Positions 1 to 64,000 of a DNA stretch of 64,000 nt are shown piece after piece (positions within the stretch are counted from its first letter, which is position 1; every line of letters begins with the position of its first letter). The stretch lies in contig NZ_BLZO01000094.1 of the NCBI RefSeq assembly GCF_014132355.1, positions 124,001 through 188,000 on the forward strand, read 5' to 3'. The notes beneath the pieces were generated by a model. It was given only the letters and a program-made list of their open reading frames with translations, ran no database searches and was not told the DNA's origin. The position numbers and the translations under genes are program-made. The DNA comes from Okeania sp. KiyG1 (GTDB taxonomy: Bacteria; Cyanobacteriota; Cyanobacteriia; Cyanobacteriales; Microcoleaceae).

Positions 1-2
1 AG

Positions 3-2408
3 GAAACTGTCGAGAACCAGGAGATAAGGCTGGCAGCAGAAGCAACTCTGGCAACTCTGGAGGATGAAAAAGAGATCGCCCAAGAGCAACTAAACGATAC
101 CCTGGAAAAACTGAACGATGCCCAAGAGGACCAAGAACGGTTGCAGCAAGAGTTAGCGATCGCTCAAGTCCGGGTAGATGAAACGGAACGGTTACGGGCA
201 CAAACGGAGCAGACCATCGTCCAGTTGGTAGCCTTGGAGCAGATGAATCTAGCCCAAGCCCAGTTAGAGCAGGAGATTGCTAAGGCTCGTCAGCAGGACA
301 TGGATAAAGCAGTGCGCGATCGGCTCCTCCGAGAGCAACGGGAATTGGAGCGGGAACGTCAGGCTACTATTGCTGAAATAGAGTTAATTAAGCAGTTGCA
401 AGCTGAAGATGGCCTGCGTCTGTCATTGAATCAAATGCGGGGTATTTTGGGCCAATCTGGTTTGGCAGCAACAGATGATGCAGACGAGTTGGAAAGCCAG
501 TTGGCGGGTTTGCAATCGCACTTGGGAAGTACGGAAGCGCAACTAGCAGGAGTGCTAGAAGGTTTTGAAAAGTTGGAAGCCGAACAACTTGACGACTTCC
601 CCGACGAGCTTAAGACTTTGTTGGACAATGCCAAGAGCGATATTAACGATGCTTTGCAAGGTAAGGAAGCGGCGACGGTTCAGACTAACTTGCTGCGAGC
701 AGTCGAGGGTCTGATAGGGCAGATGACGTACTACCAGATCCAAATGGCCATGATTACACAAGATGATGAGGAAGATCGCGATCTCCTGATCGATCTGATG
801 GAAAGTTCGGACGAGAATATGGAGCGTTTGCAACAAGCAGGTCTGAAAGCAGATATTTTGGAAGAAGAGAAGCAAATTCTTCTACCAGATTACCTAGCTT
901 CTCTAAATAAAGTGCTGTATGCCGAGCAAGCGTCAGATATTTCTAAATCTCTAGCGAAACAGTCGCGGGCAGCGATCCAGCAGATTATTCAGAAACGGAT
1001 CGAAAGGCGCGAAGCAGCTAAGAAGAGTTTTTGGCGAAAGGTGTTGGGTATATTTTCCCAGATAATCAGCATTCTTACTGCAATCGCAGGACTTGCAGCC
1101 ATCGTTTTTCCAGCGCTAGCTCCTGTGATGATCGGTTTGAGCGCTGTCGGGGCTGGTATTAATACCATCCAAGCTGCTGTCAATGGCGATTGGATAGGGG
1201 CAATAGTCAATGGTGTCATGGGAGTTGCTAACTTAGTTACAGCAGGATTGAGCAAGGCTCTCAATGCGGTGAAAAATGCTTGTGCGAGCGCCTGCCAAAC
1301 TGTTTGGGGCATGAGTCAGGCAAAAGCCCAAAAACTTCTCACTATTCTCAACACATCGAAGGAAGTCCTACCCGGCACTGTTGATGGTATCCGTAATATT
1401 GCGGATGATAAGGAGATTCTGGGTATCGTTCAAATTTTAGGCAGTCTGGCAACAGCAATTACTGAGCCGAGTGCGTTAGGAAATTTAACTAAAACTACTT
1501 TATACAACCAATTTGGCAAAGGCTCGTTTATGGCCGACCTGATTTTTAATGGGTTCAAAACCTTAAAAAAAGCTCCCGAAGCCATTTATAAGAGCATCGA
1601 ATACATTGATAAAGGCGACCTATTTAACGGTATTACAACAATACTAGGCACTGCTTTCTCTTTGGGTGAAGACCTAACAAAAGGTGTGGCTGACAATATA
1701 TTTTCTAACTTGTTTGATGTCTTGGGCGCGGTAAATAGCACTGCAGTTACAGTTAACAACCGATTTATCGAGCAAGGCGGTGTCACTGGTTTGCTAGCAG
1801 GGATAGGAGAAATTGCCAGCGCTTGGAACGATCCGATTGATACTTTTGTTAATTATTTGGGCACCCAAGTTAATCTACCTGAAACGGTTGGTAAGTATGT
1901 GTCAAAAACGGTAGATGCTCTCTCGGTAGCACCGCAAAAGATAAGTGCTGGAATTGAAGCCATACAAAACGGAGATTGGGTAGATGGTATTGGCAATATA
2001 CTTAAAGCAACTCTCAAATCGGCTAAAATTTATGCTAAAGGCACTAAAGTCGAACCATTTGCTAATGCTTTTGAAAACGCTGGTTATACCGCTATCGCCA
2101 TCAGCGAAATTATAGAGGGTGCTGTCAATGGTTGGCGCGAATTGCCTAACAGTGCTAAGGATGCTTGGAAAACTCTTAAAGAAGGTTGGAAAGATGATGT
2201 GGAACGTTACACAATTGAGGAACGCTTTAAATCAATTTTCAAAGAACTGGGCATCCAAATCAAAGATTCTCATAGCCTAAAAGAGATGTTTGAAACTGCC
2301 AGAAATTGGGTTACAACTGAATTCTCTGGAGAAGTTAAAGAATCTCTACTAGACCTTCTTAGCACCTTAAATCCTTTCTCTAACCGACCAGTGCCCGTAA
2401 ACCCTTAG
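3..2408 (+). CDS. Giant coiled-coil protein, C-terminal part (5' end outside window)
   Basis: The reading frame is open from the left edge to a TAG at 2406-2408, so this is the 3' part of a longer gene. The first ~330 codons are Glu/Gln/Leu-rich coiled coil. Positions ~1030-1320 encode a hydrophobic, Ala/Gly-rich segment containing NGDWIGAI and TVWGMSQAKA. Both parts align closely with the 3' region of the complete giant gene at 4855-16359 (NGDWAGAI, TVWGMTQAAA), so the two are tandem paralogues. Beyond ~1480 the tails diverge: this one carries further GDW-type motifs (IDKGDLFNGI, IQNGDWVDGI) and a charged C-terminus, with no lipase motif. Function is unknown. Divergent tips on a shared stalk resemble polymorphic toxin or adhesin families, which is inference. 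Confidence 0.85.
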   Translation, partial: ETVENQEIRLAAEATLATLEDEKEIAQEQLNDTLEKLNDAQEDQERLQQELAIAQVRVDETERLRAQTEQTIVQLVALEQMNLAQAQLEQEIAKARQQDMDKAVRDRLLREQRELERERQATIAEIELIKQLQAEDGLRLSLNQMRGILGQSGLAATDDADELESQLAGLQSHLGSTEAQLAGVLEGFEKLEAEQLDDFPDELKTLLDNAKSDINDALQGKEAATVQTNLLRAVEGLIGQMTYYQIQMAMITQDDEEDRDLLIDLMESSDENMERLQQAGLKADILEEEKQILLPDYLASLNKVLYAEQASDISKSLAKQSRAAIQQIIQKRIERREAAKKSFWRKVLGIFSQIISILTAIAGLAAIVFPALAPVMIGLSAVGAGINTIQAAVNGDWIGAIVNGVMGVANLVTAGLSKALNAVKNACASACQTVWGMSQAKAQKLLTILNTSKEVLPGTVDGIRNIADDKEILGIVQILGSLATAITEPSALGNLTKTTLYNQFGKGSFMADLIFNGFKTLKKAPEAIYKSIEYIDKGDLFNGITTILGTAFSLGEDLTKGVADNIFSNLFDVLGAVNSTAVTVNNRFIEQGGVTGLLAGIGEIASAWNDPIDTFVNYLGTQVNLPETVGKYVSKTVDALSVAPQKISAGIEAIQNGDWVDGIGNILKATLKSAKIYAKGTKVEPFANAFENAGYTAIAISEIIEGAVNGWRELPNSAKDAWKTLKEGWKDDVERYTIEERFKSIFKELGIQIKDSHSLKEMFETARNWVTTEFSGEVKESLLDLLSTLNPFSNRPVPVNP

Positions 2409-2461
2409 ACAGACAAGAATGAGCCGTTAACTTTTGTCTCAACTACCACTAGAACCCAGGC

Positions 2462-2497
2462 GATCGCTCTTGTTTTCAGGGAGCGATCACTTTTTTT
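2462..2497 (+). terminator. Rho-independent terminator after the first giant gene
   Basis: An 8-bp perfect stem (GATCGCTC at 2462-2469, GAGCGATC at 2481-2488) is followed by AC and seven T residues. It lies 54 bases after the stop codon. The stem is built from a HIP1-like GCGATCGC core, so part of the palindrome may be HIP1 rather than selected terminator. Confidence 0.55.
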
Positions 2498-2612
2498 CCT
2501 CTTGTCCGTCAACGCTCTTTTTATCTCAGAAAAAAAGCGATCATTTTTTATGATAACTGATAACTGAAAGGAGCGATCGCTATTATAACCAACTCTATTA
2601 CCGATGCTACTC

Positions 2613-3074
2613 TCAATCAGTTAAAACTGAATCTGGTCCAGCAATAACAATCCCATCAGGAGCAAAAACTTTCCAGTCATCTACATCGTAAGTGTAAACC
2701 TGAAAAACACCAGCTACTAAAGCTGTAGCAGCGTGCCTAGCATCGTGAATCCGACGAGCTGTTAAACCTCGGTTAGCAGCAATTTCCAACATTTTGATAC
2801 TCACCTCAAAATTAGTATCTAAAACGGCAATTTTTGAAGGGTTTTCCACCAATGCATGAACGCAAAGCTTCGCTAATTCTGGTGTTTGAGGAGGTTTAGC
2901 ACCTACCCAGGTTAAAGCCGCATAAACTTCACTCAAAACCCCAACAGAGGTACAAGCATTCAACTCCCCCCCGTCTGGCCGCTTCCACGATAGCTCTGGC
3001 TTCAGTATGCCGATAATCACCACTACATAAAGCACCAATAAAAATTCCTGCATCTAAAAAAAAACAATTGTCAT
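2613..3074 (-). pseudogene. PIN-domain (VapC-like) toxin, broken by two homopolymer frameshifts
   Basis: A PIN ribonuclease of about 150 residues can be read only by joining three frames. From the ATG at 3074-3072 the frame reads MTIV and meets a stop inside a run of nine T (minus strand). One extra T would give FFLDAGIFIGALCSGDYRHT, with the first PIN aspartate. A second shift lies in a run of seven G near 2966-2972; with six G the frame joins GELNACTSVGVLSEVY and continues to DVDDWKVFAPDG, typical of the PIN C-terminal half. Both defects sit in homopolymers, so they may be true decay or sequencing errors. The antitoxin-like gene lies 8 bases upstream. Confidence 0.75.
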
Positions 3075-3082
3075 TGTTAACC

Positions 3083-3292
3083 CTAGTAAATTGCTTTCTT
3101 CCAACCCGAAGGTACGTTCGCCTCTAAAATAGGTAAAGGCTTTAATTCTTCTTGCCGAACTTCTACTACTAATATTTCTCTGTCGGATAACTGCACTGAG
3201 AGTGTCGTCCTCTCTTTTAGTAATTTGAGAAAATCCTCAACAGAAAAAGATTGAATATTTTCGATGGTCAAGACTTGATTAGTATCACTCAT
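3083..3292 (-). CDS. Small antitoxin-like protein paired with the PIN gene
   Basis: A 69-residue acidic protein ending in NVPSGWKKAIY, a tail I associate with short cyanobacterial antitoxins. It starts at ATG 3292 and ends 8 bases before the PIN toxin start, the usual antitoxin-first order and spacing of VapBC-type operons. No clear ribbon-helix-helix or AbrB signature is visible, so the antitoxin role rests on size, charge and position. Such proteins normally bind the toxin through their C-terminus and repress the shared promoter. If the PIN gene is really frameshifted, this antitoxin is an orphan. Confidence 0.65.
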   Translation of the reverse strand: MSDTNQVLTIENIQSFSVEDFLKLLKERTTLSVQLSDREILVVEVRQEELKPLPILEANVPSGWKKAIY

Positions 3293-3355
3293 TGTCCAGG
3301 TTCTTAAATTCTATTTGATTTTAGTATAGCAGTTGTTGGGGCGATCAAGACAGAT

Positions 3356-3475
3356 TTAATTGGGTTCCCAAGAATCAATTTCTGTAGGAAAATCAAGTTC
3401 AATACTGTTGTCATAACGGGGATTTTCTGCCAGCGCATCAATTATTTTCTTAATCCTTTGACGCACAACACCAGG
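3356..3475 (-). pseudogene. RelE/ParE-like toxin remnant
   Basis: On the minus strand a 39-codon open stretch reads VVRQRIKKIIDALAENPRYD then NSIELDFPTEIDSWEPN and a stop. This resembles the helical N-terminal half of cyanobacterial RelE/ParE-family toxins, which run VRQRIKxxIDxLAxxPRP with an LDxP stretch after it. There is no start codon; upstream it is cut directly by an ATAACTGATAACTG repeat at 3476-3497. It is a fragment without a partner. Confidence 0.4.
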
Positions 3476-4165
3476 TCATTTCAGTTATCAGTTATCAGTA
3501 CCGACCACTAAAGCTGGAGGCTACGAAAATACTGAACTGAAATTTTTTCATCCCCTTAAAAGGGGAGGCTTTGGATCTCATTTTTTGGTAAATTATATCA
3601 AATCCGTTTTATTGAACATAAAAAAATTCTCCAATCGTCATAACTACGCTCATCTTTGTAATTCTCTCTCCTCCTGACTCCTGACTCCTGACTTCCCTTC
3701 CTGGGAGGGGTTAGGGGTGGGTTGACTCCTCCTGGCTTAACCATTCTATGGCTGTTTAACCGGATTTGATATTACGCCTGCGATCGTGGACTGATGCTAA
3801 TAACCAAACTCTATACATATCTCTAGCCCAATTTGAATCTTTAATCCCATTCATCCTTAACTGCATCCCAATCTAAACCAAGTTATGTATAGCGATCGCT
3901 TTTTTCCTCTTGTCTACAGCTAGGTGCGGTGCTAATCTCATGTTTCATTAAATAACTGTAACAGGACTTGCGCAAACTCTTAGACAATATGCTACCTGTA
4001 GAGGGCAATAGATCCCAAATGGGGTTCTATAGTTGGGAGTGGGGGAGATTGAAGTAGTTATAGAATTATCAACATATACTATATAACCGGATTCTATATA
4101 ATTTGTGGGAAAAATTAAATTTTTTTCTAAAATAGACAATTTTTTCCTTACCTATGTTATTTTCC
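3476..4165. other. Intergenic stretch with repeats, no gene seen
   Basis: This holds the 17-mer CTGATAACTGAAATGAC (minus strand, around 3476-3492), CCTGACT heptads at ~3665-3692, and a block at ~3700-3775 (TGGGAGGGGTTAGGGGTGGG, then CTGTTTAACCGGATTTGATA) that recurs at 59332-59450. A lone CAGGACTTGCGCA end of the common MITE family lies at ~3961. Open frames here have no coding character. Confidence 0.6.
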
Positions 4166-4414
4166 TATAGAACCCCTGAGTGGATCTTTGGACGCGGTAT
4201 GTGCTTTTGGCTTCCGTCCTCAGTCTGAGCGATCCAGTGGAAATTCAGGAACGAGAATAGGGGAGGCTAGCGGATGGGACCCCGCGTCGCCCAATAGCAC
4301 ACCTGGTAGCTTCCCTTGCAGGTAGAAAAATACTCTCATCTCCCCATCTCCCCATCCCCCCATCCCCCCATCTCCTCCTCTATTTTTAAATAGATACCAC
4401 TCAGGGGTTCTATA
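4166..4414. mobile_element. MITE-like element with 18-bp perfect inverted ends
   Basis: TATAGAACCCCTGAGTGG at 4166-4183 is exactly the reverse complement of 4397-4414. The 249-bp interior carries a C-rich tract (the complement of GGGGAGAT/GGGGGAT repeats) at ~4335-4380 and no protein. Related GGGGTTCTATA sequence also lies at ~4019-4030. No transposase of this family is in the window, so any movement would be in trans. Confidence 0.55.
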
Positions 4415-4425
4415 ATAGGTGATTT

Positions 4426-4679
4426 TAATTAGGGCTTGCTGAATAAAGCTAAAAATCAGGATATATAAGGTAATGAAGCTTTTTATATTCAATTGATCTC
4501 CTAGTTTATGGCTCTTATTTGCCTCAAAATACTGACATTTTCTGCTGAAATTCAAGAAAATTTATTCACATAAAATGGCCGAAACAGTTGTCTGTTCTCC
4601 ACAAATCGACCCGTCCCCGCGTATCGACCCGTCCCCGTGTCCTACTCCACCAACCAATTTATTCAGCAAACCCTAATTA
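4426..4679. mobile_element. MITE-like element with 22-bp inverted ends
   Basis: TAATTAGGGCTTGCTGAATA at 4426 onward (22 bp in all) matches the reverse complement of 4658-4679 at 21 of 22 positions. The 254-bp interior contains a short direct repeat (TCGACCCGTCCCCG twice, ~4606-4637) and no open frame of note. GCTTGCTGAATAAA-type ends occur on some insertion sequences, so this is probably an IS-derived non-autonomous copy. Confidence 0.5.
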
Positions 4680-4854
4680 TTAGTTTGCCTCCTGGTTAGG
4701 AGCTTTTCTTTGGAATGCTTTGCCAACTCTAACAGTTCTATAATGAGGATTAATTTCTCAAATAATCAAAAAACTAGATTAAGAACTGGATAGACTAAGA
4801 AAAATGCAATATAATTTTTTTGATTTAAAACACTAATAATTAGAGGTGCAAATT

Positions 4855-7800
4855 ATGATTTGGTTCTGGAAGAAAAAGAATAAACAAAAACCACAAAAAA
4901 AATCTGCCAAAAAGCCAAGAAGTAAGACTTTTATTTTAGAAGAAATTATTAGTCCTGGTGCTTATTGTCCCATACCAATAGATGACTCCCTCGTTAACCA
5001 TCCCATTTTTGGATTATTCACAGACCAAGAATTAATTACTACTATTTTAGGAATTGACGCTCCTCCAAATATTGCAGATATAGACACAGAAATTTTAGTC
5101 CAAGATTATTGGGAAAAGCTCAACGAATACTTTCAAGAAAACCCGACAGAAGCGGATGCTTTTGATATAAATAATTTGTCTACTTGGCCGACATTGGAGG
5201 CGCTGATAAATCCAGGGCAACCTAGTGTAGAAATACCTGATGTGGGTGGAGCTGTGGGTACTTTACCCCCTCCAGTGACGGTGCCAGTAGACCCCCCTAG
5301 AAATAATCCGGGTAGTGGCGGTCAAGACCCAGTTATCCCTCCTCCTGAACCACCTACCCTAGTTAATGCTATTTCAGATATTACTCTGACACCAGAAATA
5401 TCCTCTCAAACCATAGATATATCCCAGGTATTCGCTACTCCAGATGGGGAACAACTAAAATATGAAGTCATAAATAACAACAACGAACTTCTTAATCTCA
5501 ACTTAGAAAATAATCAACTATTAATAGAAGCACTACCCAAAACAGGGTCAAGTCAAATTACAATTCAGTCCACTACTAACGCTGGAGGTGTGGCAGCTCA
5601 TACTTTTAAGGTTTTCAATAATTATGTTCCACCAGAGTCTGTGGCAACTATTAATACTGGTTTAACCGAGTTACAAAATGTTATTGATACTAACCCGGAT
5701 GACTTATTAGCTAGTTTGGATAACCCAGAAGCACAAACAGCTTTGGAAACTCTAGCGACTGAATTAGAATCCAATTTTGATAATATTTTCAACGCTATCC
5801 AACAACCAGAAACTCTGGCAAAAGCAGGAGTATCTCCCGAAGCAGTTACTACTTTGGAAAAACTATTGGCCAATAGAAAAGTGGGTGCAGCTTTAGGTTT
5901 ACCAACTTCTGTGGAGTCAGCTTTGACTTCGGATGATTTTCGGATTTGGGATAACTATTTAATTAACGCTACGGAAGCTGCTTCTATTCTTTTACCCGAC
6001 GCACCTCAAACGAATGTGGCATTTTTGGATTTTGCTGATGAACATGGGGAAAATGTGACAGAAGTATTTGAGTCTGTTAACCCTAATGCTGAGTATGAAC
6101 GTTTATCTATTAATAATGGAAATTGGGCACAACAGTTGGTGCAGTATGTGGATAACTTGAAAGCTGCTGGAAAAGACCGGGGTATTGTCAACCTCAGTTT
6201 TGATTTGACTCAGGTGGATGACCAGGGAAGGACAACAACTCGCTATGATTTGACCGAAGCAGAACAATTGGCAATTCAATATGCACGGGATAATAATGTA
6301 TTGTTAGTAGCTGCTTCCGGTAATACTGGTGGAGAAATGTCAGCTTTAGGAAAAGCAGCAGAAAAGTTTGACAATATTATTACTGTAGGAGCGGTGAATA
6401 AGTTGGAGGAAGTTGCTGACTATTCGAGTCGAGGCGACACTTTGACTTTGGTTGCTCCTGGAGGACAGTATGAAAATGACCCGAATGCTTTTGTGGGTAC
6501 TTCCCGGGCGACGTCTTATGTGACTGGTGCTGCGTCTCTAGTTTGGGCAGCTAACCCAGAGTTGAGTTATCAGCAAGTGAAGGAGTTGTTGACTCTGACT
6601 GCTAAAGATTTGGGCCCGGAAGGTTGGGATGCAGAGACGGGTGCTGGTTTGTTGGATGTGACTGAAGCGGTTTTGATGGCAGGTTTAGTGGCACCGGAGG
6701 CGGTGGTTAGGTTTGGGGATGTGGATATTTCGCAGTTTAGTGGTGCGGGTAGGGTAAGTGTTGATGTTCGTGCTGCGTCGCCGGAAACTGAAGCTGCTAT
6801 TCAGGGTTTGACGGATACTCAGAATCAGTTGTTGGGACAATGGCAGGTTTTGAGGAATTTGGGTAATGATGATGTGACTTTGGAGGAGTTACAGAATGAG
6901 ATTGCTTCTCGGAAGTCGGATGCGTTGGATAGTTATCGGGATGTTGATACTGCTGCTGCGATAAGTTTGGTGAAAAATCAAGAGTCGTTGACTGCTTTGG
7001 GTTTGGCAAGGGAGCATTATCAAATTGAGTTGGCGCGGTTGCAGGGTTTGTTGGAGCGTCAGGGACAATTGCAGGATGGGTTAGTAGCTTTGACTGGGGA
7101 ACGGGATGAGTTGGTTGTTACTAATGCGGAACAGTTAAGAGTTTTGGAGGAGGCGATCGCTCGGACGGAACAAGAATTGGATGATGCGAGGAAGAAGTTG
7201 CAATATCAGCTTGTGGACCCGGATACTTTGGTTGCTCAGACTGATGCTGTGAAGGCTGAAATTACTGATTTGGAGGCCAAGATTCAAGAGTATCGTCAGC
7301 AGTCTGCTGTTTTGAAGGCACAAGCAGATAATTATTATGCCCAAGCTAACCAGTATCGGCAACAGCAACAACATCATACTAATATTGCTAATAACGCTTG
7401 GATAACGCGCCGAGGTAAAAGTGGACGACGGTATACGGAGCGTAATACTCCTGTATATAACCATCATATAAATATAGCTAACCAAGCGGCGCGTAATGCT
7501 GAGTCAGCTACTTCCCAAGGCGATGTTTTCCAAGCTAATCACAACCAATTGCAACAGTTGACTGCTCAAATGGAGCAACAAACTCAGGAGTTGAGAGATT
7601 ATGAGGAGCTGCTGGAAGGAAATAATCAGCAATTATCCACACTCACAGGCAACCCCGATGATGCGCAGCAAATTTTAGAAGCACTCCAAAAACAAGCGGC
7701 AGAAAAGACCCAACAGGCAGAAGAATATTGGCAGCAAGCTGAATTTGCCGAAAAACGACGGGTGGAAAATCAGGAGAAAGCTAACTGGCATAATTCTATG

Positions 7801-10800
7801 ATTAACCGTCGTGAAGTTGTTGGTCATCGTAAAAAGCGTAAGAAGCGTGAACCAATCTACGGTTGGCGTCACTATCCAGAACACATTGCTCCTCGCGACC
7901 AAGCACAACAACAAGCTAACAATGCTGAAGTTGAACGCCAAATCTTTGAACAGTGGGCACGACAAGCGCAAGCTGAGGCGGATGCTTTGAACGCAGAAGC
8001 TACGTCGTTAGGGGAACGAGTGGAAGATTGGCCAGAACTGAAGCGGGGTATCGAGTATGAAATAAATGCCAAACAACAACAGTTACAAGCTGAGAATGAT
8101 TTACTGGCATTGCAAACTCCGGTGCAAAGGCAACAGTTAGAAACTCTGGAGTTGCAAATTGCTCAAAGCGAGGCGGAGTTGCAAAAACTGGAAACCGAGC
8201 AGTTACCGGAACAGCAGCAAAAAACTGATGCTACTGAGGAACGGTTAAGTCAGGTACAGCAGGATGTAGAGGAAAATCAAGTTCAGCGCAGTCAAACTCA
8301 AACAGATTTGCAAAATTTCCTAGAAACTTATGGTTATTTACTGCCATATCAGGAACGTCGGGCAGCAGTGCAAAAACAGATTCAACAGTTAACGGAAGAA
8401 ATAACTATTGTCCAACAGTTATTATTGCAACAGCAAACTGAGGTAGCTAATAACCCCAATAATAATCTAACCAGTCAATTAGAATCTACCCAAAATTATC
8501 TAGAGCAGATAGAGCAACAGTTGGCTTATGCAAAAGTGCAGGAGGAACAACTGAATCTTGCTGCTCCTGACTCTCCGCAACGTTTGGCTATTGGTAATTT
8601 GATTGATGAGTTGGCAAAACGACAAAGTAGGGGCGAACGGCCGTTCGCCCCTACATTACCCTTACAGCAATACATTGACTTTTTGCGTGGGGTAGAAAAT
8701 CGCAATAACAATTTGTTGAATGGGTTTGACGACTTGGAAGAGCGTTTGACGGCTGCTCAAACTCAACAAACTGCTGGAGATGAGACTTTGCGACGACTTC
8801 AGAACGAATATCGTGATTTAGGTTTGGCAAAAGCGGATATTGAAAATGAGAAATTAATGCCAAATCTGATTACAGCGTTGCAAACGGAAATTGACTCGCA
8901 ACAGGAAATTTTAAATGGTTATCAGCAGCAAATTAGTGATGCTCATGCTGTGGCGAGTAATTTTGAGCAACAGCGACAACAGCATCAAAATAGCGCTAAC
9001 CATTGGGATTCTCAAGTTAACACTTGGGGAGTTGTCGGTCATCGCCGGGAAAATAAAAAGACCGTCCCTGTTTACGGTTGGATACATAACCCACAGGCAG
9101 AAGCTAACCGCAATGCTGCTCAAGCTGCTGCTAACAATGCTGCCCAACAAAGGGATGTTGCCACTCAACAAGCACAACAGCTTGAGGCAAGTTTGCAACC
9201 AAGTATCAATACAACTCAAGCAACCATTGCTAACCTTGAGAACAAGCAGCAAATTTTCACAGATATCGAAAATATTCAACCTAACGCGACTTTGGAGGAG
9301 GCGATCGCTCTTAAAGATACTCAAATTGATAACACAAAAACAGCAATTAGTCAAACGAAAGATACGATTAATTCCCTCAAAAACGATTTACCTATCACCA
9401 AGCAAGCTAAGTTCGATAAAGAGGTAGAAATCGTAGGGCAAGAGGGAGCGATCGCGCCAATCCAAACCCAACTCAAAGCTACTGAAAGCAAGATAAATGT
9501 AAAACAAGCAGAAATTACTCAGAAACAATCATTATTGCAGGAGTATCATAACCAAATAAACCAAGCGAATGCCGTTACTAATAATTTCGAGCAACAGCGA
9601 CAGCAGCATCAAGCGAATGCGAATTATTGGAATGGTGTTGCAAATCGATCTGGTGGTGGCTTCTTAGCCGCTATTGCCAAGATAACTGCTCGTATCAGAC
9701 GCGACGAGGCACTTGCTGCTGCTGAGTCCGCAGCCCAACAACGTGACTTAGCTGCCCAACAAGCACAACAACTCACTGCTACTTTGCAACCGCAAATTCA
9801 GGCAATTCAACAAGATATTGCGCCACTGCAAACTGAAAAGCAAAACTTAGAAACAGAAAAACAAAACCTGCAAACTCAGTTAAGCAACCAACAACAAAAT
9901 TTACAAAATCTCCAATCTGAACTAGCAGGAATTGAGCAAAATATCAGCAACATTGAGTCCGATATTGTCACCAATGAGCAAAAGGTACAACAGCTAGACG
10001 CCCAACTGCTGAAAGAAAACTCAGATAAAATACATCTCCAGGAGGCTTTAGCAGAAATAGACCAACGTATTGCGGATAAAGAGTTAGAAATATCAGACAA
10101 ATATGAGGAAATTCAACTGACGGAAAAATACGCCCGCCATGTTAACGCCGAAGTCGATCGCCTAGAAAACCGCCTCGACTTAATTAACCGAGCAGATGCT
10201 CTCGAAACTGAATATCAAAACCAACAAGATAACTGGCAAAATGCCTTAGATAACCAAATAGCATCTACCGAAGAATTGTTGGCAACTCGCACAGCAGGAG
10301 AAAACGAACGGGAACAATTACTATCGTTGCAATCTCAGCTAGCAGATACTCAAACTCAACTTGCCACCGCTCAACAGCAACAAGCGCAACTCACAACTGA
10401 GGTAGAAACTGCCCAAGAAGATTTACAGTTTACTCAACTGCAACTAGGGAACCAGCAATTGCAGTTACAAAGCTTACAAGCTCAAGACGAACCATTGCGC
10501 AGCGCTGAAGCTTATTACTACAACCAAGCTCAACAACATCGGCAGCAGATTTGGTATTCCAACGGTAGCCAGTTTGTGTATAATGCCGAACAAGCAGCAG
10601 CATATCGCGCCAACATGGAGCAGGCAGCGCGGATGGCACAGCAGCGCAATGATAATTGGCCGAAAATAGAAGAAACTCAGAAGAAAATTGAGGAGTTGAA
10701 CCAGGCGATCGCTACTCAAACAGCAAATATCGCTAGTAAGCAACAGGAGTTGGCAGAAGTCACTCCAGAGGTGGCTAACTTAACTGCCAAGGCAGCAGAA

Positions 10801-13800
10801 ATCGAAATTCAAATCCCCCCTCTAGTTACTGCTCTAGAACCTCTGCAACAGGCAGAAAATGCCAAATTAGCAGACTTCCAAAATGCTGTTGAGCAAACAG
10901 AAACCGCATCCGTAGAATTAGCTCAAACCACCAAAGAGCAGGCAACCGCTTTGAATCATTTGATTAGCTTTGGCGTTTTGGGAACGGAATCTGATGTCGA
11001 TTTCTTCCCGACTCAGGTGGAGTCAAAAGTTAATGAATTTATTCAACAGTTGCAAAACCGCAGTAATGACTTAGGTTCCCAAGCTGATACTCTAGGAAAT
11101 TTGATAGCAGACTGGCAACAGGAATTAGACAATACCACAGATACAGTCAGTCGTCAAGCGTTAACCGATTTGATTACCGAAACTATTGGCCAACAGAATC
11201 ATCTATTGCAACGTCAACAGGAAAATCAGGAAATAGTAACGGCATTGAGCGATCGCTTAACGGCAGCTAAAGCTTCTCTAGAAAATCTCCGACAACAGCA
11301 GGAGTTGGAAATTCGGTCACAACTCAATAATAATGATGAGCGGTTAGAGGCGCTTAACCGTCAGTTGCAAACAGAGACTGCAGCAGAAAAGGCGCTGAAT
11401 GAGAATACAGTATTAGCTTATGCTCAACTCAATGACCAAGTGCGGGCAGATTTGACGGCGAGTGCGACTCAGTGGGTGAGTCAATTGCAAGAAGGGCATC
11501 AGCAAACTAAGGAAATTGGGGAAAGTCAGCAAAATCTGTCTCAGTCCGTTGATAACTTGATTGAGTATATAGAGGATAATTTAGCTGATGTTGATGGGGA
11601 ACGCGACCGGAATTTGGCAGATTTGCGAGATGCCATTACTACCTTGGGTGTCGTTGCGCCCCGTCGCGATGAGTTTGCAGTAGGGGAAACTCACCTGAAG
11701 CAAGAGATTGAGAAGCTGAAACAGTTAATTGAACAGGATGCCAAGTTGTGGCAGGAAATTGCTCCCATCGCCCAACGTTTTGGGGTTGAGTCTCAAGAGT
11801 TGGCCGAGTATCAGCAGCAGTATGAGGCTAAAAAACTGCAGGACGAAACAACAGCGCAACAGTACGAGGAACAGCGACAGCAACATGAGAATAATGCCAA
11901 TCATTGGAAATCTCAGATTAATACCTGGGGAGTGGTAGGACATCGGCGAAGGAACAGAAAGACTGTACCAGTCTATGGGTGGATTCATAATCCTACTGCT
12001 GAGGCCAACTATAATAATGAACTAGCAGCAGCGGAAACAGCAGCTCAAAACCGTGATGCAGCTTTGGAATTACCTACAGCTCTAGCATACCGGGAGGAAT
12101 TTGTCAATAACGCTACCAACAATGGTACAGCTATCGATGTATTGCAAGCTGAAACCGAAGAAAAAAGTAATGAATACAGTTCCCTACTAGCACAAGTGAA
12201 GGCAGAAGAAGCACAAAACAACGCTCAAGCTTCTGCTGCTATAGTTCAAGCTGACTGGTACGAACAACAAGCTGCCGAACACTGGGAACGCAGTCGTAAA
12301 AATGGTCCGACTTGGACTGAAACTCGCGTAACTTGGAAACGGGGTAGGTCTGGTAAGAAGAAAAGGCATGAGGTAACTATCACCCATGTTGACCACGACT
12401 GGATACTCTGGGATACCTACAGCAAATTAGCTCCACAACTGCGACAACAAGCAGCCGAACAGTTGGTAGTCAGCGACGAAAAATCCCAAGAACAGGAACG
12501 CTTGCAACCGCTAGCAGAACAGTGGGCAGATACGCGTAATGCTACTAACATCGCTGAAGCACCGATTAATGCTAGTCGCAACCTGGTGGAAGTATTGGAA
12601 ACTTCCCGCGAACAAATTCCTGCTGCCCGCGAACAGTTGCAACTGTTGGAAGAGCTATTGCCAGAGGTAGAGGAAAAATTTGCAGAAGCTCAGAAAGAAG
12701 CTGACGAATACAATGCCAGAGTATTAGCTGAGTGGCAAGAACATGACGAAAACGCGACAGAATATATCAATACCATTGAGGACATATTAGAACGTCGTGG
12801 CGACCTCAATAAACAATCCCAGGAATTGCAAAACAAACTTGCCGATACGGAAAAATGGGTGGAACAACAAACCGTCGCGTTGGATACTGAAACGGAGCAA
12901 GTCGATAATTTGCGTCAACAGTTGATAGCTGATGGGGAGGCGTTGGCAGAAAAAATTGCTGTGGCAACGGGTAGCGAATTAACAGAGTTGCAGACCAAAC
13001 AAGCACAACTCCAGGAAGCTTTGGGACTCATTGAAAATAAAGCAGTGGTATTGCGACAGCAGCAAACAGCATTCAGCCAAAAACGCACTTTGCTGACCGC
13101 AGAAAACGAAGTTATTCTCGCAGGACAACGCTTATTAGATGCTTACCTGATAACTCCTGAGAGCGACTTTGAGGAATTGCAACAACAGCTAGCAGATGCT
13201 CGTGCTGCTTTAGCGGAAGCCCAACGTTTGGCAGAACAAGCAGAAGCCAGCAGTCAAGCATTAACCGCTCCGTTACAGGAACTCCAAGAAGACCTCCTGG
13301 CACAAAACGACGAACATTTGCAAGCTGCTAAGGAACGTCAGCAGATACTCAAGGATTTGTTGGAGGCAACGGAACTGAATGCTAACTACACTTTAGAAGC
13401 TGCCCAGAAACAGCAGGAAGTGAACGATTTAGAATTCCAAATCTTGCAACGGTTGCAGTCAGCCACTATTGCGGGTAACGAAGAGGCCAAACATTTATTA
13501 GATGTGGCGACTCAAAACGATATGGCAACGGCGGCAGAAATCTATTATCGCAGTTTCAATGATGTTGCTGGTGATAAGCGCAGTAGTTCTGCTGGTGGTG
13601 TGGGACGACCGGAAGACCGAATATTAGCGGATAAGTATTATCAGGAGATGCAAAACCATCGCCAGTTGCAGCGGTTAGCTCAAGAGCAAGCAGACCATTT
13701 TGGAGAGATTCGCCAAACTGCTGAAGCGCAATTGGAGGAATTGCAACAGCAACAGGAGGATGCTGCCCAGACGTTGCAGGAGATTAACGACCAGATTAAT

Positions 13801-16359
13801 GAGACCCAGGAGCAACAGGAAGCCAAGGAGCAGGAGTTGGCAGTTGCTCAGGCTCGTTTAGATGGAATTGCTCGGATACGGGAGCAAACAGAACAAACTT
13901 TTGTGCAGTTGGTTAGTTTGGAACGCTTGAATCTGGCTCAAGCACAGTTGGAGCAGGAAATTGCAGAGCGACGGCAGTCGGAAATTGATGAGGAAGTGGC
14001 ACGGCGTTTGGAACGGGAGGAGATTGAGTTGGAGCGTCAGCGTTTGGAAGCGCGGGCGAAGTTGGAGCAGTTGGAGCAGTTGCAGGCTGAGGAGGACTTG
14101 CGACAAGCGGTGAATCAGGCGCGGGCTGATGTTGGTTTGGATGCTGTGGCTGGTGGTAGTAATTCTGCTCAGTTGTCGTCGGATATGGCAGCGTTGTTGG
14201 GGCAGTTGCAGAATTTGGAGCAGCAACAGCCTGATTTGCCTGATGATGTGAAGGTTTTGTTGGCTGATGCGAGGGGTGATATTTATCTGGCGTTGCAAGG
14301 GGAAGAGGCTGAGAATATTCAGGAGAATTTGCTGAAGACTACTGTAGGGTTAGTGGGGCAGATTCAGAATTATCAGACTGAAATTGCTAAATTGGACTCA
14401 GAGGAGCTTTGGGATCATCAATTGTTGGCCCAAGCAGAAAATGATTTGCAAGCTGCGTCTCGCGAAATGGTAGAGGAGCTGCAGCGATCGCAAGCTTTAT
14501 CTGGGGAACGGGAGATTATTAATCCTCTGTACATTGAGACCTTGAGTAAAGTTGCCTATGCAGAGCAGGCTGTGGACATTTCCCAAGATTTAGCCAAGCA
14601 GTCGAAAGATTTCCTCGGTCAAATCCTCGAACAACGAAAAGAAGAACGGAAAGCCCGTAAAAAAGCATTCTGGAATGAGTTGTTAAGCGTAGTTTCAACA
14701 GTTCTGAATATCCTCGCTTTTATTCCAGCTCTGGCTCCTTTCGCAATTGCTCTGAGAGCTGCTAGTGGAGCTATTAGTGCAATTCAAGCTGCAATCAATG
14801 GTGACTGGGCTGGTGCTATTTTCGGTGCTGTTATGGCTGGAGTAGGTGCTGTTGCTGGTAGTCTTGGTAATGCTATAAACGCAGTCAAGGGCACGACAGC
14901 AACTGTCTGGGGAATGACTCAAGCTGCTGCTGGTAGCCTCCTTTCCAATATACAAACCATTCAAGGTGTAGCAAGTGGCTTATTTCGTGGCATACGAGCC
15001 GCTGAATCTGGTGATAACATCATGGCTTTCCTACAAGTCTTGGGCGCAGCAGCAACGACAGCTATATCAGGAGGACTAGGGGGACTGAGTGAAACAGATT
15101 TCGCATACCAGTTGATTAATACCCTTCAAGATGTTCCGGTGATGATATACAGTAGTATGCTAGCTATTCAAAGCGAGGATTGGATTGCTGCGATTAGTAA
15201 TATTTTCAATGCTGCGATAACTACAGCCCGAAACTTTACCAATTTGGTAGCTTCCTCAGACACATTCAAGAGTATTTCTCAGGAACTTAGCAAGTGGGAG
15301 TTATTTGGGAATGTTGGTTTAGCCCTAGCTGGCGCTATAGAAGAAGATAGTCTGCTTGGCTGGCTATCTGGCATTGAGGGAGTTCTAAGTTCTGTGCAAA
15401 CGTATGGCAATGAGAGAGCTAGTTTTAGCAGGAAGGTAAGAGCCAGAGTGGAAGCTGAGAGGTTAGCAGCTAATTCCCACGATCCAGAAATAATAAGACT
15501 GGCAGAAAGAAAAGGTTTGTCCCTAGAACAAGTTTGGAGAAGTTCAAATGGACAAATTTACTATGATGTTCCTTTTGAAATTAGAGACGGTTTGATGGGT
15601 CGATTAGTCGTAGTAGGAGGGGATTTTGATCCATCTAAACCAACTCGCGTTGTTATTCATGGGTACAGAGGTTCTTTCAATGAGGAAGATACAGAAAATT
15701 GGATGACCCAAATGACCAATGGTTCTCCAGACAGAGATGAAAATATCGTGCTAGTTGATTGGGGAGAAGCAGCAGGAAACTTATGGTATCCAACACCAGC
15801 AGCAGATACTGAAATTGTTGGTAATACAGTTGCTCAAGAACTTGAACGATGGGGTGTTTTACCAGAAAACTTGACTCTTGTTGGTCATAGTCTTGGAGCT
15901 CAAGTTTCTGCCAACATAGGTGAATATTTTACGGATGATCAAGGATCACCTCTTGTTAAACGCATAATTGGCTTAGATCCAGCCCAACCTCTTTTTGAAC
16001 ATGATGGTATTATTCCCGTATTGGGTTGGTGGAATGGTCCTACCCCAGATCCTTCGGATAGGCTTGATGCTGGAGATGCCCAGGAGGTTATTACAATTCA
16101 CAGTGACAGTGAATGGGATGGCTTAATTCCTCCTCTAGGGTATTCTGATCCTGGAGGACACAAGAGCTATTACTTAAGTGATGCAACTGTAGACAGTATT
16201 ATCGCAGATAATCCCAATTTAAGTGGACCAGTTGCAGACCACTCAGTAGCCCCTTACTTCTTTCTAGAAAATGAAGATCAAATTTTAGAACAAAGCCAAA
16301 ATGGCTCTTACAACATAGGATCTGATTCTAACAACAATCTAAAGATTGCAGAAAGATAA
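4855..16359 (+). CDS. Giant subtilase - coiled coil - lipase protein
   Basis: The protein has 3834 residues. ATG 4855 is preferred over GTG 4846 because AGAGGTG sits six bases before it. There is a basic N-terminus with no clear signal peptide, a Pro-rich linker, and a cadherin-like beta domain at ~170-260. A subtilase-like domain spans ~385-615, with D392, H397, oxyanion-type N490 and S550 in GTSRAT. Coiled coil runs from ~640 to ~3250, interrupted by aromatic/basic inserts (e.g. ~983, ~1384 and ~2351). A hydrophobic Ala/Gly segment covers ~3273-3380. The C-terminal pancreatic-lipase-like domain (~3590-3810) has S3679 in GHSLGAQ, D3708 in GLDPAQP and H3796. Both catalytic sets look complete, although the Asp-His spacing of the subtilase is very short. 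The shared C-terminal region makes it a paralogue of the upstream gene. Surface adhesin, toxin or self-processed enzyme carrier are all possible. The domain calls are firm and the function is not. Confidence 0.9.
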   Translation: MIWFWKKKNKQKPQKKSAKKPRSKTFILEEIISPGAYCPIPIDDSLVNHPIFGLFTDQELITTILGIDAPPNIADIDTEILVQDYWEKLNEYFQENPTEADAFDINNLSTWPTLEALINPGQPSVEIPDVGGAVGTLPPPVTVPVDPPRNNPGSGGQDPVIPPPEPPTLVNAISDITLTPEISSQTIDISQVFATPDGEQLKYEVINNNNELLNLNLENNQLLIEALPKTGSSQITIQSTTNAGGVAAHTFKVFNNYVPPESVATINTGLTELQNVIDTNPDDLLASLDNPEAQTALETLATELESNFDNIFNAIQQPETLAKAGVSPEAVTTLEKLLANRKVGAALGLPTSVESALTSDDFRIWDNYLINATEAASILLPDAPQTNVAFLDFADEHGENVTEVFESVNPNAEYERLSINNGNWAQQLVQYVDNLKAAGKDRGIVNLSFDLTQVDDQGRTTTRYDLTEAEQLAIQYARDNNVLLVAASGNTGGEMSALGKAAEKFDNIITVGAVNKLEEVADYSSRGDTLTLVAPGGQYENDPNAFVGTSRATSYVTGAASLVWAANPELSYQQVKELLTLTAKDLGPEGWDAETGAGLLDVTEAVLMAGLVAPEAVVRFGDVDISQFSGAGRVSVDVRAASPETEAAIQGLTDTQNQLLGQWQVLRNLGNDDVTLEELQNEIASRKSDALDSYRDVDTAAAISLVKNQESLTALGLAREHYQIELARLQGLLERQGQLQDGLVALTGERDELVVTNAEQLRVLEEAIARTEQELDDARKKLQYQLVDPDTLVAQTDAVKAEITDLEAKIQEYRQQSAVLKAQADNYYAQANQYRQQQQHHTNIANNAWITRRGKSGRRYTERNTPVYNHHINIANQAARNAESATSQGDVFQANHNQLQQLTAQMEQQTQELRDYEELLEGNNQQLSTLTGNPDDAQQILEALQKQAAEKTQQAEEYWQQAEFAEKRRVENQEKANWHNSMINRREVVGHRKKRKKREPIYGWRHYPEHIAPRDQAQQQANNAEVERQIFEQWARQAQAEADALNAEATSLGERVEDWPELKRGIEYEINAKQQQLQAENDLLALQTPVQRQQLETLELQIAQSEAELQKLETEQLPEQQQKTDATEERLSQVQQDVEENQVQRSQTQTDLQNFLETYGYLLPYQERRAAVQKQIQQLTEEITIVQQLLLQQQTEVANNPNNNLTSQLESTQNYLEQIEQQLAYAKVQEEQLNLAAPDSPQRLAIGNLIDELAKRQSRGERPFAPTLPLQQYIDFLRGVENRNNNLLNGFDDLEERLTAAQTQQTAGDETLRRLQNEYRDLGLAKADIENEKLMPNLITALQTEIDSQQEILNGYQQQISDAHAVASNFEQQRQQHQNSANHWDSQVNTWGVVGHRRENKKTVPVYGWIHNPQAEANRNAAQAAANNAAQQRDVATQQAQQLEASLQPSINTTQATIANLENKQQIFTDIENIQPNATLEEAIALKDTQIDNTKTAISQTKDTINSLKNDLPITKQAKFDKEVEIVGQEGAIAPIQTQLKATESKINVKQAEITQKQSLLQEYHNQINQANAVTNNFEQQRQQHQANANYWNGVANRSGGGFLAAIAKITARIRRDEALAAAESAAQQRDLAAQQAQQLTATLQPQIQAIQQDIAPLQTEKQNLETEKQNLQTQLSNQQQNLQNLQSELAGIEQNISNIESDIVTNEQKVQQLDAQLLKENSDKIHLQEALAEIDQRIADKELEISDKYEEIQLTEKYARHVNAEVDRLENRLDLINRADALETEYQNQQDNWQNALDNQIASTEELLATRTAGENEREQLLSLQSQLADTQTQLATAQQQQAQLTTEVETAQEDLQFTQLQLGNQQLQLQSLQAQDEPLRSAEAYYYNQAQQHRQQIWYSNGSQFVYNAEQAAAYRANMEQAARMAQQRNDNWPKIEETQKKIEELNQAIATQTANIASKQQELAEVTPEVANLTAKAAEIEIQIPPLVTALEPLQQAENAKLADFQNAVEQTETASVELAQTTKEQATALNHLISFGVLGTESDVDFFPTQVESKVNEFIQQLQNRSNDLGSQADTLGNLIADWQQELDNTTDTVSRQALTDLITETIGQQNHLLQRQQENQEIVTALSDRLTAAKASLENLRQQQELEIRSQLNNNDERLEALNRQLQTETAAEKALNENTVLAYAQLNDQVRADLTASATQWVSQLQEGHQQTKEIGESQQNLSQSVDNLIEYIEDNLADVDGERDRNLADLRDAITTLGVVAPRRDEFAVGETHLKQEIEKLKQLIEQDAKLWQEIAPIAQRFGVESQELAEYQQQYEAKKLQDETTAQQYEEQRQQHENNANHWKSQINTWGVVGHRRRNRKTVPVYGWIHNPTAEANYNNELAAAETAAQNRDAALELPTALAYREEFVNNATNNGTAIDVLQAETEEKSNEYSSLLAQVKAEEAQNNAQASAAIVQADWYEQQAAEHWERSRKNGPTWTETRVTWKRGRSGKKKRHEVTITHVDHDWILWDTYSKLAPQLRQQAAEQLVVSDEKSQEQERLQPLAEQWADTRNATNIAEAPINASRNLVEVLETSREQIPAAREQLQLLEELLPEVEEKFAEAQKEADEYNARVLAEWQEHDENATEYINTIEDILERRGDLNKQSQELQNKLADTEKWVEQQTVALDTETEQVDNLRQQLIADGEALAEKIAVATGSELTELQTKQAQLQEALGLIENKAVVLRQQQTAFSQKRTLLTAENEVILAGQRLLDAYLITPESDFEELQQQLADARAALAEAQRLAEQAEASSQALTAPLQELQEDLLAQNDEHLQAAKERQQILKDLLEATELNANYTLEAAQKQQEVNDLEFQILQRLQSATIAGNEEAKHLLDVATQNDMATAAEIYYRSFNDVAGDKRSSSAGGVGRPEDRILADKYYQEMQNHRQLQRLAQEQADHFGEIRQTAEAQLEELQQQQEDAAQTLQEINDQINETQEQQEAKEQELAVAQARLDGIARIREQTEQTFVQLVSLERLNLAQAQLEQEIAERRQSEIDEEVARRLEREEIELERQRLEARAKLEQLEQLQAEEDLRQAVNQARADVGLDAVAGGSNSAQLSSDMAALLGQLQNLEQQQPDLPDDVKVLLADARGDIYLALQGEEAENIQENLLKTTVGLVGQIQNYQTEIAKLDSEELWDHQLLAQAENDLQAASREMVEELQRSQALSGEREIINPLYIETLSKVAYAEQAVDISQDLAKQSKDFLGQILEQRKEERKARKKAFWNELLSVVSTVLNILAFIPALAPFAIALRAASGAISAIQAAINGDWAGAIFGAVMAGVGAVAGSLGNAINAVKGTTATVWGMTQAAAGSLLSNIQTIQGVASGLFRGIRAAESGDNIMAFLQVLGAAATTAISGGLGGLSETDFAYQLINTLQDVPVMIYSSMLAIQSEDWIAAISNIFNAAITTARNFTNLVASSDTFKSISQELSKWELFGNVGLALAGAIEEDSLLGWLSGIEGVLSSVQTYGNERASFSRKVRARVEAERLAANSHDPEIIRLAERKGLSLEQVWRSSNGQIYYDVPFEIRDGLMGRLVVVGGDFDPSKPTRVVIHGYRGSFNEEDTENWMTQMTNGSPDRDENIVLVDWGEAAGNLWYPTPAADTEIVGNTVAQELERWGVLPENLTLVGHSLGAQVSANIGEYFTDDQGSPLVKRIIGLDPAQPLFEHDGIIPVLGWWNGPTPDPSDRLDAGDAQEVITIHSDSEWDGLIPPLGYSDPGGHKSYYLSDATVDSIIADNPNLSGPVADHSVAPYFFLENEDQILEQSQNGSYNIGSDSNNNLKIAER
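8627..8654. repeat. 28-bp perfect REP palindrome inside the giant gene
   Basis: GTAGGGGCGAACGG joined to its exact reverse complement, read in frame as SRGERPFAPT between coiled-coil segments. The same palindrome occurs at 16387-16414 and 18779-18806. Confidence 0.9.
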
Positions 16360-16386
16360 ATCATCCTAGTGGAACCTATATACCAT

Positions 16387-16414
16387 GTAGGGGCGAACGG
16401 CCGTTCGCCCCTAC
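16387..16414. repeat. REP palindrome just after the giant gene
   Basis: A perfect 28-bp palindrome, identical to the copies at 8627 and 18779, starting 27 bases after the giant gene stop. It could fold as a transcript-end hairpin but has no T run. Confidence 0.85.
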
Positions 16415-16447
16415 GGGTATGAATTATCCCCTCAAAATATACAAACA

Positions 16448-18074
16448 GCGATCGCTCCTTTCCCCAAAATCAACCAACCACAAAAAAACATGACAAACAC
16501 AACAATCATTGCCCAAACCTACACCCACAGACCAGCCACCCAGGAGGTAACAGCGAACGCCAGAAATGTGTAGGGGCGAATGGCATTCGCCCGCACAGAT
16601 ACCAAGAATTCCCTCAAAATCTGGAATAGGCGATCGCCCCTGACCCAAAATCAACCAACCAAAAAAACCATGACAAACACAACAACCATCGCCCAAACCT
16701 ACACCCAAAGACAAGCAACCCAGGAGGTAACAGCGAACGCCAGAAATGTGTAGGGGCGAATGGCATTCGCCCGCACAGATACCAAGAATTCCCTCAAAAT
16801 CTGGAATAGGCGATCGCCCCTGACCCAAAATCAACCAACCAAAAAAACCATGACAAACACAACAACCATCGCCCAAACCTACACCCAAAGACAAGCAACC
16901 CAGGAGGTAACAGCGAACGCCTGAAATGTGTAGGGGCGAATGGCATTCGCCCGCACAGATACCAATTATTCTCTCAAAATATGGAATAGGCCATCGCCCC
17001 TGACCCAAAATCAACCAACCACAAAAAAACATGACAAACACAACAATCATTGCCCCTACCTACACCCAAAGACAAGCAACCCAGGAGGTAACAGCGAACC
17101 CCTGAAATGTGTAGGGGCGAATGGCATTCGCCCGCACAGATACCAATTATTCTCTCAAAATATGGAATAGGCCATCGCCCCTGACCCAAAATCAACCAAC
17201 TACAACAAAACATGACAAACACAACAATCATCGCCCCTACCTACACCCAAAGACAAGCAACCCAGGAGGTAACAGCGAACCCCTGAAATGTGTAGGGGCG
17301 AATGGCATTCGCCCGCACAGATACCAATTATTCTCTCAAAATATGGAATAGGCCATCGCCCCTGACCCAAAATCAACCAACCACAAAAAAACATGACAAA
17401 CACAACAATCATTGCCCCTACCTACACCCAAAGACAAGCCACCCAGGAGGTAACAGCGAACGCCTGAAATGTGTAGGGGCGAATGGCATTCGCCCGCACA
17501 GATACCAATTATTCTCTCAAAATATGGAATAGGCCATCGCCCCTGACCCAAAATCAACCAACCACAAAAAACATGACAAACACAACAATCATTGCCCCTA
17601 CCTACACCCAAAGACAAGCAACCCAGGAGGTAACAGCGAACCCCTGAAATGTGTAGGGGCGAATGGCATTCGCCCGCACAGATACCAATTATTCTCTCAA
17701 AATATGGAATAGACGATCGCCCCTGACCCAAAATCAACCAACCACAAAAAAACATGACAAACACAACAATCATTGCCCCTACCTACACCCAAAGACAAGC
17801 CACCCAGGAGGTAACAGCGAACCCCTGAAATGTGTAGGGGCGAATGGCATTCGCCCGCACAGATACCAATTATTCTCTCAAAATATGGAATAGACGATCG
17901 CCCCTGACCCAAAATCAACCAACCACAAAAAAACATGACAAACACAACAATCATTGCCCCTACCTACACCCAAAGACAAGCCACCCAGGAGGTAACAGCG
18001 AACCCCTGAAATGTGTAGGGGCGAATGGCATTCGCCCGCACAGATACCAATTATTCCCTCAAAATATGGAATAG
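16448..18074. repeat. Tandem array, nine ~181-bp units (GNAT start region plus REP)
   Basis: The landmark CAGGAGGTAA recurs at 16541, 16721, 16901, 17082, 17263, 17444, 17624, 17805 and 17986, so units are 180-181 bp and nearly identical. Each unit has, in order: a HIP1-like GCGATCGCCCC or a variant, an AAAATCAACCAACC leader, ATGACAAACACAAC with about 20 codons (MTNTTxIAxTYTQR), a stop at or before the REP, then a REP palindrome with core GGCGAATGGCATTCGCC. The leader and first codons match the 5' end of the acetyltransferase gene at 20090 (MTNTTTTQTYTQRLAT). The units could encode 24-27-residue peptides, but neutral amplification is more likely. Confidence 0.95.
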
Positions 18075-18440
18075 GCGATCGCTCCTTTCTCCCAAACCAA
18101 CCCTAAAACTATGACCAACATAACAATCATTGTTTACCCAATACATCTGGTATGGGCGAATGCCATTCGCCCCTACGGATACCAATCATTCCACAGAAAT
18201 ATGAAATAGGCGATCGCTCCTTTCTCCCAAACCAACCCTAAAACCACGACAAACACAATAACTATTGCTTTCCCAATAAATCTGGTATGGGCGAATGCCA
18301 TTCGCCCCTACGGATACCAATTATTTCCTCAAAATATGGAATAGTCGATTGCCCCAGACCCAAAAAAACACCCAAAAACCACGACCAACACAACAATCTA
18401 TGGGCGAATGGCATTCGCCCCTACGGATACCAATCATTCC
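18075..18440. repeat. Three degraded units of the array, each with a REP
   Basis: HIP1 or a variant, a CCAAACCAACCC leader and remnants of ATGACCAACA/ACGACAAACA precede REPs at 18151-18176, 18286-18311 and 18399-18424 (core GGGCGAATGxCATTCGCCCC). The ATG is intact in the first and mutated to ACG in the other two, so these look like older, shortened copies at the array edge. Confidence 0.8.
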
Positions 18441-18490
18441 AGTAAAACAAAAATCTGATAAAATGGGAAAAAACAAGAAATATCAACCTT

Positions 18491-19087
18491 ATGTCTTACG
18501 ATCCTAACAAACATCATCGGCGATCGCTTCGCCTCAGAGGTTATGACTATTCACAAGCAGGAGCCTATTTTCTCACTATTTGTACTTACAACCGTCAGAC
18601 TCTATTTGGAGAAATTCTTGACGGTAAAATGCAGTTAAATCAACTAGGTGAGGTAGTTGCTGAAGAATGGGAGCGATCGGCACAAATACGCCAAGAAATA
18701 GAATTAGACTATTCGGTAATTATGCCAAATCATTTACATGGCATCGTTGTAATTAATAACGTAGGGGCGAATAACCCTGTAGGGGCGAACGGCCGTTCGC
18801 CCCTACACGACCATTTTGTTTCGCGACATCAAACCCCCCTACGGATGAAACCTCGTTCAATATCATCATTAATGGCAGGATTCAAATCTGCTGTTACTAA
18901 ACGTATCAATCAGATTCGCTATCATGGCGAACAATTAGCTACATCTGCTCCCGTGTGGCAACGGAATTATTACGAACATATTATTAGAAATGAAACATCA
19001 TTAAATCAACTTAGACAATACATAATAGAAAATCCTTTAAAATGGGAAATTGATCAATTACATCCTAATAATCCTTCAAAATGGTAA
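18491..19087 (+). CDS. REP-associated tyrosine transposase (RAYT, Y1/IS200-like)
   Basis: A 198-residue single-domain protein. The N-terminus has GYDYSQAGAYFLTICTYNRQ, the HUH-type metal motif is NHLHGIVV (~residues 79-86), and the C-terminal part reads WQRNYYEHIIRNE with candidate catalytic Tyr, then YIIENPLKWEID. This is the typical cyanobacterial RAYT pattern. RAYTs nick single-stranded REP hairpins and are thought to spread them without being flanked by IS ends. The gene sits directly after the REP array, and a perfect REP is embedded in frame at 18779-18806, encoding part of a variable loop between the HUH and C-terminal segments. The N-terminal region also overlaps a HIP1 site. The family is clear; activity with the embedded REP is unknown. 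Confidence 0.9.
   Translation: MSYDPNKHHRRSLRLRGYDYSQAGAYFLTICTYNRQTLFGEILDGKMQLNQLGEVVAEEWERSAQIRQEIELDYSVIMPNHLHGIVVINNVGANNPVGANGRSPLHDHFVSRHQTPLRMKPRSISSLMAGFKSAVTKRINQIRYHGEQLATSAPVWQRNYYEHIIRNETSLNQLRQYIIENPLKWEIDQLHPNNPSKW
18779..18806. repeat. REP palindrome inside the transposase gene
   Basis: The same 28-bp perfect palindrome as at 8627 and 16387, preceded by a partial half-copy (GTAGGGGCGAATAA) at ~18760. It is read as VGANGRSPL in the transposase. Confidence 0.9.
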
Positions 19088-19124
19088 TCACAATGACCAC
19101 AAATATTGCCTACCAAATAACCAT

Positions 19125-19150
19125 GTAGGGGCGAATGGCATTCGCCCTCC
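19125..19150. repeat. REP with remnant of the GNAT-start leader
   Basis: GTAGGGGCGAATGGCATTCG followed by CCCTCC. It is preceded at 19094 by ATGACCACAAATATTGCC, a decayed version of the array unit, and followed by the unit-like CCATTCCACAGAAATATG region. It separates the transposase from the toxin-antitoxin pair. Confidence 0.75.
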
Positions 19151-19298
19151 ATAGATACCAATCATTCCACAGAAATATGCGACAAGCGATCGCCCCCTTT
19201 CAGTTGCCAGTTATCAGAAAAAGCTATCTATCGCTTTTTTGAGTCAAAAATAGGCTAATATTAAACCATCATTAACATCCAAAAAAAATCCTACTCCA

Positions 19299-19562
19299 AT
19301 GAAACCTGTCCAAATATCAATCGAAATCCCCGAATCAGTGTTGGCAGCAACCAACGCAGATGCCACAACATTTGCCAGAGAATTACGGACATTAGCAGCA
19401 GTAAAACTCTATGAAATGGCACGTTTATCCTCTGGCAAAGCAGCCGAACTAGCAGGAATGTCACGAGTAGAATTCCTACTCAACTTAGACAAATATCAAA
19501 TCTTTCCCTTTGCTCAAGAATTACAAGAATTGGAAGCAGAACGTGCCAGCAGCAATCAGTAA
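19299..19562 (+). CDS. UPF0175-family antitoxin
   Basis: An 87-residue protein with the UPF0175 pattern: a short beta start (VQISIEIPE), a helical middle (FARELRTLAAVKLYEMARLS) and the signature SGKAAELAGMSRVEFLLNLD. It overlaps the DUF3368 gene by 20 bases, a strong sign of translational coupling. UPF0175 proteins are predicted DNA-binding antitoxins that repress their operon. I see no frame defect. The start is the only ATG with a sensible length. Confidence 0.85.
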   Translation: MKPVQISIEIPESVLAATNADATTFARELRTLAAVKLYEMARLSSGKAAELAGMSRVEFLLNLDKYQIFPFAQELQELEAERASSNQ

Positions 19563-20025
19563 TACATCTCCCCTGCTCTACTTGCACAGAATAGATTCTA
19601 TAAACTGGTTGAGAACTTTATTCGATAGTATCTGGGTTCCCCAAGCAGTAGTTATAGAACTAGCAGAAGGTCAACGTCTCGGCTTTGACGTTCCCGATCT
19701 AGCACTCTATCCTTGGCTGCAAATAATAGAACCAGTTACCATTCCACCTGAAATAGCTAATCTTAACTTAGGCAAGGGCGAATCAGCCGTTTTAGCTTTA
19801 GCCATATCCAACCCTAAACACTTGTTACTACTTGATGATGGATTAGCCAGACGGGCAGCAAAAAATCTAGGTTTTACAGTGTGGGGAACACTCAAAATTT
19901 TGTTAGAAGCTAAATCTCAAGGATTAACTGATAGAATAACCCCTTTGGTCGAACGCTTACAAAATTCTGGTATGTGGATTTCCCAAGATGTACGCCAACA
20001 AGTTTTAGATATAGCAGGAGAATAA
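19543..20025 (+). CDS. DUF3368 PIN-like toxin
   Basis: 160 residues when started at GTG 19543 (MPAAISNTSPLLYL), the conserved beginning of this family. An upstream TTG at 19510 would add 11 residues that do not match it. Acidic PIN-type residues are visible in VIELAEGQ, GKGESAVLALA and LLLDDGLARRAA; the last is the family hallmark. PIN-like nucleases cleave RNA. The partner antitoxin overlaps upstream. Unlike the PIN pair near 3 kb, this pair is intact. Confidence 0.85.
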   Translation: MPAAISNTSPLLYLHRIDSINWLRTLFDSIWVPQAVVIELAEGQRLGFDVPDLALYPWLQIIEPVTIPPEIANLNLGKGESAVLALAISNPKHLLLLDDGLARRAAKNLGFTVWGTLKILLEAKSQGLTDRITPLVERLQNSGMWISQDVRQQVLDIAGE

Positions 20026-20089
20026 TCTCCCACTCTTAGCTCGAACAAGAGCGCTCCCTTCCTCAAAACCAACCAACCACAAAAAAACC

Positions 20090-20728
20090 ATGACAAACAC
20101 AACTACCACCCAAACCTACACCCAAAGACTAGCCACCCTAGACGACGTACCCACCATCGCCCCCCTGTGGAAAGCCCTTGTCCACAGTCGCGAACACCTA
20201 GACCCCGCCATGCAAGTCAAACCAGACTTTGACTTCACCGAATACGTCACCTTCCAAATTACCAAACCCCACTCCTACTGCTACCTCCTGGAACACCATC
20301 AAGACAACCAAACCACCATAGTCGGTTGCCTCTTCATCTACTTCTACGACGAAAACCCACCATCATACCTGGACGAACAATACCGACCTCAACACGAACT
20401 AGAAAACCCGTTTATCCCCCGCAGAGTCGGTTCCATATTAGGAATGTACCTCGACCCAGAACACCGGGACCCCAAAGCCATTCAAATATTAGCCAAAGCA
20501 GGCATAGACAAAGCCGAGGAAATGAAAGTAACCGACATCGACCTATTAGTATGTGCCGAACAGACCGGAATGCAGGCCCTGTTGAAAAAATGGGGATTCA
20601 AACAACAAGCATTCCAGTTTTGCAAACATTACAGTATCGACCCCAAGGAGGAATTACCAGACTTGCACCAACCTTTACCAGAATTGGAACCACTTCCTAA
20701 AAGTCAAAAGTCAAAAGTCAAAAATTAA
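20090..20728 (+). CDS. GNAT-family acetyltransferase (paralogue 1)
   Basis: A 212-residue protein. The core motif A region is GSILGMYLDPEHRDPKAIQ followed by helix ILAKAGIDKAEE, and motif B includes GMQALLKKWGF, so it is a GCN5-type N-acetyltransferase using acetyl-CoA; the substrate is unknown. Its 5' end and about 40 bases of leader are the source, or a sister, of the segment amplified in the 16448-18074 array. Codon use is C-rich (ACC, CCC, GAC) compared with the AT-rich second paralogue 119 bases downstream. The 3' end runs into AAAAGTC heptads that encode its last residues (KSQKSKVKN). Confidence 0.8.
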   Translation: MTNTTTTQTYTQRLATLDDVPTIAPLWKALVHSREHLDPAMQVKPDFDFTEYVTFQITKPHSYCYLLEHHQDNQTTIVGCLFIYFYDENPPSYLDEQYRPQHELENPFIPRRVGSILGMYLDPEHRDPKAIQILAKAGIDKAEEMKVTDIDLLVCAEQTGMQALLKKWGFKQQAFQFCKHYSIDPKEELPDLHQPLPELEPLPKSQKSKVKN

Positions 20729-20808
20729 AAGTAAGAATTGAAGAAAGTTAAAGGTATGATAAAAAATAAACTTTAGTATTTCAATCCTCTGGCTAAACCC
20801 AGAGCTGC

Positions 20809-20843
20809 TGATAACTGATAACTGATAACTGATAACTGATAAC
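20809..20843. repeat. Heptanucleotide repeat (TGATAAC)5 at a start codon
   Basis: Five perfect TGATAAC copies followed by TGAA and the ATG of the second GNAT gene at 20848. There is no Shine-Dalgarno sequence between them. Confidence 0.95.
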
Positions 20844-20847
20844 TGAA

Positions 20848-21861
20848 ATGACTTACACTCATAGATTAGCAACTCCAGAAGACAGTCAAGCAATAGCACC
20901 CCTCTGGGCAGGATTTGCCACCGAACGGGCAAGTATTGACCCATCAATGAAACTCAAACCCAACTTTGATTACGAAAAATATGTCAGCCATCAACTCAAT
21001 AAACCTCTATCTTATTGTTATATTTTAGAAGCTCAAACTAACAATCAAACTCAAATAGTAGGCTGTATATTTATCTATTTCTACGATGAAGCACCACCAC
21101 CTAACTTACCAGCAGAATTTCTAGAAGAACATGAACTAGAAAATCCTTTTTTACCTCGGCGTATCGGTTCAGTTTTAGGAATGTACGTTCAACCAGAACA
21201 TCGTCAACCAGAAAACATTCAATTATTAGCAAATACCGCCATTCAAAAAGCACAAGAAATGGAAGTAAGTGATATTGACTTATTAATTGCTGCCGACCAA
21301 AAAGGTATGCAAGCATTATTAAAACGCTCTGGTTTTACACCTACAGCAGTTCAATTTAGCAAACATTATGAAATTTTACCTAATACTAATTCACCTAGTT
21401 TACACCCGCCTCATCCAGAATTAGATGTACCAGAACCACCATTACCAGGTGCGATTCCTTTAAGAGACCCTAAAACTAATGAATTGGTTTACAATAATCA
21501 GGATAAACCTGTATTTATTTATCCAATTACTGATAGTAGTAGGCAGTTAATTAAAACATCAAAAAACCTACCTATTTATCCTACTCCATTGCGAGACCCA
21601 CAAACTCAAGATTGGGTATTTGATGCTAATGGAGAGTTAGTAGTAAGTCCAATTTTACAAGATGATTCTGGTCAAATATTTGAGCATCAAGGTATGGTTC
21701 AATTTCATCCTCCCAGTTATAAAATGCAGGCAGGAAAATTAGTTTTAGAAAAAGATGATTCTGGTAATTATCTATTTCGTGATGTAGAACGAGATAGCCA
21801 AGGTAATATTGTTTTATCACCAGAAGGTCTACCTATTTTTCAACAAAACTCGCTCAATTAA
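20848..21861 (+). CDS. GNAT acetyltransferase with C-terminal repeat extension (paralogue 2)
   Basis: Residues 1-190 align throughout with the gene at 20090 (YTHRLATPED, APLWAGF, KPLSYCYILE, GSVLGMYVQPEHRQPENIQ, GMQALLKRSGF), so this is a tandem paralogue. Residues ~195-337 are extra: Pro-rich, with two or three related segments beginning PLRDPKTNELVYNN and PLRDPQTQDWVFDANGELV, which look like short beta repeats of unknown function. The start is fixed by an ATG directly after the TGATAAC repeat. The gene is AT-rich and carries normal local codon use. Confidence 0.8.
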   Translation: MTYTHRLATPEDSQAIAPLWAGFATERASIDPSMKLKPNFDYEKYVSHQLNKPLSYCYILEAQTNNQTQIVGCIFIYFYDEAPPPNLPAEFLEEHELENPFLPRRIGSVLGMYVQPEHRQPENIQLLANTAIQKAQEMEVSDIDLLIAADQKGMQALLKRSGFTPTAVQFSKHYEILPNTNSPSLHPPHPELDVPEPPLPGAIPLRDPKTNELVYNNQDKPVFIYPITDSSRQLIKTSKNLPIYPTPLRDPQTQDWVFDANGELVVSPILQDDSGQIFEHQGMVQFHPPSYKMQAGKLVLEKDDSGNYLFRDVERDSQGNIVLSPEGLPIFQQNSLN

Positions 21862-22031
21862 ATACATATTAGAATTCAGGATTCAACCCACCCTAACCCC
21901 TCCCAGGAGGAACTCAGGAGTCATATAAGGTAGCAAGATGCTCTCACTGCCATTCTCCTTGACCAAAATAACTAAAATAGACTACCATTACAATGCACCA
22001 CTACCAGAAATTCATTTGAGAAGTTGAAAAA

Positions 22032-22547
22032 ATGCAGATATCATCTCCTATCGATCAACTTACTGAAAAAGCCAAACAAGTACTCAATGAAATTACCTAT
22101 CTCACCTTAGCAACAGTAGATAAAGAAGGAAACCCTTGGAACTCACCTGTCTATTGCGGCTTTGATGAAGATTACACATTTTATTGGTCATCATGGATAG
22201 AAAATCAGCACTCTCAAAATATTATTAATAATGGGCAGGTTTTTGCAGTTGTTTATGATTCAACAGCATTGAGTGGAGAAGGATTTGGTGTTTATTTCAA
22301 AGGTATAGCTGAAGTTATTGAAGCAGAAAACAAAATATTCAATAAAGCAATTGATACTATCTACACGAAAAATGGCAAACCAAAAAGAGACAAAAAATAT
22401 TTTCTTAACTCAGGACCGCGACGTTTATTCCGGTTCATGCCAACAACTATTTGGGTTAATGTCAAAGAACCTTACGAGGATTATTTTCTTGACAAAAGAG
22501 TAGAAATTACTCAAGAAATCATATCAAATCCGGTAGTATCGGTGTAA
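22032..22547 (+). CDS. Pyridoxamine-phosphate-oxidase-like split-barrel flavoprotein
   Basis: A 171-residue protein with the FMN-binding split-barrel pattern. It opens [20 protein letters not shown], then [15 protein letters not shown] and [11 protein letters not shown], and closes [11 protein letters not shown]. These proteins bind FMN or F420 and act as small oxidoreductases, and the substrate cannot be predicted. The length matches stand-alone members. It stands alone between repeat-rich spacers. Confidence 0.8.
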
Positions 22548-22555
22548 TTAGATGG

Positions 22556-22720
22556 AGGGATGGGGGATGGGGAGATGGGGAGATGGGGAGATGGGGAGAT
22601 GGGGAGATCGGGGGATGGGGGATGGAGAGATGGGGGGATGGAGAGATGGGGGATGGGGAGATGGGGGATGGGGAGATGGGGGGATGGGGGATGGGGAGAT
22701 GGGGGATGGGGGGATGGGGA
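22556..22720 (+). repeat. G-rich microsatellite (GGGGAGAT/GGGGGAT)
   Basis: About 165 bases of GGGGAGAT octamers and GGGGGAT heptamers on the plus strand. Many runs of four to six G could form G-quadruplexes. The same type occurs at ~49250-49305, and as its complement at ~4335-4380. Open frames through it (Trp/Gly/Asp/Met only) are not genes. Confidence 0.9.
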
Positions 22721-23105
22721 GATTAAGAAATATTTGGTAATGGTTGAAGATGGAACATTTTTTACGTGCCGAATTAAACGGATTTGATATTACTCAAGAA
22801 ATCATATCAAATCCGGTTACAGCGCTTTTGCTGATTGATGAACCACATCGTCATAACCAAAACCCTGTAGGGGCGTTAGCGGAGCTATGCGCAAGCTTTC
22901 GGCCGAAAGCTTGCGCATAACTATCGTTAACGCCCCTACAATACAAGGAAAAACCTTATATGACGGTAGATATTTCCCCAACTTTATACACAAACGATAC
23001 CAACGGACACGATATTATAGCAGATTGCAAGTATAGCGCTGTGCGCAGGCAACAAGTAATAGGCAACAGGCAATAGGGGAATAAAAAGCCGATTTTATGA
23101 GACTT
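22721..23105. other. Intergenic stretch with inverted repeats
   Basis: ACGGATTTGATATTAC (~22776) and its approximate complement ATATCAAATCCGG (~22803) form a short inverted repeat; then come the large hairpin at 22867-22939 and a GGCAACAGGCAATAGGGGAATA heptad-like tract near 23050-23080. No coding sequence is seen. Confidence 0.5.
22867..22939. repeat. Large REP-type hairpin with nested palindrome
   Basis: The outer arms GTAGGGGCGTTA and TTAACGCCCCTAC enclose an inner perfect palindrome TGCGCAAGCTTTCGG with its complement. The 73-base element could form an extended hairpin. A truncated relative begins at ~53431. Confidence 0.85.
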
Positions 23106-23894
23106 TTAGCTATTGGGATCTCCTGGAATTTGTAAATATACCAGCGCACACTGATATTGGCTATCCTGCCCTTGTAACTGAGCTATCTTAAGTTGAGATT
23201 TTTTCCAATTATTAGAAAATTTAGTTTTATGTCTGTTGAGGTATTGCAGTCGTGATAATTTAGATTCTAACTTTCGGTAAGACTTAGCGCCTTCAAATAC
23301 TTCACCAGTAGATAACGTAGCTAGAGATTTTATACCTAAATCTACACCAACTACATCTGTTGATTTCTCAGTATTTATGGAAGCTGAGTCTCAGAGCGAA
23401 ACTGACAAACCATCTATCAGCTTTTCTACTAATAGTTACTGACTTGGGAGTAACATTGTCTGGTAATATTTCAAAGGTTTTAACCCATCCAATTCTCGGT
23501 AATTTTATGTGATTAAAGCCTACCGATATTGAGCCATCTAAAGTAAAACTATCATCCCTACCTTTTTTCTTGAATTTAGGTTGACCAGACACTTTACTGA
23601 ATCTTCGCTTCCAAGCTGATGATAAATATCTCAAAGCATATTGAGGCGCAGACTCAAGATACTTCATAATACCAATAGTTATTAGGTTTAACCATTGCTA
23701 CTAATAGTTTATGAAGGTCAATTGCAGTGGGGAATTTAAGTTTACCTGAAGGATTATTGGAATAGGGAATTAAGAATGTTTCTAGTTAGCCATAATCCCC
23801 AATTCCAGGCATGGCGAGCCACACCTGCGTGTTTAGCTAGCAAGGTTTCTTGTTGGTTATTTGGGTGTAACTCCGTTTTGAATCCTAGTAGCAT
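23106..23894 (-). pseudogene. TnpB remnant (IS200/IS605 family)
   Basis: From ATG 23894 the minus strand reads MLLGFKTELHPNNQQETLLA and AGVARHAWNWG, the classic TnpB N-terminus, then a stop. A second frame (23667 to 23368) gives QPKFKKKGRDDSFTL, LPRIGWVKTFE and SVTISRKADRWFVSF. A third gives VVGVDLGIKSLATLSTGE with the first RuvC aspartate. The zinc-ribbon and final RuvC parts are missing; it ends at a TAA at 23106. At least two frameshifts plus truncation make it dead. The second TnpB at ~56.6 kb is a different copy. Confidence 0.85.
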
Positions 23895-23908
23895 AAAATA
23901 AAATATAG

Positions 23909-23943
23909 ATAATCATAGAATATACTAGATAATCTATGATTAT
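23909..23943. repeat. Hairpin at the end of the TnpB element
   Basis: ATAATCATAGA (23909-23919) pairs perfectly with TCTATGATTAT (23933-23943), 15 bases upstream of the TnpB start. It is probably the subterminal hairpin of the insertion sequence left end. Confidence 0.55.
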
Positions 23944-23972
23944 GTCAAGCTGTTAATTACCCTCAAAATAGA

Positions 23973-24131
23973 AATGACTTACGCACGGACACACTTATCC
24001 AGTGAGGGCGAATGCCATTCGCCCCTACATACGGACACGCTTATCAAGTGAGGGCGAATGCCATTTCCTAAGGTCATGCTCCGCAAACGCCCCTACATAT
24101 CGCGTTTTCAAGGTTAATTTGCGTGAGTCCT
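23973..24131. mobile_element. MITE-like element carrying two REPs
   Basis: Left end ATGACTTACGCACGG and right end TTGCGTGAGTCCTGAT are diverged members of the CAGGACTTACGCA / TGCGTAAGTCCTG family seen at 42271, 51807 and 53543. Inside are two GTGAGGGCGAATGCCATT copies (24003 and 24048), the first a full REP. The right end supplies the last codons of the gene that ends at 24114. Confidence 0.55.
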
Positions 24132-24512
24132 GATAGAATCTAAATATTTATACCAATTAATCGCTAAATCAATATCTGTAAACGGAACTTTAATATTTTT
24201 AGACTCAGAAAAAATAAACTCCAAAACTACCTTACCCTGACTTACTGGGTTTTCTATATCTATAGGTTTATTGTTAACCAATAATTGTAGCGATCGCACA
24301 TCCTGCAAAGAAAAAGTCTGCAAATTTATCGGGCCACTGCGCGTTGGTTTTCCCCAAGTTATACTTTCACCATTCTGACCCAATACCGCATAAATATCAT
24401 ATTTAGCTTTCTCAAAAGATTCTGCCCAAGCGCGGTAAGCTTCCAACTTTTGATACTCATTCCAACCTGCCCAAGCTAACCAGATAAACACACCCAATAG
24501 GGGCAACCACAA
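24114..24512 (-). CDS. Membrane-anchored hypothetical protein
   Basis: A 132-residue protein. TTG 24512 is the only start in frame after a stop, with AAGAGG five bases before it. Residues 1-17 (MWLPLLGVFIWLAWAGW) form one N-terminal transmembrane segment or uncleaved signal. The rest is a soluble domain with beta pattern (INLQTFSLQDVRSLQLLVN, GKVVLEFIFSE, NIKVPFTDID). I do not recognise a family. The last four codons (RTHAN, stop) lie inside a MITE-type inverted end, so the native C-terminus may have been replaced. Confidence 0.55.
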   Translation of the reverse strand: MWLPLLGVFIWLAWAGWNEYQKLEAYRAWAESFEKAKYDIYAVLGQNGESITWGKPTRSGPINLQTFSLQDVRSLQLLVNNKPIDIENPVSQGKVVLEFIFSESKNIKVPFTDIDLAINWYKYLDSIRTHAN

Positions 24513-25079
24513 TAAACCTCTTTTCCATATTAACCTTTAGATTTTCTAGTTATCTTCTCTCAATTTTAGATGGTGAGCAAATTTCACAAAATATAAAGAT
24601 TACAGGATTTATGCACGGACACTAAATCGGGTCAGGGCGAATGCCATTCGCCCCTACATATGGCTAGAAAATATCGGGAACGGGAAAATATCGGGAACGG
24701 GCAAGATGTCCATTCCACAAGACTATTAAAATCATCCGGCATTTTAACTTCCGTGTAGCGGCACTAGAGCTTTACCGAAAAATTGTGGTTGAAAGCCTCC
24801 TCTTTATAAGAGGATAAAAAGAAAAATTTTCCTTTGAGTCAATTCTCTTCTTTTGAAGGAGAGGTAATATCATGTCCGCTGGTATCGTTTGTGTAAATCC
24901 AAGGGTAAATATCTACAGGAAATTTAGGTTTTTTCAAGCTTTTAAGCCTTCTTCCTTCTTCCCTCTTCCTTCTTCCTTACCTTCGCTATACAATACCGAT
25001 GCTACCGGACATGATATAATTCTAAATTCTAAATTCTAAATTCTAAATTCTAAATTCTAAATTCTAAATTCTTGAATCC
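24513..25079. other. Intergenic stretch with REP and heptads, no gene seen
   Basis: A REP lies at 24631-24657 (GTCAGGGCGAATGCCATTCG and on) after a degenerate MITE end (CAGGATTTATGCACGG, ~24603). GATATCGGGAACGGGCAAGATG-type sequence lies at ~24670-24712, and CTTCCTTCTTCC-type heptads at ~24945-24977. An ATTCTAA heptad run at ~25018-25073 stops seven bases before the YHS gene stop codon. Confidence 0.6.
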
Positions 25080-25640
25080 TCACCCCCGAAAGTTGGCGGC
25101 GGCAGCAGGCCAGTTTTCATTGGCGCGGGCAATATTGCCTGGAATATCGCGTTCCCAGCGATCGCGAATCCTTAAACTGAAATTGAGATATAGCCTCCCA
25201 TCGACAATGCTCCAGGCTTCTGGAACAATAGGGGCAGTGTATCCATTAGCAACGGCAAAAGCACAGAAACCGCCATACTGCGGAGCATATTGCTCTGGGG
25301 AAGCTGCAAACAAGTCGCGATTTTTGGCACTGGAAAACCACCAGTTGACACCCATCCAGTTGTGAGTAAATTGTTTATTTCCTGGGACAGGTTTACCTAC
25401 TTGAAAATAGGCAACTGGGTCAGTACCTCGAATGGCAACTCCGTTTTCCGCAAAAATCGGCTCTGTGACATTGGCTATTTGAGATTCATCAGCCTTGTTG
25501 GACGATACGGCAATAGCAGGCGATACAGAATCTGTGGATAGTTCCACTGATGACTGAAGGGAATCTTTTGTTTCTAGGGAAGCACACCCTATGACCAACC
25601 CGAAACTAACTGAAGAAAGGACAAAATATCGACGTTTCAT
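25080..25640 (-). CDS. YHS-domain lipoprotein
   Basis: 186 residues from ATG 25640. The N-terminus MKRRYFVLSSVSFGLVIGC is a lipoprotein signal with lipobox cysteine C19; a twin-Arg precedes the hydrophobic stretch. A Ser-rich linker follows. The YHS-type domain (~65-170) contains VAIRGTDPVAYFQVGKPVPG, NWMGVNWWFSSAKNRDLF, and ASPEQYAPQYGGFCAFAVA. YHS domains are linked to metal binding; cyanobacterial versions are secreted or membrane-bound with no defined role. It has an AT-rich leader with no obvious operon partner. Confidence 0.85.
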   Translation of the reverse strand: MKRRYFVLSSVSFGLVIGCASLETKDSLQSSVELSTDSVSPAIAVSSNKADESQIANVTEPIFAENGVAIRGTDPVAYFQVGKPVPGNKQFTHNWMGVNWWFSSAKNRDLFAASPEQYAPQYGGFCAFAVANGYTAPIVPEAWSIVDGRLYLNFSLRIRDRWERDIPGNIARANENWPAAAANFRG

Positions 25641-26175
25641 TTAACTTTCTCTCAAAAGGATTTTGGCATTGCAGGATAGACATCTTTAACTTAGGCCAGT
25701 CAACTGAGGAGGCTGTGAGAAATTCCTGAAACTCTTTTTCATAACAACCCCTATGGGGAGTGGGGAGTGGGGAGTGGGGAGAAATAAACATAAGAATAAT
25801 TAACATTAACTGAGTTGTTAATGACTAAAAAGGGACTTTGTCTGTATTAATTATTTAATAACTGAAGCGTCTCCGGCCTAAAGGCGTGGAGATTCCTACT
25901 GAGCCGTAGTTCTTCGGCGGGGTGAAGTGCCATAATATTATCAAAATCATAAGGGTCGCGCAACCCCGCCTTTTAAGGCCAAATTTTTTGGAGCGAAGCT
26001 CAAATCCTACTTCTCCTCCAGGGAGGGGTTAGGGTGGGTTGGGAGGGGTTAGGGGTGGGTTAAATTCTGACTTCTGACTTCTGACTTCTGACTTCTGACT
26101 TCTGAAACCGTCCAATATTGTCAACTCTGAGCTAGAGTAGTAAGAAAGTCCTCAGTATAGTGAATATCTCAAACA
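25641..26175. other. Intergenic stretch with repeats upstream of the subtilase gene
   Basis: GGGGAGT heptads lie at ~25753-25780. An IS-end-like block at ~25861-25930 (GGCGTGGAGATTCCTACTG, GTTCTTCGGCGG) resembles the 3' flank of TnpB elements. At ~25936-25995, AGGGTCGCGCAACCCCGCC then TTTTGGAGCGAAG recurs at ~53738-53790. Lead-in is TTCTGAC heptads at ~26073-26105. No gene is seen. Confidence 0.6.
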
Positions 26176-27981
26176 ATGAAAAAATTTCTGTTTGTCTGCT
26201 TATTCTTAATTGGGCTTGGTTGGGCCTTATCTAACTTTACAGGTTTGGCCAATAAAGGAATCTATGACTCAATTGTATTAGACTTCCGTGAAGATATCGG
26301 AGTTACTAAAATTGTCGATGAAATTAAGACAATCTCCGAACAATACCAAGTCTCTCCTCGTCTAAATAGTGAATTTTCTTTATCAGATAATGTGTATATT
26401 GTCAAGGGCGATCGCCAACTTCTCAAAGAACTGAAAAGCTCTCTCAACAAATATACTGAATACATAGAACCCAACTATATTTATAGCGCTAATGCTATCA
26501 TTTTTGAGGGCACTAAGGGTGTTCCCAACGACCCTATGTACGGGAAACAATGGAACCTCCGCAGCATTAACGTAGAGGAAGCATGGAATGAAACCAAAGG
26601 CGACGGCGTAACTGTAGCGGTAATTGATACAGGAGTCACCAGAGTTCCCGACCTGGAAAAAACAAAATTTGTGTCTGGCTATGATTTTGTCAACGACCGG
26701 ACTTTAGCCACTGACGATAATGGTCACGGCACCCACGTTGCAGGTACTGTTGCCCAGTCTACCAATAACGAATATGGTGTAGCAGGTATTGCTTACGAAG
26801 CCAGCATTATGCCTTTAAAAGTATTATCTGCTAGTGGTGGCGGTACAGTTTCCGATATTGCCGAATCTATAAAATTTGCTGCTGACAACGGTGCAGACAT
26901 CATCAATATGAGTCTTGGTGGCGGCGGTGAAAGCCAAATAATGAAAGAAGCTATCAACTATGCTCATAGTAAAGGCGTAGTCGTTATTGCTGCTGCGGGC
27001 AACTCTGGCCAAAATTCAGCAAGTTATCCCGCTCGTTATCCCCACGTTATCGGTGTCTCTGCCACTGACCCAGCTGGAGAAAAAGCTTCCTATTCTAACT
27101 TTGGTGCAGGAGTTGATATTTCTGCTCCTGGTGGCTCAACCTCTGGCAAAAATGAAACTGGTGGTATTTTGCAAGAAACTATTAACCCAGAAAATGACAA
27201 GAGTGTGTTTGCTTCCTTCCAAGGTACTAGCATGGCATCTCCCCACGTTGCAGGTGTGGCAGCATTAATCAAAGCTAGTGGTATTGAAGACCCAGAGGAA
27301 ATTGCCAATATCCTCAAAAAATCTGCCAGAGTTGTCAAGGAAGACCCACTAAATCATTTTGGTGCAGGTCAGTTAGATGCTGCTGCTGCAGTCAAATTGG
27401 CAATAAAAGGTCAAATTACTTTCCGCGACTTCTTCCGGTGGTTGCATGATAATGGGTATCTCAGTCCTGGTTTTTGGCTTGATGGTGGTGCTGTGGCATT
27501 GTTACCGAAGTTGGCAATGGTCTTGGGGTCTTATATATTAGCTTGGTTCCTGCGGAATTATTTTCCTTTCAGTTGGAGTTTCCCTCTCCATACAGGATTA
27601 GTTGCTGGTAGCAGTGGGTTATTTTTCCTCCGTGGTTTCTATATCTTCGACTTACCACAATGGCCTATGCGTGTGATGGGTAGTTCCCTACCTGAAGTCG
27701 GTGGAGCTATTCAAGGTAGTGGTATTTTGAATCCCATTTTTGCTAGTGTTTTGATTCCAGCATTGTTAATTGTGTTGTTATTAGGAAATCAGCAATGGAA
27801 GTGGTTAGCGATCGGCACAACTATTGGTGTTGCTAGCTGTTTGGCTGTAAGTGCAGTTGTATATCCGGCAGTTTGGGGATTAGGTTCTGGTTTTGCTGCT
27901 CAAATTTTCCTAGTTGTTAATGCATTTTTATGCTTAGGTTTAGCACGTTTGGCAATTAGAACGGAGGAGAAATTAGCATGA
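26176..27981 (+). CDS. Subtilisin-family (S8) protease with C-terminal membrane domain
   Basis: 601 residues. The N-terminal hydrophobic segment (residues 3-21) is a signal peptide or anchor, followed by a propeptide-like region to ~115. The catalytic domain covers ~125-410: D151 in VAVIDTG, H184 in HGTHVAG, N276 in AAAGNSG and S352 in GTSMASPHVAG, all canonical. Residues ~435-595 hold about five hydrophobic segments, an uncommon addition that would anchor the protease in the membrane with its catalytic domain outside the cytoplasm. The next gene overlaps by four bases (ATGA). The start follows a repeat-rich leader without a strong ribosome site. Confidence 0.92.
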   Translation: MKKFLFVCLFLIGLGWALSNFTGLANKGIYDSIVLDFREDIGVTKIVDEIKTISEQYQVSPRLNSEFSLSDNVYIVKGDRQLLKELKSSLNKYTEYIEPNYIYSANAIIFEGTKGVPNDPMYGKQWNLRSINVEEAWNETKGDGVTVAVIDTGVTRVPDLEKTKFVSGYDFVNDRTLATDDNGHGTHVAGTVAQSTNNEYGVAGIAYEASIMPLKVLSASGGGTVSDIAESIKFAADNGADIINMSLGGGGESQIMKEAINYAHSKGVVVIAAAGNSGQNSASYPARYPHVIGVSATDPAGEKASYSNFGAGVDISAPGGSTSGKNETGGILQETINPENDKSVFASFQGTSMASPHVAGVAALIKASGIEDPEEIANILKKSARVVKEDPLNHFGAGQLDAAAAVKLAIKGQITFRDFFRWLHDNGYLSPGFWLDGGAVALLPKLAMVLGSYILAWFLRNYFPFSWSFPLHTGLVAGSSGLFFLRGFYIFDLPQWPMRVMGSSLPEVGGAIQGSGILNPIFASVLIPALLIVLLLGNQQWKWLAIGTTIGVASCLAVSAVVYPAVWGLGSGFAAQIFLVVNAFLCLGLARLAIRTEEKLA

Positions 27982-28202
27982 GTAGCATTACAGTGAGTGG
28001 TACTGTGGAAAAGAAAGGTTTTGGTACTGGCACTTGGGGGTTAGTAACTGAGGGTGAGACTTATGAGTTGAAGGATGCTCCGACTGAGCTATGTAAGTCT
28101 GACCTGAAGGTAAGGGTTACAGGTGTGGTGCGAGATGATGTGATGACTTTAGCAATGATTGGTCCGGTATTAGAAGTTGAGTCTTTTGAGATATTGGAAT
28201 AG
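27978..28202 (+). CDS. Small OB-fold-like protein coupled to the protease
   Basis: A 74-residue protein starting in an ATGA overlap with the protease stop. The sequence alternates short beta strands (ITVSGTVEKKGFGTGTWGLV, TYELKD, LKVRVTGVVRDDVMTL, VLEVESFEILE), a pattern like a minimal OB-fold with a Gly-rich first hairpin. There is no signal peptide, so it is cytoplasmic. The tight overlap suggests co-translation with the protease and perhaps a regulatory or inhibitor role, which is inference. I cannot name a family with confidence. Confidence 0.7.
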   Translation: MSSITVSGTVEKKGFGTGTWGLVTEGETYELKDAPTELCKSDLKVRVTGVVRDDVMTLAMIGPVLEVESFEILE

Positions 28203-29164
28203 TGAGTTATAGCAGGTTTCAAATCAGTGAAGTACACCTGTAGCGGGCAAGATGCTCCACTACAAAAATTGGCGTTGGTGAATTTAGCTATGATTTTCGT
28301 GTTTAGGGAATAGGGAATAGGGAATAGGGAATAGGTAGGGACTTGCATCCAAGGTCCCTACAGACCTTGATTACGGTTCGCCCAAATATCTTAATTCTTA
28401 TGTTGATTCACCAACGCCCAAAAATTTTATTTAAACCTCGCCTTTGAGAGCGATATCTTAGTTTAATATTTGTACTTCATATATAGCACCTTATTGAAAA
28501 CTAGACAAAGCTAGACATTTGCCATCGGTGAGTGCAAATGATTTCGTGGCTCACCCGTTTCAATGTGTACTTGCACAGAAAGTTGATGTTCCGCCCATAA
28601 ACTATGGGTGAGGATACCCTCAAGGGCTTTCCGACCTTGAAAAAGTTGAGTCCTCCGAATACGATGCAGGAGGAGATTAGAAAAACTGCGATCGCGAATA
28701 TCTGGCACGGGAGCAAGATGCTCCCACTGTTCTTGTAATAAAAATAATGGCAATGCGCGATCGCCCATTTCTGTTTGTTTCAATCTTAGATAAGTTTCCA
28801 CTTCTTTAAAAAAGCATGGTATTAGCACTTTGTAGGTTGGGTTGAGTCCGCGTTAATTGCCCCCTAAAATCCCCCAAAATTGGGGGACTTTTAGAAGCAA
28901 ATTGACTCTTGTTCCCCCCCAAAGTTGGCTTGCTCGGGGGGCAAATTTCAGTAGCACTTTGTAGGTTGGGTTGAGTCCGCGTTAGCGCAGCTTATCCGGA
29001 GGATAAACCCAACAAGGGACTCCTATCTGTTGGGTTGCGCTACACCTATTAAAAGAACTTTTTGATGAATTGTCACAAAAAAAACCCAACAAGGAACTTC
29101 TATCTGTTGGGTTGCGCTACCGCTTAACCCAACCTACTAAGGTCTTTTGAGATTTAGCTGTCAG
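28203..29164. other. Repeat-rich spacer before the CRISPR array
   Basis: GGGAATA heptads lie at ~28304-28335. A GTAGGTTGGGTTGAGTCCGC unit occurs at ~28832 and ~28962 (with shared upstream TAGCACTTT), and its complement AACCCAACCTAC lies at ~29128, making a large inverted-repeat structure. ACCCAACAAGGxACTxCTAT with GTTGGGTTGCGCTAC is also duplicated (~29007 and ~29080). These are non-coding elements of types widespread in cyanobacteria. Confidence 0.6.
28511..28828 (-). CDS. Uncertain ORF, possible decayed gene with repeat inside
   Basis: A 105-codon open frame. The middle (LLQEQWEHLAPVPDIRDRSF) comes from a GGGAGCAAGATGCTCCC repeat found elsewhere at 32.8 and 53.3 kb. The outer parts (VETYLRLKQTEMGDRALPLF, HSLWAEHQLSVQVHIETGE) have protein-like composition but match no family I recognise. 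It could be a gene remnant carrying a repeat, or chance. Confidence 0.25.
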   Translation of the reverse strand: MLIPCFFKEVETYLRLKQTEMGDRALPLFLLQEQWEHLAPVPDIRDRSFSNLLLHRIRRTQLFQGRKALEGILTHSLWAEHQLSVQVHIETGEPRNHLHSPMANV

Positions 29165-30515
29165 GTTTCAATCCCTAATAGGGATTAGGGTAATTTTCCA
29201 CAAGAATTAGCTATCGGAAATCAAGCTGATTTTGTAGTTTCAATCCCTAATAGGGATTAGGGTAATTTTCCACCATTTGCTGATGGCTCTTATGTATTGG
29301 TACTCAATGGGTTTCAATCCCTAATAGGGATTAGGGTAATTTTCCACCAAAAAATAAAACCGAATATTTAGATTTAGTTGAATCTAATGTTTCAATCCCT
29401 AATAGGGATTAGGGTAAGTTTCCACATTTAATTCTTATGCGGGTGGAGTAAAAGTAAGTCATCCGTTTCAATCCCTAATAGGGATTAGGGTAAGTTTCCA
29501 CTTTTTATATCCTAAGTCTTTTGCTAATTGCCGTCTTTGTTTCAATCCCTAATAGGGATTAGGGTAAGTTTCCACAAAATCAACAAAAACCTCGAAAGCT
29601 AAATACCTCGTTTCAATCCCTAATAGGGATTAGGGTAAGTTTCCACGAATGAGGGAATGAGCAATTCTCAAATCCTTAATGCAATAGTTTCAATCCCTAA
29701 TAGGGATTAGGGTAAGTTTCCACTGACGGAAAAATCAACCTTTTAATTTGGGATACTGTTTCAATCCCTAATAGGGATTAGGGTAAGTTTCCACGGATTG
29801 GCAGTTTATCGTTAGGTGCCTTGTTGTCTGCGTTTCAATCCCTAATAGGGATTAGGGTAAGTTTCCACTGTAGGATAAAAACGACGAAAACGATAAACAA
29901 AAGGGTTTCAATCCCTAATAGGGATTAGGGTAAGTTTCCACTAAGAGAACCCCGAGGACTTCTCCACAAACGGATGTTTCAATCCCTAATAGGGATTAGG
30001 GTAAGTTTCCACAAGAGTGGTGATAAATTCATGTACAAGAGTCTTCGTTTCAATCCCTAATAGGGATTAGGGTAAGTTTCCACCTAGAGTAGCAGCTAGA
30101 GTGCTAGAAAAGATAAAGTTTCAATCCCTAATAGGGATTAGGGTAAGTTTCCACTATAGGATTTATGTCTGGTATTCTGGGAGATATGATGTTTCAATCC
30201 CTAATAGGGATTAGGGTAAGTTTCCACCAAATCACTACTAGAACTAATTGAAATGGAATTAGTTTCAATCCCTAATAGGGATTAGGGTAAGTTTCCACCT
30301 CATTTACAGATGGCAATTAAACGCACTAATTGGTTTCAATCCCTAATAGGGATTAGGGTAAGTTTCCACGCAGAAATATAAGAATCCAGGTTAGGTCGTC
30401 TTAGTTTCAATCCCTAATAGGGATTAGGGTAAGTTTCCACGATTTCTCAATATTATAGCCAGGTCAATAAAGAGTTGCGTTTCAATCCCTAATAGGGATT
30501 AGGGTAAGTTTCCAC
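29165..30515 (-). CRISPR. CRISPR array, 19 repeats of 37 bp, 18 spacers
   Basis: Repeats start at 29165, 29237, 29311, 29389, 29465, 29539, 29610, 29687, 29758, 29832, 29905, 29976, 30047, 30118, 30191, 30262, 30333, 30404 and 30479. Spacers are about 34-41 bp. On the plus strand a repeat begins GTTTCAATCCCTAATAGGG and ends GTTTCCAC. Read on the minus strand it ends GGGATTGAAAC, the usual 3' end of type I/III repeats that gives the ATTGAAAC crRNA handle. The first three repeats (29165-29347) share a G to T change, as expected at the old trailer end. Leader and transcription start are therefore probably right of 30515, running leftward. No cas gene is in the window. Spacers show no match to the window that I noticed. 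Confidence 0.97.
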
Positions 30516-30724
30516 TGCCGGATTCTAGAACCCAGGCCATATTTAATTTTCAAGGTACATTTGCGACGTACATCTATAAATATAGCATTTCCAGCCACAG
30601 CTCCGCAATAGGCCACAGAAAAAAACAGCCAAAACCCTTGCCAAATAAGCATTTGCAAAATTGCGACGACCGCCTCAACTACTCCACCAACATCAAACCC
30701 TTGCCCAAACTTAACTTCAGCCAT
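30482..30724 (-). CDS. Uncertain small membrane ORF reading into the CRISPR array
   Basis: An 80-codon frame from ATG 30724, with AGAAGGGG about eight bases before it. It encodes a hydrophobic segment (VVEAVVAILQMLIWQGFWLF and SVAYCGAVAGNAIFI) and ends inside the last CRISPR repeat. The ribosome site and membrane-like composition argue for a gene; the end inside the array and its place in the expected leader argue against. It may be a gene truncated when the array formed. Confidence 0.3.
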   Translation of the reverse strand: MAEVKFGQGFDVGGVVEAVVAILQMLIWQGFWLFFSVAYCGAVAGNAIFIDVRRKCTLKIKYGLGSRIRQWKLTLIPIRD

Positions 30725-30920
30725 TTTTTTTCACCCCTTCTGTTCTACAGCTACTGATCGTCGCAAATCAACCCCTTATCTCAAACTCACTATCAACAAT
30801 ATGGCCAGTCCGGAAACCATTAAGAAAAAAAGGATATATTAATAGGAGTAACAAATTAAACAAAACTCTTGACAAATTACAGTTAGTTTGATACCAAAAT
30901 AACCCAGAGGATAAAATTAA
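30516..30920. other. Probable CRISPR leader and promoter region of the bilin lyase gene
   Basis: This AT-rich region borders the leader-proximal repeat on the left. The part nearest the lyase gene (30820-30920) has TTGACA-type sequence at ~30869 (CTTGACAAATTACAG) and AGAGGATAAAATTA before the ATG. A -35-like TTGACA with TATAAT-like elements is only suggested. Confidence 0.35.
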
Positions 30921-31487
30921 ATGGAATTAGGCGTAAAGAACACCACACAAACATTAGAAATTGCAGACTCAAGAATCACTGAATATTTTCAACGCTCCGA
31001 AGGTCAATGGCATTCCGAAAGACGTTACTACACTTTACCCGAAGGAAATACCCAAGAAATTGTCAGTCATTTAACAATTAAATTTCTCAAGCTAGGAAGT
31101 CCAGAACTTATAGAATTAGCCAAGCTCCATAAACTACAAAATCCTGAAACAGCTATGATTTGTGGTTCATTAGTCAGTTGGCTTAGTCAAGATTCTGTAT
31201 CGGGTAAGAAACAGTCTGAAGGGTCAACAATATTTGGAGTTCGAGGCTTAATTTTGTATCGCGATCGCGCTTTTGCCACTATTAACCCCATCATAGCTAA
31301 ATATCGTCTATCCGATCCTAACACATTATGTCTCAGAACAGAGTACAATGGGTCTGTATTTGAGGAAGAAATTAAACAAATCGGCCATAAATACCGGACA
31401 CGGCAAACTATTATTTCCCGTGCGGGCGAACAAAAAATGATTGGTCAATATCTAGAAAAACGTATATTAAGTAATCAGAAAAAGTGA
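30921..31487 (+). CDS. CpcS/CpeS-type phycobiliprotein lyase
   Basis: A 188-residue protein with the lipocalin-like lyase pattern: ITEYFQRSEGQWHSERRYYTL, then SGKKQSEGSTIFGV, LCLRTEYNGSVFEEEIKQI, RTRQTIISRAGEQKMIGQY and LEKR. These features are typical of CpcS/CpcU/CpeS members. The family attaches bilins to the Cys-82/84 site of phycocyanin, allophycocyanin and related subunits in the cytoplasm. Which of S, U or T subtype cannot be settled here. AGAGG lies 14 bases before the ATG. It overlaps the following lipoprotein gene by four bases. Confidence 0.82.
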   Translation: MELGVKNTTQTLEIADSRITEYFQRSEGQWHSERRYYTLPEGNTQEIVSHLTIKFLKLGSPELIELAKLHKLQNPETAMICGSLVSWLSQDSVSGKKQSEGSTIFGVRGLILYRDRAFATINPIIAKYRLSDPNTLCLRTEYNGSVFEEEIKQIGHKYRTRQTIISRAGEQKMIGQYLEKRILSNQKK

Positions 31488-32638
31488 AGCGACGGAATTT
31501 TTTAATCGGAGCTACAGCGATAACTTTAGCTGAATTTTTAGCAGGATGTGAGACTCAGGGAGATTTGAATATTCAACTGTTAAAAAACACTATTCCTGCT
31601 CAAATGGTGTCAAGGTTTAAGAGGGAATTAACATCTCAGTCTACATTAAATTTTAAACCCCAGGAAAATTTAACAGAATTATTTTCTCTGCTGCAAAGTT
31701 GGCAGAGGAAACTTTTATTAGAAGAGCAAAAATCATCTACAGAACAAACAAAAAATATAAACATTGCTAATCTTGTTACTTTAGGAGATTATTGGTTAGC
31801 AAATGCAATTAAACAAGAATTAATTCAACCTCTTAATTCTGAAAGTTTACAAAATTGGAATAATTTGCCGAAAAAATGGCAAGAGTTAGTTAAGCGTAAT
31901 AATCAAGGTTATGCAGACCCCGAAGGGAAAATTTGGGCAGCACCTTATCAATGGGGTACAACATTAATTGCTTATCGAGTTGATAAGTTTAAAGCTTTGG
32001 GATGGCAACCTACAGACTGGAGCGATCTATGGAAAGAAGAATTACGCCATAGATTTTCTTTGTTAAATCAACCTAGAGAAGTTATTGGTTTAACTCTGAA
32101 AAAATTGGGTAAGTCTTATAATGCTAAAAATCTGAGTAAAGTTGAAAATTTAAAATCGGAACTGGTTAAACTAAATCAACAAGTTAAATATTACGCTTCC
32201 AATAATTATTTACAATCTCTAATTATTGGAGATACTTGGTTAGCTGTTGGTTGGTCTAACGATATTTTACCACTGATTAAAACCCGCAAAGATATTGCTG
32301 CGGTAATACCTAAATCTGGTACAGCTTTATGGTCTAATTTATGGGTAAAACCTGCTGCAACTGTGGAGACTTCTTTAACAGAAAAATGGATTGATTTTTG
32401 TTGGGAAACTGAGATAGCAGAACAAATGTCTTTAATAACTCAGACTACTTCTCCAATTATACCAGGGATAAATCCAACTGAATTAACTTCAGAAATTAAA
32501 GATAATTCTTTATTATTACCTCCAGAAGATATTCTAGAAAAAAGTGATTTTCTCTATCCACTGGCAGATAGTACCATTGAACAATATAGGCAATTATGGC
32601 GAGAAATTCGTCTATTTGTTGGGATGAAATCTGGTTAA
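31484..32638 (+). CDS. Extracellular solute-binding lipoprotein (PotD-like)
   Basis: 384 residues from GTG 31484, overlapping the lyase stop (GTGA). MKRRNFLIGATAITLAEFLA then GC gives a twin-Arg-like signal with lipobox cysteine C22. The mature part has the fold markers of family-1/8 binding proteins: NLVTLGDYWLANAIKQELIQ, KIWAAPYQWGTTLIAYRVDK and IIGDTWLAVGWSNDILPLIK. It resembles the spermidine/putrescine-type periplasmic component, but no permease or ATPase gene is adjacent, so it would work with a transporter elsewhere or in another role. Coupling to a bilin lyase is odd and probably only positional. Confidence 0.82.
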   Translation: MKRRNFLIGATAITLAEFLAGCETQGDLNIQLLKNTIPAQMVSRFKRELTSQSTLNFKPQENLTELFSLLQSWQRKLLLEEQKSSTEQTKNINIANLVTLGDYWLANAIKQELIQPLNSESLQNWNNLPKKWQELVKRNNQGYADPEGKIWAAPYQWGTTLIAYRVDKFKALGWQPTDWSDLWKEELRHRFSLLNQPREVIGLTLKKLGKSYNAKNLSKVENLKSELVKLNQQVKYYASNNYLQSLIIGDTWLAVGWSNDILPLIKTRKDIAAVIPKSGTALWSNLWVKPAATVETSLTEKWIDFCWETEIAEQMSLITQTTSPIIPGINPTELTSEIKDNSLLLPPEDILEKSDFLYPLADSTIEQYRQLWREIRLFVGMKSG

Positions 32639-33321
32639 ATATTTGGTAGTCCTGCATAGTCAGGAATTACGCAAATTGACTTTGAAACCACAATCTGTAG
32701 GGGCTAATGGTATTTGTCCTTGCTATATGTAGAGTCTCTGTGTAAGTTTTGATAGTAATGGTATACAAGGAACAAGGGATGTTTGGCACGGGAGCAAGAT
32801 GCTCCCACTGTTCTCGTAACAAAAATAAGGGATGCTTGGCACGGGAGCAAGATGCTCCCACTGCTGTATATCGTAACAAAAATAATGGAATGCACCACTA
32901 CTAATTCTTCTAAAAATTGTTTGAAAAATTGGGAGTAAAGAAATCTAGTTACCGAATTATTAATTATTAATTATTAATTATTAATTATTAATTATTAAAT
33001 AATTTTGGTTTAAAGCATCCCCTTTTAAGGGGAAAAAAGCGGTTGAGGGATGGCGAGGTCTCCTCGCCATATCCAATCAACCAAGACAGCGGTCGTTTTG
33101 CTTCGCATAACTACGTTAACGGCTGTCGCCGACATGTTTGCGTAGCATGACAAACGGAAAAAGCGGAGCTTCCCGTAGGGTGGAATGGGGAGGAAACCTG
33201 CGCCATATCCAATCGACCAAGAGAAGAAATAATATTTCTTTATATTCAATTCCGTAACGGTTTTAACCAGAGGTAATTATCCATTATCCATTATCCATTA
33301 TCCACTAATGAAGCTCAATAT
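32639..33321. other. Intergenic stretch with duplicated REP-like units
   Basis: A ~55-60-bp unit, GGCACGGGAGCAAGATGCTC with CCACTG and CGTAACAAAAATAA, occurs twice in tandem at ~32776-32885. ATTATTA heptads lie at ~32958-32998. Two copies of CCATATCCAATC with ACCAAGA flank a GC-rich block at 33055-33225. TTATCCA heptads lie at ~33280-33303. No gene is seen. Confidence 0.65.
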
Positions 33322-33846
33322 TCACTCTCCTGTAGTGATAAATTCAAAATCTTTAGGTAGACTAAATAAACTTCTACCAAATCTATAATCAATTTCTACA
33401 TTACAATTTAATGGAGCAGTTTCAAAGTTACAAAAATAGGCAGCAATTGGTTTTTTATTACGAGGTTCGCATACTTGTAAGTTATAGCCATATTGTCTAG
33501 CTACATTGCCAAAATGATTAATAAATTTATAACGTTCTAGGTAGCCTTGATTATCCCAATTTAATTTTCTGACTACCAAAATTACCCAATTATCATCAGA
33601 GTCAACAAACCAAGTATAAATAAGTTCTTCACCAAAGAAATCTTGGGTTAACCACAGACTAGGAATACTTGGTTGAGTTTGAGATAAAGGAGGTTGGGGT
33701 AGTTGAGAAATTTCGTTTCTCGGACAGGTGGGAAAAATAACTTTTGGTGTGGCAGTGGCACTCAGAAGGAGGAGGGAAGAAGGAAGAAATAAGAAAGAAG
33801 AAATAAGAAAGAAGAGGGAAGAAGGAATAAGTAAAAATTTAGTCAT
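33322..33846 (-). CDS. Secreted hypothetical protein with repeat-encoded signal peptide
   Basis: A 174-residue protein from ATG 33846. MTKFLLIPSSLFFLISSFLF plus PSSLLLLSATA makes a strong signal peptide, and its hydrophobic core is encoded by the same AAGAAGGAAGAAAT heptad-type repeats that fill the upstream region. The mature domain (~35-174) has two Cys pairs (FPTCPRN, LQVCEPRN, YFCNF, LNCNVEI) and aromatic strands (IYTWFVDSDDNWVILVVRKL). I recognise no family. Secretion to the periplasm or outside is likely. The start codon region is amplified upstream. Confidence 0.6.
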   Translation of the reverse strand: MTKFLLIPSSLFFLISSFLFLPSSLLLLSATATPKVIFPTCPRNEISQLPQPPLSQTQPSIPSLWLTQDFFGEELIYTWFVDSDDNWVILVVRKLNWDNQGYLERYKFINHFGNVARQYGYNLQVCEPRNKKPIAAYFCNFETAPLNCNVEIDYRFGRSLFSLPKDFEFITTGE

Positions 33847-34372
33847 TATTCAGAAGGAAGAAGAAATAAGGAATAAGGAATAAGTAAAAATTTAGTCATT
33901 ATTCAGAAGGAAGAAGAAATAAGAAAGAAGAGGGAAGAAGGAATAAGTAAAAATTTAATCATTATTCAGAAGCAAGAAGAAATAAGGAAGAATAAATAAG
34001 TAAAAATTTAGTCATTATTCAGAAGCAAGAAGGAAGAAGGAAGAAGGAATAAGTAAAAATTTAATCATTATTCAGAAGCAAGAAGGAAGAAGGAATAAGT
34101 AAAAATTTAGTCATTATTCAGAAGCAAGAAGGAAGAAGGAATAAGGAATAAGGAAGAAGTAAAAATTTAATCATTATTCAGAAGAAAGAAGGAATAAGGA
34201 AGAAGGAAGAAGTAAAAATTTAATCATTATTCAGAAGGAAGAATAAATAAGGAATAAGGAATAAGGAATAAGGAATAAGGAATAAGGAACAAGTAAAAAT
34301 TTAGTCATTATTCAGAAGGAAGAAGGAAGAAGGAAGAAGGAAGAAGGAAGAAGGAAGAAGGAAGAAGGAAGA
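33780..34372. repeat. Tandem array of the gene start region with AAGGAAG heptads
   Basis: Nine copies of AGTAAAAATTTAxTCATTATT, one being the actual start of the secreted gene, at about 33834, 33882, 33945, 33999, 34051, 34097, 34157, 34211 and 34291. Each copy on the minus strand reads ATGACTAAATTTTTACTT (MTKFLL). They are separated by variable runs of GGAAGAA/GGAATAA/GAAATAA heptads, and the block ends in a pure AGGAAGA run at ~34318-34372. Confidence 0.9.
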
Positions 34373-34785
34373 GAAAAAAAATTAGTAATCATTTGATATT
34401 CAACATCAAGCTTGAGTAGAAAAGGCAGAAGTTGCACAAAATATAGCAGAAAAAAAGCAATAGGGAATAGGCAACAGTGAAAACTGTCTAAAGATAATTA
34501 CAGCAAATTTCAACTATATGAAGTACAGATATTAACAATTAAATATTTGTAGTGCGAGCATCTTGCTCGCTATGGGTATATTTCACAAAGATGGAATCTG
34601 CTTTATATGTTGCGGAGCAAAACGCCCCTACAGAATGAATCAAATACAGTCCGATTTTTTTCCACTTTTCTCTATACCATATTCCCTACTATAACAATCA
34701 AGAATCAGATGTGATAATTTGATTGCTTCGGTGTTTCCCATTCCCTATTCTCTATTCCCTATTCCCTATTCCCTAGCGCTATATA
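34373..34785. other. Intergenic stretch downstream of dprA
   Basis: Contains GAGCATCTTGCTCGC (~34555), a REP-like remnant (GCGGAGCAAAACGCCCCTAC, ~34613-34632), and TTCCCTA heptads (~34742-34772). No gene or clear terminator is seen. Confidence 0.5.
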
Positions 34786-35928
34786 TTAATTTTTTTGATA
34801 ACGCATTCCTGGTAACTGAGTAACTAACCCTAATAACTCCAACTGTAATAAAGAACTAGAAACATCTCCAGGTGATAAACCTGTTTTTTGAACAACTAAA
34901 TCTACAGGAATAGCTTCACTAGAAATATGTTGAAAAACCTTCGCTAAAAGAGGTTCTAAATCTGGAATAGAATCCCGTTTTTTCTCCTCAAATAAAGATA
35001 ATTGTTGAGGAGGTTCTACCACATCAATATCTAACGGTGGTATTGCTCCTAACATTTCTAATAACTTATCCATAGTAATCGGAATTACCTCCGCACCATG
35101 ATTAATTAACTGCAAACAACCATAAGATTTTTCATCATCCAAACGAGCAGGTAAAACATACACATCTCGACAAAATTCATTTGCCATATCTGCAGTAATT
35201 AAAGCACCCGACCTTTGAGGAGCTTCCATCACTAAAACTGCCCTACTTAATCCTGCAATAATTCTGTTACGTTGAGGAAAATGTTTAGAATTTGGTCTCG
35301 TACCTGCCGGATATTCACTCACAACCAACCCCTGTTTAATAACCTTTTCCGCAAGAGTTTTATTTTCCTTCGGGTAAACTGTATCAACCCCATTACCAAA
35401 AACAGCAATTGTTCGCCCCCCTGCTTCTAAACAAGCACTATGTGCCTCAGTATCAATTCCCATAGCTAGTCCAGAAACAATAGTAAACCCACTTTTTGCC
35501 AAGGTCGAACTTATTTTCCGAGTCCAACGACGACCATATTCCGTGGGGTAGCGAGTGCCGACTATTCCTACCGTCGGAGTAATACCTAGAATTTCTTGGG
35601 GGTCAACTATACCTCGATAATACAGCAGAGCAGGGGGTGTCGGAATTTCTTGCAAAAGGCGTGGATAGTCTGGGTCTGCTGGAGTCCAGAAATCAGGATT
35701 TTTGGCCGTGTGTTCTTCTATCAGTTGTTTTGGGTCGAGCCGCGATCGCTCTTCCACTACTTTCTCTATCTTCTGGCGGCCAAATCCTGGCACTTGGCCT
35801 AATTCTTTAGGGCTGGCCGTCCAAGCTACTGCTAAAGTCTCGAATTGTTGTTTGAGTCGTTGTAGAGCAATTGGACCTATACCACTAATTTTGGCCCATG
35901 CCAGCCAGTAGGCACGTTCTTCTATCAA
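34786..35928 (-). CDS. dprA: DNA-processing protein DprA
   Basis: 380 residues; TTG 35928 is the start, preceded by GAGGAG at seven bases. N-terminal HhH-type region (SGIGPIALQRLKQQF, VPGFGRQKIEKV), then the Rossmann-like DprA domain (~80-300): VGIVGTRYPTEYGRRWT, FTIVSGLAMGIDTEAHSACL, GGRTIAVFGNGVDTVYP, FPQRNRIIAGLSRAVLVME and SGALITADMANEF. A C-terminal winged-helix-like domain (IPVDLVVQKTGLSPGDVSSS) follows. DprA loads RecA on incoming single-stranded DNA during natural transformation in the cytoplasm. The length is normal and all parts are present. Confidence 0.97.
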   Translation of the reverse strand: MIEERAYWLAWAKISGIGPIALQRLKQQFETLAVAWTASPKELGQVPGFGRQKIEKVVEERSRLDPKQLIEEHTAKNPDFWTPADPDYPRLLQEIPTPPALLYYRGIVDPQEILGITPTVGIVGTRYPTEYGRRWTRKISSTLAKSGFTIVSGLAMGIDTEAHSACLEAGGRTIAVFGNGVDTVYPKENKTLAEKVIKQGLVVSEYPAGTRPNSKHFPQRNRIIAGLSRAVLVMEAPQRSGALITADMANEFCRDVYVLPARLDDEKSYGCLQLINHGAEVIPITMDKLLEMLGAIPPLDIDVVEPPQQLSLFEEKKRDSIPDLEPLLAKVFQHISSEAIPVDLVVQKTGLSPGDVSSSLLQLELLGLVTQLPGMRYQKN

Positions 35929-36487
35929 TTATTTCTCCTCTTGAGCAATTGGTGTTTTTGAGATAGCAGTCAGCGGTCAGCAGTCAGCTATTCCTAGGTC
36001 ATGCTGCGCAAACAGCTTCTCTGGCGTGTATAGTGGAGGACATTGCAGGCAACGTCCCTACTTTATTGTCAAACGCCAAAGTAAAGAAGGTACTGCTATA
36101 TTTTATGGGTTCTGGCTCTCCCAGAATTTATCTAAAATCTAAAAGTAAATTTATTGATTTTTTCTTCAATCTATTATTGACGTTTTGTTCAACATTGATT
36201 AAAATATAAATATACAGCAAGGAACAAGTTGCTTAGGACATAGACTGATGATGAACCTCAGACAGGAAAATGTTTTACCCCTGTTCCCTATCCCTATTTC
36301 CTGTTATAGCAGTCGAAGCAATAGCTGAATGTTGTTTGCGGAGCATTCCGTAGGAAACGCTGATAGCTGATAGCTATACAAAGAAAGCTTTCAAACCTGA
36401 CTAATTTATCTAATTGGTAGCAGCTAATTTCTAAGCTGAAACCGAGGGATTTTCTGTGGAAATTTTGTCAAAAATTGGAGAAAAAAT
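35929..36487. other. Spacer between divergent dprA and VWA genes
   Basis: It should hold promoters for both genes. Repeats seen: GCGCAAACAG-type and TTTGCGGAGCATTCCGTAGG (~36341-36360, related copies near 41460 and 45630), plus AGCTGATAGCTATAC. GGAG seven bases before the VWA ATG is its ribosome site. Confidence 0.45.
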
Positions 36488-37168
36488 ATGACTAATAATA
36501 TAGAAGTAGTATTCAGCTTTGACACAACTGGCAGTATGTATCCTTGCCTAACTCAAGTACGCCGAAAAATCCAAAGTTCAGTAACTCGATTAATGTCAGA
36601 AATTCCTGGTATTCGGATTGGAATTATTGCTCATGGAGATTATTGCGATCGCCACTCTACTTATGTGACTAAACAATTAGAATTATCCCAAAATATAGAT
36701 GCTATTTGTAACTTTGTAGAAAGGGTAGGAAAGACAGGTGGTGGAGACGCGCCAGAATGTTATGAATTAGTATTACATCAAGCCCAATCTTTTGCTTGGA
36801 CTCCGAAAACTACCAAATCTTTAGTATTAATTGGAGACGATATTCCTCATCCACCTAGTCAAAATCCTCAGAAGCTAAATTGGCGAGAAGAAGTGAATAA
36901 ATTATCAGATATGGGAATTACAATTTATGGCGTACAAGCATTAAATCGTCGTCATGCCACGATGTTTTATCAAGAATTGGCAGAAAAATCGGGTGGGTTT
37001 CATATCAAGTTAGACCAATTTGCTTATATTAATGATTTATTTTTAGCAGTTTGTTATCAACAATCTTCAGATGAAGAGCTGCAAAGTTATGAACAAGAAA
37101 TTTTAGATATGGGGCGAATGAATCGTGGTTTAAATCAAATTTTTAATACCATGTTAAATCGAGAATAA
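36488..37168 (+). CDS. VWA-domain protein, N-terminal part before an in-frame stop
   Basis: 226 codons. A von Willebrand A domain fills residues 5-200: MIDAS motif D12-T-T-G-S in FSFDTTGSMYP, GIIAHGDYCD, KTGGGDAPECYELV and the distal LVLIGDDIPH. VWA domains bind metal and mediate protein contacts; the cellular role here is unknown. The tail is GLNQIFNTMLNRE and then TAA. The frame stays open after that stop and continues directly into a second domain, so the original protein was probably about 353 residues. GGAG precedes the ATG by seven bases. Confidence 0.85.
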   Translation: MTNNIEVVFSFDTTGSMYPCLTQVRRKIQSSVTRLMSEIPGIRIGIIAHGDYCDRHSTYVTKQLELSQNIDAICNFVERVGKTGGGDAPECYELVLHQAQSFAWTPKTTKSLVLIGDDIPHPPSQNPQKLNWREEVNKLSDMGITIYGVQALNRRHATMFYQELAEKSGGFHIKLDQFAYINDLFLAVCYQQSSDEELQSYEQEILDMGRMNRGLNQIFNTMLNRE

Positions 37169-37549
37169 ACCAGTATTTATGAGTCAGCATATTTGCGAGT
37201 TGTGACACCGGGAAGGTTCCAAGTATTAGAAGTGGATGAGAATAAACCGATTAAAAAATTTGTTCTAGAAAATGGTTTGACTTTCAATAAAGGGCGTGGT
37301 TTTTATGAGTTTACTAAGACCGAAACTATTCAAGGTAAAAAAGAAATTATTTTAATGGATCGAGCAACAGGAGATTTATTTGAAGGAGAATCTGCACGGG
37401 AAATTTTAGGTTTACCTCATGGTACAACAGTGCGAATTAAACCTAATAATTTGGAGAAATATGTGGTGTTTGTTCAGAGTACATCCGTGAATCGGAAATT
37501 AATTGGTGGAACTCGTTTTTTGTATGAAGTTGAAGATTGGAGTTTATAG
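37169..37549 (+). pseudogene. C-terminal domain of the VWA gene, after the in-frame TAA
   Basis: In the same frame as the VWA gene, the codons right after TAA read TSIYESAYLRVVTPGRFQVL, then ENGLTFNKGRGFYEFTKTE, EIILMDRATGDLFEG and YVVFVQSTSVNRKLIG. I recall this conserved domain as following VWA domains of this type. One base (GAA to TAA) would restore a single gene. An internal TTG at 37193 could start it separately, but there is no ribosome site. A sequencing error or stop-codon readthrough is possible. Confidence 0.6.
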
Positions 37550-38045
37550 AAGGAAGAAGTAAGGAGGAAGAAGGAAGAAGAAAAAATCTGGCTCTGAGTT
37601 TTAAGCTTTTGATATGTCCGCGCCCTTTCCTTTGACTGCTATAATTTGGGCTAGGGAATTTGATTCCCTGGCTCTGGGGAAAATTTGCCATTTATCTTGA
37701 TAATTAGATGGATTTTTAGCGGACCTTAAGCGAGAAAATTTAGTTTCTCGGCAATGGTTATTAGCTGAAGAAGGTACGGTTAAATGGCAAGATAATTGGG
37801 CTTATTGAACTACTATTCCCTGGAAGGGTTGTTAATAGAAGATTGACATACTCCCTACCGTGAATGTTCGGAGGGATTCTCAATCTTATGCTAGTTTTGG
37901 GCTGTATTTTAAGCACAGAATGTGGTTTATAATAATAGCTAAATAGGATGGCTATAACAGGGAAAGAGTAATATAATAGTAATTTAGTTTAATTCCAGCA
38001 ATTCTGACTGAAAATAACTTTTTTGATAATAATTTTCTATTAAAT
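37550..38045. other. Spacer with heptads and a short coding remnant
   Basis: AAGGAAG heptads lie at ~37550-37582. At 37722-37808 a 28-codon plus-strand stretch (DLKRENLVSRQWLLAEEGTV, KWQDNWAY, stop) reads like the C-terminus of a lost gene. CCCTACCGTGAATGTTCGG (~37855-37875) resembles a TnpB-element 3' flank. There is no intact gene. Confidence 0.4.
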
Positions 38046-39086
38046 ATGCGCTATTCTGGTAGAGATTTTTTATTATGGCTGTTCTGGTTAGCAATTTTTT
38101 CAATCATCTCAATTACAGCGATTGGGTATTACTCAAACAACACCAATAATTATACAGACCAGACCGGAATTACATTTATAATTATCGCTCTATTTTTAGT
38201 TGCATTGCTAATAAATATTACCAATACAATGAAAATTAAGTGGGAATTTGCAAATGTAAAACACAGTGGGTCTGACTCTAGTTTGTTCAAGCAGCATATT
38301 AAAAATCTAGAACAGGCAGCTAAAAATAGTTTGCAAGTTGACCAAGAGTTTTTGTTAGAAATAATGGAAAATAAATTGAGTCGAAGAGAAAATTGGGTAC
38401 AGCTTTTTGCAGGTTTATTGATTACTCTAGGAATGATAGGTACTGTGCTTGGTTTGACTTTATCAATGGGCGGTCTCTCCGAAGCAATTGATGGAATTAG
38501 AGTTAATATGCAGTCTAGGGATATTGCTGACCCTTCCAACATGGCAGCTTCTTTATCTGGACTTGGCAAGGCATTGTCTGGGATGTCTAGTGCATTTATC
38601 ACTACTTTAGTTGGTGCTTTTTTAGGTGGATTATTTCTGAAAATACTCAGCCATTCTACTACTAACTTAATTGAAGATTTGCTGGATAATATTAGGTTTT
38701 TAACTGAGGTTGAATATTTGCCTGAATTGCAAAAGCAGGCATGGCAGCGAGAGTTGAAAAACCTATCTACTGCCAACCGCGATTTAAAAATGTTCGTCGA
38801 TAGCTCTCAACAAATTGATTCTCTTTTAAAGGAATATACTTACAGCATGATGAAAGCTTCAAAGGACATGAATTCTGTTACTGAAAGTTTAGAATTTAGG
38901 ATTACAAAGCATATTAAAAATTTGAGTCAGGCTGTGAATATTAGCCATCACAATAAATTGTTAACTGACTTAAACAAAACTGTTATCGGTCTTAATCGCT
39001 TAACAGTATTTTTTATGTTTTTGATGGTGGTTTTAATCTTAGTATTTGTTGTAGGGTTTGTCGTTTTATACCGAGCTTATTTATGA
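38046..39086 (+). CDS. MotA/TolQ/ExbB-like proton-channel protein
   Basis: 346 residues. Transmembrane segments lie at about 8-28, 41-62, 121-146, 180-202 and 316-343. The family core is LFAGLLITLGMIGTVLGLTL followed by SGMSSAFITTLVGAFLGGLF, matching the TM-loop-TM pattern of MotA, TolQ, ExbB and ZorA. A cytoplasmic helical part (~205-310, LLDNIRFLTEVEYLPELQKQ) follows. Such proteins form pentamers around a dimer of a MotB/TolR/ExbD-type partner and use ion flow to do mechanical work. The next gene overlaps by four bases (ATGA) and has the expected partner topology. Confidence 0.85.
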   Translation: MRYSGRDFLLWLFWLAIFSIISITAIGYYSNNTNNYTDQTGITFIIIALFLVALLINITNTMKIKWEFANVKHSGSDSSLFKQHIKNLEQAAKNSLQVDQEFLLEIMENKLSRRENWVQLFAGLLITLGMIGTVLGLTLSMGGLSEAIDGIRVNMQSRDIADPSNMAASLSGLGKALSGMSSAFITTLVGAFLGGLFLKILSHSTTNLIEDLLDNIRFLTEVEYLPELQKQAWQRELKNLSTANRDLKMFVDSSQQIDSLLKEYTYSMMKASKDMNSVTESLEFRITKHIKNLSQAVNISHHNKLLTDLNKTVIGLNRLTVFFMFLMVVLILVFVVGFVVLYRAYL

Positions 39087-39922
39087 AAAAGCGCAAACGA
39101 AATAAAAATGAAGTTTTGACATCCGAGTTATTATCAGACCTTTCATTCTCAACTCTCGGCTTAGTTTTAATCGTTTTCGTTGTCTATTCTATAATTTTCA
39201 ATTCAAATACCCCTTATCACAAACTTGTCGAATTAAGAAATACTATTTCAGAGTTAGAATCTAAAGGCGATCGCTTAGAAAGTAAAATAGCTAAGTTAAC
39301 AGAAAGTAGCGCTCGTCTTTCTCAAGAAAAAGCTGACATCGAGAAAAAAAATACAGAACTAGCTAACTCAGTAGAAAAGTTGGAAAGTCAAAACACTAAC
39401 TTAAAAGAAAAAGTTAGCTTGTTATCAGAAAATAAATCACAATTAGCTAAGGAAAAAGCTGCTCTGGAACAGCAAAAAATAGCACTGAATAAAACGAATA
39501 GTAATTTAATAACCGATAAAAACGAAGCAGAGGAAAAAGCAGAAAGGTTTGAAAGAAGACTAAGGCGCATTCAGCGTAAAAGCAGATATACCGGTTATTA
39601 TGTTGGAAATTACAGAGGCATTATGTACACGCAATACTGTAACGGTCCCTATATTATAATTGAAGGAAAGCAGAGCATTTTTTATTTTCAAGAAGCTAAT
39701 ATACTTGTGTATTCCAAAACTCTTGAAAATTACGGAACATTAACTTTTGAATATAAAGGAACTTTAACTGGAAATACTTTTACTGGAAAGCCTAGAAAAT
39801 ATTCTCCAGGCGAAAGAAGCAGTTCCTGCAACCCTGACGCTGGAATAGAAGTCAAGTTTTCAGATGGCTACGCAAAAGTTGACGGCGACTTTGGAACTGA
39901 AACTTTGGGTAAAGTTAAGTAA
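39083..39922 (+). CDS. ExbD/MotB-like partner with coiled coil and C-terminal beta domain
   Basis: 279 residues. The basic N-terminus is followed by one transmembrane helix with an acidic residue at its start, D19 in LLSDLSFSTLGLVLIVFVVY, where ExbD, TolR and MotB carry the ion-binding aspartate. A long coiled coil (~50-165, ISELESKGDRLESKIAKLTE onward) leads to a C-terminal beta-rich domain (~170-279: TGYYVGNYRGIMYTQY, FYFQEANILVYSK, TLTFEYKGTLTGNTF). There is no OmpA/peptidoglycan-binding motif, so it is not a standard MotB or ZorB. The end domain probably senses or pulls a target outside the inner membrane. The partnership is inferred from overlap and topology. Confidence 0.75.
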   Translation: MKKRKRNKNEVLTSELLSDLSFSTLGLVLIVFVVYSIIFNSNTPYHKLVELRNTISELESKGDRLESKIAKLTESSARLSQEKADIEKKNTELANSVEKLESQNTNLKEKVSLLSENKSQLAKEKAALEQQKIALNKTNSNLITDKNEAEEKAERFERRLRRIQRKSRYTGYYVGNYRGIMYTQYCNGPYIIIEGKQSIFYFQEANILVYSKTLENYGTLTFEYKGTLTGNTFTGKPRKYSPGERSSSCNPDAGIEVKFSDGYAKVDGDFGTETLGKVK

Positions 39923-40071
39923 TTTAAGTCAGGATTCTAAAAATATCAACTCCTCATCCACATACCTTATCTCAGTAACTTGAGAAACGCTATAGTTGAC
40001 TGATTCAATTCTGGAAAAATATGTTAAACCAAGTACAAGTGACAATAAAATTTATATGACTGATAACTGAA

Positions 40072-41415
40072 ATGACTACCACAAATACCAAATCATCATT
40101 ACCGCTACCACCAGGAAACTTTGGTCTACCTTTTGTTGGTGAAACTATCAGTTTCTTAACAGATAATACATTCGCCGAAAAAAGAGAAAAAAAATACGGA
40201 CGAATCTATAAAAGTCATATTTTTGGCAACGCCGTATTTTTAGCCGGAGCAGAAGCGAATAAATTTCTGTTTTCCAATGAAAATAAATACTTTACTGCCA
40301 CTTGGCCAAAAAGTACCAGGATTTTATTAGGTCCTAACTCTTTGTCCGTACAACAAGGTAGTCTTCATCAACAACGGCGTAGACTATTGGCCCAAGCATT
40401 TCAACCAAGAGCTTTGGCAAATTACACTCCCACAATGGAAAGCACGACTGCTAACTATCTAGAGAAATGGGCAAAAATGGGTACGTTAACTTGGTATCCC
40501 GAAATTCGTGACTATACCTTTGATATTGCTAGTCGTTTATTTATAGGTAGTGATGGGGGTTCTCAAACAAAATTAGCTAGTTTATTTGAAGAGTGGGTCA
40601 AAGGCTTATTTTCAATTCCCCTATCATTACCTTGGACAAGATTTGGTAAAGCACTTCGTGGTAGGCAAAAATTACTCCAATACATTGAAGAAATTGTTTT
40701 GCAACGACAGCAACAACAAAATTTGGGTGAGGATGCATTGGGAATACTCCTGCAAGCGCGGGATGAAGATGGAAATGCTTTACCTTTGAATGAATTGAAA
40801 GACCAAATATTATTATTGCTGTTTGCTGGTCACGAGACATTAACCTCAGCGATCGCCTCTTTCTGTCTATTAATAACCCAAAACCCCAATGTACTTACCC
40901 GCGCTCGTGAAGAACAAAAACAATTTTCTCCCACCGAACCCTTAACTACAGAAAATCTCAAACAGATGACTTATCTAGAACAAGTTCTCAAAGAAGTATT
41001 GAGATTAATTCCACCTGTGGGGGGTGGGTTCCGACAAGTAATTCAAGACTGTGAATGTTGTGGATATTCTATTCCAAAAGGTTGGTTAGTTCAGTATCAA
41101 ATTGGCAAGACTCAACAAGATGAAACTATTTACCCAGAACATCAAAATTTTGACCCCGACCGTTTTGCCCCAGAAAATGCTGTAGATAAACAAAAAATAT
41201 TTGGTTATATTCCCTTTGGCGGTGGGATGCGAGAATGTTTGGGTAAAGAATTTGCTCGTCTAGAAATGAAGATTTTTGCCACCAAATTGTTACGGGGTTA
41301 TGAATGGGAGCTGCTACCAGAACAAGATTTAAGTCTAGTTGCAGTACCAACACCTAACCCTCGTGATGGTTTAAAAATAAAATTCTGGCATTTAGATAGA
41401 CGAGAAAAAGATTGA
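40072..41415 (+). CDS. Cytochrome P450 (CYP120-like)
   Basis: 447 residues. Pro-rich PLPPGNFGLPFVGETISFL is at the start, I-helix LLFAGHETLTSA, K-helix ExxR in LKEVLRLIPPVGGG, and heme loop IPFGGGMRECLGKEFARLE with ligand C389. It is close in pattern to cyanobacterial CYP120 and eukaryotic CYP26 retinoid hydroxylases, so a retinoid or carotenoid-derived substrate is plausible. It has no N-terminal anchor and is soluble. The ATG lies at the end of the 17-mer CTGATAACTGAAATGAC. No ferredoxin partner gene is nearby. Confidence 0.93.
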   Translation: MTTTNTKSSLPLPPGNFGLPFVGETISFLTDNTFAEKREKKYGRIYKSHIFGNAVFLAGAEANKFLFSNENKYFTATWPKSTRILLGPNSLSVQQGSLHQQRRRLLAQAFQPRALANYTPTMESTTANYLEKWAKMGTLTWYPEIRDYTFDIASRLFIGSDGGSQTKLASLFEEWVKGLFSIPLSLPWTRFGKALRGRQKLLQYIEEIVLQRQQQQNLGEDALGILLQARDEDGNALPLNELKDQILLLLFAGHETLTSAIASFCLLITQNPNVLTRAREEQKQFSPTEPLTTENLKQMTYLEQVLKEVLRLIPPVGGGFRQVIQDCECCGYSIPKGWLVQYQIGKTQQDETIYPEHQNFDPDRFAPENAVDKQKIFGYIPFGGGMRECLGKEFARLEMKIFATKLLRGYEWELLPEQDLSLVAVPTPNPRDGLKIKFWHLDRREKD

Positions 41416-41673
41416 AACTATAGCGCTACGCATTCAGGTGTTTGACATGAATATAAGCTGTTTGCGCAGCATTCCGTAGGAAAACCCTTTTGTATTTCCC
41501 TATTACCTGTTGCCTTGCGCTATAGGATTTAATCTTTATGTAGTAGGGAACAGGTAACATTGGTGCGACCCCGCATCGGTGAACACTCCCCACACTCCCC
41601 ACACTTCCCACACTTCCCACCCTCCCCACACTTCCCACACTTCCCACCCTCCCCCACTCCTGAAAAGCAAACC
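41416..41673. other. Spacer with TCCCCACAC-type repeats
   Basis: Holds GCTGTTTGCGCAGCATTCCG (~41457-41476, a repeat also near 45629), a paired TATAGCGCTACGC/TTGCGCTATAGG inverted motif (~41419 and ~41514), and a CTTCCCACA/CTCCCCACA nonamer array at ~41585-41655. Confidence 0.6.
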
Positions 41674-41973
41674 CTATTTAGCTAAGACATAGGCGATCGC
41701 CTCTTCTAAATCTTCTTGAGTTAAGCTAGTTAACATAAACACTTCTTGAACTGTCTTTCCTTGTCTAGCAATAAGTTTAAAACCACCTCGAATAGGCACT
41801 GAAACTTTTAATTTCATGTGGGGAATATGACTTCTGGACCTGCTGATAACTCCTGGAGTAACAGTTTCAATACCCTGACGTTGGGTTAGTTTCTCTAAAA
41901 TAGGAATCAACCCTTCAATATGGGTAGAATGATTCCAAACTAGACGACCTTTAGATTTTGATGATTTTTTCAT
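41674..41973 (-). CDS. DUF2103 protein
   Basis: 99 residues, basic. The pattern RLVWNHSTHIEGLIPILEKL, ETVTPGVISRSRSHIPHMKL and GGFKLIARQGKTVQEVFMLT matches DUF2103, a small family, found in cyanobacteria among others, annotated as predicted metal-binding on account of conserved His residues. The function is unknown. ATG 41973 follows AAGTGCC on the minus strand without a strong ribosome site. It stands alone, opposite to its neighbours. Confidence 0.75.
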   Translation of the reverse strand: MKKSSKSKGRLVWNHSTHIEGLIPILEKLTQRQGIETVTPGVISRSRSHIPHMKLKVSVPIRGGFKLIARQGKTVQEVFMLTSLTQEDLEEAIAYVLAK

Positions 41974-42179
41974 GGCACTTTCTCCATCTGTACATCTTCA
42001 GTCTACTTAAAGGGATAGATTAGAGGCAAAAAAAAATGGCCCGATGCTTAACGAAGTCAGAAGTCAGAAGTCAGAAGTCAGTAGGGGTGGTTTCCTACGG
42101 AATGCTCCTAATTACTCGAACTACCCGTACAGAAGTTATTTTTGTAACGGGAATTTGAGCTCCGCATGAAGATGAAGAG

Positions 42180-42960
42180 AGAGAAAGGAGCGATCGCAAC
42201 TTGACTTGAGCAAAAAGTCAAACTCCCTGTTTACTTTCTTATATCATGTCCGGTTGAACAGTTATAAATACAGGACTTACGCAGAGACTCTACATATAGG
42301 GAGGGCGAATACCATTCGCCCCTACAAATGGTGGCTTAAAAGTCAATTTGCGTAAGTCCTGAAATAATCAGGGAGGAGTCAGGAGTCAGGAGTCAGGAGG
42401 GAAGAAAGAAGAAGGAAGAGGAAGAACTGGAGTTGAAGGAGAAAGTTTTTTTGGTCGCGGAGCGCGGAACGGAGTTCTATCACGCTCTTATCCGGACATG
42501 ATATTACGGAATGCTGGGCAAAGAAGGAAGCATTATATTCAGACAAGTTGTTTACTCTTGACTAGAATTTAGATTTACACTTGCACCTGGACTGGAACTA
42601 ACTCATATTTACTTTGGTTTTTTGTGCTATCCCGCAATGTCTTTAGCCTATTTTTTGATTTTGAATAGGTAAATGACATTTTGAACAGGTAAGTGAACAT
42701 TTTGAACAGGTAAGTGAACAGAAAAGTGAGCAGAAAGGTGAACGATCGGGCTGGAATTTTTGTGTAATTATAATTAGTAAGCCAAACTAATTTATACAAG
42801 ACTTACGCATTAGGTAGGAAAAACTAGGATTTTAGATTGCTGTCCGGAACGGAGTGCTCGGCAAACCCTGTCGGTCGCTTCGGAGGAAAATACGTTGTAC
42901 TGTGTAAGTCCTATGTATATATCAAGTTTATTGAGGCTTCACAAAATCATAAAATTACAT
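42180..42960. repeat. Duplicated non-coding region, copy 1
   Basis: This shares long, diverged blocks with 51716-52345, in the same order: AAAGGAGCGATCGCAACTT with GAGCAAAAAGTCAAACTCCC; a block with GACAAGTTGTTTACTCTTGA; one with TTGAACAGGTAAGTGAACA repeats; AATTAGTAAGCCAAAC; and TTTATTGAGGCTTCACAAAA. Both copies end just before a gene (42978 and 52349). Copy 1 also holds a 91-bp MITE at 42271-42361 (ends CAGGACTTACGCA/TGCGTAAGTCCTG) with a REP at 42302-42325. Confidence 0.85.
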
Positions 42961-42977
42961 TATAAGGATATTTACTT

Positions 42978-43409
42978 ATGATTCAACAAATCATGTATCA
43001 CAATGAAGTATTGGCGATGATTATTCCTGCTGATTTTAGAGAGCCTGGAATTCATTTTTTCACCCCAGATAGCTATTCTCAACAGCTAGCTTATATGAGA
43101 CACCCTAAAGGCAAAGAAATTCAACCTCATCGTCATAATATGGTAAGGCGAGAAGTTTTTTATACTCAAGAAGTTTTACTAATAAAGGAAGGAAAATTGC
43201 TAGTAGATTTTTACAATGACCAACAAGAATATCTTGAAAGCTACATTTTGAATAAAGGAGATGTTTTGTTATTAATTAAAGGTGGACACGGTTTCAAGAT
43301 GTTAGAAGAAGTAGAAATGATTGAAGTAAAACAAGGTCCTTATGTCGGAAATCTTGATAAAACCCGCTTTGAACGAATCGAGCATAGTCGAGAAGAAGTT
43401 CTAGTGTAA
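42978..43409 (+). CDS. Cupin-type protein of a polysaccharide gene group
   Basis: 143 residues. The single cupin barrel includes QPHRHNMVRREVFYTQEVLL, GDVLLLIKGGHGFKMLEEVE and MIEVKQGPYVGNLDKTRFE, a form that I associate with surface-glycan loci and that may be an isomerase, epimerase or binding protein. Metal-type His residues are visible (HRH). It is followed at 43868 by a DegT/StrS aminotransferase, which supports a role in making or modifying a nucleotide sugar. AAGGA lies ~10 bases before the ATG. The promoter region is the first copy of the duplicated segment. Confidence 0.75.
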   Translation: MIQQIMYHNEVLAMIIPADFREPGIHFFTPDSYSQQLAYMRHPKGKEIQPHRHNMVRREVFYTQEVLLIKEGKLLVDFYNDQQEYLESYILNKGDVLLLIKGGHGFKMLEEVEMIEVKQGPYVGNLDKTRFERIEHSREEVLV

Positions 43410-43867
43410 TACCAAAATCAGTTCAAGAATTTAGAGTTTAGAATTTAGAATTTAGAATTACCGAATAATTAATAATTAAACAATTCGGGTTAAAAGTCTC
43501 CCCTTTCAAGGGGAAAAAAATAAATTTTTTCCTGATTTTTCAATCCTATCCCTAAAAGGGATAGGTAATTATCAATTATCCATTAATGAACTCTCCTTGA
43601 AAAGAAGAGGATTGGGTTAAAAGGATTTTTTTTCTTCTCTTGGTCGATTGGATATGGTTAGGAAACCAATCCATCCCACCCTTCGGGAAGCTGCGCTAAC
43701 GACCGCTTTTTATCCATGAATGGAGAGGCTTTATACCTTAATTTTTCGGTAATTATAGACTGATTGCTTAAATTATTAAATCCGCTTTATACAAATGTTT
43801 TGAATATTTTGAAGATAGTTATATTAAGGCGGATTTCACATAAATTTAAATTGTAAGGCAAAGAAAA
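43410..43867. other. Spacer between cupin and aminotransferase genes
   Basis: GTTTAGAATTTAGAATTTAG heptad-like repeats (~43434-43457), CCCTTTCAAGGGG/ATCCCTAAAAGGGAT palindromic pieces (~43500-43563), and TTGGTCGATTGGATATGG (~43639), shared with ~33210. There is no terminator or gene. Confidence 0.5.
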
Positions 43868-44986
43868 ATGACAGAGTTTATTCCTGTGAATGAACCTTTG
43901 CTAAATGGCAAGGAAAAACAATATTTGAATGAATGTATTGATACTGGTTGGATTTCTTCTGAAGGCAGTTTTGTTAAACAATTTGAACAAGCTTTTGCTA
44001 ATCGTGTAGGTAGAAAATATGGTATTGCTGTTTGTAATGGTTCAATGGCAATTGATGCCGCAATTACTGCTTTAGGTATTGGTGAAGGAGATGAGGTTAT
44101 TCTACCTACTTTTACTATTATTTCTTGTGCTGCGGCAATTGTTAGAGCAGGTGCAATTCCTGTTGTAGTAGATTGTGATTCTACTACTTGGAATATTGAT
44201 ATTAAGCAATTGGAAAGCAAAATTACTCCGCAAACTAAAGCTATTATGGTGGTTCATATTTATGGATTACCAGTAGATATGAATCCAGTATTAGAAATAG
44301 CCGCAAAATATGGTTTAAAAATCATTGAAGATGCAGCAGAAATGCACGGACAAACTTATTTTGGTAAACCTTGTGGTAGTTTTGGGGAATTGAGTACCTT
44401 TAGTTTTTATCCTAATAAACACGTTACCACTGGTGAAGGAGGAATGATTGTTACTGATGATGAAACACTAGCTGAAAAATGTCGCTCTTTGAGGAATCTT
44501 TGTTTTCAACCGCAACAACGTTTTATCCATGAAGAATTAGGTTGGAATTTACGCATGACTAACCTACAAGCAGCATTAGGTTTAGCGCAATTAGAAAGGT
44601 TAGATGAATTTATCCAGCGTAAACGAAATATGGGTAAACTTTATACTGAACTTTTAGCAGATATTTCTGAATTAGAATTACCTCTAACAAAAACAGAATA
44701 TGCTGATAATATTTACTGGGTTTATGGGGTTGTTCTAAAAGATTCTGTTCCTTTTGATGCTAAAGAAGCAATGCAAAAGTTGCGAGAACAAAAAATAGGT
44801 ACTCGTCCTTTTTTCTGGTGTATGCACGAACAACCAGTATTCCAAAAAATGGGATTATTTAAGCAAGAATCTTGCCCCGTAGCTGAAAATATAGCAAGAC
44901 GTGGATTTTATCTTCCTAGTGGTTTAGCTTTAAGTAACCAACAAATACAAACAGTTGCAAAATCATTAAAAACAATTTTTGCTTAA
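43868..44986 (+). CDS. DegT/DnrJ/EryC1/StrS aminotransferase
   Basis: 372 residues with the full PLP fold-type I pattern: GWISSEGSFVKQFEQAFANR, CNGSMAIDAAITALGIGEGD, VVHIYGLPVDMNPVLEIAAK, IEDAAEMHGQ, and the PLP lysine K184 in FYPNKHVTTGEGG. These enzymes aminate 3-keto or 4-keto nucleotide sugars for surface glycans. Together with the cupin upstream it suggests an amino-sugar pathway. The exact sugar cannot be deduced. Start ATG 43868 has AAGG upstream. Confidence 0.93.
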   Translation: MTEFIPVNEPLLNGKEKQYLNECIDTGWISSEGSFVKQFEQAFANRVGRKYGIAVCNGSMAIDAAITALGIGEGDEVILPTFTIISCAAAIVRAGAIPVVVDCDSTTWNIDIKQLESKITPQTKAIMVVHIYGLPVDMNPVLEIAAKYGLKIIEDAAEMHGQTYFGKPCGSFGELSTFSFYPNKHVTTGEGGMIVTDDETLAEKCRSLRNLCFQPQQRFIHEELGWNLRMTNLQAALGLAQLERLDEFIQRKRNMGKLYTELLADISELELPLTKTEYADNIYWVYGVVLKDSVPFDAKEAMQKLREQKIGTRPFFWCMHEQPVFQKMGLFKQESCPVAENIARRGFYLPSGLALSNQQIQTVAKSLKTIFA

Positions 44987-45872
44987 TTATATTAATAGGT
45001 ATTTAGGTGTTATATTACGTCCGGTTGAATAGTTATAAATAATAAAGGAGGAGTGAGGAGTCAGGAGGGAAAAAGAGGAGAAATCCGGACAGGATATTAT
45101 ACCATTTATCAAAAGTAATGCTACATTTGGAAAGTGTCAAAATAAGGCTCAAAATAGCAAAGATGATTAAAGGCTTACATCATGTCAATAAATAGTATTT
45201 AGAAATAGAAATTTCGAGTATAGCAAAGTTTTTGAGAATTGGTGTTAGGTTTTCAGGTGGTAGGTTTTATACCAATTTAAAATCAAGAATTCTACAAAAT
45301 GGAAAGGTGGATATTTATGCTTCAAATTTAACCATTCAGTCGCTAGCTATCAGCCATGAACTTTCATCATTTATTGTATTTAGATGAGGAATTAAAATTA
45401 AGATTTAGCGATAATGAAAAGCCTGGTGTCGCTACGCGGAAATTAAAAGTCAAAAGTTAAAAGTCAATCATTTTTGATTTGTAATTGTTTTAGGATTTTG
45501 TAACCAGTTATTTCCACCATCCTGCACTAGGAAAAAGATTTATCATTAGCTAACTTTAGCTATTTATGTTGATTCTAATTGCTGATAACCCAGTTCCTCT
45601 GTAGGAAGCGATCTGACCACTAATAGCTGTTTGCGCAGCATTCCGCAGGAAATGCTTACTTAAAATTAACTCTCTCCAATGGTAGAAGCTACCTCTTTAT
45701 ATAATTTCCCCTCCCTTTTTTTTCTACCTTCTCCCTTATTCCTTATTCTTTACTTCCTTTTTTTTCTACCTTCTCCCTTCTCCCTTCTCCCTTCTCCCTT
45801 CTCCCTTCTCCCTTCTCCCTTCTTCCTTCTTCCTTCTTCCTTCTTCCTTCTTCCTTCTTCCTTCCTTTATAA
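44987..45872. other. Spacer with repeats, no gene seen
   Basis: Contains TTACGTCCGGTTGAATAGT (~45015-45034) from the repeated ACCGGA element, AAAGTCAAAAGTTAAAAG (~45447), GCTGTTTGCGCAGCATTCCG (~45626), and a TTCTCCC/TTCTTCC heptad block from ~45771 to ~45866 immediately before the next start codon. A 70-codon open frame over this block has only low-complexity sequence. Confidence 0.5.
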
Positions 45873-47738
45873 ATGGATGACAAATTTATGATAATTATCA
45901 AAGAACAATTATCTTGGCTAATAATATTAGCAGGAATTATTTATTCCTTATATTTATTTTCTCAAGTCGCTTATGGTGCATTTTTTAATGGTGATTCTGG
46001 ACTTAAAGCTTTATTAGCAAAACAATTAAGTAGTGGTAAATTGCGTTTTGATTTAATTACATCTGAGGAAAAATGGGTAAAAGAACTTTGGAACCAAGGG
46101 CTTTATCCCTATGAAAAACCGTTCGTTTTTTGTTTAAATAATCGGTACTATATTTCTTTCCCGTTTACTTTTTCTTTAATTACTGCACCTTTGTATAAAC
46201 TTTTTGGTTATAGAGGTTTATATCTGATTCCTTTAGTTTCTACCTGGACTGTTTGGATAACTTTTAATTTAATTTGTCAATCTTTGAACTTTAACGTTAT
46301 CAATACAAATCTAGGATTAATTGGCCTAATTTTTGCTTCAAATCTAACTTTATATAGTGCGATGTATTGGGAACATACATTAGCTATTGCACTTTGTTTT
46401 GCGGGAATGAGTTTTTTCTTTATCCCTCAAATGTCTATATTTAATGTCATCATCACTGGATGTTTAGTTGGATTATCAGTTTGGGTTAGGTCTGAGTTTT
46501 TCGCTATGGTTGCTACTTTAACAATAGTAGTTATTTTACAAGCATTTTATCAAAATAATTTACTAGAATTTATGGCAAATCCCAACAATTTTAACTGGCA
46601 CGATCTATATCTGAATTTGCAAATACCAGTTTTCTACTTAATCAGTATGTTTTTGGTTGTCGGTGCTTTTTTAGTAACTAACAAAATTATTTATGGATAT
46701 TTTTTAGGTCTTCATTCTCTGTTAGTGCTGGAAGAATTTTCCCTATCAAGAAGAATCGAAGAATTTAAAATAATTATTCAATTTTTAACTAAGTCTTTAA
46801 TAGAATATTTCCCTCTAACCATTTTTCCGATATTTTACCTTCTGTTATTTGGCATAGAAAATTCTCCGGATTTATTGAATGTTAATCTAATGATTGCTGT
46901 CCTTGTGTCAATAGGCATAATAATCACAGGATTTCAATTCATCAAAGGAGGTGTAAGAGAACTAAAAAATCAAATAAAACGATGGTTTATTCCTTTGATA
47001 GCAACAATTTTATGGTTTTATTTCATGGGTCAAACAAGTGTAGAAGTGAATAATCAGATAACAATTATTTATTTGATATGTTTATTTTTTGTGGTAGGAG
47101 TATCTCTTTTAGTTGATATAGCACCTGATGAATTTACAGTTGGAGGAAAACAATGGGGACCAAGATATTTATTAATCCTTCTCCCTCTTATTTCTTTGAT
47201 GATTATTGAACAATTACAGTATTTTCAAAATTTATCATCAACTATATTCTATTATGTTGCTTTATTTACTGTTGTGACTTTTGTAGCTTTCGGTATCTAT
47301 AAAAATCTATATTTAGGAACAAAATACATAAATAAAAACAGTAAAGATATTGAGCCGACAATTCAATTTTTAGCTAAAAATACTGACCCTATAGTTGCTG
47401 TTTCTCATCAACACGCAGCCCAAGCATTAGAATTCTCTTTGCCCCAAAACACTTTATTATTTCGTGCTGAAGAAAGCAAGGAATTATTAAAATTAGCTCA
47501 AGTATTGTTACAAAAAAGCTTAGATAAATTCATTTACATTTGTTATCCCCATCGTGTCTGTAATCCATTAACAGAAGCCACTGAAAAACTTCAATTTAGT
47601 CAAAATAATCAATTATTTCAGGTTAAATTAAATGATTTAGGTACTTATGGTAAATATCCTATTTATCAAGGAGAAATTGTTGAAATAAGTGAATATAGCA
47701 ATTATCATAATGGTGAGGTACAAAATTCTAGGTTTTAG
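45873..47738 (+). CDS. Large multi-pass membrane protein, probable glycosyltransferase
   Basis: 621 residues, at least ten transmembrane segments. An acidic motif after TM1 (AYGAFFNGDSGLKALLAKQL) and the long loop that follows resemble GT-C-type, lipid-linked sugar transferases (PMT/ArnT class); the C-terminal ~120 residues form a soluble domain (IVAVSHQHAAQALEFSLPQN). It sits between an aminotransferase and a DPM1-like GT2, which would make a polyprenyl-phosphate sugar donor for a GT-C enzyme. The family is not certain. The start could instead be ATG 45888. The leader is entirely C/T heptads, without a purine ribosome site. Confidence 0.7.
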   Translation: MDDKFMIIIKEQLSWLIILAGIIYSLYLFSQVAYGAFFNGDSGLKALLAKQLSSGKLRFDLITSEEKWVKELWNQGLYPYEKPFVFCLNNRYYISFPFTFSLITAPLYKLFGYRGLYLIPLVSTWTVWITFNLICQSLNFNVINTNLGLIGLIFASNLTLYSAMYWEHTLAIALCFAGMSFFFIPQMSIFNVIITGCLVGLSVWVRSEFFAMVATLTIVVILQAFYQNNLLEFMANPNNFNWHDLYLNLQIPVFYLISMFLVVGAFLVTNKIIYGYFLGLHSLLVLEEFSLSRRIEEFKIIIQFLTKSLIEYFPLTIFPIFYLLLFGIENSPDLLNVNLMIAVLVSIGIIITGFQFIKGGVRELKNQIKRWFIPLIATILWFYFMGQTSVEVNNQITIIYLICLFFVVGVSLLVDIAPDEFTVGGKQWGPRYLLILLPLISLMIIEQLQYFQNLSSTIFYYVALFTVVTFVAFGIYKNLYLGTKYINKNSKDIEPTIQFLAKNTDPIVAVSHQHAAQALEFSLPQNTLLFRAEESKELLKLAQVLLQKSLDKFIYICYPHRVCNPLTEATEKLQFSQNNQLFQVKLNDLGTYGKYPIYQGEIVEISEYSNYHNGEVQNSRF

Positions 47739-47781
47739 GCAACAGGCAACAGGCAACAGGCAACAGGCAACAGGCAACAGG
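47739..47781. repeat. Heptanucleotide repeat (GCAACAG)6 at a stop codon
   Basis: Six copies of GCAACAG beginning at the first base after the TAG stop of the membrane protein gene, then GGAATAG copies. Confidence 0.9.
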
Positions 47782-48485
47782 GAATAGGGAATATATAGGA
47801 AAAAAGTCTTTTTGCAAATATGAGATGCATCCTACTGAGAAACCCTATATACATTTATTTTGGGAATAGTAAAGATGAGGTGTCATTTCAGTTATCAGTT
47901 ATCAGTACTTCTACAATAAGGAGGCTTAACATAAGAAATATTCTCTTTTTGTTATCTTAAAACCTACATTCCGCACTTTAATTTGTAACATGAAAATTAG
48001 TATAAAATTCTGAGGATGTTTAAGTATTTATACTATATAAATTATCTTCATTTACCTCGAGCAAGAGTCAAATTCTCAGTTAAATATTAAGCATAAATAT
48101 TTATTGAATTGTTGACTCTTATTAACCACTATCATTTCTTCTTACTTTTGACTTTTGACTTTTGACTGTCTTGAGTGCGTCTTACATTCTGAGGAAACCT
48201 CAGAATTACGCACTCGCTTTTGACTTAGATTTTTATCCTACATTTTGTCGTGCGGAATGTGGGTTAAAAGGGGAGGCTTTAGACCACAATCTATCGGTAA
48301 ATAAAACAGGGAAAAGAGAGAAATTTAGGAGATTATAGAAGACACAGAGGTGAAAAATTTTATTATGCCTAATTAATGATAATTGACCCGATAACTCTTT
48401 TTAAAGTCTATATCTATATTCGCAATTTAAATGCGCAACAACTTAAAGCAATTAAGTAGTTAAATCTAGAAAAAATCAAGAAAAA
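47782..48485. other. Spacer with hairpin and heptads
   Basis: The 17-mer of the start-codon family is here on the minus strand (~47882-47900). CTTTTGA heptads at ~48145-48167 are interrupted by a hairpin at 48173-48215 (outer GAGTGCGT/ACGCACTC and inner ATTCTGAGG-AAA-CCTCAGAAT). ATTCCGCAC and GTGCGGAAT lie on either side of this. No gene is seen. Confidence 0.55.
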
Positions 48486-49250
48486 ATGATGTCTAATCAA
48501 TTAGTTTGTACTGTTTTACCTACTTTCAATGAAAAAGATAATATTCGTCCTTTAATTGAAAGTTTAATCGCCAGCGTGCCTCATCCTTATCTAATTTTAG
48601 TTGTAGATGATAATTCTCCAGATGGTACTTGGAAAATAGTAGAAGAAATTGCCCATAATTACTCTCTTTCTCCTCAAGACGACAGTTTTAAATCTGGTGT
48701 AGAATTAATTAAACGTATTGACGAAAAAGGTTTAACTTCAGCAATTCAAAGAGGAATAAATGAGGCGATCGCTACTTATGATGCTAAAATTATTACTTGG
48801 ATGGATTGTGATTTATCTATGCCACCAGAAGATGTACCTAAATTAGTCAAAGTAATAAGAGAAGGGGATGCAGATGTGGCAGTAGGTTCTCGTTGGATAA
48901 AAGGTGGAAAAGATGTTGCTCATGGTATGATGGCTCGTATCTTAAGTTGGATTATTAATAATTATGCAATGTTATTTCTGGGTAATCAAATACATGATTA
49001 TACCAGTGGTTTTATTGCAGCACGAAGTGAAGTATTAAAGAAAATTCCTTTAAAAGGTGATTATGGAGAATATTGTATTGATTTATTATGTCGTGCTTTT
49101 CGTTTAGGTTATCATTTAGTAGAAGTACCTTATGTTTGTGTACCTCGCACTACAGGAGAAAGTAAAACAGGGGTTAATTTATTAGATTATTTAGATAAAG
49201 GACGTGATTATGTAACAACAGTTTGGCGACTTTGGCGGCAAAAAAATTGA
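48486..49250 (+). CDS. Dolichol-phosphate-mannose-synthase-like glycosyltransferase (GT2)
   Basis: 254 residues. VCTVLPTFNEKDNIRPLIES, LVVDDNSPDGTWKIVEEIA, TWMDCDLSMPPEDVPKLVK and VAVGSRWIKGGKD are the GT-A signature of DPM1-type enzymes, with the D-x-D-type metal motif DCDLS. They move a sugar from a nucleotide donor to polyprenyl phosphate at the inner membrane face. There is no C-terminal membrane domain, so partner membrane proteins would be needed. It likely supplies the lipid-linked donor for the upstream membrane protein. The start is ATG 48486 or 48489. Confidence 0.92.
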   Translation: MMSNQLVCTVLPTFNEKDNIRPLIESLIASVPHPYLILVVDDNSPDGTWKIVEEIAHNYSLSPQDDSFKSGVELIKRIDEKGLTSAIQRGINEAIATYDAKIITWMDCDLSMPPEDVPKLVKVIREGDADVAVGSRWIKGGKDVAHGMMARILSWIINNYAMLFLGNQIHDYTSGFIAARSEVLKKIPLKGDYGEYCIDLLCRAFRLGYHLVEVPYVCVPRTTGESKTGVNLLDYLDKGRDYVTTVWRLWRQKN

Positions 49251-49671
49251 TGGGGGGATGGGGGATGGGGGGATGGGGGATGGGGAGATGGGGGATGGGG
49301 AGATGGAGGGATTTTTATATTAGACATCTCCAAAAATCAAAAAGACAATCAATACTTATCCAGAAATTATCAATTATTCCCCTCCTGGGAGGGGTTAGGG
49401 GTGGGTTCCCTGTTCCCTGTTCCCTGTTCCCTGTTCCCTCTTTTCTGGAGATGTCTATTTGCACAATTAAATGTATTTCATATTAATATTCTCTAACGAC
49501 AAAGAATTAGCCCTGCCCTTTCATATAGAATCCAGTTATATAGTATATGTTGATAATTCTATAATTACTTCAATATTTAATCTCCCCACTCCCCTACTCC
49601 CCTACTCCCTACTCCTCTACTCCCCTACTCCCAACTATACAATAACTATTAACTATTAACTGATAACTGAA
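49251..49671. other. Spacer with G-rich repeat and heptads
   Basis: GGGGGATG/GGGGAGATG repeats directly follow the GT2 stop codon to ~49305. Next come GGGAGGGGTTAGGGGTGGG (~49387), TTCCCTG heptads (~49408-49440), CTCCCCTA-type repeats (~49590-49630), and a lead-in AACTATTAACTATTAAC before the ATG at 49672. Confidence 0.7.
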
Positions 49672-51537
49672 ATGACCAAGCCCAAATTTTTTTCTCTTTT
49701 AAAATTAGATGAAATTATCGGTTTAGATTTACGCTCCCTTGCCATATTTCGGATTGGTTTAGCGTTAATGACTCTTACGGATATAATTATTCGTGCTCAA
49801 GCTTTAAATGCTCATTATACTGATAGTGGAATTTTACCACGCTCTGTTCTAATTGATATGCTCAATCCTTGGTATTGGTCAATTAATTTAATTAGTGGTC
49901 ATCCCTTCATACAAGGATTAATATTTGCCGTAGCTATATTCTTTGCTTTAGCTATGTTATTAGGTTATCGTACCAGACTAGCAACTATTGCTACTTGGGC
50001 ATTAATAATCTCTCTAAATAATCGTAATCCAGTATTAATTTTTGCGGCAGATCATGTGTTGCGAGCTATGCTTTTCTGGTCAATGTTTTTACCATTAGGT
50101 GCTTGTTATTCAATAGATAGTGCCCTTAATTCTTCCAGCAATTCTTTACCTAAAAAAGTATGTAGTGGAGCAACTTTAGCTTTTTTAATTCAACTTTGTT
50201 ATATCTATATTTGGTCGGCAGCTTTTAAAACCAAAAGTGATATTTGGTGGCCTGATGGAGACGCAGTTTATTACTCATTAAGTTTTGACCAATATTCCAC
50301 AGCATTTGGTCAATTTTTATTGAGTTTTCCTCAAGAAATTTTAAAATTACTGACTATTTCTGCACTTATTTTTGAGTGGGTTGGTCCGTTAATCATATTT
50401 ATCCCTTTTCGGAATGCTTTATTACGTTGTATAGCAATAGTTTCTTTTACCTTATTACATATTGGTTTTGAACTATGTTTTCACATCGGCATTTTAAGTT
50501 ATCTAAGTATCTGTAATTGGTTAGCATTAACACCTAGTGTAATTTGGGATAAAGCAGAACAAAAAATAGAAAATCAACAACGTCAAGGATTAACCATTTA
50601 TTACGATGCTGATTGTGGTTTTTGTAAAAAAGTAGTTTATTTATTGCGTACCTTCTTAATTTTGCCGAAAACACCTGTATTAATGGCACAAGATTATCCA
50701 TCTATTTATGAAGATATGTTAGCCGAAAATTCTTGGGTAGTAGAAGATTGGCAACAAAATCGTTACTTCAAATGGGAAGGGATAATTTATGTAGTGAGTC
50801 TATCTCCTTTATTTCGTTTTCTTGTACCTATCTTAAAATGGCAACCTATAAAATCTTTAGGTACTAAAATTTATGAAACAATTGCTTCTAATCGTCAATT
50901 TGCAGGCAAGTTTACTGCACCTTTAAAATTTCGACCAATTGAAGTTTGCCCTTCCTTAATTTTCAACTTTATTACTGTTACTTTACTTCTACTTACTACT
51001 ATGTGGAATTTGAGAAGTTTTGTCAAACAAACCTATGCTTGGCGTAAAGAACAGAAAAATGATTGGATTACAGCTACTCATAAACTACTAAATAGACGAA
51101 CTTTTCAATATATTCATCCTATTGGTTACATGACTCGTTTAGATCAAACATGGAGTATTTTTGCTCCCGCGCCGCCTAGAGATGATGGTTGGCACGTCAT
51201 TGAAGGTAAATTAAAAGATGGAAGTACAGTTAATGTTTTAGCAGAAGAACAACCAATTACTTGGGATAAACCAAATATTAAACAGCGTCAAGAACTTTAT
51301 CAAACAATTCAATGGCGAGTTTATTTGATTACTCTTAACCGTGCAGTAGGAAAAACATTATATCCTCATTATGCAGCTTATCTTTGTCGTCAATGGAATT
51401 CTACTCATCAAGGTAAAAAACAATTAGATGGTTTGATTATTTACTATATGGATGAAAGAACTGTACCTCCTAATGAAATACAAACAGTTGAAAAAACAGT
51501 TCATTATGAAAAGTCTTGTTCAGATAAGAGCGAATAG
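49672..51537 (+). CDS. HTTM-domain protein fused to DCC-type thioredoxin-like domain
   Basis: 621 residues. The N-terminal ~300 residues are an HTTM (vitamin K gamma-carboxylase-like membrane) domain: LAIFRIGLALMTLTDIIIRA, LLGYRTRLAT, FWSMFLPLG and IYIWSAAFKTKSDIWW. Residues ~308-420 are a DUF393/DCC domain beginning YYDADCGFCKKVVYLLR, with C315-x-x-C318. A long soluble tail follows (RLDQTWSIFAPAPPRDDGWH). HTTM proteins are often paired with DCC proteins; here they are one chain. The ATG lies in the 17-mer CTGATAACTGAAATGAC. After TAG the frame stays open for 29 codons. Confidence 0.88.
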   Translation: MTKPKFFSLLKLDEIIGLDLRSLAIFRIGLALMTLTDIIIRAQALNAHYTDSGILPRSVLIDMLNPWYWSINLISGHPFIQGLIFAVAIFFALAMLLGYRTRLATIATWALIISLNNRNPVLIFAADHVLRAMLFWSMFLPLGACYSIDSALNSSSNSLPKKVCSGATLAFLIQLCYIYIWSAAFKTKSDIWWPDGDAVYYSLSFDQYSTAFGQFLLSFPQEILKLLTISALIFEWVGPLIIFIPFRNALLRCIAIVSFTLLHIGFELCFHIGILSYLSICNWLALTPSVIWDKAEQKIENQQRQGLTIYYDADCGFCKKVVYLLRTFLILPKTPVLMAQDYPSIYEDMLAENSWVVEDWQQNRYFKWEGIIYVVSLSPLFRFLVPILKWQPIKSLGTKIYETIASNRQFAGKFTAPLKFRPIEVCPSLIFNFITVTLLLLTTMWNLRSFVKQTYAWRKEQKNDWITATHKLLNRRTFQYIHPIGYMTRLDQTWSIFAPAPPRDDGWHVIEGKLKDGSTVNVLAEEQPITWDKPNIKQRQELYQTIQWRVYLITLNRAVGKTLYPHYAAYLCRQWNSTHQGKKQLDGLIIYYMDERTVPPNEIQTVEKTVHYEKSCSDKSE

Positions 51538-51715
51538 TTAATACCAGTAGCAGATTTTCAAATAGATTTGAATTATCCTCGCAGTCAAGATTTCCGAGTG
51601 TGGCAATTATGTAATGAATATTGTCGGTAAATTTCTAATTATTTGGAAATGGCAGTATTTAGATTATTTAAAGTCATTTCACTTATCAGTTATCAGTAAC
51701 TCCAGCTGAAGTTAT
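51538..51715. other. Short in-frame open stretch and repeat after the HTTM gene
   Basis: Codons after the TAG read LIPVADFQIDLNYPRSQDFR then VWQLCNEYCR and a stop: protein-like but unidentified. The 17-mer family (CTTATCAGTTATCAG) lies at ~51678. Confidence 0.3.
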
Positions 51716-52345
51716 ACCAAGGAGCGATCGCAACTTTACTTGAGCAAAAAGTCAAACTCCCTGCTTACTTTCTTGCGGAATGCTGGGCAAACAAGGAAGC
51801 ATTATTAGGACTTACGCAGATACGCTATATATAGTACTTTTAACTATTGTCCAATAGTTACTGGACTCTATACATAGTGTCTTTGCGTAAGTCCTGATTA
51901 TATTTGGACAAGTTGTTTACTCTTGACTAGAATTTGGATTGAGACTTGGACCTGGACTGGGACTAACTCATATCTACTTTGGTTTTCCGTGTTATCCCCT
52001 AATATTTTTGGCCTATTTTTTGATTTTGAACAGGTAATGAACATTTTGAACAGGTAAGTGAACACTTTTACTCAGTAAATGAACGGATAGGTGAACAGAA
52101 AGGTGAGCGATCGAGCTGAGATTTTTGTGTGATTATAATTAGTAAGCCAAACAAATTTATACAAGACTTACCTATGAGGTAGGAAAAACTAGGATTTTAG
52201 ATTGCTTTCCGTTCCGGACTGCTCCGCAAACCCTGTCGGTCGGTTCAGACGAAAATACGTTGTACTGCCTAAGTTTTATGTATATATAAAGTTTATTGAG
52301 GCTTCACAAAATTCTGAAATTACATTTATTCAAGGAACTAAATCA
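51716..52345. repeat. Duplicated non-coding region, copy 2
   Basis: Diverged copy of 42180-42960, collinear with it, with an inserted MITE at 51807-51895 (ends AGGACTTACGCA/TGCGTAAGTCCT). Near the right end, AGACTTACCTATGAGGTAGG and AAAATACGTTGTACTG match the other copy. It ends three bases before the ATG of the PEP-CTERM gene. Confidence 0.85.
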
Positions 52346-52348
52346 AAG

Positions 52349-53125
52349 ATGAAAAATTCTGGCTTAAAAACACTAACAAGCGCTTCAATATTATCAATAG
52401 CTGTTGCTGGAATTAGTCTTCCTGCTTGGAGTTTTCAACTTAATATTCAACCTCCAGAGGAGTTAGAGCTTGATGGAATGGATATTTTGCAGGGTCAATT
52501 CAATTTAACAGGTGCTACTGGGTATTCATTTGATAATCCCGATGGTATGCAATTTATCAATTCCGAGCAACCTGTAGTACATGATGCAATTATTGGGGAT
52601 ACTTCTGTTCATGTTCTCTTCGATGATGTACCAGATGACATTGAGGTACTTAAGTTAAGTGGTTTTTTCAATGCTACTAACCCTGATAAACCAAACGCTC
52701 ACTTCAATATAATTGTTGCTGGTATCGAACCAGGTGGCCCTGGGGAGTTCACCTATTATTTGCCAACTATGACTAATATGGCAAGTAACTATATTATTGA
52801 TGTTGGACCTACTAAAGCTTTGGGAGATAACACAAATTACTTTGTTGATGGTGGTGGTTTGGACTGGATGCCTGAAGTTATCACTAACGAACCTAATCAA
52901 TCTGGTGAAGGAGTTACAGTAGGTGAGTGGTTTATAGGTTTAAGCTCAAACGAATCTATAGTTGGTAGCACTATGGGTGCAGATCCATTCATTTTTAATG
53001 GTCTTGTATGGGATCAACCTCATGGAACCCAGAGAAATATACCTGAACCCAGTTCCACAATTGGTTTATTAGCCTTGACTACTTTAGGTTTGGGTTCAGC
53101 ATTGAAACGCAAAATCAAAAAGTAG
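52349..53125 (+). CDS. PEP-CTERM sorting-domain protein
   Basis: 258 residues from ATG 52349, with AAGGA about 12 bases upstream; an in-frame ATG-like start at 52202 would lie within the duplicated repeat and is unlikely. Signal peptide MKNSGLKTLTSASILSIAVA and AGISLPAWS (cleavage after ~29). The mature part is acidic (FNLTGATGYSFDNPDGM, GEWFIGLSSNES). The C-terminus NIPEPSSTIGLLALTTLGLG and a basic KRKIKK tail is a PEP-CTERM motif recognised by exosortase (none in the window). It is likely secreted or surface-bound; the mature domain is not recognised. Confidence 0.9.
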   Translation: MKNSGLKTLTSASILSIAVAGISLPAWSFQLNIQPPEELELDGMDILQGQFNLTGATGYSFDNPDGMQFINSEQPVVHDAIIGDTSVHVLFDDVPDDIEVLKLSGFFNATNPDKPNAHFNIIVAGIEPGGPGEFTYYLPTMTNMASNYIIDVGPTKALGDNTNYFVDGGGLDWMPEVITNEPNQSGEGVTVGEWFIGLSSNESIVGSTMGADPFIFNGLVWDQPHGTQRNIPEPSSTIGLLALTTLGLGSALKRKIKK

Positions 53126-53232
53126 AAACCAGCTAACAACACCACTATTAATGTCTAGTTTCTTTTGAATCTCAACTTCAATAGCTAATTCAATAAATTC
53201 AATTAAAAAACATTTCATCTCAAAAACCAGAT

Positions 53233-53266
53233 AAACCCCTCAGTCAATTGACTAGAGGGGTTTTTT
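53233..53266 (+). terminator. Rho-independent terminator after the PEP-CTERM gene
   Basis: Stem AAACCCCTC (53233-53241) with GAGGGGTTT (53255-53263), inner AGTCAATTGACT also self-complementary, then T6. It lies 108 bases after the stop. Confidence 0.85.
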
Positions 53267-53831
53267 AATCATGATCGTGCATTGTCATTATTTTTTTTAC
53301 GAGAACAGTGGGAGCATCTTGCTCCCGTACCAGACATTCCTTGTTCCTGTATACCATTTGAAATTAGCTAGTTTTTCTAGTGACGATGGTAATACTTTTG
53401 CCAGTGTGTTTAATTCCCCAGAAGATTCATATGTAGGGGCGTTAACGATAGTTATGCGAAACAAATGGCATAGGCGTTCCGCCAAGCTCCGAATGACGCC
53501 CTCACTGAATTTAGTGTCCCTGTATCAGTCCTGATTAAGTTAAGACTTACGCAGTATAAGCCATTTTCGTCATTGCGATCAACAGGAAAACAATCTCAAA
53601 TCCTACTTTTTCCTAACTCATGCGTAAGTCCTGTAAGTATTATTGTAGTGGAGTGACACACCTAAAACTGTGCAATACATTGTTGTTTCTAGGTGTCTCA
53701 ATTTCCCCACTCCCCTACTCCCATTATTATCAAAATAATATGGGTCGCGCAACCCCACCTTTTAAGGCGAAATATTTTTGGAGCGAAGATCAGATTCCCG
53801 TTACAAAAATAACTTCTGACTTCTGACTTCG
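53267..53831. other. Repeat cluster between PEP-CTERM and typA
   Basis: A GAGCATCTTGCTCCCGTAC REP-like palindrome (~53309-53330, as at 28.7 and 32.8 kb); a relative of the 22867 hairpin from ~53431 (GTAGGGGCGTTAACGATAG); a 91-bp MITE at 53543-53633 (ends AGACTTACGCA/TGCGTAAGTCCTG); ATGGGTCGCGCAACCCCACC then TTTTTGGAGCGAAG at ~53738-53790, shared with 25.9 kb; and ACTTCTGACTTCTGACTTCG running into the typA 3' end. No gene is seen. Confidence 0.65.
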
Positions 53832-55622
53832 TTAACGCTTCACCAACTTCTTACTAACCTTCCGCAACCGAACTGACTCCGGCGTAATTTCCACCAACTC
53901 ATCCGGTCCGATATATTCCAACGCTCGCTCCAAACTCATATCCACAGGCGTTTGCAACTGCACCAATTCATCCCCAGTTGCAGAACGATGGTTAGTCAAC
54001 TGCTTAGTTTTACATACATTCAAATCCAAATCTTGAGGACGGTTATGCTCTCCTACAATCATACCCTTATAAACCTTAGTACCAGGAGTAATAAAAAACA
54101 CTCCACGGTCTTCAGCATTTTTCAACGCATAAAAAGTCGCCACACCTTCCTCAAATACAATAATCACTCCATTGCGTCGCGCCTCAATTTCACCAATAAA
54201 CGGACGATAATCTAAGAAACTATGATTCATAATACCTTCCCCGCGAGTCAAACGCATAAACTCACCCCGGAAACCAATCAAACCACGAGCAGGAACAGAA
54301 AAATCTAACTGAGTACGACCATTTGTACCCACCTGCATATTCTGCATTTCACCTTTGCGCTGACCTATTCTTTCAATGCAACCACCAACAGCATCTTCCG
54401 GAACATCCATTACTAAAAGTTCAAATGGTTCGCATGGTTGACCATTGACTTCCCGGTAAATAACTTGAGGTTGGGAAACTTGAAACTCATAACCTTCTCG
54501 ACGCATAGTTTCAATCAAAATACCTAAGTGTAGTTCCCCACGACCAGAAACAGAAAATTTCTCTGGAGAGTCAGTTTCCTCTACTCGCAATGCAACATTA
54601 GTTTCTAACTCACGCATCAAGCGATCGCGTACTTGTCGAGAAGTTACAAATTTTCCTTCCTTACCAGCAAATGGAGAGTCATTTACAGAGAAAGTCATTT
54701 GGAGAGTAGGTTCATCTACTTTAATTAAAGGTAGTGCTTGAGGTTCGTTAGGACAAGTAATAGTTTCACCAATATTAGCATCACTAAATCCAGCAACTGC
54801 CACAAGATTACCAGCAGCAGCTTCTTCAATATCAATGCGTGCCAGACCTTCAAACCCCATTAGTTTAGAGATTTTTGATTTGACAACAGTCCCATCTTCC
54901 TTGACAATAGCTGCTTGTTGCCCAGACCTAATCACACCATTGTGAATCCGACCTACAACTATTCTGCCCAAATATTCTGAATAGTCGAGAGTTGTCACCT
55001 GTAACTGTAGAGGTTTTTCAGGGTCTCCCACTGGTGGTGGGACATGATCTAAAATAGCATCGAAGAGACACTGCATATCTGTTGACTCTACTTCCAGTTC
55101 TTTTTTGGCATAACCTGCCAAACCAGAGGCAAACAGATAGGGAAAATCACATTGGTCATCATCAGCTCCCAGTTCTATAAATAGGTCTAGAACTTTATCC
55201 ACAGCAGCGTGGGGGTCAGCTCGGGGACGGTCAATTTTGTTGACGATAACTATGGGACGTAATCCTTTTTCCAGAGCTTTTTTAAGGACAAAGCGAGTTT
55301 GAGGCATTGGGCCTTCATTAGCATCAACAATTAGCAAACAACCGTCCACCATACCCAGGACTCGTTCTACTTCTCCTCCAAAGTCAGCGTGACCGGGGGT
55401 ATCAACAATATTAATTAGAGTATCCTTGTATCTTACGGCAGTATTTTTGGAAAGAATTGTAATCCCACGTTCCCTTTCCAAGTCGTTAGAGTCCATTACA
55501 CAATCAGGAACCTCTTCCCCTTCGCGGAAGATACCGGATTGTTTGAGGAGTGAGTCAACGAGGGTTGTTTTGCCATGGTCAACGTGGGCGATGATGGCTA
55601 CGTTGCGAATAGGAAGAGACAT
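53832..55622 (-). CDS. typA: Translational GTPase TypA/BipA
   Basis: 596 residues from ATG 55622. G1 [17 protein letters not shown]2 [11 protein letters not shown]3 [13 protein letters not shown]4 NKIDRP, then EF-Tu-like domain 2, domains 3 and 5, and the TypA-specific C-terminus ([40 protein letters not shown]-like [12 protein letters not shown]). It is a ribosome-associated GTPase with roles in ribosome assembly and stress. The length is normal and the frame intact. The leader carries AAAGTCA heptads. Confidence 0.98.
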
Positions 55623-55806
55623 AAGAAGTTTGTATTACAACTATTAGTGTTAAGTTTATTTAACTATTGTACCTGATAGTTTCAAGTCAAAAGTCAAAAG
55701 TCAAAAGTAAGCATTAGTGAATGTCGTATAATTGCCGGGGTCAATATTTTTTGCTTGTTCCCTATTTCCTATTCCCTAGTAAGAATTAGTAAATATGGTA
55801 TAATTA

Positions 55807-55939
55807 CTAGGGCGTGTCATCAATTAGCTCTAGATGCCATGCTATGACTGAATTTCATGCCGTGAGTGCCTCGGCAGTCACAACCGCTCAAAACCTCTCC
55901 GTGACAGGGGCCTGGGATTTAAATGATGACACGCCCTAG
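55807..55939. mobile_element. 133-bp MITE with 16-bp perfect inverted ends
   Basis: CTAGGGCGTGTCATCA (55807-55822) is the exact reverse complement of 55924-55939. It lies inside the second copy of a local ~60-bp repeat (TTAGTxAATxTxGTATAATTxC then ATATTTTTTGCTTGTTCCC), whose intact copy is at ~55713-55763, so the insertion site can be seen. No transposase is present. Confidence 0.75.
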
Positions 55940-55966
55940 CATAAATATTTTTTGCTTGTTCCCAAT

Positions 55967-56018
55967 TCTAAATTCTAAATTCTAAATTCTAAATTCTAAA
56001 TTCTAAATTCTAAATTCC
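55967..56018. repeat. Heptanucleotide repeat (ATTCTAA)7 before sufE
   Basis: Seven near-perfect copies ending five bases before the sufE ATG. The same heptad lies at ~25018-25073. Confidence 0.95.
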
Positions 56019-56022
56019 CTCT

Positions 56023-56442
56023 ATGGCTTTACCACCATCATTAGAACGTATTGTTAAAAAATTCCAACGGGCATCTTCTAATAAGTTGCGCTACGAACAA
56101 CTGCTTTGGTATGCCAAAAAATTACCTGATTTTCCAGAAGCTGAAAAGATACCAGAAAACAAGGTTTATGGTTGCCAATCTCAGGTATATATTACTGCTA
56201 ACTTAAATGATGGTAAAGTCTGGTATCAAGGAGATTCTGATGCTCAGTTAGTGAAGGGATTAGTAGCTTTATTAATTGAAGGAATTAATGGATTAACTCC
56301 TGAAGAAATTGAGCAAATAACTCCAGATTTTATTCAAGAAACAGGTTTAAAAGCAAGCTTAACTCCTTCCCGTGCTAATGGTTTTTACAATATTTTTCAA
56401 CTGATGAAAAGTCAAGCTAATGCTTATGCAAACTCAAATTAG
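56023..56442 (+). CDS. sufE: Cysteine desulfurase activator SufE
   Basis: 139 residues. PPSLERIVKKFQRASSNKLR, YEQLLWYAKKLPDFPE, KVYGCQSQVYITANL with the sulfur-accepting C51, and SRANGFYNIFQLMKSQA are SufE features. SufE takes persulfide sulfur from SufS and passes it to the SufBCD scaffold for Fe-S assembly. No other suf genes are adjacent. The leader is made of ATTCTAA heptads, so no ribosome site is visible. Confidence 0.95.
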   Translation: MALPPSLERIVKKFQRASSNKLRYEQLLWYAKKLPDFPEAEKIPENKVYGCQSQVYITANLNDGKVWYQGDSDAQLVKGLVALLIEGINGLTPEEIEQITPDFIQETGLKASLTPSRANGFYNIFQLMKSQANAYANSN

Positions 56443-56580
56443 TAGATTTTTTTAGCTGAATCGGCGGCAAATTGAATCAGTTCGATGCCCATTAAATTTG
56501 CTGCCCATCCCAGCAGAAGCTTTCCCCCTAGTTGAAAAACTTGTATGATTACCTTGCAATAACCCCGGAAATTTTCCACC

Positions 56581-57872
56581 ATGGGCACTGCCTACCAATA
56601 TAAATTAAGGCCCAACAAAGAACAAATCGCCACCATAGAATTGTGGTTAGAATTGTTGCGTCGGCAGTACAACTATCGTTTGAGTGAAAGATTCTCATGG
56701 TGGGAAGAAAATCGCTGTCCAGTTAACGCTTGCCCCTTAGTGATGCCAATTCCAAGACTCAGGGATAATCCAGATTATTACTCTCAAAAACGAGATTTGG
56801 TCAATACTAAAGACAAGTTTCCTGAGTACAAGCTAATTCATTCTCAGGTTTTACAAGACTGCATTAAACGGGTAAAACTTGCCTTTGATAGATGGTTGAA
56901 GGCCGACAAAAATGGACATAAATTAGGAAAACCAAGGTTCAAAGGAAAAGGACGTTATCGCAGTTTTACTTATCCTCAAATCAAGCAAGACTGCAGGTCA
57001 GGACACAATATCGACTTACCCAAAATTGGCAAGGTAAAATTGATTCAGCATCGTCCAATACCAGAAGGGTTGACAATTAAAACTGTGACTATTAGTCGTA
57101 AAGCTGATGGTTATTATGTGACTTTATCCCTAGAAGACAAATCAGTTCCAGCTTTAACAACTGAAGTGGAACCTACATTAAAAAATACTCTGGGAATTGA
57201 TATGGGACTGAAGGAATTCTTGGTAACAAGTGAAGGAGAATCTGTCCCCATTCCTCAATACTATCGAAAATCTCAGCAGCGATTAAAGACTCTACAAAAA
57301 AGTTTATCTCGAAAGAAAAAAGGAAGTAAAAGGTGGCTCAAGGCTGTCAAAGCTGTAGCGAAACAACATAAAAAAGTGGCTGATAAACGTAAAGATTTTC
57401 ACTTCAAAACAGCCAATGAATTGTTATCACTCATCCGAAGTTATTGCCCATGTAGACGCGGAGCGCGGCGTGCCGGAGGCAAACTTAAACATTAAAGGGC
57501 AAGCATTGACCCGTTTGAGTAAATCAATTAACGATGCTGGATGGGGCCAATTTTTAACTATTTTGACTGTCAAAGCCGGAAATGCTGGAGGTGAAAACTA
57601 TAGGAGTGAACCCCAAAAATACCAGCCAAGATTGCTCAAGCTGTGGAGAAAAAGTTCCCAAAGAATTAAACATACGAACTCATTCTTGTCCACATTGCGG
57701 TGTTGTAATAGACCGCGACTTGAATGCAGCGATAAATATAAAAAATAGGGCGGCAGGGCATTTCGTCCTTAAAGCACGCGCTTGCCCGATGCAATGGCAG
57801 GGCTACGAAACGAGAGAGCTTACACTAAGCTGGCGCTATAGTGTGGGAGTATGTCACAATAAGGTAGTTTGA
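56581..57872 (+). pseudogene. TnpB (IS200/IS605 family), frameshifted
   Basis: ATG 56581 opens a TnpB N-terminus (YQYKLRPNKEQIATIELWLE). RFKGKGRYRSFTYPQ and TLGIDMGLKEFLVTSEGE carry the WED and first RuvC parts. At ~57420 the frame shifts: the continuation [18 protein letters not shown] is in another frame, with an inserted GCGGAGCGCGGCGTGCCGG block in the middle of [29 protein letters not shown] then shifts again near 57585 to [20 protein letters not shown] and [20 protein letters not shown], the zinc ribbon and last RuvC motif. All domains are still readable but at least two frameshifts kill it. No TnpA is present. The left end CGGGGAAATTTTCCACC-type lies just upstream. Confidence 0.9.
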
Positions 57873-57946
57873 TTAATTCTCTAAACTGGTTTTCAAAAAA
57901 AGTTATACTGATACTGTAGATGATTGTTGGAGGAAACATAAAAGAT

Positions 57947-58258
57947 ATGGACATGGAAGCCCTGAGAGAACGTGCGAGGCTTACCCGTGCAGAAGTAGCA
58001 GATAGGCTAGGCATCAGCGAAACAAGTGTTCGTAACTGGGAAACGGGGCGTACAGAACCAACAATGACTCCCCAAAAGTACCTAGAAATTCTGGATATAT
58101 TAAAATGTACTCCAGAAGAATTAGCAGTAGCTAGTGACAAGTCCATTAGTCAACGCCACAAGCGCAAACCAGGTAGACCGAGAAAAACAATCGAAAATAA
58201 TGACAATAATAATGGAGTAAGTGAAGTAAAAACTACAGAATCAGCAACTGGCCATTAA
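57947..58258 (+). CDS. XRE-family HTH regulator with C-terminal AT-hook
   Basis: 103 residues from ATG 57947, chosen because GGAGG lies 13 bases before it; ATG 57920 precedes that ribosome site. Residues ~3-65 are an XRE helix-turn-helix (ALRERARLTRAEVADRLGIS, ETSVRNWETGRTEPT). After a linker, RHKRKPGRPRKTIEN carries a canonical AT-hook core (GRP with flanking basic residues). An acidic and Asn-rich tail follows. AT-hooks bind the minor groove of AT-rich DNA, so it may bind two DNA features. Targets are unknown. Confidence 0.88.
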   Translation: MDMEALRERARLTRAEVADRLGISETSVRNWETGRTEPTMTPQKYLEILDILKCTPEELAVASDKSISQRHKRKPGRPRKTIENNDNNNGVSEVKTTESATGH

Positions 58259-58353
58259 AAAATGGTGATTGAAAAATCAGCAAGCGATCGGCATAAATTT
58301 TAATTTTGCCTTGAGTAAAGTATGATTTCAATGAAACTGCAGGAGTGAAAATT

Positions 58354-59223
58354 TTGAATAAGCTCGGTCTATTTAAGAAAAAATCTCCAGATGACCCGAA
58401 ATTGCCAGTGGATGACATTCCAGAAGCTGTAAGAGATGAATACGAAAGTCCAAAACAGCAACCTATTAAGTCTCAGAAAAAATGGCAGATTTGGAAATTC
58501 TTAGGTATAGGGGCGATCGCTCTGATAATTACTATTGGCCTGCACTTCCAACTTCATCAAACTCCAGACAAAGCCTTTGTTAGCCAAATCAAACAAAATT
58601 TAGGCATAAAATTAGTTGAACCCTCTCCAACTCCCACAGAAGTAGAAGTAACCCCCTCACCATCTCCAACTCCTTCTATCCAACAGCAAGAAAATATTCT
58701 TGGACATTTGCCATATAAAGAAGCCACTTGGCAGGAATTAACACCAGTTTTTGGCAATCAAAATATCAGACTCCGCTCAAATGCAGCAGAAAAATTTAAT
58801 GCCATGACAGAAGCAGCTTGGGCCGCAAATATTAATTTGGTTCCTCTTTCCGGGTTTAGAACTTTGGCAGATCAAGAGTATTTGTTTTTTGAGATCAAGG
58901 CAAAGCGAGGACAGGTGACATATAAACGAGCCGAAGTTAGCGCGCCTCCGGGGTATAGTGAACATCATACAGGCTATGCTATTGATATTGGAGATGCTAG
59001 ATCGCCAGAAAGTTATCTCGAAGTTAGTTTTGAAAATACAAAGGCTTTCCAATGGTTGCAAGAAAATGCGGGTAACTATGGTTTTGAGTTATCGTTTCCG
59101 AGAAATAATCCTCAAGGTATTAGTTATGAACCCTGGCATTGGCGCTTTGTAGGCGATGGTCATAGTTCAGAAATTTTTGAACAAGCTAGATCACTTAAAG
59201 AAGAGCAACAAACTAACAATTAG
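58354..59223 (+). CDS. Membrane-anchored VanY-type D-Ala-D-Ala carboxypeptidase
   Basis: 289 residues if started at TTG 58354, where AGGAG (58341-58345) is eight bases upstream; GTG 58345 would add three residues but overlaps that site. A cytoplasmic basic region, one transmembrane helix (~57-75, FLGIGAIALIITIGLHFQL), a Pro/Thr/Ser linker (VEPSPTPTEVEVTPSPSPTP), then the VanY domain: LSGFRTLADQEYLFFEI, zinc motif GYSEHHTGYAIDIG and YEPWHWRFVG. It should trim peptidoglycan stem peptides in the periplasm. It is transcribed with the XRE gene 95 bases upstream, possibly one unit. Confidence 0.93.
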   Translation: MNKLGLFKKKSPDDPKLPVDDIPEAVRDEYESPKQQPIKSQKKWQIWKFLGIGAIALIITIGLHFQLHQTPDKAFVSQIKQNLGIKLVEPSPTPTEVEVTPSPSPTPSIQQQENILGHLPYKEATWQELTPVFGNQNIRLRSNAAEKFNAMTEAAWAANINLVPLSGFRTLADQEYLFFEIKAKRGQVTYKRAEVSAPPGYSEHHTGYAIDIGDARSPESYLEVSFENTKAFQWLQENAGNYGFELSFPRNNPQGISYEPWHWRFVGDGHSSEIFEQARSLKEEQQTNN

Positions 59224-59450
59224 AATCTAGGCGTTGCATAAATGCGGGATGATTTCAATAGTTTTGTGGAATTGGCATCTTGCCCGTTCCTGATATTTTC
59301 ACCCCAGGTAGGATACCCACCCCACTTACTGACTTCTGACTCCTGACTCCCCCTCCTGGGAGGGGTTAGGGTGGGTTGGGAGGGGAGGGGCTAGGGGTGG
59401 GTTTACTCCTCCTGACTTAACTATTCTATAACTGTTTAACCGGATTTGAT
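59224..59450. repeat. Repeated block ending at the M41-like gene start
   Basis: TCTGACTCCTGACTCC, TGGGAGGGGTTAGGGTGGGT, ACTATTCTATAACTGTTTAA and CCGGATTTGAT are shared with ~3660-3775. The element ends ATTTGATATG, and that ATG is used as the next start. A CATCTTGCCCGTTCCTGATA repeat lies at ~59277. Confidence 0.7.
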
Positions 59451-60140
59451 ATGAGACAAACTTCCCTGAATATTATTGCGATTAGTATTTTTGTACTGAC
59501 AATGTCTGCTTTACTAGGGCCAATTTTTAATATATCCCCAGTAATACCTGCGATAGTTACTTTTTCTGTGATGGTATTAGTTACTGTAGATACATTGGGA
59601 TGGCAAGGTCAGGGAAGTATGATTATTGTAGACTTAGTGGAAGGTACATCCTCAGAAAGACGAGAACGGATTATTCGTCACGAAGCTGGACATTTTTTGG
59701 TAGCTTATTTATTAGATATTCCTGTTAGTGGGTATGCTCTCAGTGCATGGGAGGCATTTCGGCAAGGTCAGTCTGCTCAGGGTGGAGTTAGGTTTGATGA
59801 CCAAAAGTTGGCTGCTCAGTTACAGAGAGGTATGATTTCTGAACAAACCATTGACCAATATTGTACTGTCTGGATGGCGGGTATTGCAGCAGAAGATTTA
59901 GTTTATGGTAATACTGAGGGTGGAGCAGAAGACCGGGCAAAAATTACGGTAATTTTAACACAATTAAAGCGCTCTACAGAATCTAAACTCAAACAAAGTT
60001 GGGCATCTTTACAAGCGCGTAGTTTGATAGAAAATCATCAATCTGCTTATCAAGCATTGGTGACTGCGATGACACAAAGAGCTTCTGTCTCTGAATGTTA
60101 TCAAGCAATTGAGGAAAATATTTCGGGCGATCGGGGATGA
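59451..60140 (+). CDS. FtsH-like M41 metalloprotease domain without AAA ATPase
   Basis: 229 residues. Two N-terminal transmembrane segments (~5-23, ~28-48), then a domain with the M41 zinc motif HEAGH (residues 77-81 in IIRHEAGHFLVAYLLDIPVS). WMAGIAAEDLVYGNTEGGAED corresponds to the FtsH GGRAAEE-type helix, and helices follow to the end. No Walker A/B or AAA region is present, so it is not a standard FtsH; in its family such forms are either ATP-independent or partners of full FtsH. The start codon lies at the end of a repeated element, so the true start could be elsewhere. No ribosome site is visible. Confidence 0.8.
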   Translation: MRQTSLNIIAISIFVLTMSALLGPIFNISPVIPAIVTFSVMVLVTVDTLGWQGQGSMIIVDLVEGTSSERRERIIRHEAGHFLVAYLLDIPVSGYALSAWEAFRQGQSAQGGVRFDDQKLAAQLQRGMISEQTIDQYCTVWMAGIAAEDLVYGNTEGGAEDRAKITVILTQLKRSTESKLKQSWASLQARSLIENHQSAYQALVTAMTQRASVSECYQAIEENISGDRG

Positions 60141-60327
60141 TTTAACGAAGTCAGAAGTCAGAATGTAGGGGCGGGTTCCGCGTTAAGTTAATGGTGTCAC
60201 CCATGACTGGGTAAACCCGCCCCCGCCCCAATAATCTAATGCATAAAATTAGATGTGTCAGTCCAGTAGTGTCAGTCCAGTAGGTTGGGTATAGCGCCCT
60301 AGGGCAACCCAACATAATATTTATAGT
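60141..60327. other. Spacer with converging genes, repeats
   Basis: GTAGGGGCGGGTTCCGCGTT with CCCGCCCCCGCCCC (~60166-60230) and GTGTCAGTCCAGTAG twice (~60256-60286); GGTTGGG with CAACCCAAC (~60285-60313). No gene; a clear U-tract terminator is not seen. Confidence 0.5.
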
Positions 60328-63300
60328 TCAAAATTCCATTGGTGTCTCATCCCCGGAAAAGATAAAACTCGCCCAATAATAAGGATGTTGATAATCTCCT
60401 TGTTTCAACCAATCTCGCTGAATATCCAGCAAAGCATCCCGGCGTCCTTTTCCTGCTTTTAATCCCTGATAATAAGCTACCATCAAGTCTTTTGTGGCAT
60501 TATCTTCTACTTTCCACAGACTAATCATTTGGCTTTCACTGCCTGCAATAACGAAAGCACGACGTAATCCATAAATTCCTTCCCCGGCGCTAATATCTCC
60601 TATTCCTGTATCGCAAGCGGATAATACCACTAATTGAGTGCCAACGAGATTTAAGAGGGTGGCTTCGTAAGCGGTAAAAACTCCATCATCTCCTCCACTC
60701 TGTCGTTTTTCTACTCCAGTAAACACTAACCCAGAACGAAATAGGGGGTTATCAGAATTGGCTGAGTTTTCTGATTTAGGTTTGGATAAAAAGAAGCCAT
60801 GAGTGGCAATATGCAGGAATTCGGGATTTTTGACTTGTTTGAGGGCGTTTTCTGTGGCTTTGGTTTTGGTTAAAATAAGAGCTTCTGAGAACTGTTGACT
60901 GATGTTTTCTGCTTCTTGTTGTGTGCCTTCTAGGGGTAAAAATACGCGATCAGAGAAATCTATGGAACGGTAATAATTATCAAGGGTAACTATTTCTCCC
61001 TGTTGTTCATATTTTGGGTTAGCGATGACTAAGGGAGTTTGTCGGTTATTATTGGGGTTTTGTCGCAGTAAGTCTCGACCAGAGGTGAGATAGGTAATTT
61101 GATAATTTTCGACCAAATATTGGTTGTTTTCATCCACTAATGCTTCAAAGGGAACCAAGTTGAGGACACCATCGGGAGATAAGAGAATGGTTTTGGTATC
61201 TCCCAATAGTTGGCGTACAGGTTGCATTACCATTTTGTCGATTTCTCTGGCAGAGCGTTTGAGTTGTTTGAGAGGAACTTTGGGGTTCCGGAGGTATTGG
61301 CGTAATTTTTCTACTGTTTTGTCGATGGGTTGTGCTTCTCCTAAGTCAATAGTTTGGGGTTCGCCTGTTTGATAGAGAATATAAGCAGCATAGCGAGGTT
61401 TGCCAAAGACTTCATTTCGGGGTTCTTTAGGATTAAATGGTCTATAGCGGACTAATTCTACTAAAGCAGTGTTGGCAGGAATTTGTTGTTGAATCTTTTC
61501 GAGGGTAATGGGTTGAGATAAATTGCGGAATTCAGCACTACGACGATTCAGTTGGTTTTCGAGTTCTTTTACTTTTTTTGTTAAGGTATCAAGTTGTTGA
61601 CCGTAGATTTTAGAGTCAGGAATATCTTGTGGTTTCTTGAAGATGAGGTTAGCTCGTTGGGTGCGCATAGCAAAAAGTTTAGTTAATAAGTCTTGGCTTT
61701 CAGGGTCATCAATTCGCAGGCGGAGAATTTGTAGACTGTTAGTTAAAACATCAAGAATGCGCCCCTTACGCTCGAAAACAGTTTTAATTGCTAGACGAGT
61801 CGCTTCTGAGTTATTAGGTTCATATTGAAGATTGAGAGAAATAGCAAAATTAGTTGTCCCAGAAATTTCCTTCATGTAATCTTGTTTCTGACGTTCGTCC
61901 CCTGCTACTAAGTTTTCAGAGAGATTATATTCTTCAACCGCAAGTCCTTTATTAAAAAACTCAATGGCGCGAGTTGTATCGCCTTGGGACTGGTAAAGCA
62001 CTGCCTGGTTGTTAAAATTCCTTGCTACATAGGGATGTTTTTTTCCTAACTGTTGCTCAATGATTCCTAGAGATTGTTGGAAGAGGGCTTCAGCTTCGGT
62101 GTATTTTCCTTGGGACTGGTAAAGTAATGCCAGATTATTGAGACTGGTTGCTACATCACGATGTTTTTCTCCTAAATGTTGCTTGATGATTCCTAAGGAT
62201 TGTTGGAAGAGGGCTTCAGCTTCGGTGTATTTTCCTTGGGACTGGTAAAGTAATGCCAGATTATTGAGACTTTTGGCGACAAGAGGATGGTTGTCTCCGA
62301 GCTGCTTCTTTCGGATATCCAAGGATTTTTGGAAATTTACTTCAGCTTCTGTATATTTTCCTTGGTTTAGGTAAAATAATGCTAGGTTATTCAGAATACT
62401 TCCTATAAGAGGAGAGTTGTCTTCTAACTGTTTGATGATATCTGAGAAAAGCATTTCCGCTTCGTTGTATCTTCCTTGAGATTGGTAAAGTGCAGTTAGG
62501 TTATTAAGAACTTTTAGGACAAGAGGAGAGTAGTCTTCTAACTGCTGCTTCAAGATATCTAAAGATTGTTGTAAGAGGGGTTCAGCTTCGCTATATCTTC
62601 CTAAGTCTAGGTAAAGTGTTGCTAGGTTGTTGAGACTGGTTGCTACATTAGGATTCTTGTCTTCTAACTGCTGCTCCAAGATATCTAAAGATTGTTGTAA
62701 GAGGGGTTCAGCTTCGCTGTATCTTCCTAAGTCTAGGTAAAGTGTTGCTAGGTTGTTGAGACTGGTTGCTACATCAAGGTGATTTTCTCCTAACTTTTGC
62801 TTTTGAATATCTAGGGATTGTTGGAAGAGAGTTTCGGCTTCAATATACTTTCCTAAGCCTAGGTAAAGTGTTGCTAGGTTGTTGAGACTGGTTGCTACAT
62901 CAAGGTGATTTTCTCCTAACTTTTGCTTTCGGATATCTAGGGATTTTTGAAAGAGTTCTTCAGCTTCACTATACCTTCCTAAGTCAGAGTAAAGTAAGGC
63001 TAGACCATTGAAAGTGGTTGCTACATCAGGATGGTTGTCTCCTAACTTTTGCTTTCGGATATCTAAGGATTCTTGGAAGAGAGGTTCGGCTTCACTGTAC
63101 CTTCCTAGGCCGCGGTAAAGCAATGCTAGGTTATTGAGACCTTTTGCAACAAGAAAATGGTTGTCTCCTAGCCGTTGCTTCCAAATAGCTAGGGATTGTA
63201 GAAAGAGGGGTTCGGCTTCAGCATATTTTCCTTGGAACTGGTAAAGTAATGCCAAGCTATTGAGGCTGGTTGCCACATCAGGATGGTTGTCTCCTAACTG

Positions 63301-64000
63301 CTGCTTTCGGATACCTAAGGACTTATGGAAAAGAAGTTCGGCTTCGCCATATCTTCCTTGTTTTCTGTAAAGTGCTGCTAGGTTGTTGAAACTGGCTGCT
63401 ACATCAGGATGGTTGTCTCCTAACTGTTGCTTTCGGATACTTAAGGACTTATGGAAAAGAGGTTCAGCTTCGCTATATCTTCCTAAGTCTAGGTAAAGTG
63501 TTGCTAGGTTGTTGAGACTGGTTGCTACATCAAGGTGATTTTCTCCTGACTTTTGCTTCCAAATAGATAGGGACTGCTGAAAAAGGAGTTCAGCCTCCAA
63601 ATATCTTCCTTGAAACTGATAAAGTGTTGCGAGGTTATTGAGACTTTGTGCTACAGTGGGATGGTTTTTTCCTAACTTTTGTTTCCTGATGTCTAAGGAC
63701 TTATGGAAAAGATGTTCAGCTTCGCTATATCTTCCTTGGTTAGAGTAAAGTAGTGCTATATAGTTAAGAGTTTGTGCTACAGTGGGATGGTTTTTTCCTA
63801 ACTTTTGCTTCTGAATAGCTAGAGATTTTTGGTAGAGGGGTTGGGCTTCAGAATACCTTCCCTGGTTGCGGTAAAGTTCTGCCAAGTAGCTAGAACTAAG
63901 TGCAACATTAAGATGATTATCTCCGAGTACATTTTTGATAATCGCTAACACTTGTTCAGCTAAAGGAACGGCCTCAGCGTACTTTCCTCCTTGACGCAGC
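60328..64000 (-). CDS. TPR-CHAT protein (5' end outside window)
   Basis: The frame is open past the right edge, so the gene is incomplete. About 16 to 17 kinesin-light-chain-type TPRs of 42 residues (pattern LNNLALLYQSQGKYTEAEAL) occupy 61.9-64.0 kb. After a helical linker a C-terminal CHAT domain (~60.4-61.5 kb) has HIATHGFFLSK (His codon at 60799-60801) and VVLSACDTGIGDISAGEGIY (Cys codon at 60613-60615), the caspase-like dyad, and ends DYQHPYYWASFIFSGDE. CHAT proteases are known in immune and regulated-proteolysis systems; TPRs sense partners. The catalytic pair looks intact. The TPR array is near-identical at DNA level in parts. Confidence 0.95.
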   Translation of the reverse strand, partial: LRQGGKYAEAVPLAEQVLAIIKNVLGDNHLNVALSSSYLAELYRNQGRYSEAQPLYQKSLAIQKQKLGKNHPTVAQTLNYIALLYSNQGRYSEAEHLFHKSLDIRKQKLGKNHPTVAQSLNNLATLYQFQGRYLEAELLFQQSLSIWKQKSGENHLDVATSLNNLATLYLDLGRYSEAEPLFHKSLSIRKQQLGDNHPDVAASFNNLAALYRKQGRYGEAELLFHKSLGIRKQQLGDNHPDVATSLNSLALLYQFQGKYAEAEPLFLQSLAIWKQRLGDNHFLVAKGLNNLALLYRGLGRYSEAEPLFQESLDIRKQKLGDNHPDVATTFNGLALLYSDLGRYSEAEELFQKSLDIRKQKLGENHLDVATSLNNLATLYLGLGKYIEAETLFQQSLDIQKQKLGENHLDVATSLNNLATLYLDLGRYSEAEPLLQQSLDILEQQLEDKNPNVATSLNNLATLYLDLGRYSEAEPLLQQSLDILKQQLEDYSPLVLKVLNNLTALYQSQGRYNEAEMLFSDIIKQLEDNSPLIGSILNNLALFYLNQGKYTEAEVNFQKSLDIRKKQLGDNHPLVAKSLNNLALLYQSQGKYTEAEALFQQSLGIIKQHLGEKHRDVATSLNNLALLYQSQGKYTEAEALFQQSLGIIEQQLGKKHPYVARNFNNQAVLYQSQGDTTRAIEFFNKGLAVEEYNLSENLVAGDERQKQDYMKEISGTTNFAISLNLQYEPNNSEATRLAIKTVFERKGRILDVLTNSLQILRLRIDDPESQDLLTKLFAMRTQRANLIFKKPQDIPDSKIYGQQLDTLTKKVKELENQLNRRSAEFRNLSQPITLEKIQQQIPANTALVELVRYRPFNPKEPRNEVFGKPRYAAYILYQTGEPQTIDLGEAQPIDKTVEKLRQYLRNPKVPLKQLKRSAREIDKMVMQPVRQLLGDTKTILLSPDGVLNLVPFEALVDENNQYLVENYQITYLTSGRDLLRQNPNNNRQTPLVIANPKYEQQGEIVTLDNYYRSIDFSDRVFLPLEGTQQEAENISQQFSEALILTKTKATENALKQVKNPEFLHIATHGFFLSKPKSENSANSDNPLFRSGLVFTGVEKRQSGGDDGVFTAYEATLLNLVGTQLVVLSACDTGIGDISAGEGIYGLRRAFVIAGSESQMISLWKVEDNATKDLMVAYYQGLKAGKGRRDALLDIQRDWLKQGDYQHPYYWASFIFSGDETPMEF

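Follow-up and report, generated by a model that had tools for sequence, protein, structure and literature searches.

The window, by which we mean the whole 64,000-nucleotide stretch analysed here (C94:124001-188000 in the 10.98-Mb genome of Okeania sp. KiyG1), opens with two tandem giant coiled-coil genes, called A and B below. The original prediction had described such a pair, and both frames are present, the first as its 3' end only. The features referred to in the text are the following.

3..2408, + strand: 3' end of gene A, last 801 codons (open frame; the whole gene was read from the contig)
153..1412, + strand: hinge of A, comprising the coiled-coil end and the NGDWIGAI and TVWGM segment (homology to B, alignments)
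1416..2405, + strand: tail of A, with GDW-type repeats and a charged end (end-versus-end comparison)
4846..16359, + strand: giant gene B, 3,837 aa (open frame)
4927..4956, + strand: N-terminal motif TFxLExIxxP behind a basic leader (invariant in nine of nine aligned leaders)
5341..6945, + strand: head of B, with a beta-rich segment, a helical segment and a subtilisin-like domain (Peptidase_S8, 9.6e-21; alignment; AlphaFold2/Foldseek)
6946..13836, + strand: coiled-coil stalk of B, about 2,300 aa (weak SMC-like matches; Okeania relatives)
13837..15165, + strand: hinge of B, the segment by which the family is found (alignments, profile searches)
15487..16356, + strand: tip of B, a pancreatic-type lipase domain (PF00151, 8e-22, above cut-off)
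20090..20728, + strand: short copy of the partner GNAT gene (PF00583, 1.9e-6; alignment)
20848..21861, + strand: partner GNAT gene, 337 aa, GNAT domain and C-terminal extension (PF00583, 7.9e-5; co-occurrence)

The complete gene A encodes 4,182 aa (C94:113860-126408; L009:3860-16408) and starts upstream of the window, where its N-terminus had been expected. Its first 600 aa are 72-86% identical to B and form the same head. The part inside the window consists of the stalk end, the helical hinge and a helical tail. It has no match in Pfam or NCBIfam at E <= 0.01, and the idea of the tail as a known enzyme was dropped accordingly. Gene B is listed with a GTG start, but its start may be the ATG at 4855, three codons downstream, because gene C, a third copy on contig C97, starts at the equivalent position in the alignment. 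Gene C is split by a frame break into open pieces of 1,166 and 2,281 aa. In all three genes, a coiled-coil stalk links a subtilisin-like head to a helical hinge; C ends, as A does, in a helical tail without a recognised enzyme, and B ends in the lipase. The A-type tail recurs in gene C and in the relatives L029, L030, L121 and L107 (end-versus-end comparison, E 1.5e-11 to 2e-51). That A and B share the end of the coiled coil and the segment behind it, as had been proposed, is borne out by 39% identity over 569 aa (E = 4e-90, single comparison) in an alignment that crosses the non-coiled NGDWxGAI / TVWGM segment.

No hydrophobic signal peptide is apparent by eye at the leader of B. The beta-rich segment of its head looks Ig-like by eye, and an AlphaFold2 model of the head (pLDDT 75) matches subtilisins in Foldseek (E 1e-10, TM(target) 0.65). 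In a 14-row alignment, the predicted protease heads contain the Asp-His-Ser triad and oxyanion Asn of Peptidase S8, as Asp230, His235, Asn328 and Ser388 (aligned-head numbering) are invariant in all 14 rows. Since Asp and His sit only five residues apart, an unusually short spacing for Peptidase S8, the head is likely a shortened but possibly active protease. Of the nine head fragments of eight relatives that were scanned with Pfam, seven have S8, DUF4114 or both, that of L032 shows FG-GAP repeats and that of L034 has no match.

Rods of roughly 2,000-3,000 coiled-coil residues are found in the family, and the stalk of B is 64-97% identical per 150-aa window to those of two other Okeania assemblies (L011, L012) where their sequence reaches. 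The hinge of about 450 aa closes the coiled coil and carries hydrophobic helices and NGDW motifs; its AlphaFold2 model is all-helical and of low confidence (pLDDT 52).

A hinge profile built from A, B and C finds 28 named loci, all cyanobacterial, in genera including Okeania, Microcoleus, Planktothrix, Oscillatoria, Tychonema, Roseofilum, Symploca, Nostoc and Microcystis. Among named relatives, the Okeania assemblies L010, L011 and L012 come closest (hinge identity 66-68%). L011, L012 and the window look like the same locus, because a GNAT-family gene and a PNPOx-like gene lie downstream in all of them. With a 26-row profile, the hinge was found in 14 of the 62 genomes sampled from the taxonomic family, at least 43 of 389 of the order and at least 7 of 388 across the class (E <= 1e-10 in the class search), the counts for order and class being lower bounds since at most four first-look candidates were scored per genome.

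These searches bear on the objection that the relation might be low-complexity coiled coil and the tips unrelated gene ends, a reading that the weak matches of the stalk to SMC and Rad50 models could seem to invite. We give it practically no credence: the profile is specific within the class, a 22-row hinge profile matches no PDB chain at E <= 0.01, and the similarity extends to the subtilisin-like head and to the hinge, which is not coiled coil. Together with the alignment of A and B, the specificity of the profile and the absence of a PDB match rule out a coiled-coil artefact.

The ends behind the hinge were scanned with Pfam in 39 proteins (38 ends including that of B, L100 in part, plus gene A), and 15 lie above the curated cut-off of an enzyme or toxin family. 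Had homologues always kept one tip, the proposal of swapped tips would have fallen; the opposite was found, with seven known enzyme or toxin families among the C-terminal ends, a feature of polymorphic toxins. Lipase, as originally predicted for one of the two genes, is the commonest recognised tip and is above cut-off in nine (B, L019, L094, L099, L101, L103, L104, L105 and L111). The other six are RNAse_A_bac, the CdiA-type RNase A (L017, 5e-31), Cytotoxic, the colicin E3 family (L114, 3e-29), Ntox24 (L122, 8e-14), YwqJ-deaminase (L113, 9e-7), M23 (L090, 9e-13) and Pesticin (L095, 7e-39). The tip of B matches pancreatic lipases in the PDB (1lpa, 1.9e-11); the Ser in its GHSLGA segment and the Asp in LDPA are aligned with their counterparts in pancreatic lipase, and the His lies outside that alignment. 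One separate lipase frame is present elsewhere in the same genome, on contig C142.

The remaining 24 of the 39 ends have no enzyme or toxin family above the Pfam cut-off and contain RTX or other repeats only, or no match that names a function. Below the cut-off are DUF3238 (L010), AMOP (L012), Reprolysin (L112, 3e-4), Pesticin (L032) and Lipase (L110). NCBIfam gave nothing above cut-off on ten tips; the tip of L011 has a weak match, far below cut-off, to a type VI secretion effector family. Guesses made by eye (M15-like for L023, nuclease-like for L028, transferase-like for L015, alpha/beta hydrolase for L014 and L020, pore-like for L011 and L089) found no supporting family in Pfam or, for those other than L020, above cut-off in NCBIfam, and were dropped. 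For members with an unrecognised tip, a purely adhesive role is possible. RTX repeats occur in nine of the 16 scanned ends of one clade (L032-L036 and L095-L111), in three of them behind a lipase (L100 in part); Pfam finds none in B (no HemolysinCabind) or in the other scanned ends outside that clade.

Tips differ between close relatives of the same stalk. Against L012, B is 84-97% identical per 150-aa window from residue ~1,800 to 3,300, and then 32% and lower; against L011, identity is 64-94% up to residue ~3,300 and falls to 42% and then to 15-24%. In 50-aa windows, L013 and L014 are 90-100% identical and then 46% and 0-32% behind, and L019, L089 and L090 are mutually 78-100% identical and then 54-64% and 14-26%. 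That related strains join one backbone to differing C-terminal domains is a further feature of polymorphic toxins, and here the original prediction of a shared stalk with swapped tips holds. A pre-toxin stretch of ~240 aa is common to L013, L017 and L028 and is kept while the ends behind it differ, and the ends are therefore mosaics.

A hinge tree of 54 rows places sisters with different tips side by side, for example the window and L012, L013 and L014, L019 and L090, and L017 and L023. It is a quick tree, in which L113 sits on a very long branch and from which two of the 56 rows (L037 and L114) were left out with a weak or incomplete hinge match. The tip changes on it number 27 with 24 labels (42 of 54 rows labelled, each unrecognised tip under its own label and L091 apart from the other short ends), which says little because the least possible number is 23. 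The paired drops in identity are the stronger evidence for tip swapping.

Small genes behind some tips have the position of immunity genes. In L017, a 106-aa CdiI_2 gene (1.2e-21) shares 4 bp with the end of the giant that bears the RNase A tip, and in L114 a 79-aa DUF7683 gene (4e-23) starts 8 bp behind the colicin-E3-type tip; we do not know DUF7683 as an immunity family. No immunity-like gene lies directly behind the Ntox24 tip of L122 within 1.2 kb (frames of at least 60 aa), and the YwqJ tip of L113 is followed 215 bp on by an 89-aa frame, transposase-like by eye, and 906 bp on by a 98-aa frame. A gene in the immunity position thus stands behind two of the four nuclease- or deaminase-type tips. 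Behind the lipase tip of L094, a 147-aa frame without a Pfam match follows after 14 bp, and a frame 225 bp behind the tip of L112 resembles it by eye. The immunity-like genes that had been envisaged are represented by CdiI_2 in L017 and are absent from the 1.2 kb downstream of B (frames of at least 60 aa).

The L017 pair recalls CdiA/CdiI, as its tip belongs to the CdiA-CT RNase A family and has a CdiI_2 gene behind it. Unlike CdiA, the giants have a coiled coil in place of beta-helix repeats, and Pfam finds no two-partner secretion or hemagglutinin domain in B or in the nine head fragments of the eight relatives.

The abundance of lipases raises the question whether the stalk displays surface enzymes or adhesins for scavenging, sheath remodelling and attachment, with the variety of tips reflecting diet. 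Distant members pair lipase with cadherin-like, dockerin, Calx-beta or RTX modules, which would suit such a role, as would the absence of an immunity-like neighbour of B. We nevertheless regard this explanation as improbable for the family, since the RNase A-like, colicin-E3-like, Ntox24 and YwqJ-deaminase tips belong to intracellular-toxin families and would make poor feeding enzymes, and since an immunity gene overlaps the RNase A giant. Lipase, M23 and lysozyme tips, taken by themselves, could equally serve feeding or wall remodelling.

Some members come in a split form. Five giants (L016, L018, L022, L024 and L091) stop shortly behind the hinge, with one cysteine each among their last five residues, and each is followed by a Rhs/YD-shell gene (in L016, L022 and L024 the first Rhs gene was assigned from its similarity to the L018 gene). 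Four of the loci (L016, L018, L022 and L024) also contain a second, partial Rhs gene, in which the shell end recurs with another tip. Judged by sequence, these second short genes are orphan toxin cassettes as in polymorphic toxin systems; no such cassettes were seen for directly fused tips. The end of the L018 Rhs protein and the fused tip of L090 have a domain in common (37% over 135 aa, E 7e-19, single comparison), and tip domains therefore occur on both kinds of carrier. Behind three further giants with short or early ends (L012, L027 and L035) the available sequence, which in L035 spans only ~50 bp, shows no Rhs gene.

Cysteines are scarce for proteins of this size, with 0-10 per frame counted. 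Among 56 rows, 12 members (L010, L011, L013, L015, L017, L019, L020, L023, L028, L089, L090 and L122) have at least two clustered cysteines at the border of hinge and tip; B has no such pair, nor has any row of the RTX-bearing clade, and the A-type tails have theirs elsewhere. One might guess at a reductive release of the tip through the border cysteines, or at a disulfide to the Rhs partner.

A giant accompanied by a YD-shell partner with a variable end, as in these five loci, resembles Tc/Rhs toxins, and the split form recalls TcA with TcB/TcC. It could suggest that the giants are aimed at eukaryotic grazers or hosts and work like Tc toxins or RTX lipases, an idea to which the pancreatic-type lipase tips, the weak reprolysin-like tip below cut-off and the RTX repeats of one clade would also lend themselves. 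Unlike Tc/Rhs toxins, however, the other giants with a recognised tip have it fused directly, and Pfam finds no TcA family in the window part of A, in B or in the head fragments. RTX lipases, exported by type I secretion, are matched by the clade in which some repeats stand behind a lipase and differ from gene B, which has none. Pesticin, which acts on peptidoglycan, M23, the CdiA-type RNase with its CdiI_2 gene and the colicin-E3-type tip point to bacteria, and eukaryotes as the general target seem unlikely to us.

Relatives of the partner GNAT gene are present in 15 of 30 other loci compared. Among the 389 genomes of the order, 61 have the gene: 41 of 43 genomes that contain a giant, and 20 of 346 that lack a hinge match (Fisher p about 1e-37, ignoring kinship); short GNAT fragments are retained in this count, and several of the 20 have short fragments only. 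The gene lies within 12 kb of the hinge in 30 of 53 giant loci, counted over 53 of the 56 hinge places after three fragments of listed genes and the short GNAT fragments had been dropped. In L124, L127, L128 and L140 it adjoins large genes that resemble two-partner adhesins by eye, and in L125, L126 and L139 the retrieved stretch contains heads of the giant family but no hinge match. The adhesin-like neighbours and the 20 genomes without a hinge match weaken the view of the GNAT as an exclusive partner of the giants, and its product may modify large exported proteins. HlyC-type toxin-activating acyltransferases have a GNAT-like fold, and as in HlyC systems a GNAT gene here accompanies a candidate giant exoprotein. 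It differs from HlyC in belonging to PF00583 and not to the HlyC family, and in standing also beside other large genes that look secreted by eye. The link is a testable lead on how the giant proteins are modified. Among the neighbouring genes scanned, one HlyD-type gene, a candidate for export, was identified in L020, together with an M50-like gene just below cut-off.

We conclude that A and B very probably belong to a polymorphic effector, or toxin-carrier, family of mostly filamentous cyanobacteria. This reading of sequence data is favoured because the backbone is kept while tips are swapped, toxin families occur among the tips and one toxin-immunity pair is recognisable by family, and also because of the small gene behind a second tip and the split Rhs form. 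The giant would be exported and then stand on the cell surface or be shed from it, its head would cleave itself or other proteins after export, and the tip would kill or weaken neighbouring cells. The hinge might, as a guess on a model of pLDDT 52, assist the tip in meeting or passing through the membrane of the target. Gene B would bring a lipase to bear on the membrane lipids of a bacterial or eukaryotic target; gene A carries its tail without a recognised enzyme. By analogy with HlyC/RTX systems, a more specific arrangement is possible though not probable: a coiled-coil rod on the surface with a protease head, whose toxin is fused or enclosed in a docked Rhs cocoon and which is activated by the GNAT. 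Docking of the cocoon could then involve the lone cysteine among the last five residues of the giant.

In the passages of Zhang et al. 2012 (PMC3482391) on polymorphic toxin systems, a kept backbone carries an exchangeable C-terminal toxin, and subtilisin is among the processing proteases. The giants resemble these systems in their toxin families, the immunity gene in some loci, the orphan ends and the protease in the architecture, and differ in that their backbone corresponds to no leader or repeat type given in the table passages of that paper, in whose first 300,000 characters the word "coiled" is absent. Among the matches listed by full-text literature searches, which covered few subscription papers and no bioRxiv preprints, none has a title or abstract start that describes the giant family. 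The kind of system is known, namely polymorphic toxins; a backbone of subtilisin head, coiled coil and hinge was not found described in the literature searched.

If this interpretation is correct, a protease head, a giant coiled coil and a helical hinge would be an added delivery architecture for polymorphic toxins. The 24 of 39 ends without a family above cut-off, some of which are only repeats, may hold new toxin domains, and the border of the hinge marks where each of them starts. Cyanobacteria form dense mats and blooms, and antagonism between them has, to our knowledge, been little studied. A carrier of exchangeable toxins that occurs in many genera would open kin discrimination and competition in these communities to direct tests.

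The DNA behind gene B, the 3,837-aa giant with the lipase tip, and further along the window carries the following features (window coordinates):

16424-17954: repeat block that gives rise to short, repetitive frames on the minus strand, directly behind gene B
18491-19087: Y1 (IS200-like) transposase, beyond the repeat block
19510-20025: DUF3368 gene, after the transposase
26176-27981: subtilase-like gene of 601 aa, with HGTHVAG and GTSMASP motifs recognized by eye
45873-47738: open frame of 621 aa
49672-51537: open frame of 621 aa, on the same strand as the preceding one

The two 621-aa frames, being of equal length, possibly represent a duplication. The subtilase-like gene lies 10 kb downstream of gene B, and counterparts were seen in two loci of giants, L011 and, by eye, L012.

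A retropepsin-like aspartyl protease gene (PF13975; L014:15437-15880) has relatives in L013, L016, L020, L024, and L028, giving six giant loci in total, and M50-type peptidase genes were found close to giants in four:

L009:1154-2215: M50-type peptidase gene
L012: M50-type peptidase gene
L020:16563-19586: M50-type peptidase gene, followed by an HlyD-type gene
L027:15220-16794: M50-type peptidase gene

Together with the HlyD-type gene, the M50-type genes may point to a link with export. Genes for XisI and XisH adjoin the giant locus L013 (14271-15007), and relatives of both occur in L010, L011, and L014.

The acetyltransferase-family (GNAT) partner gene was also observed in loci where the hinge profile used to find giants had no match. 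In L126 (genome G505), it sits between two of three large frames which have giant-like N-termini (two by eye, one by tblastn) and lack a hinge match. In L124, L127, L128, and L140, a GNAT family member adjoins two-partner-adhesin-like genes, identified by eye, with no match to the giants.

Elsewhere in the genome that holds the window (contig C142:37824-38333), a separate 259-aa gene frame resembles the lipase tip of gene B, with 44% identity over about 170 aa. Closely behind the lipase tip of L094 lies this frame:

L094:8319-8759: frame of 147 aa without a known family

By eye, a similar frame is found downstream of the metallopeptidase-like tip of L112, and these frames are possible immunity genes.

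In two genomes (L030:2343-12172 and L139:4133-9855), the giant frame ends in the early stalk and is followed by what by eye is a vWA-type secreted gene, downstream of which L030 retains a later portion of the giant. The third paralogue (L007:1573-12083) has a frame break near L007:5073, which is either real or an assembly error.

Within their first 600 aa, gene A (4,182 aa) and gene B are 72-86% identical, whereas their stalk windows mostly show 10-44% identity (best, 52%), which suggests that heads and stalks recombine too, and not the tips alone.
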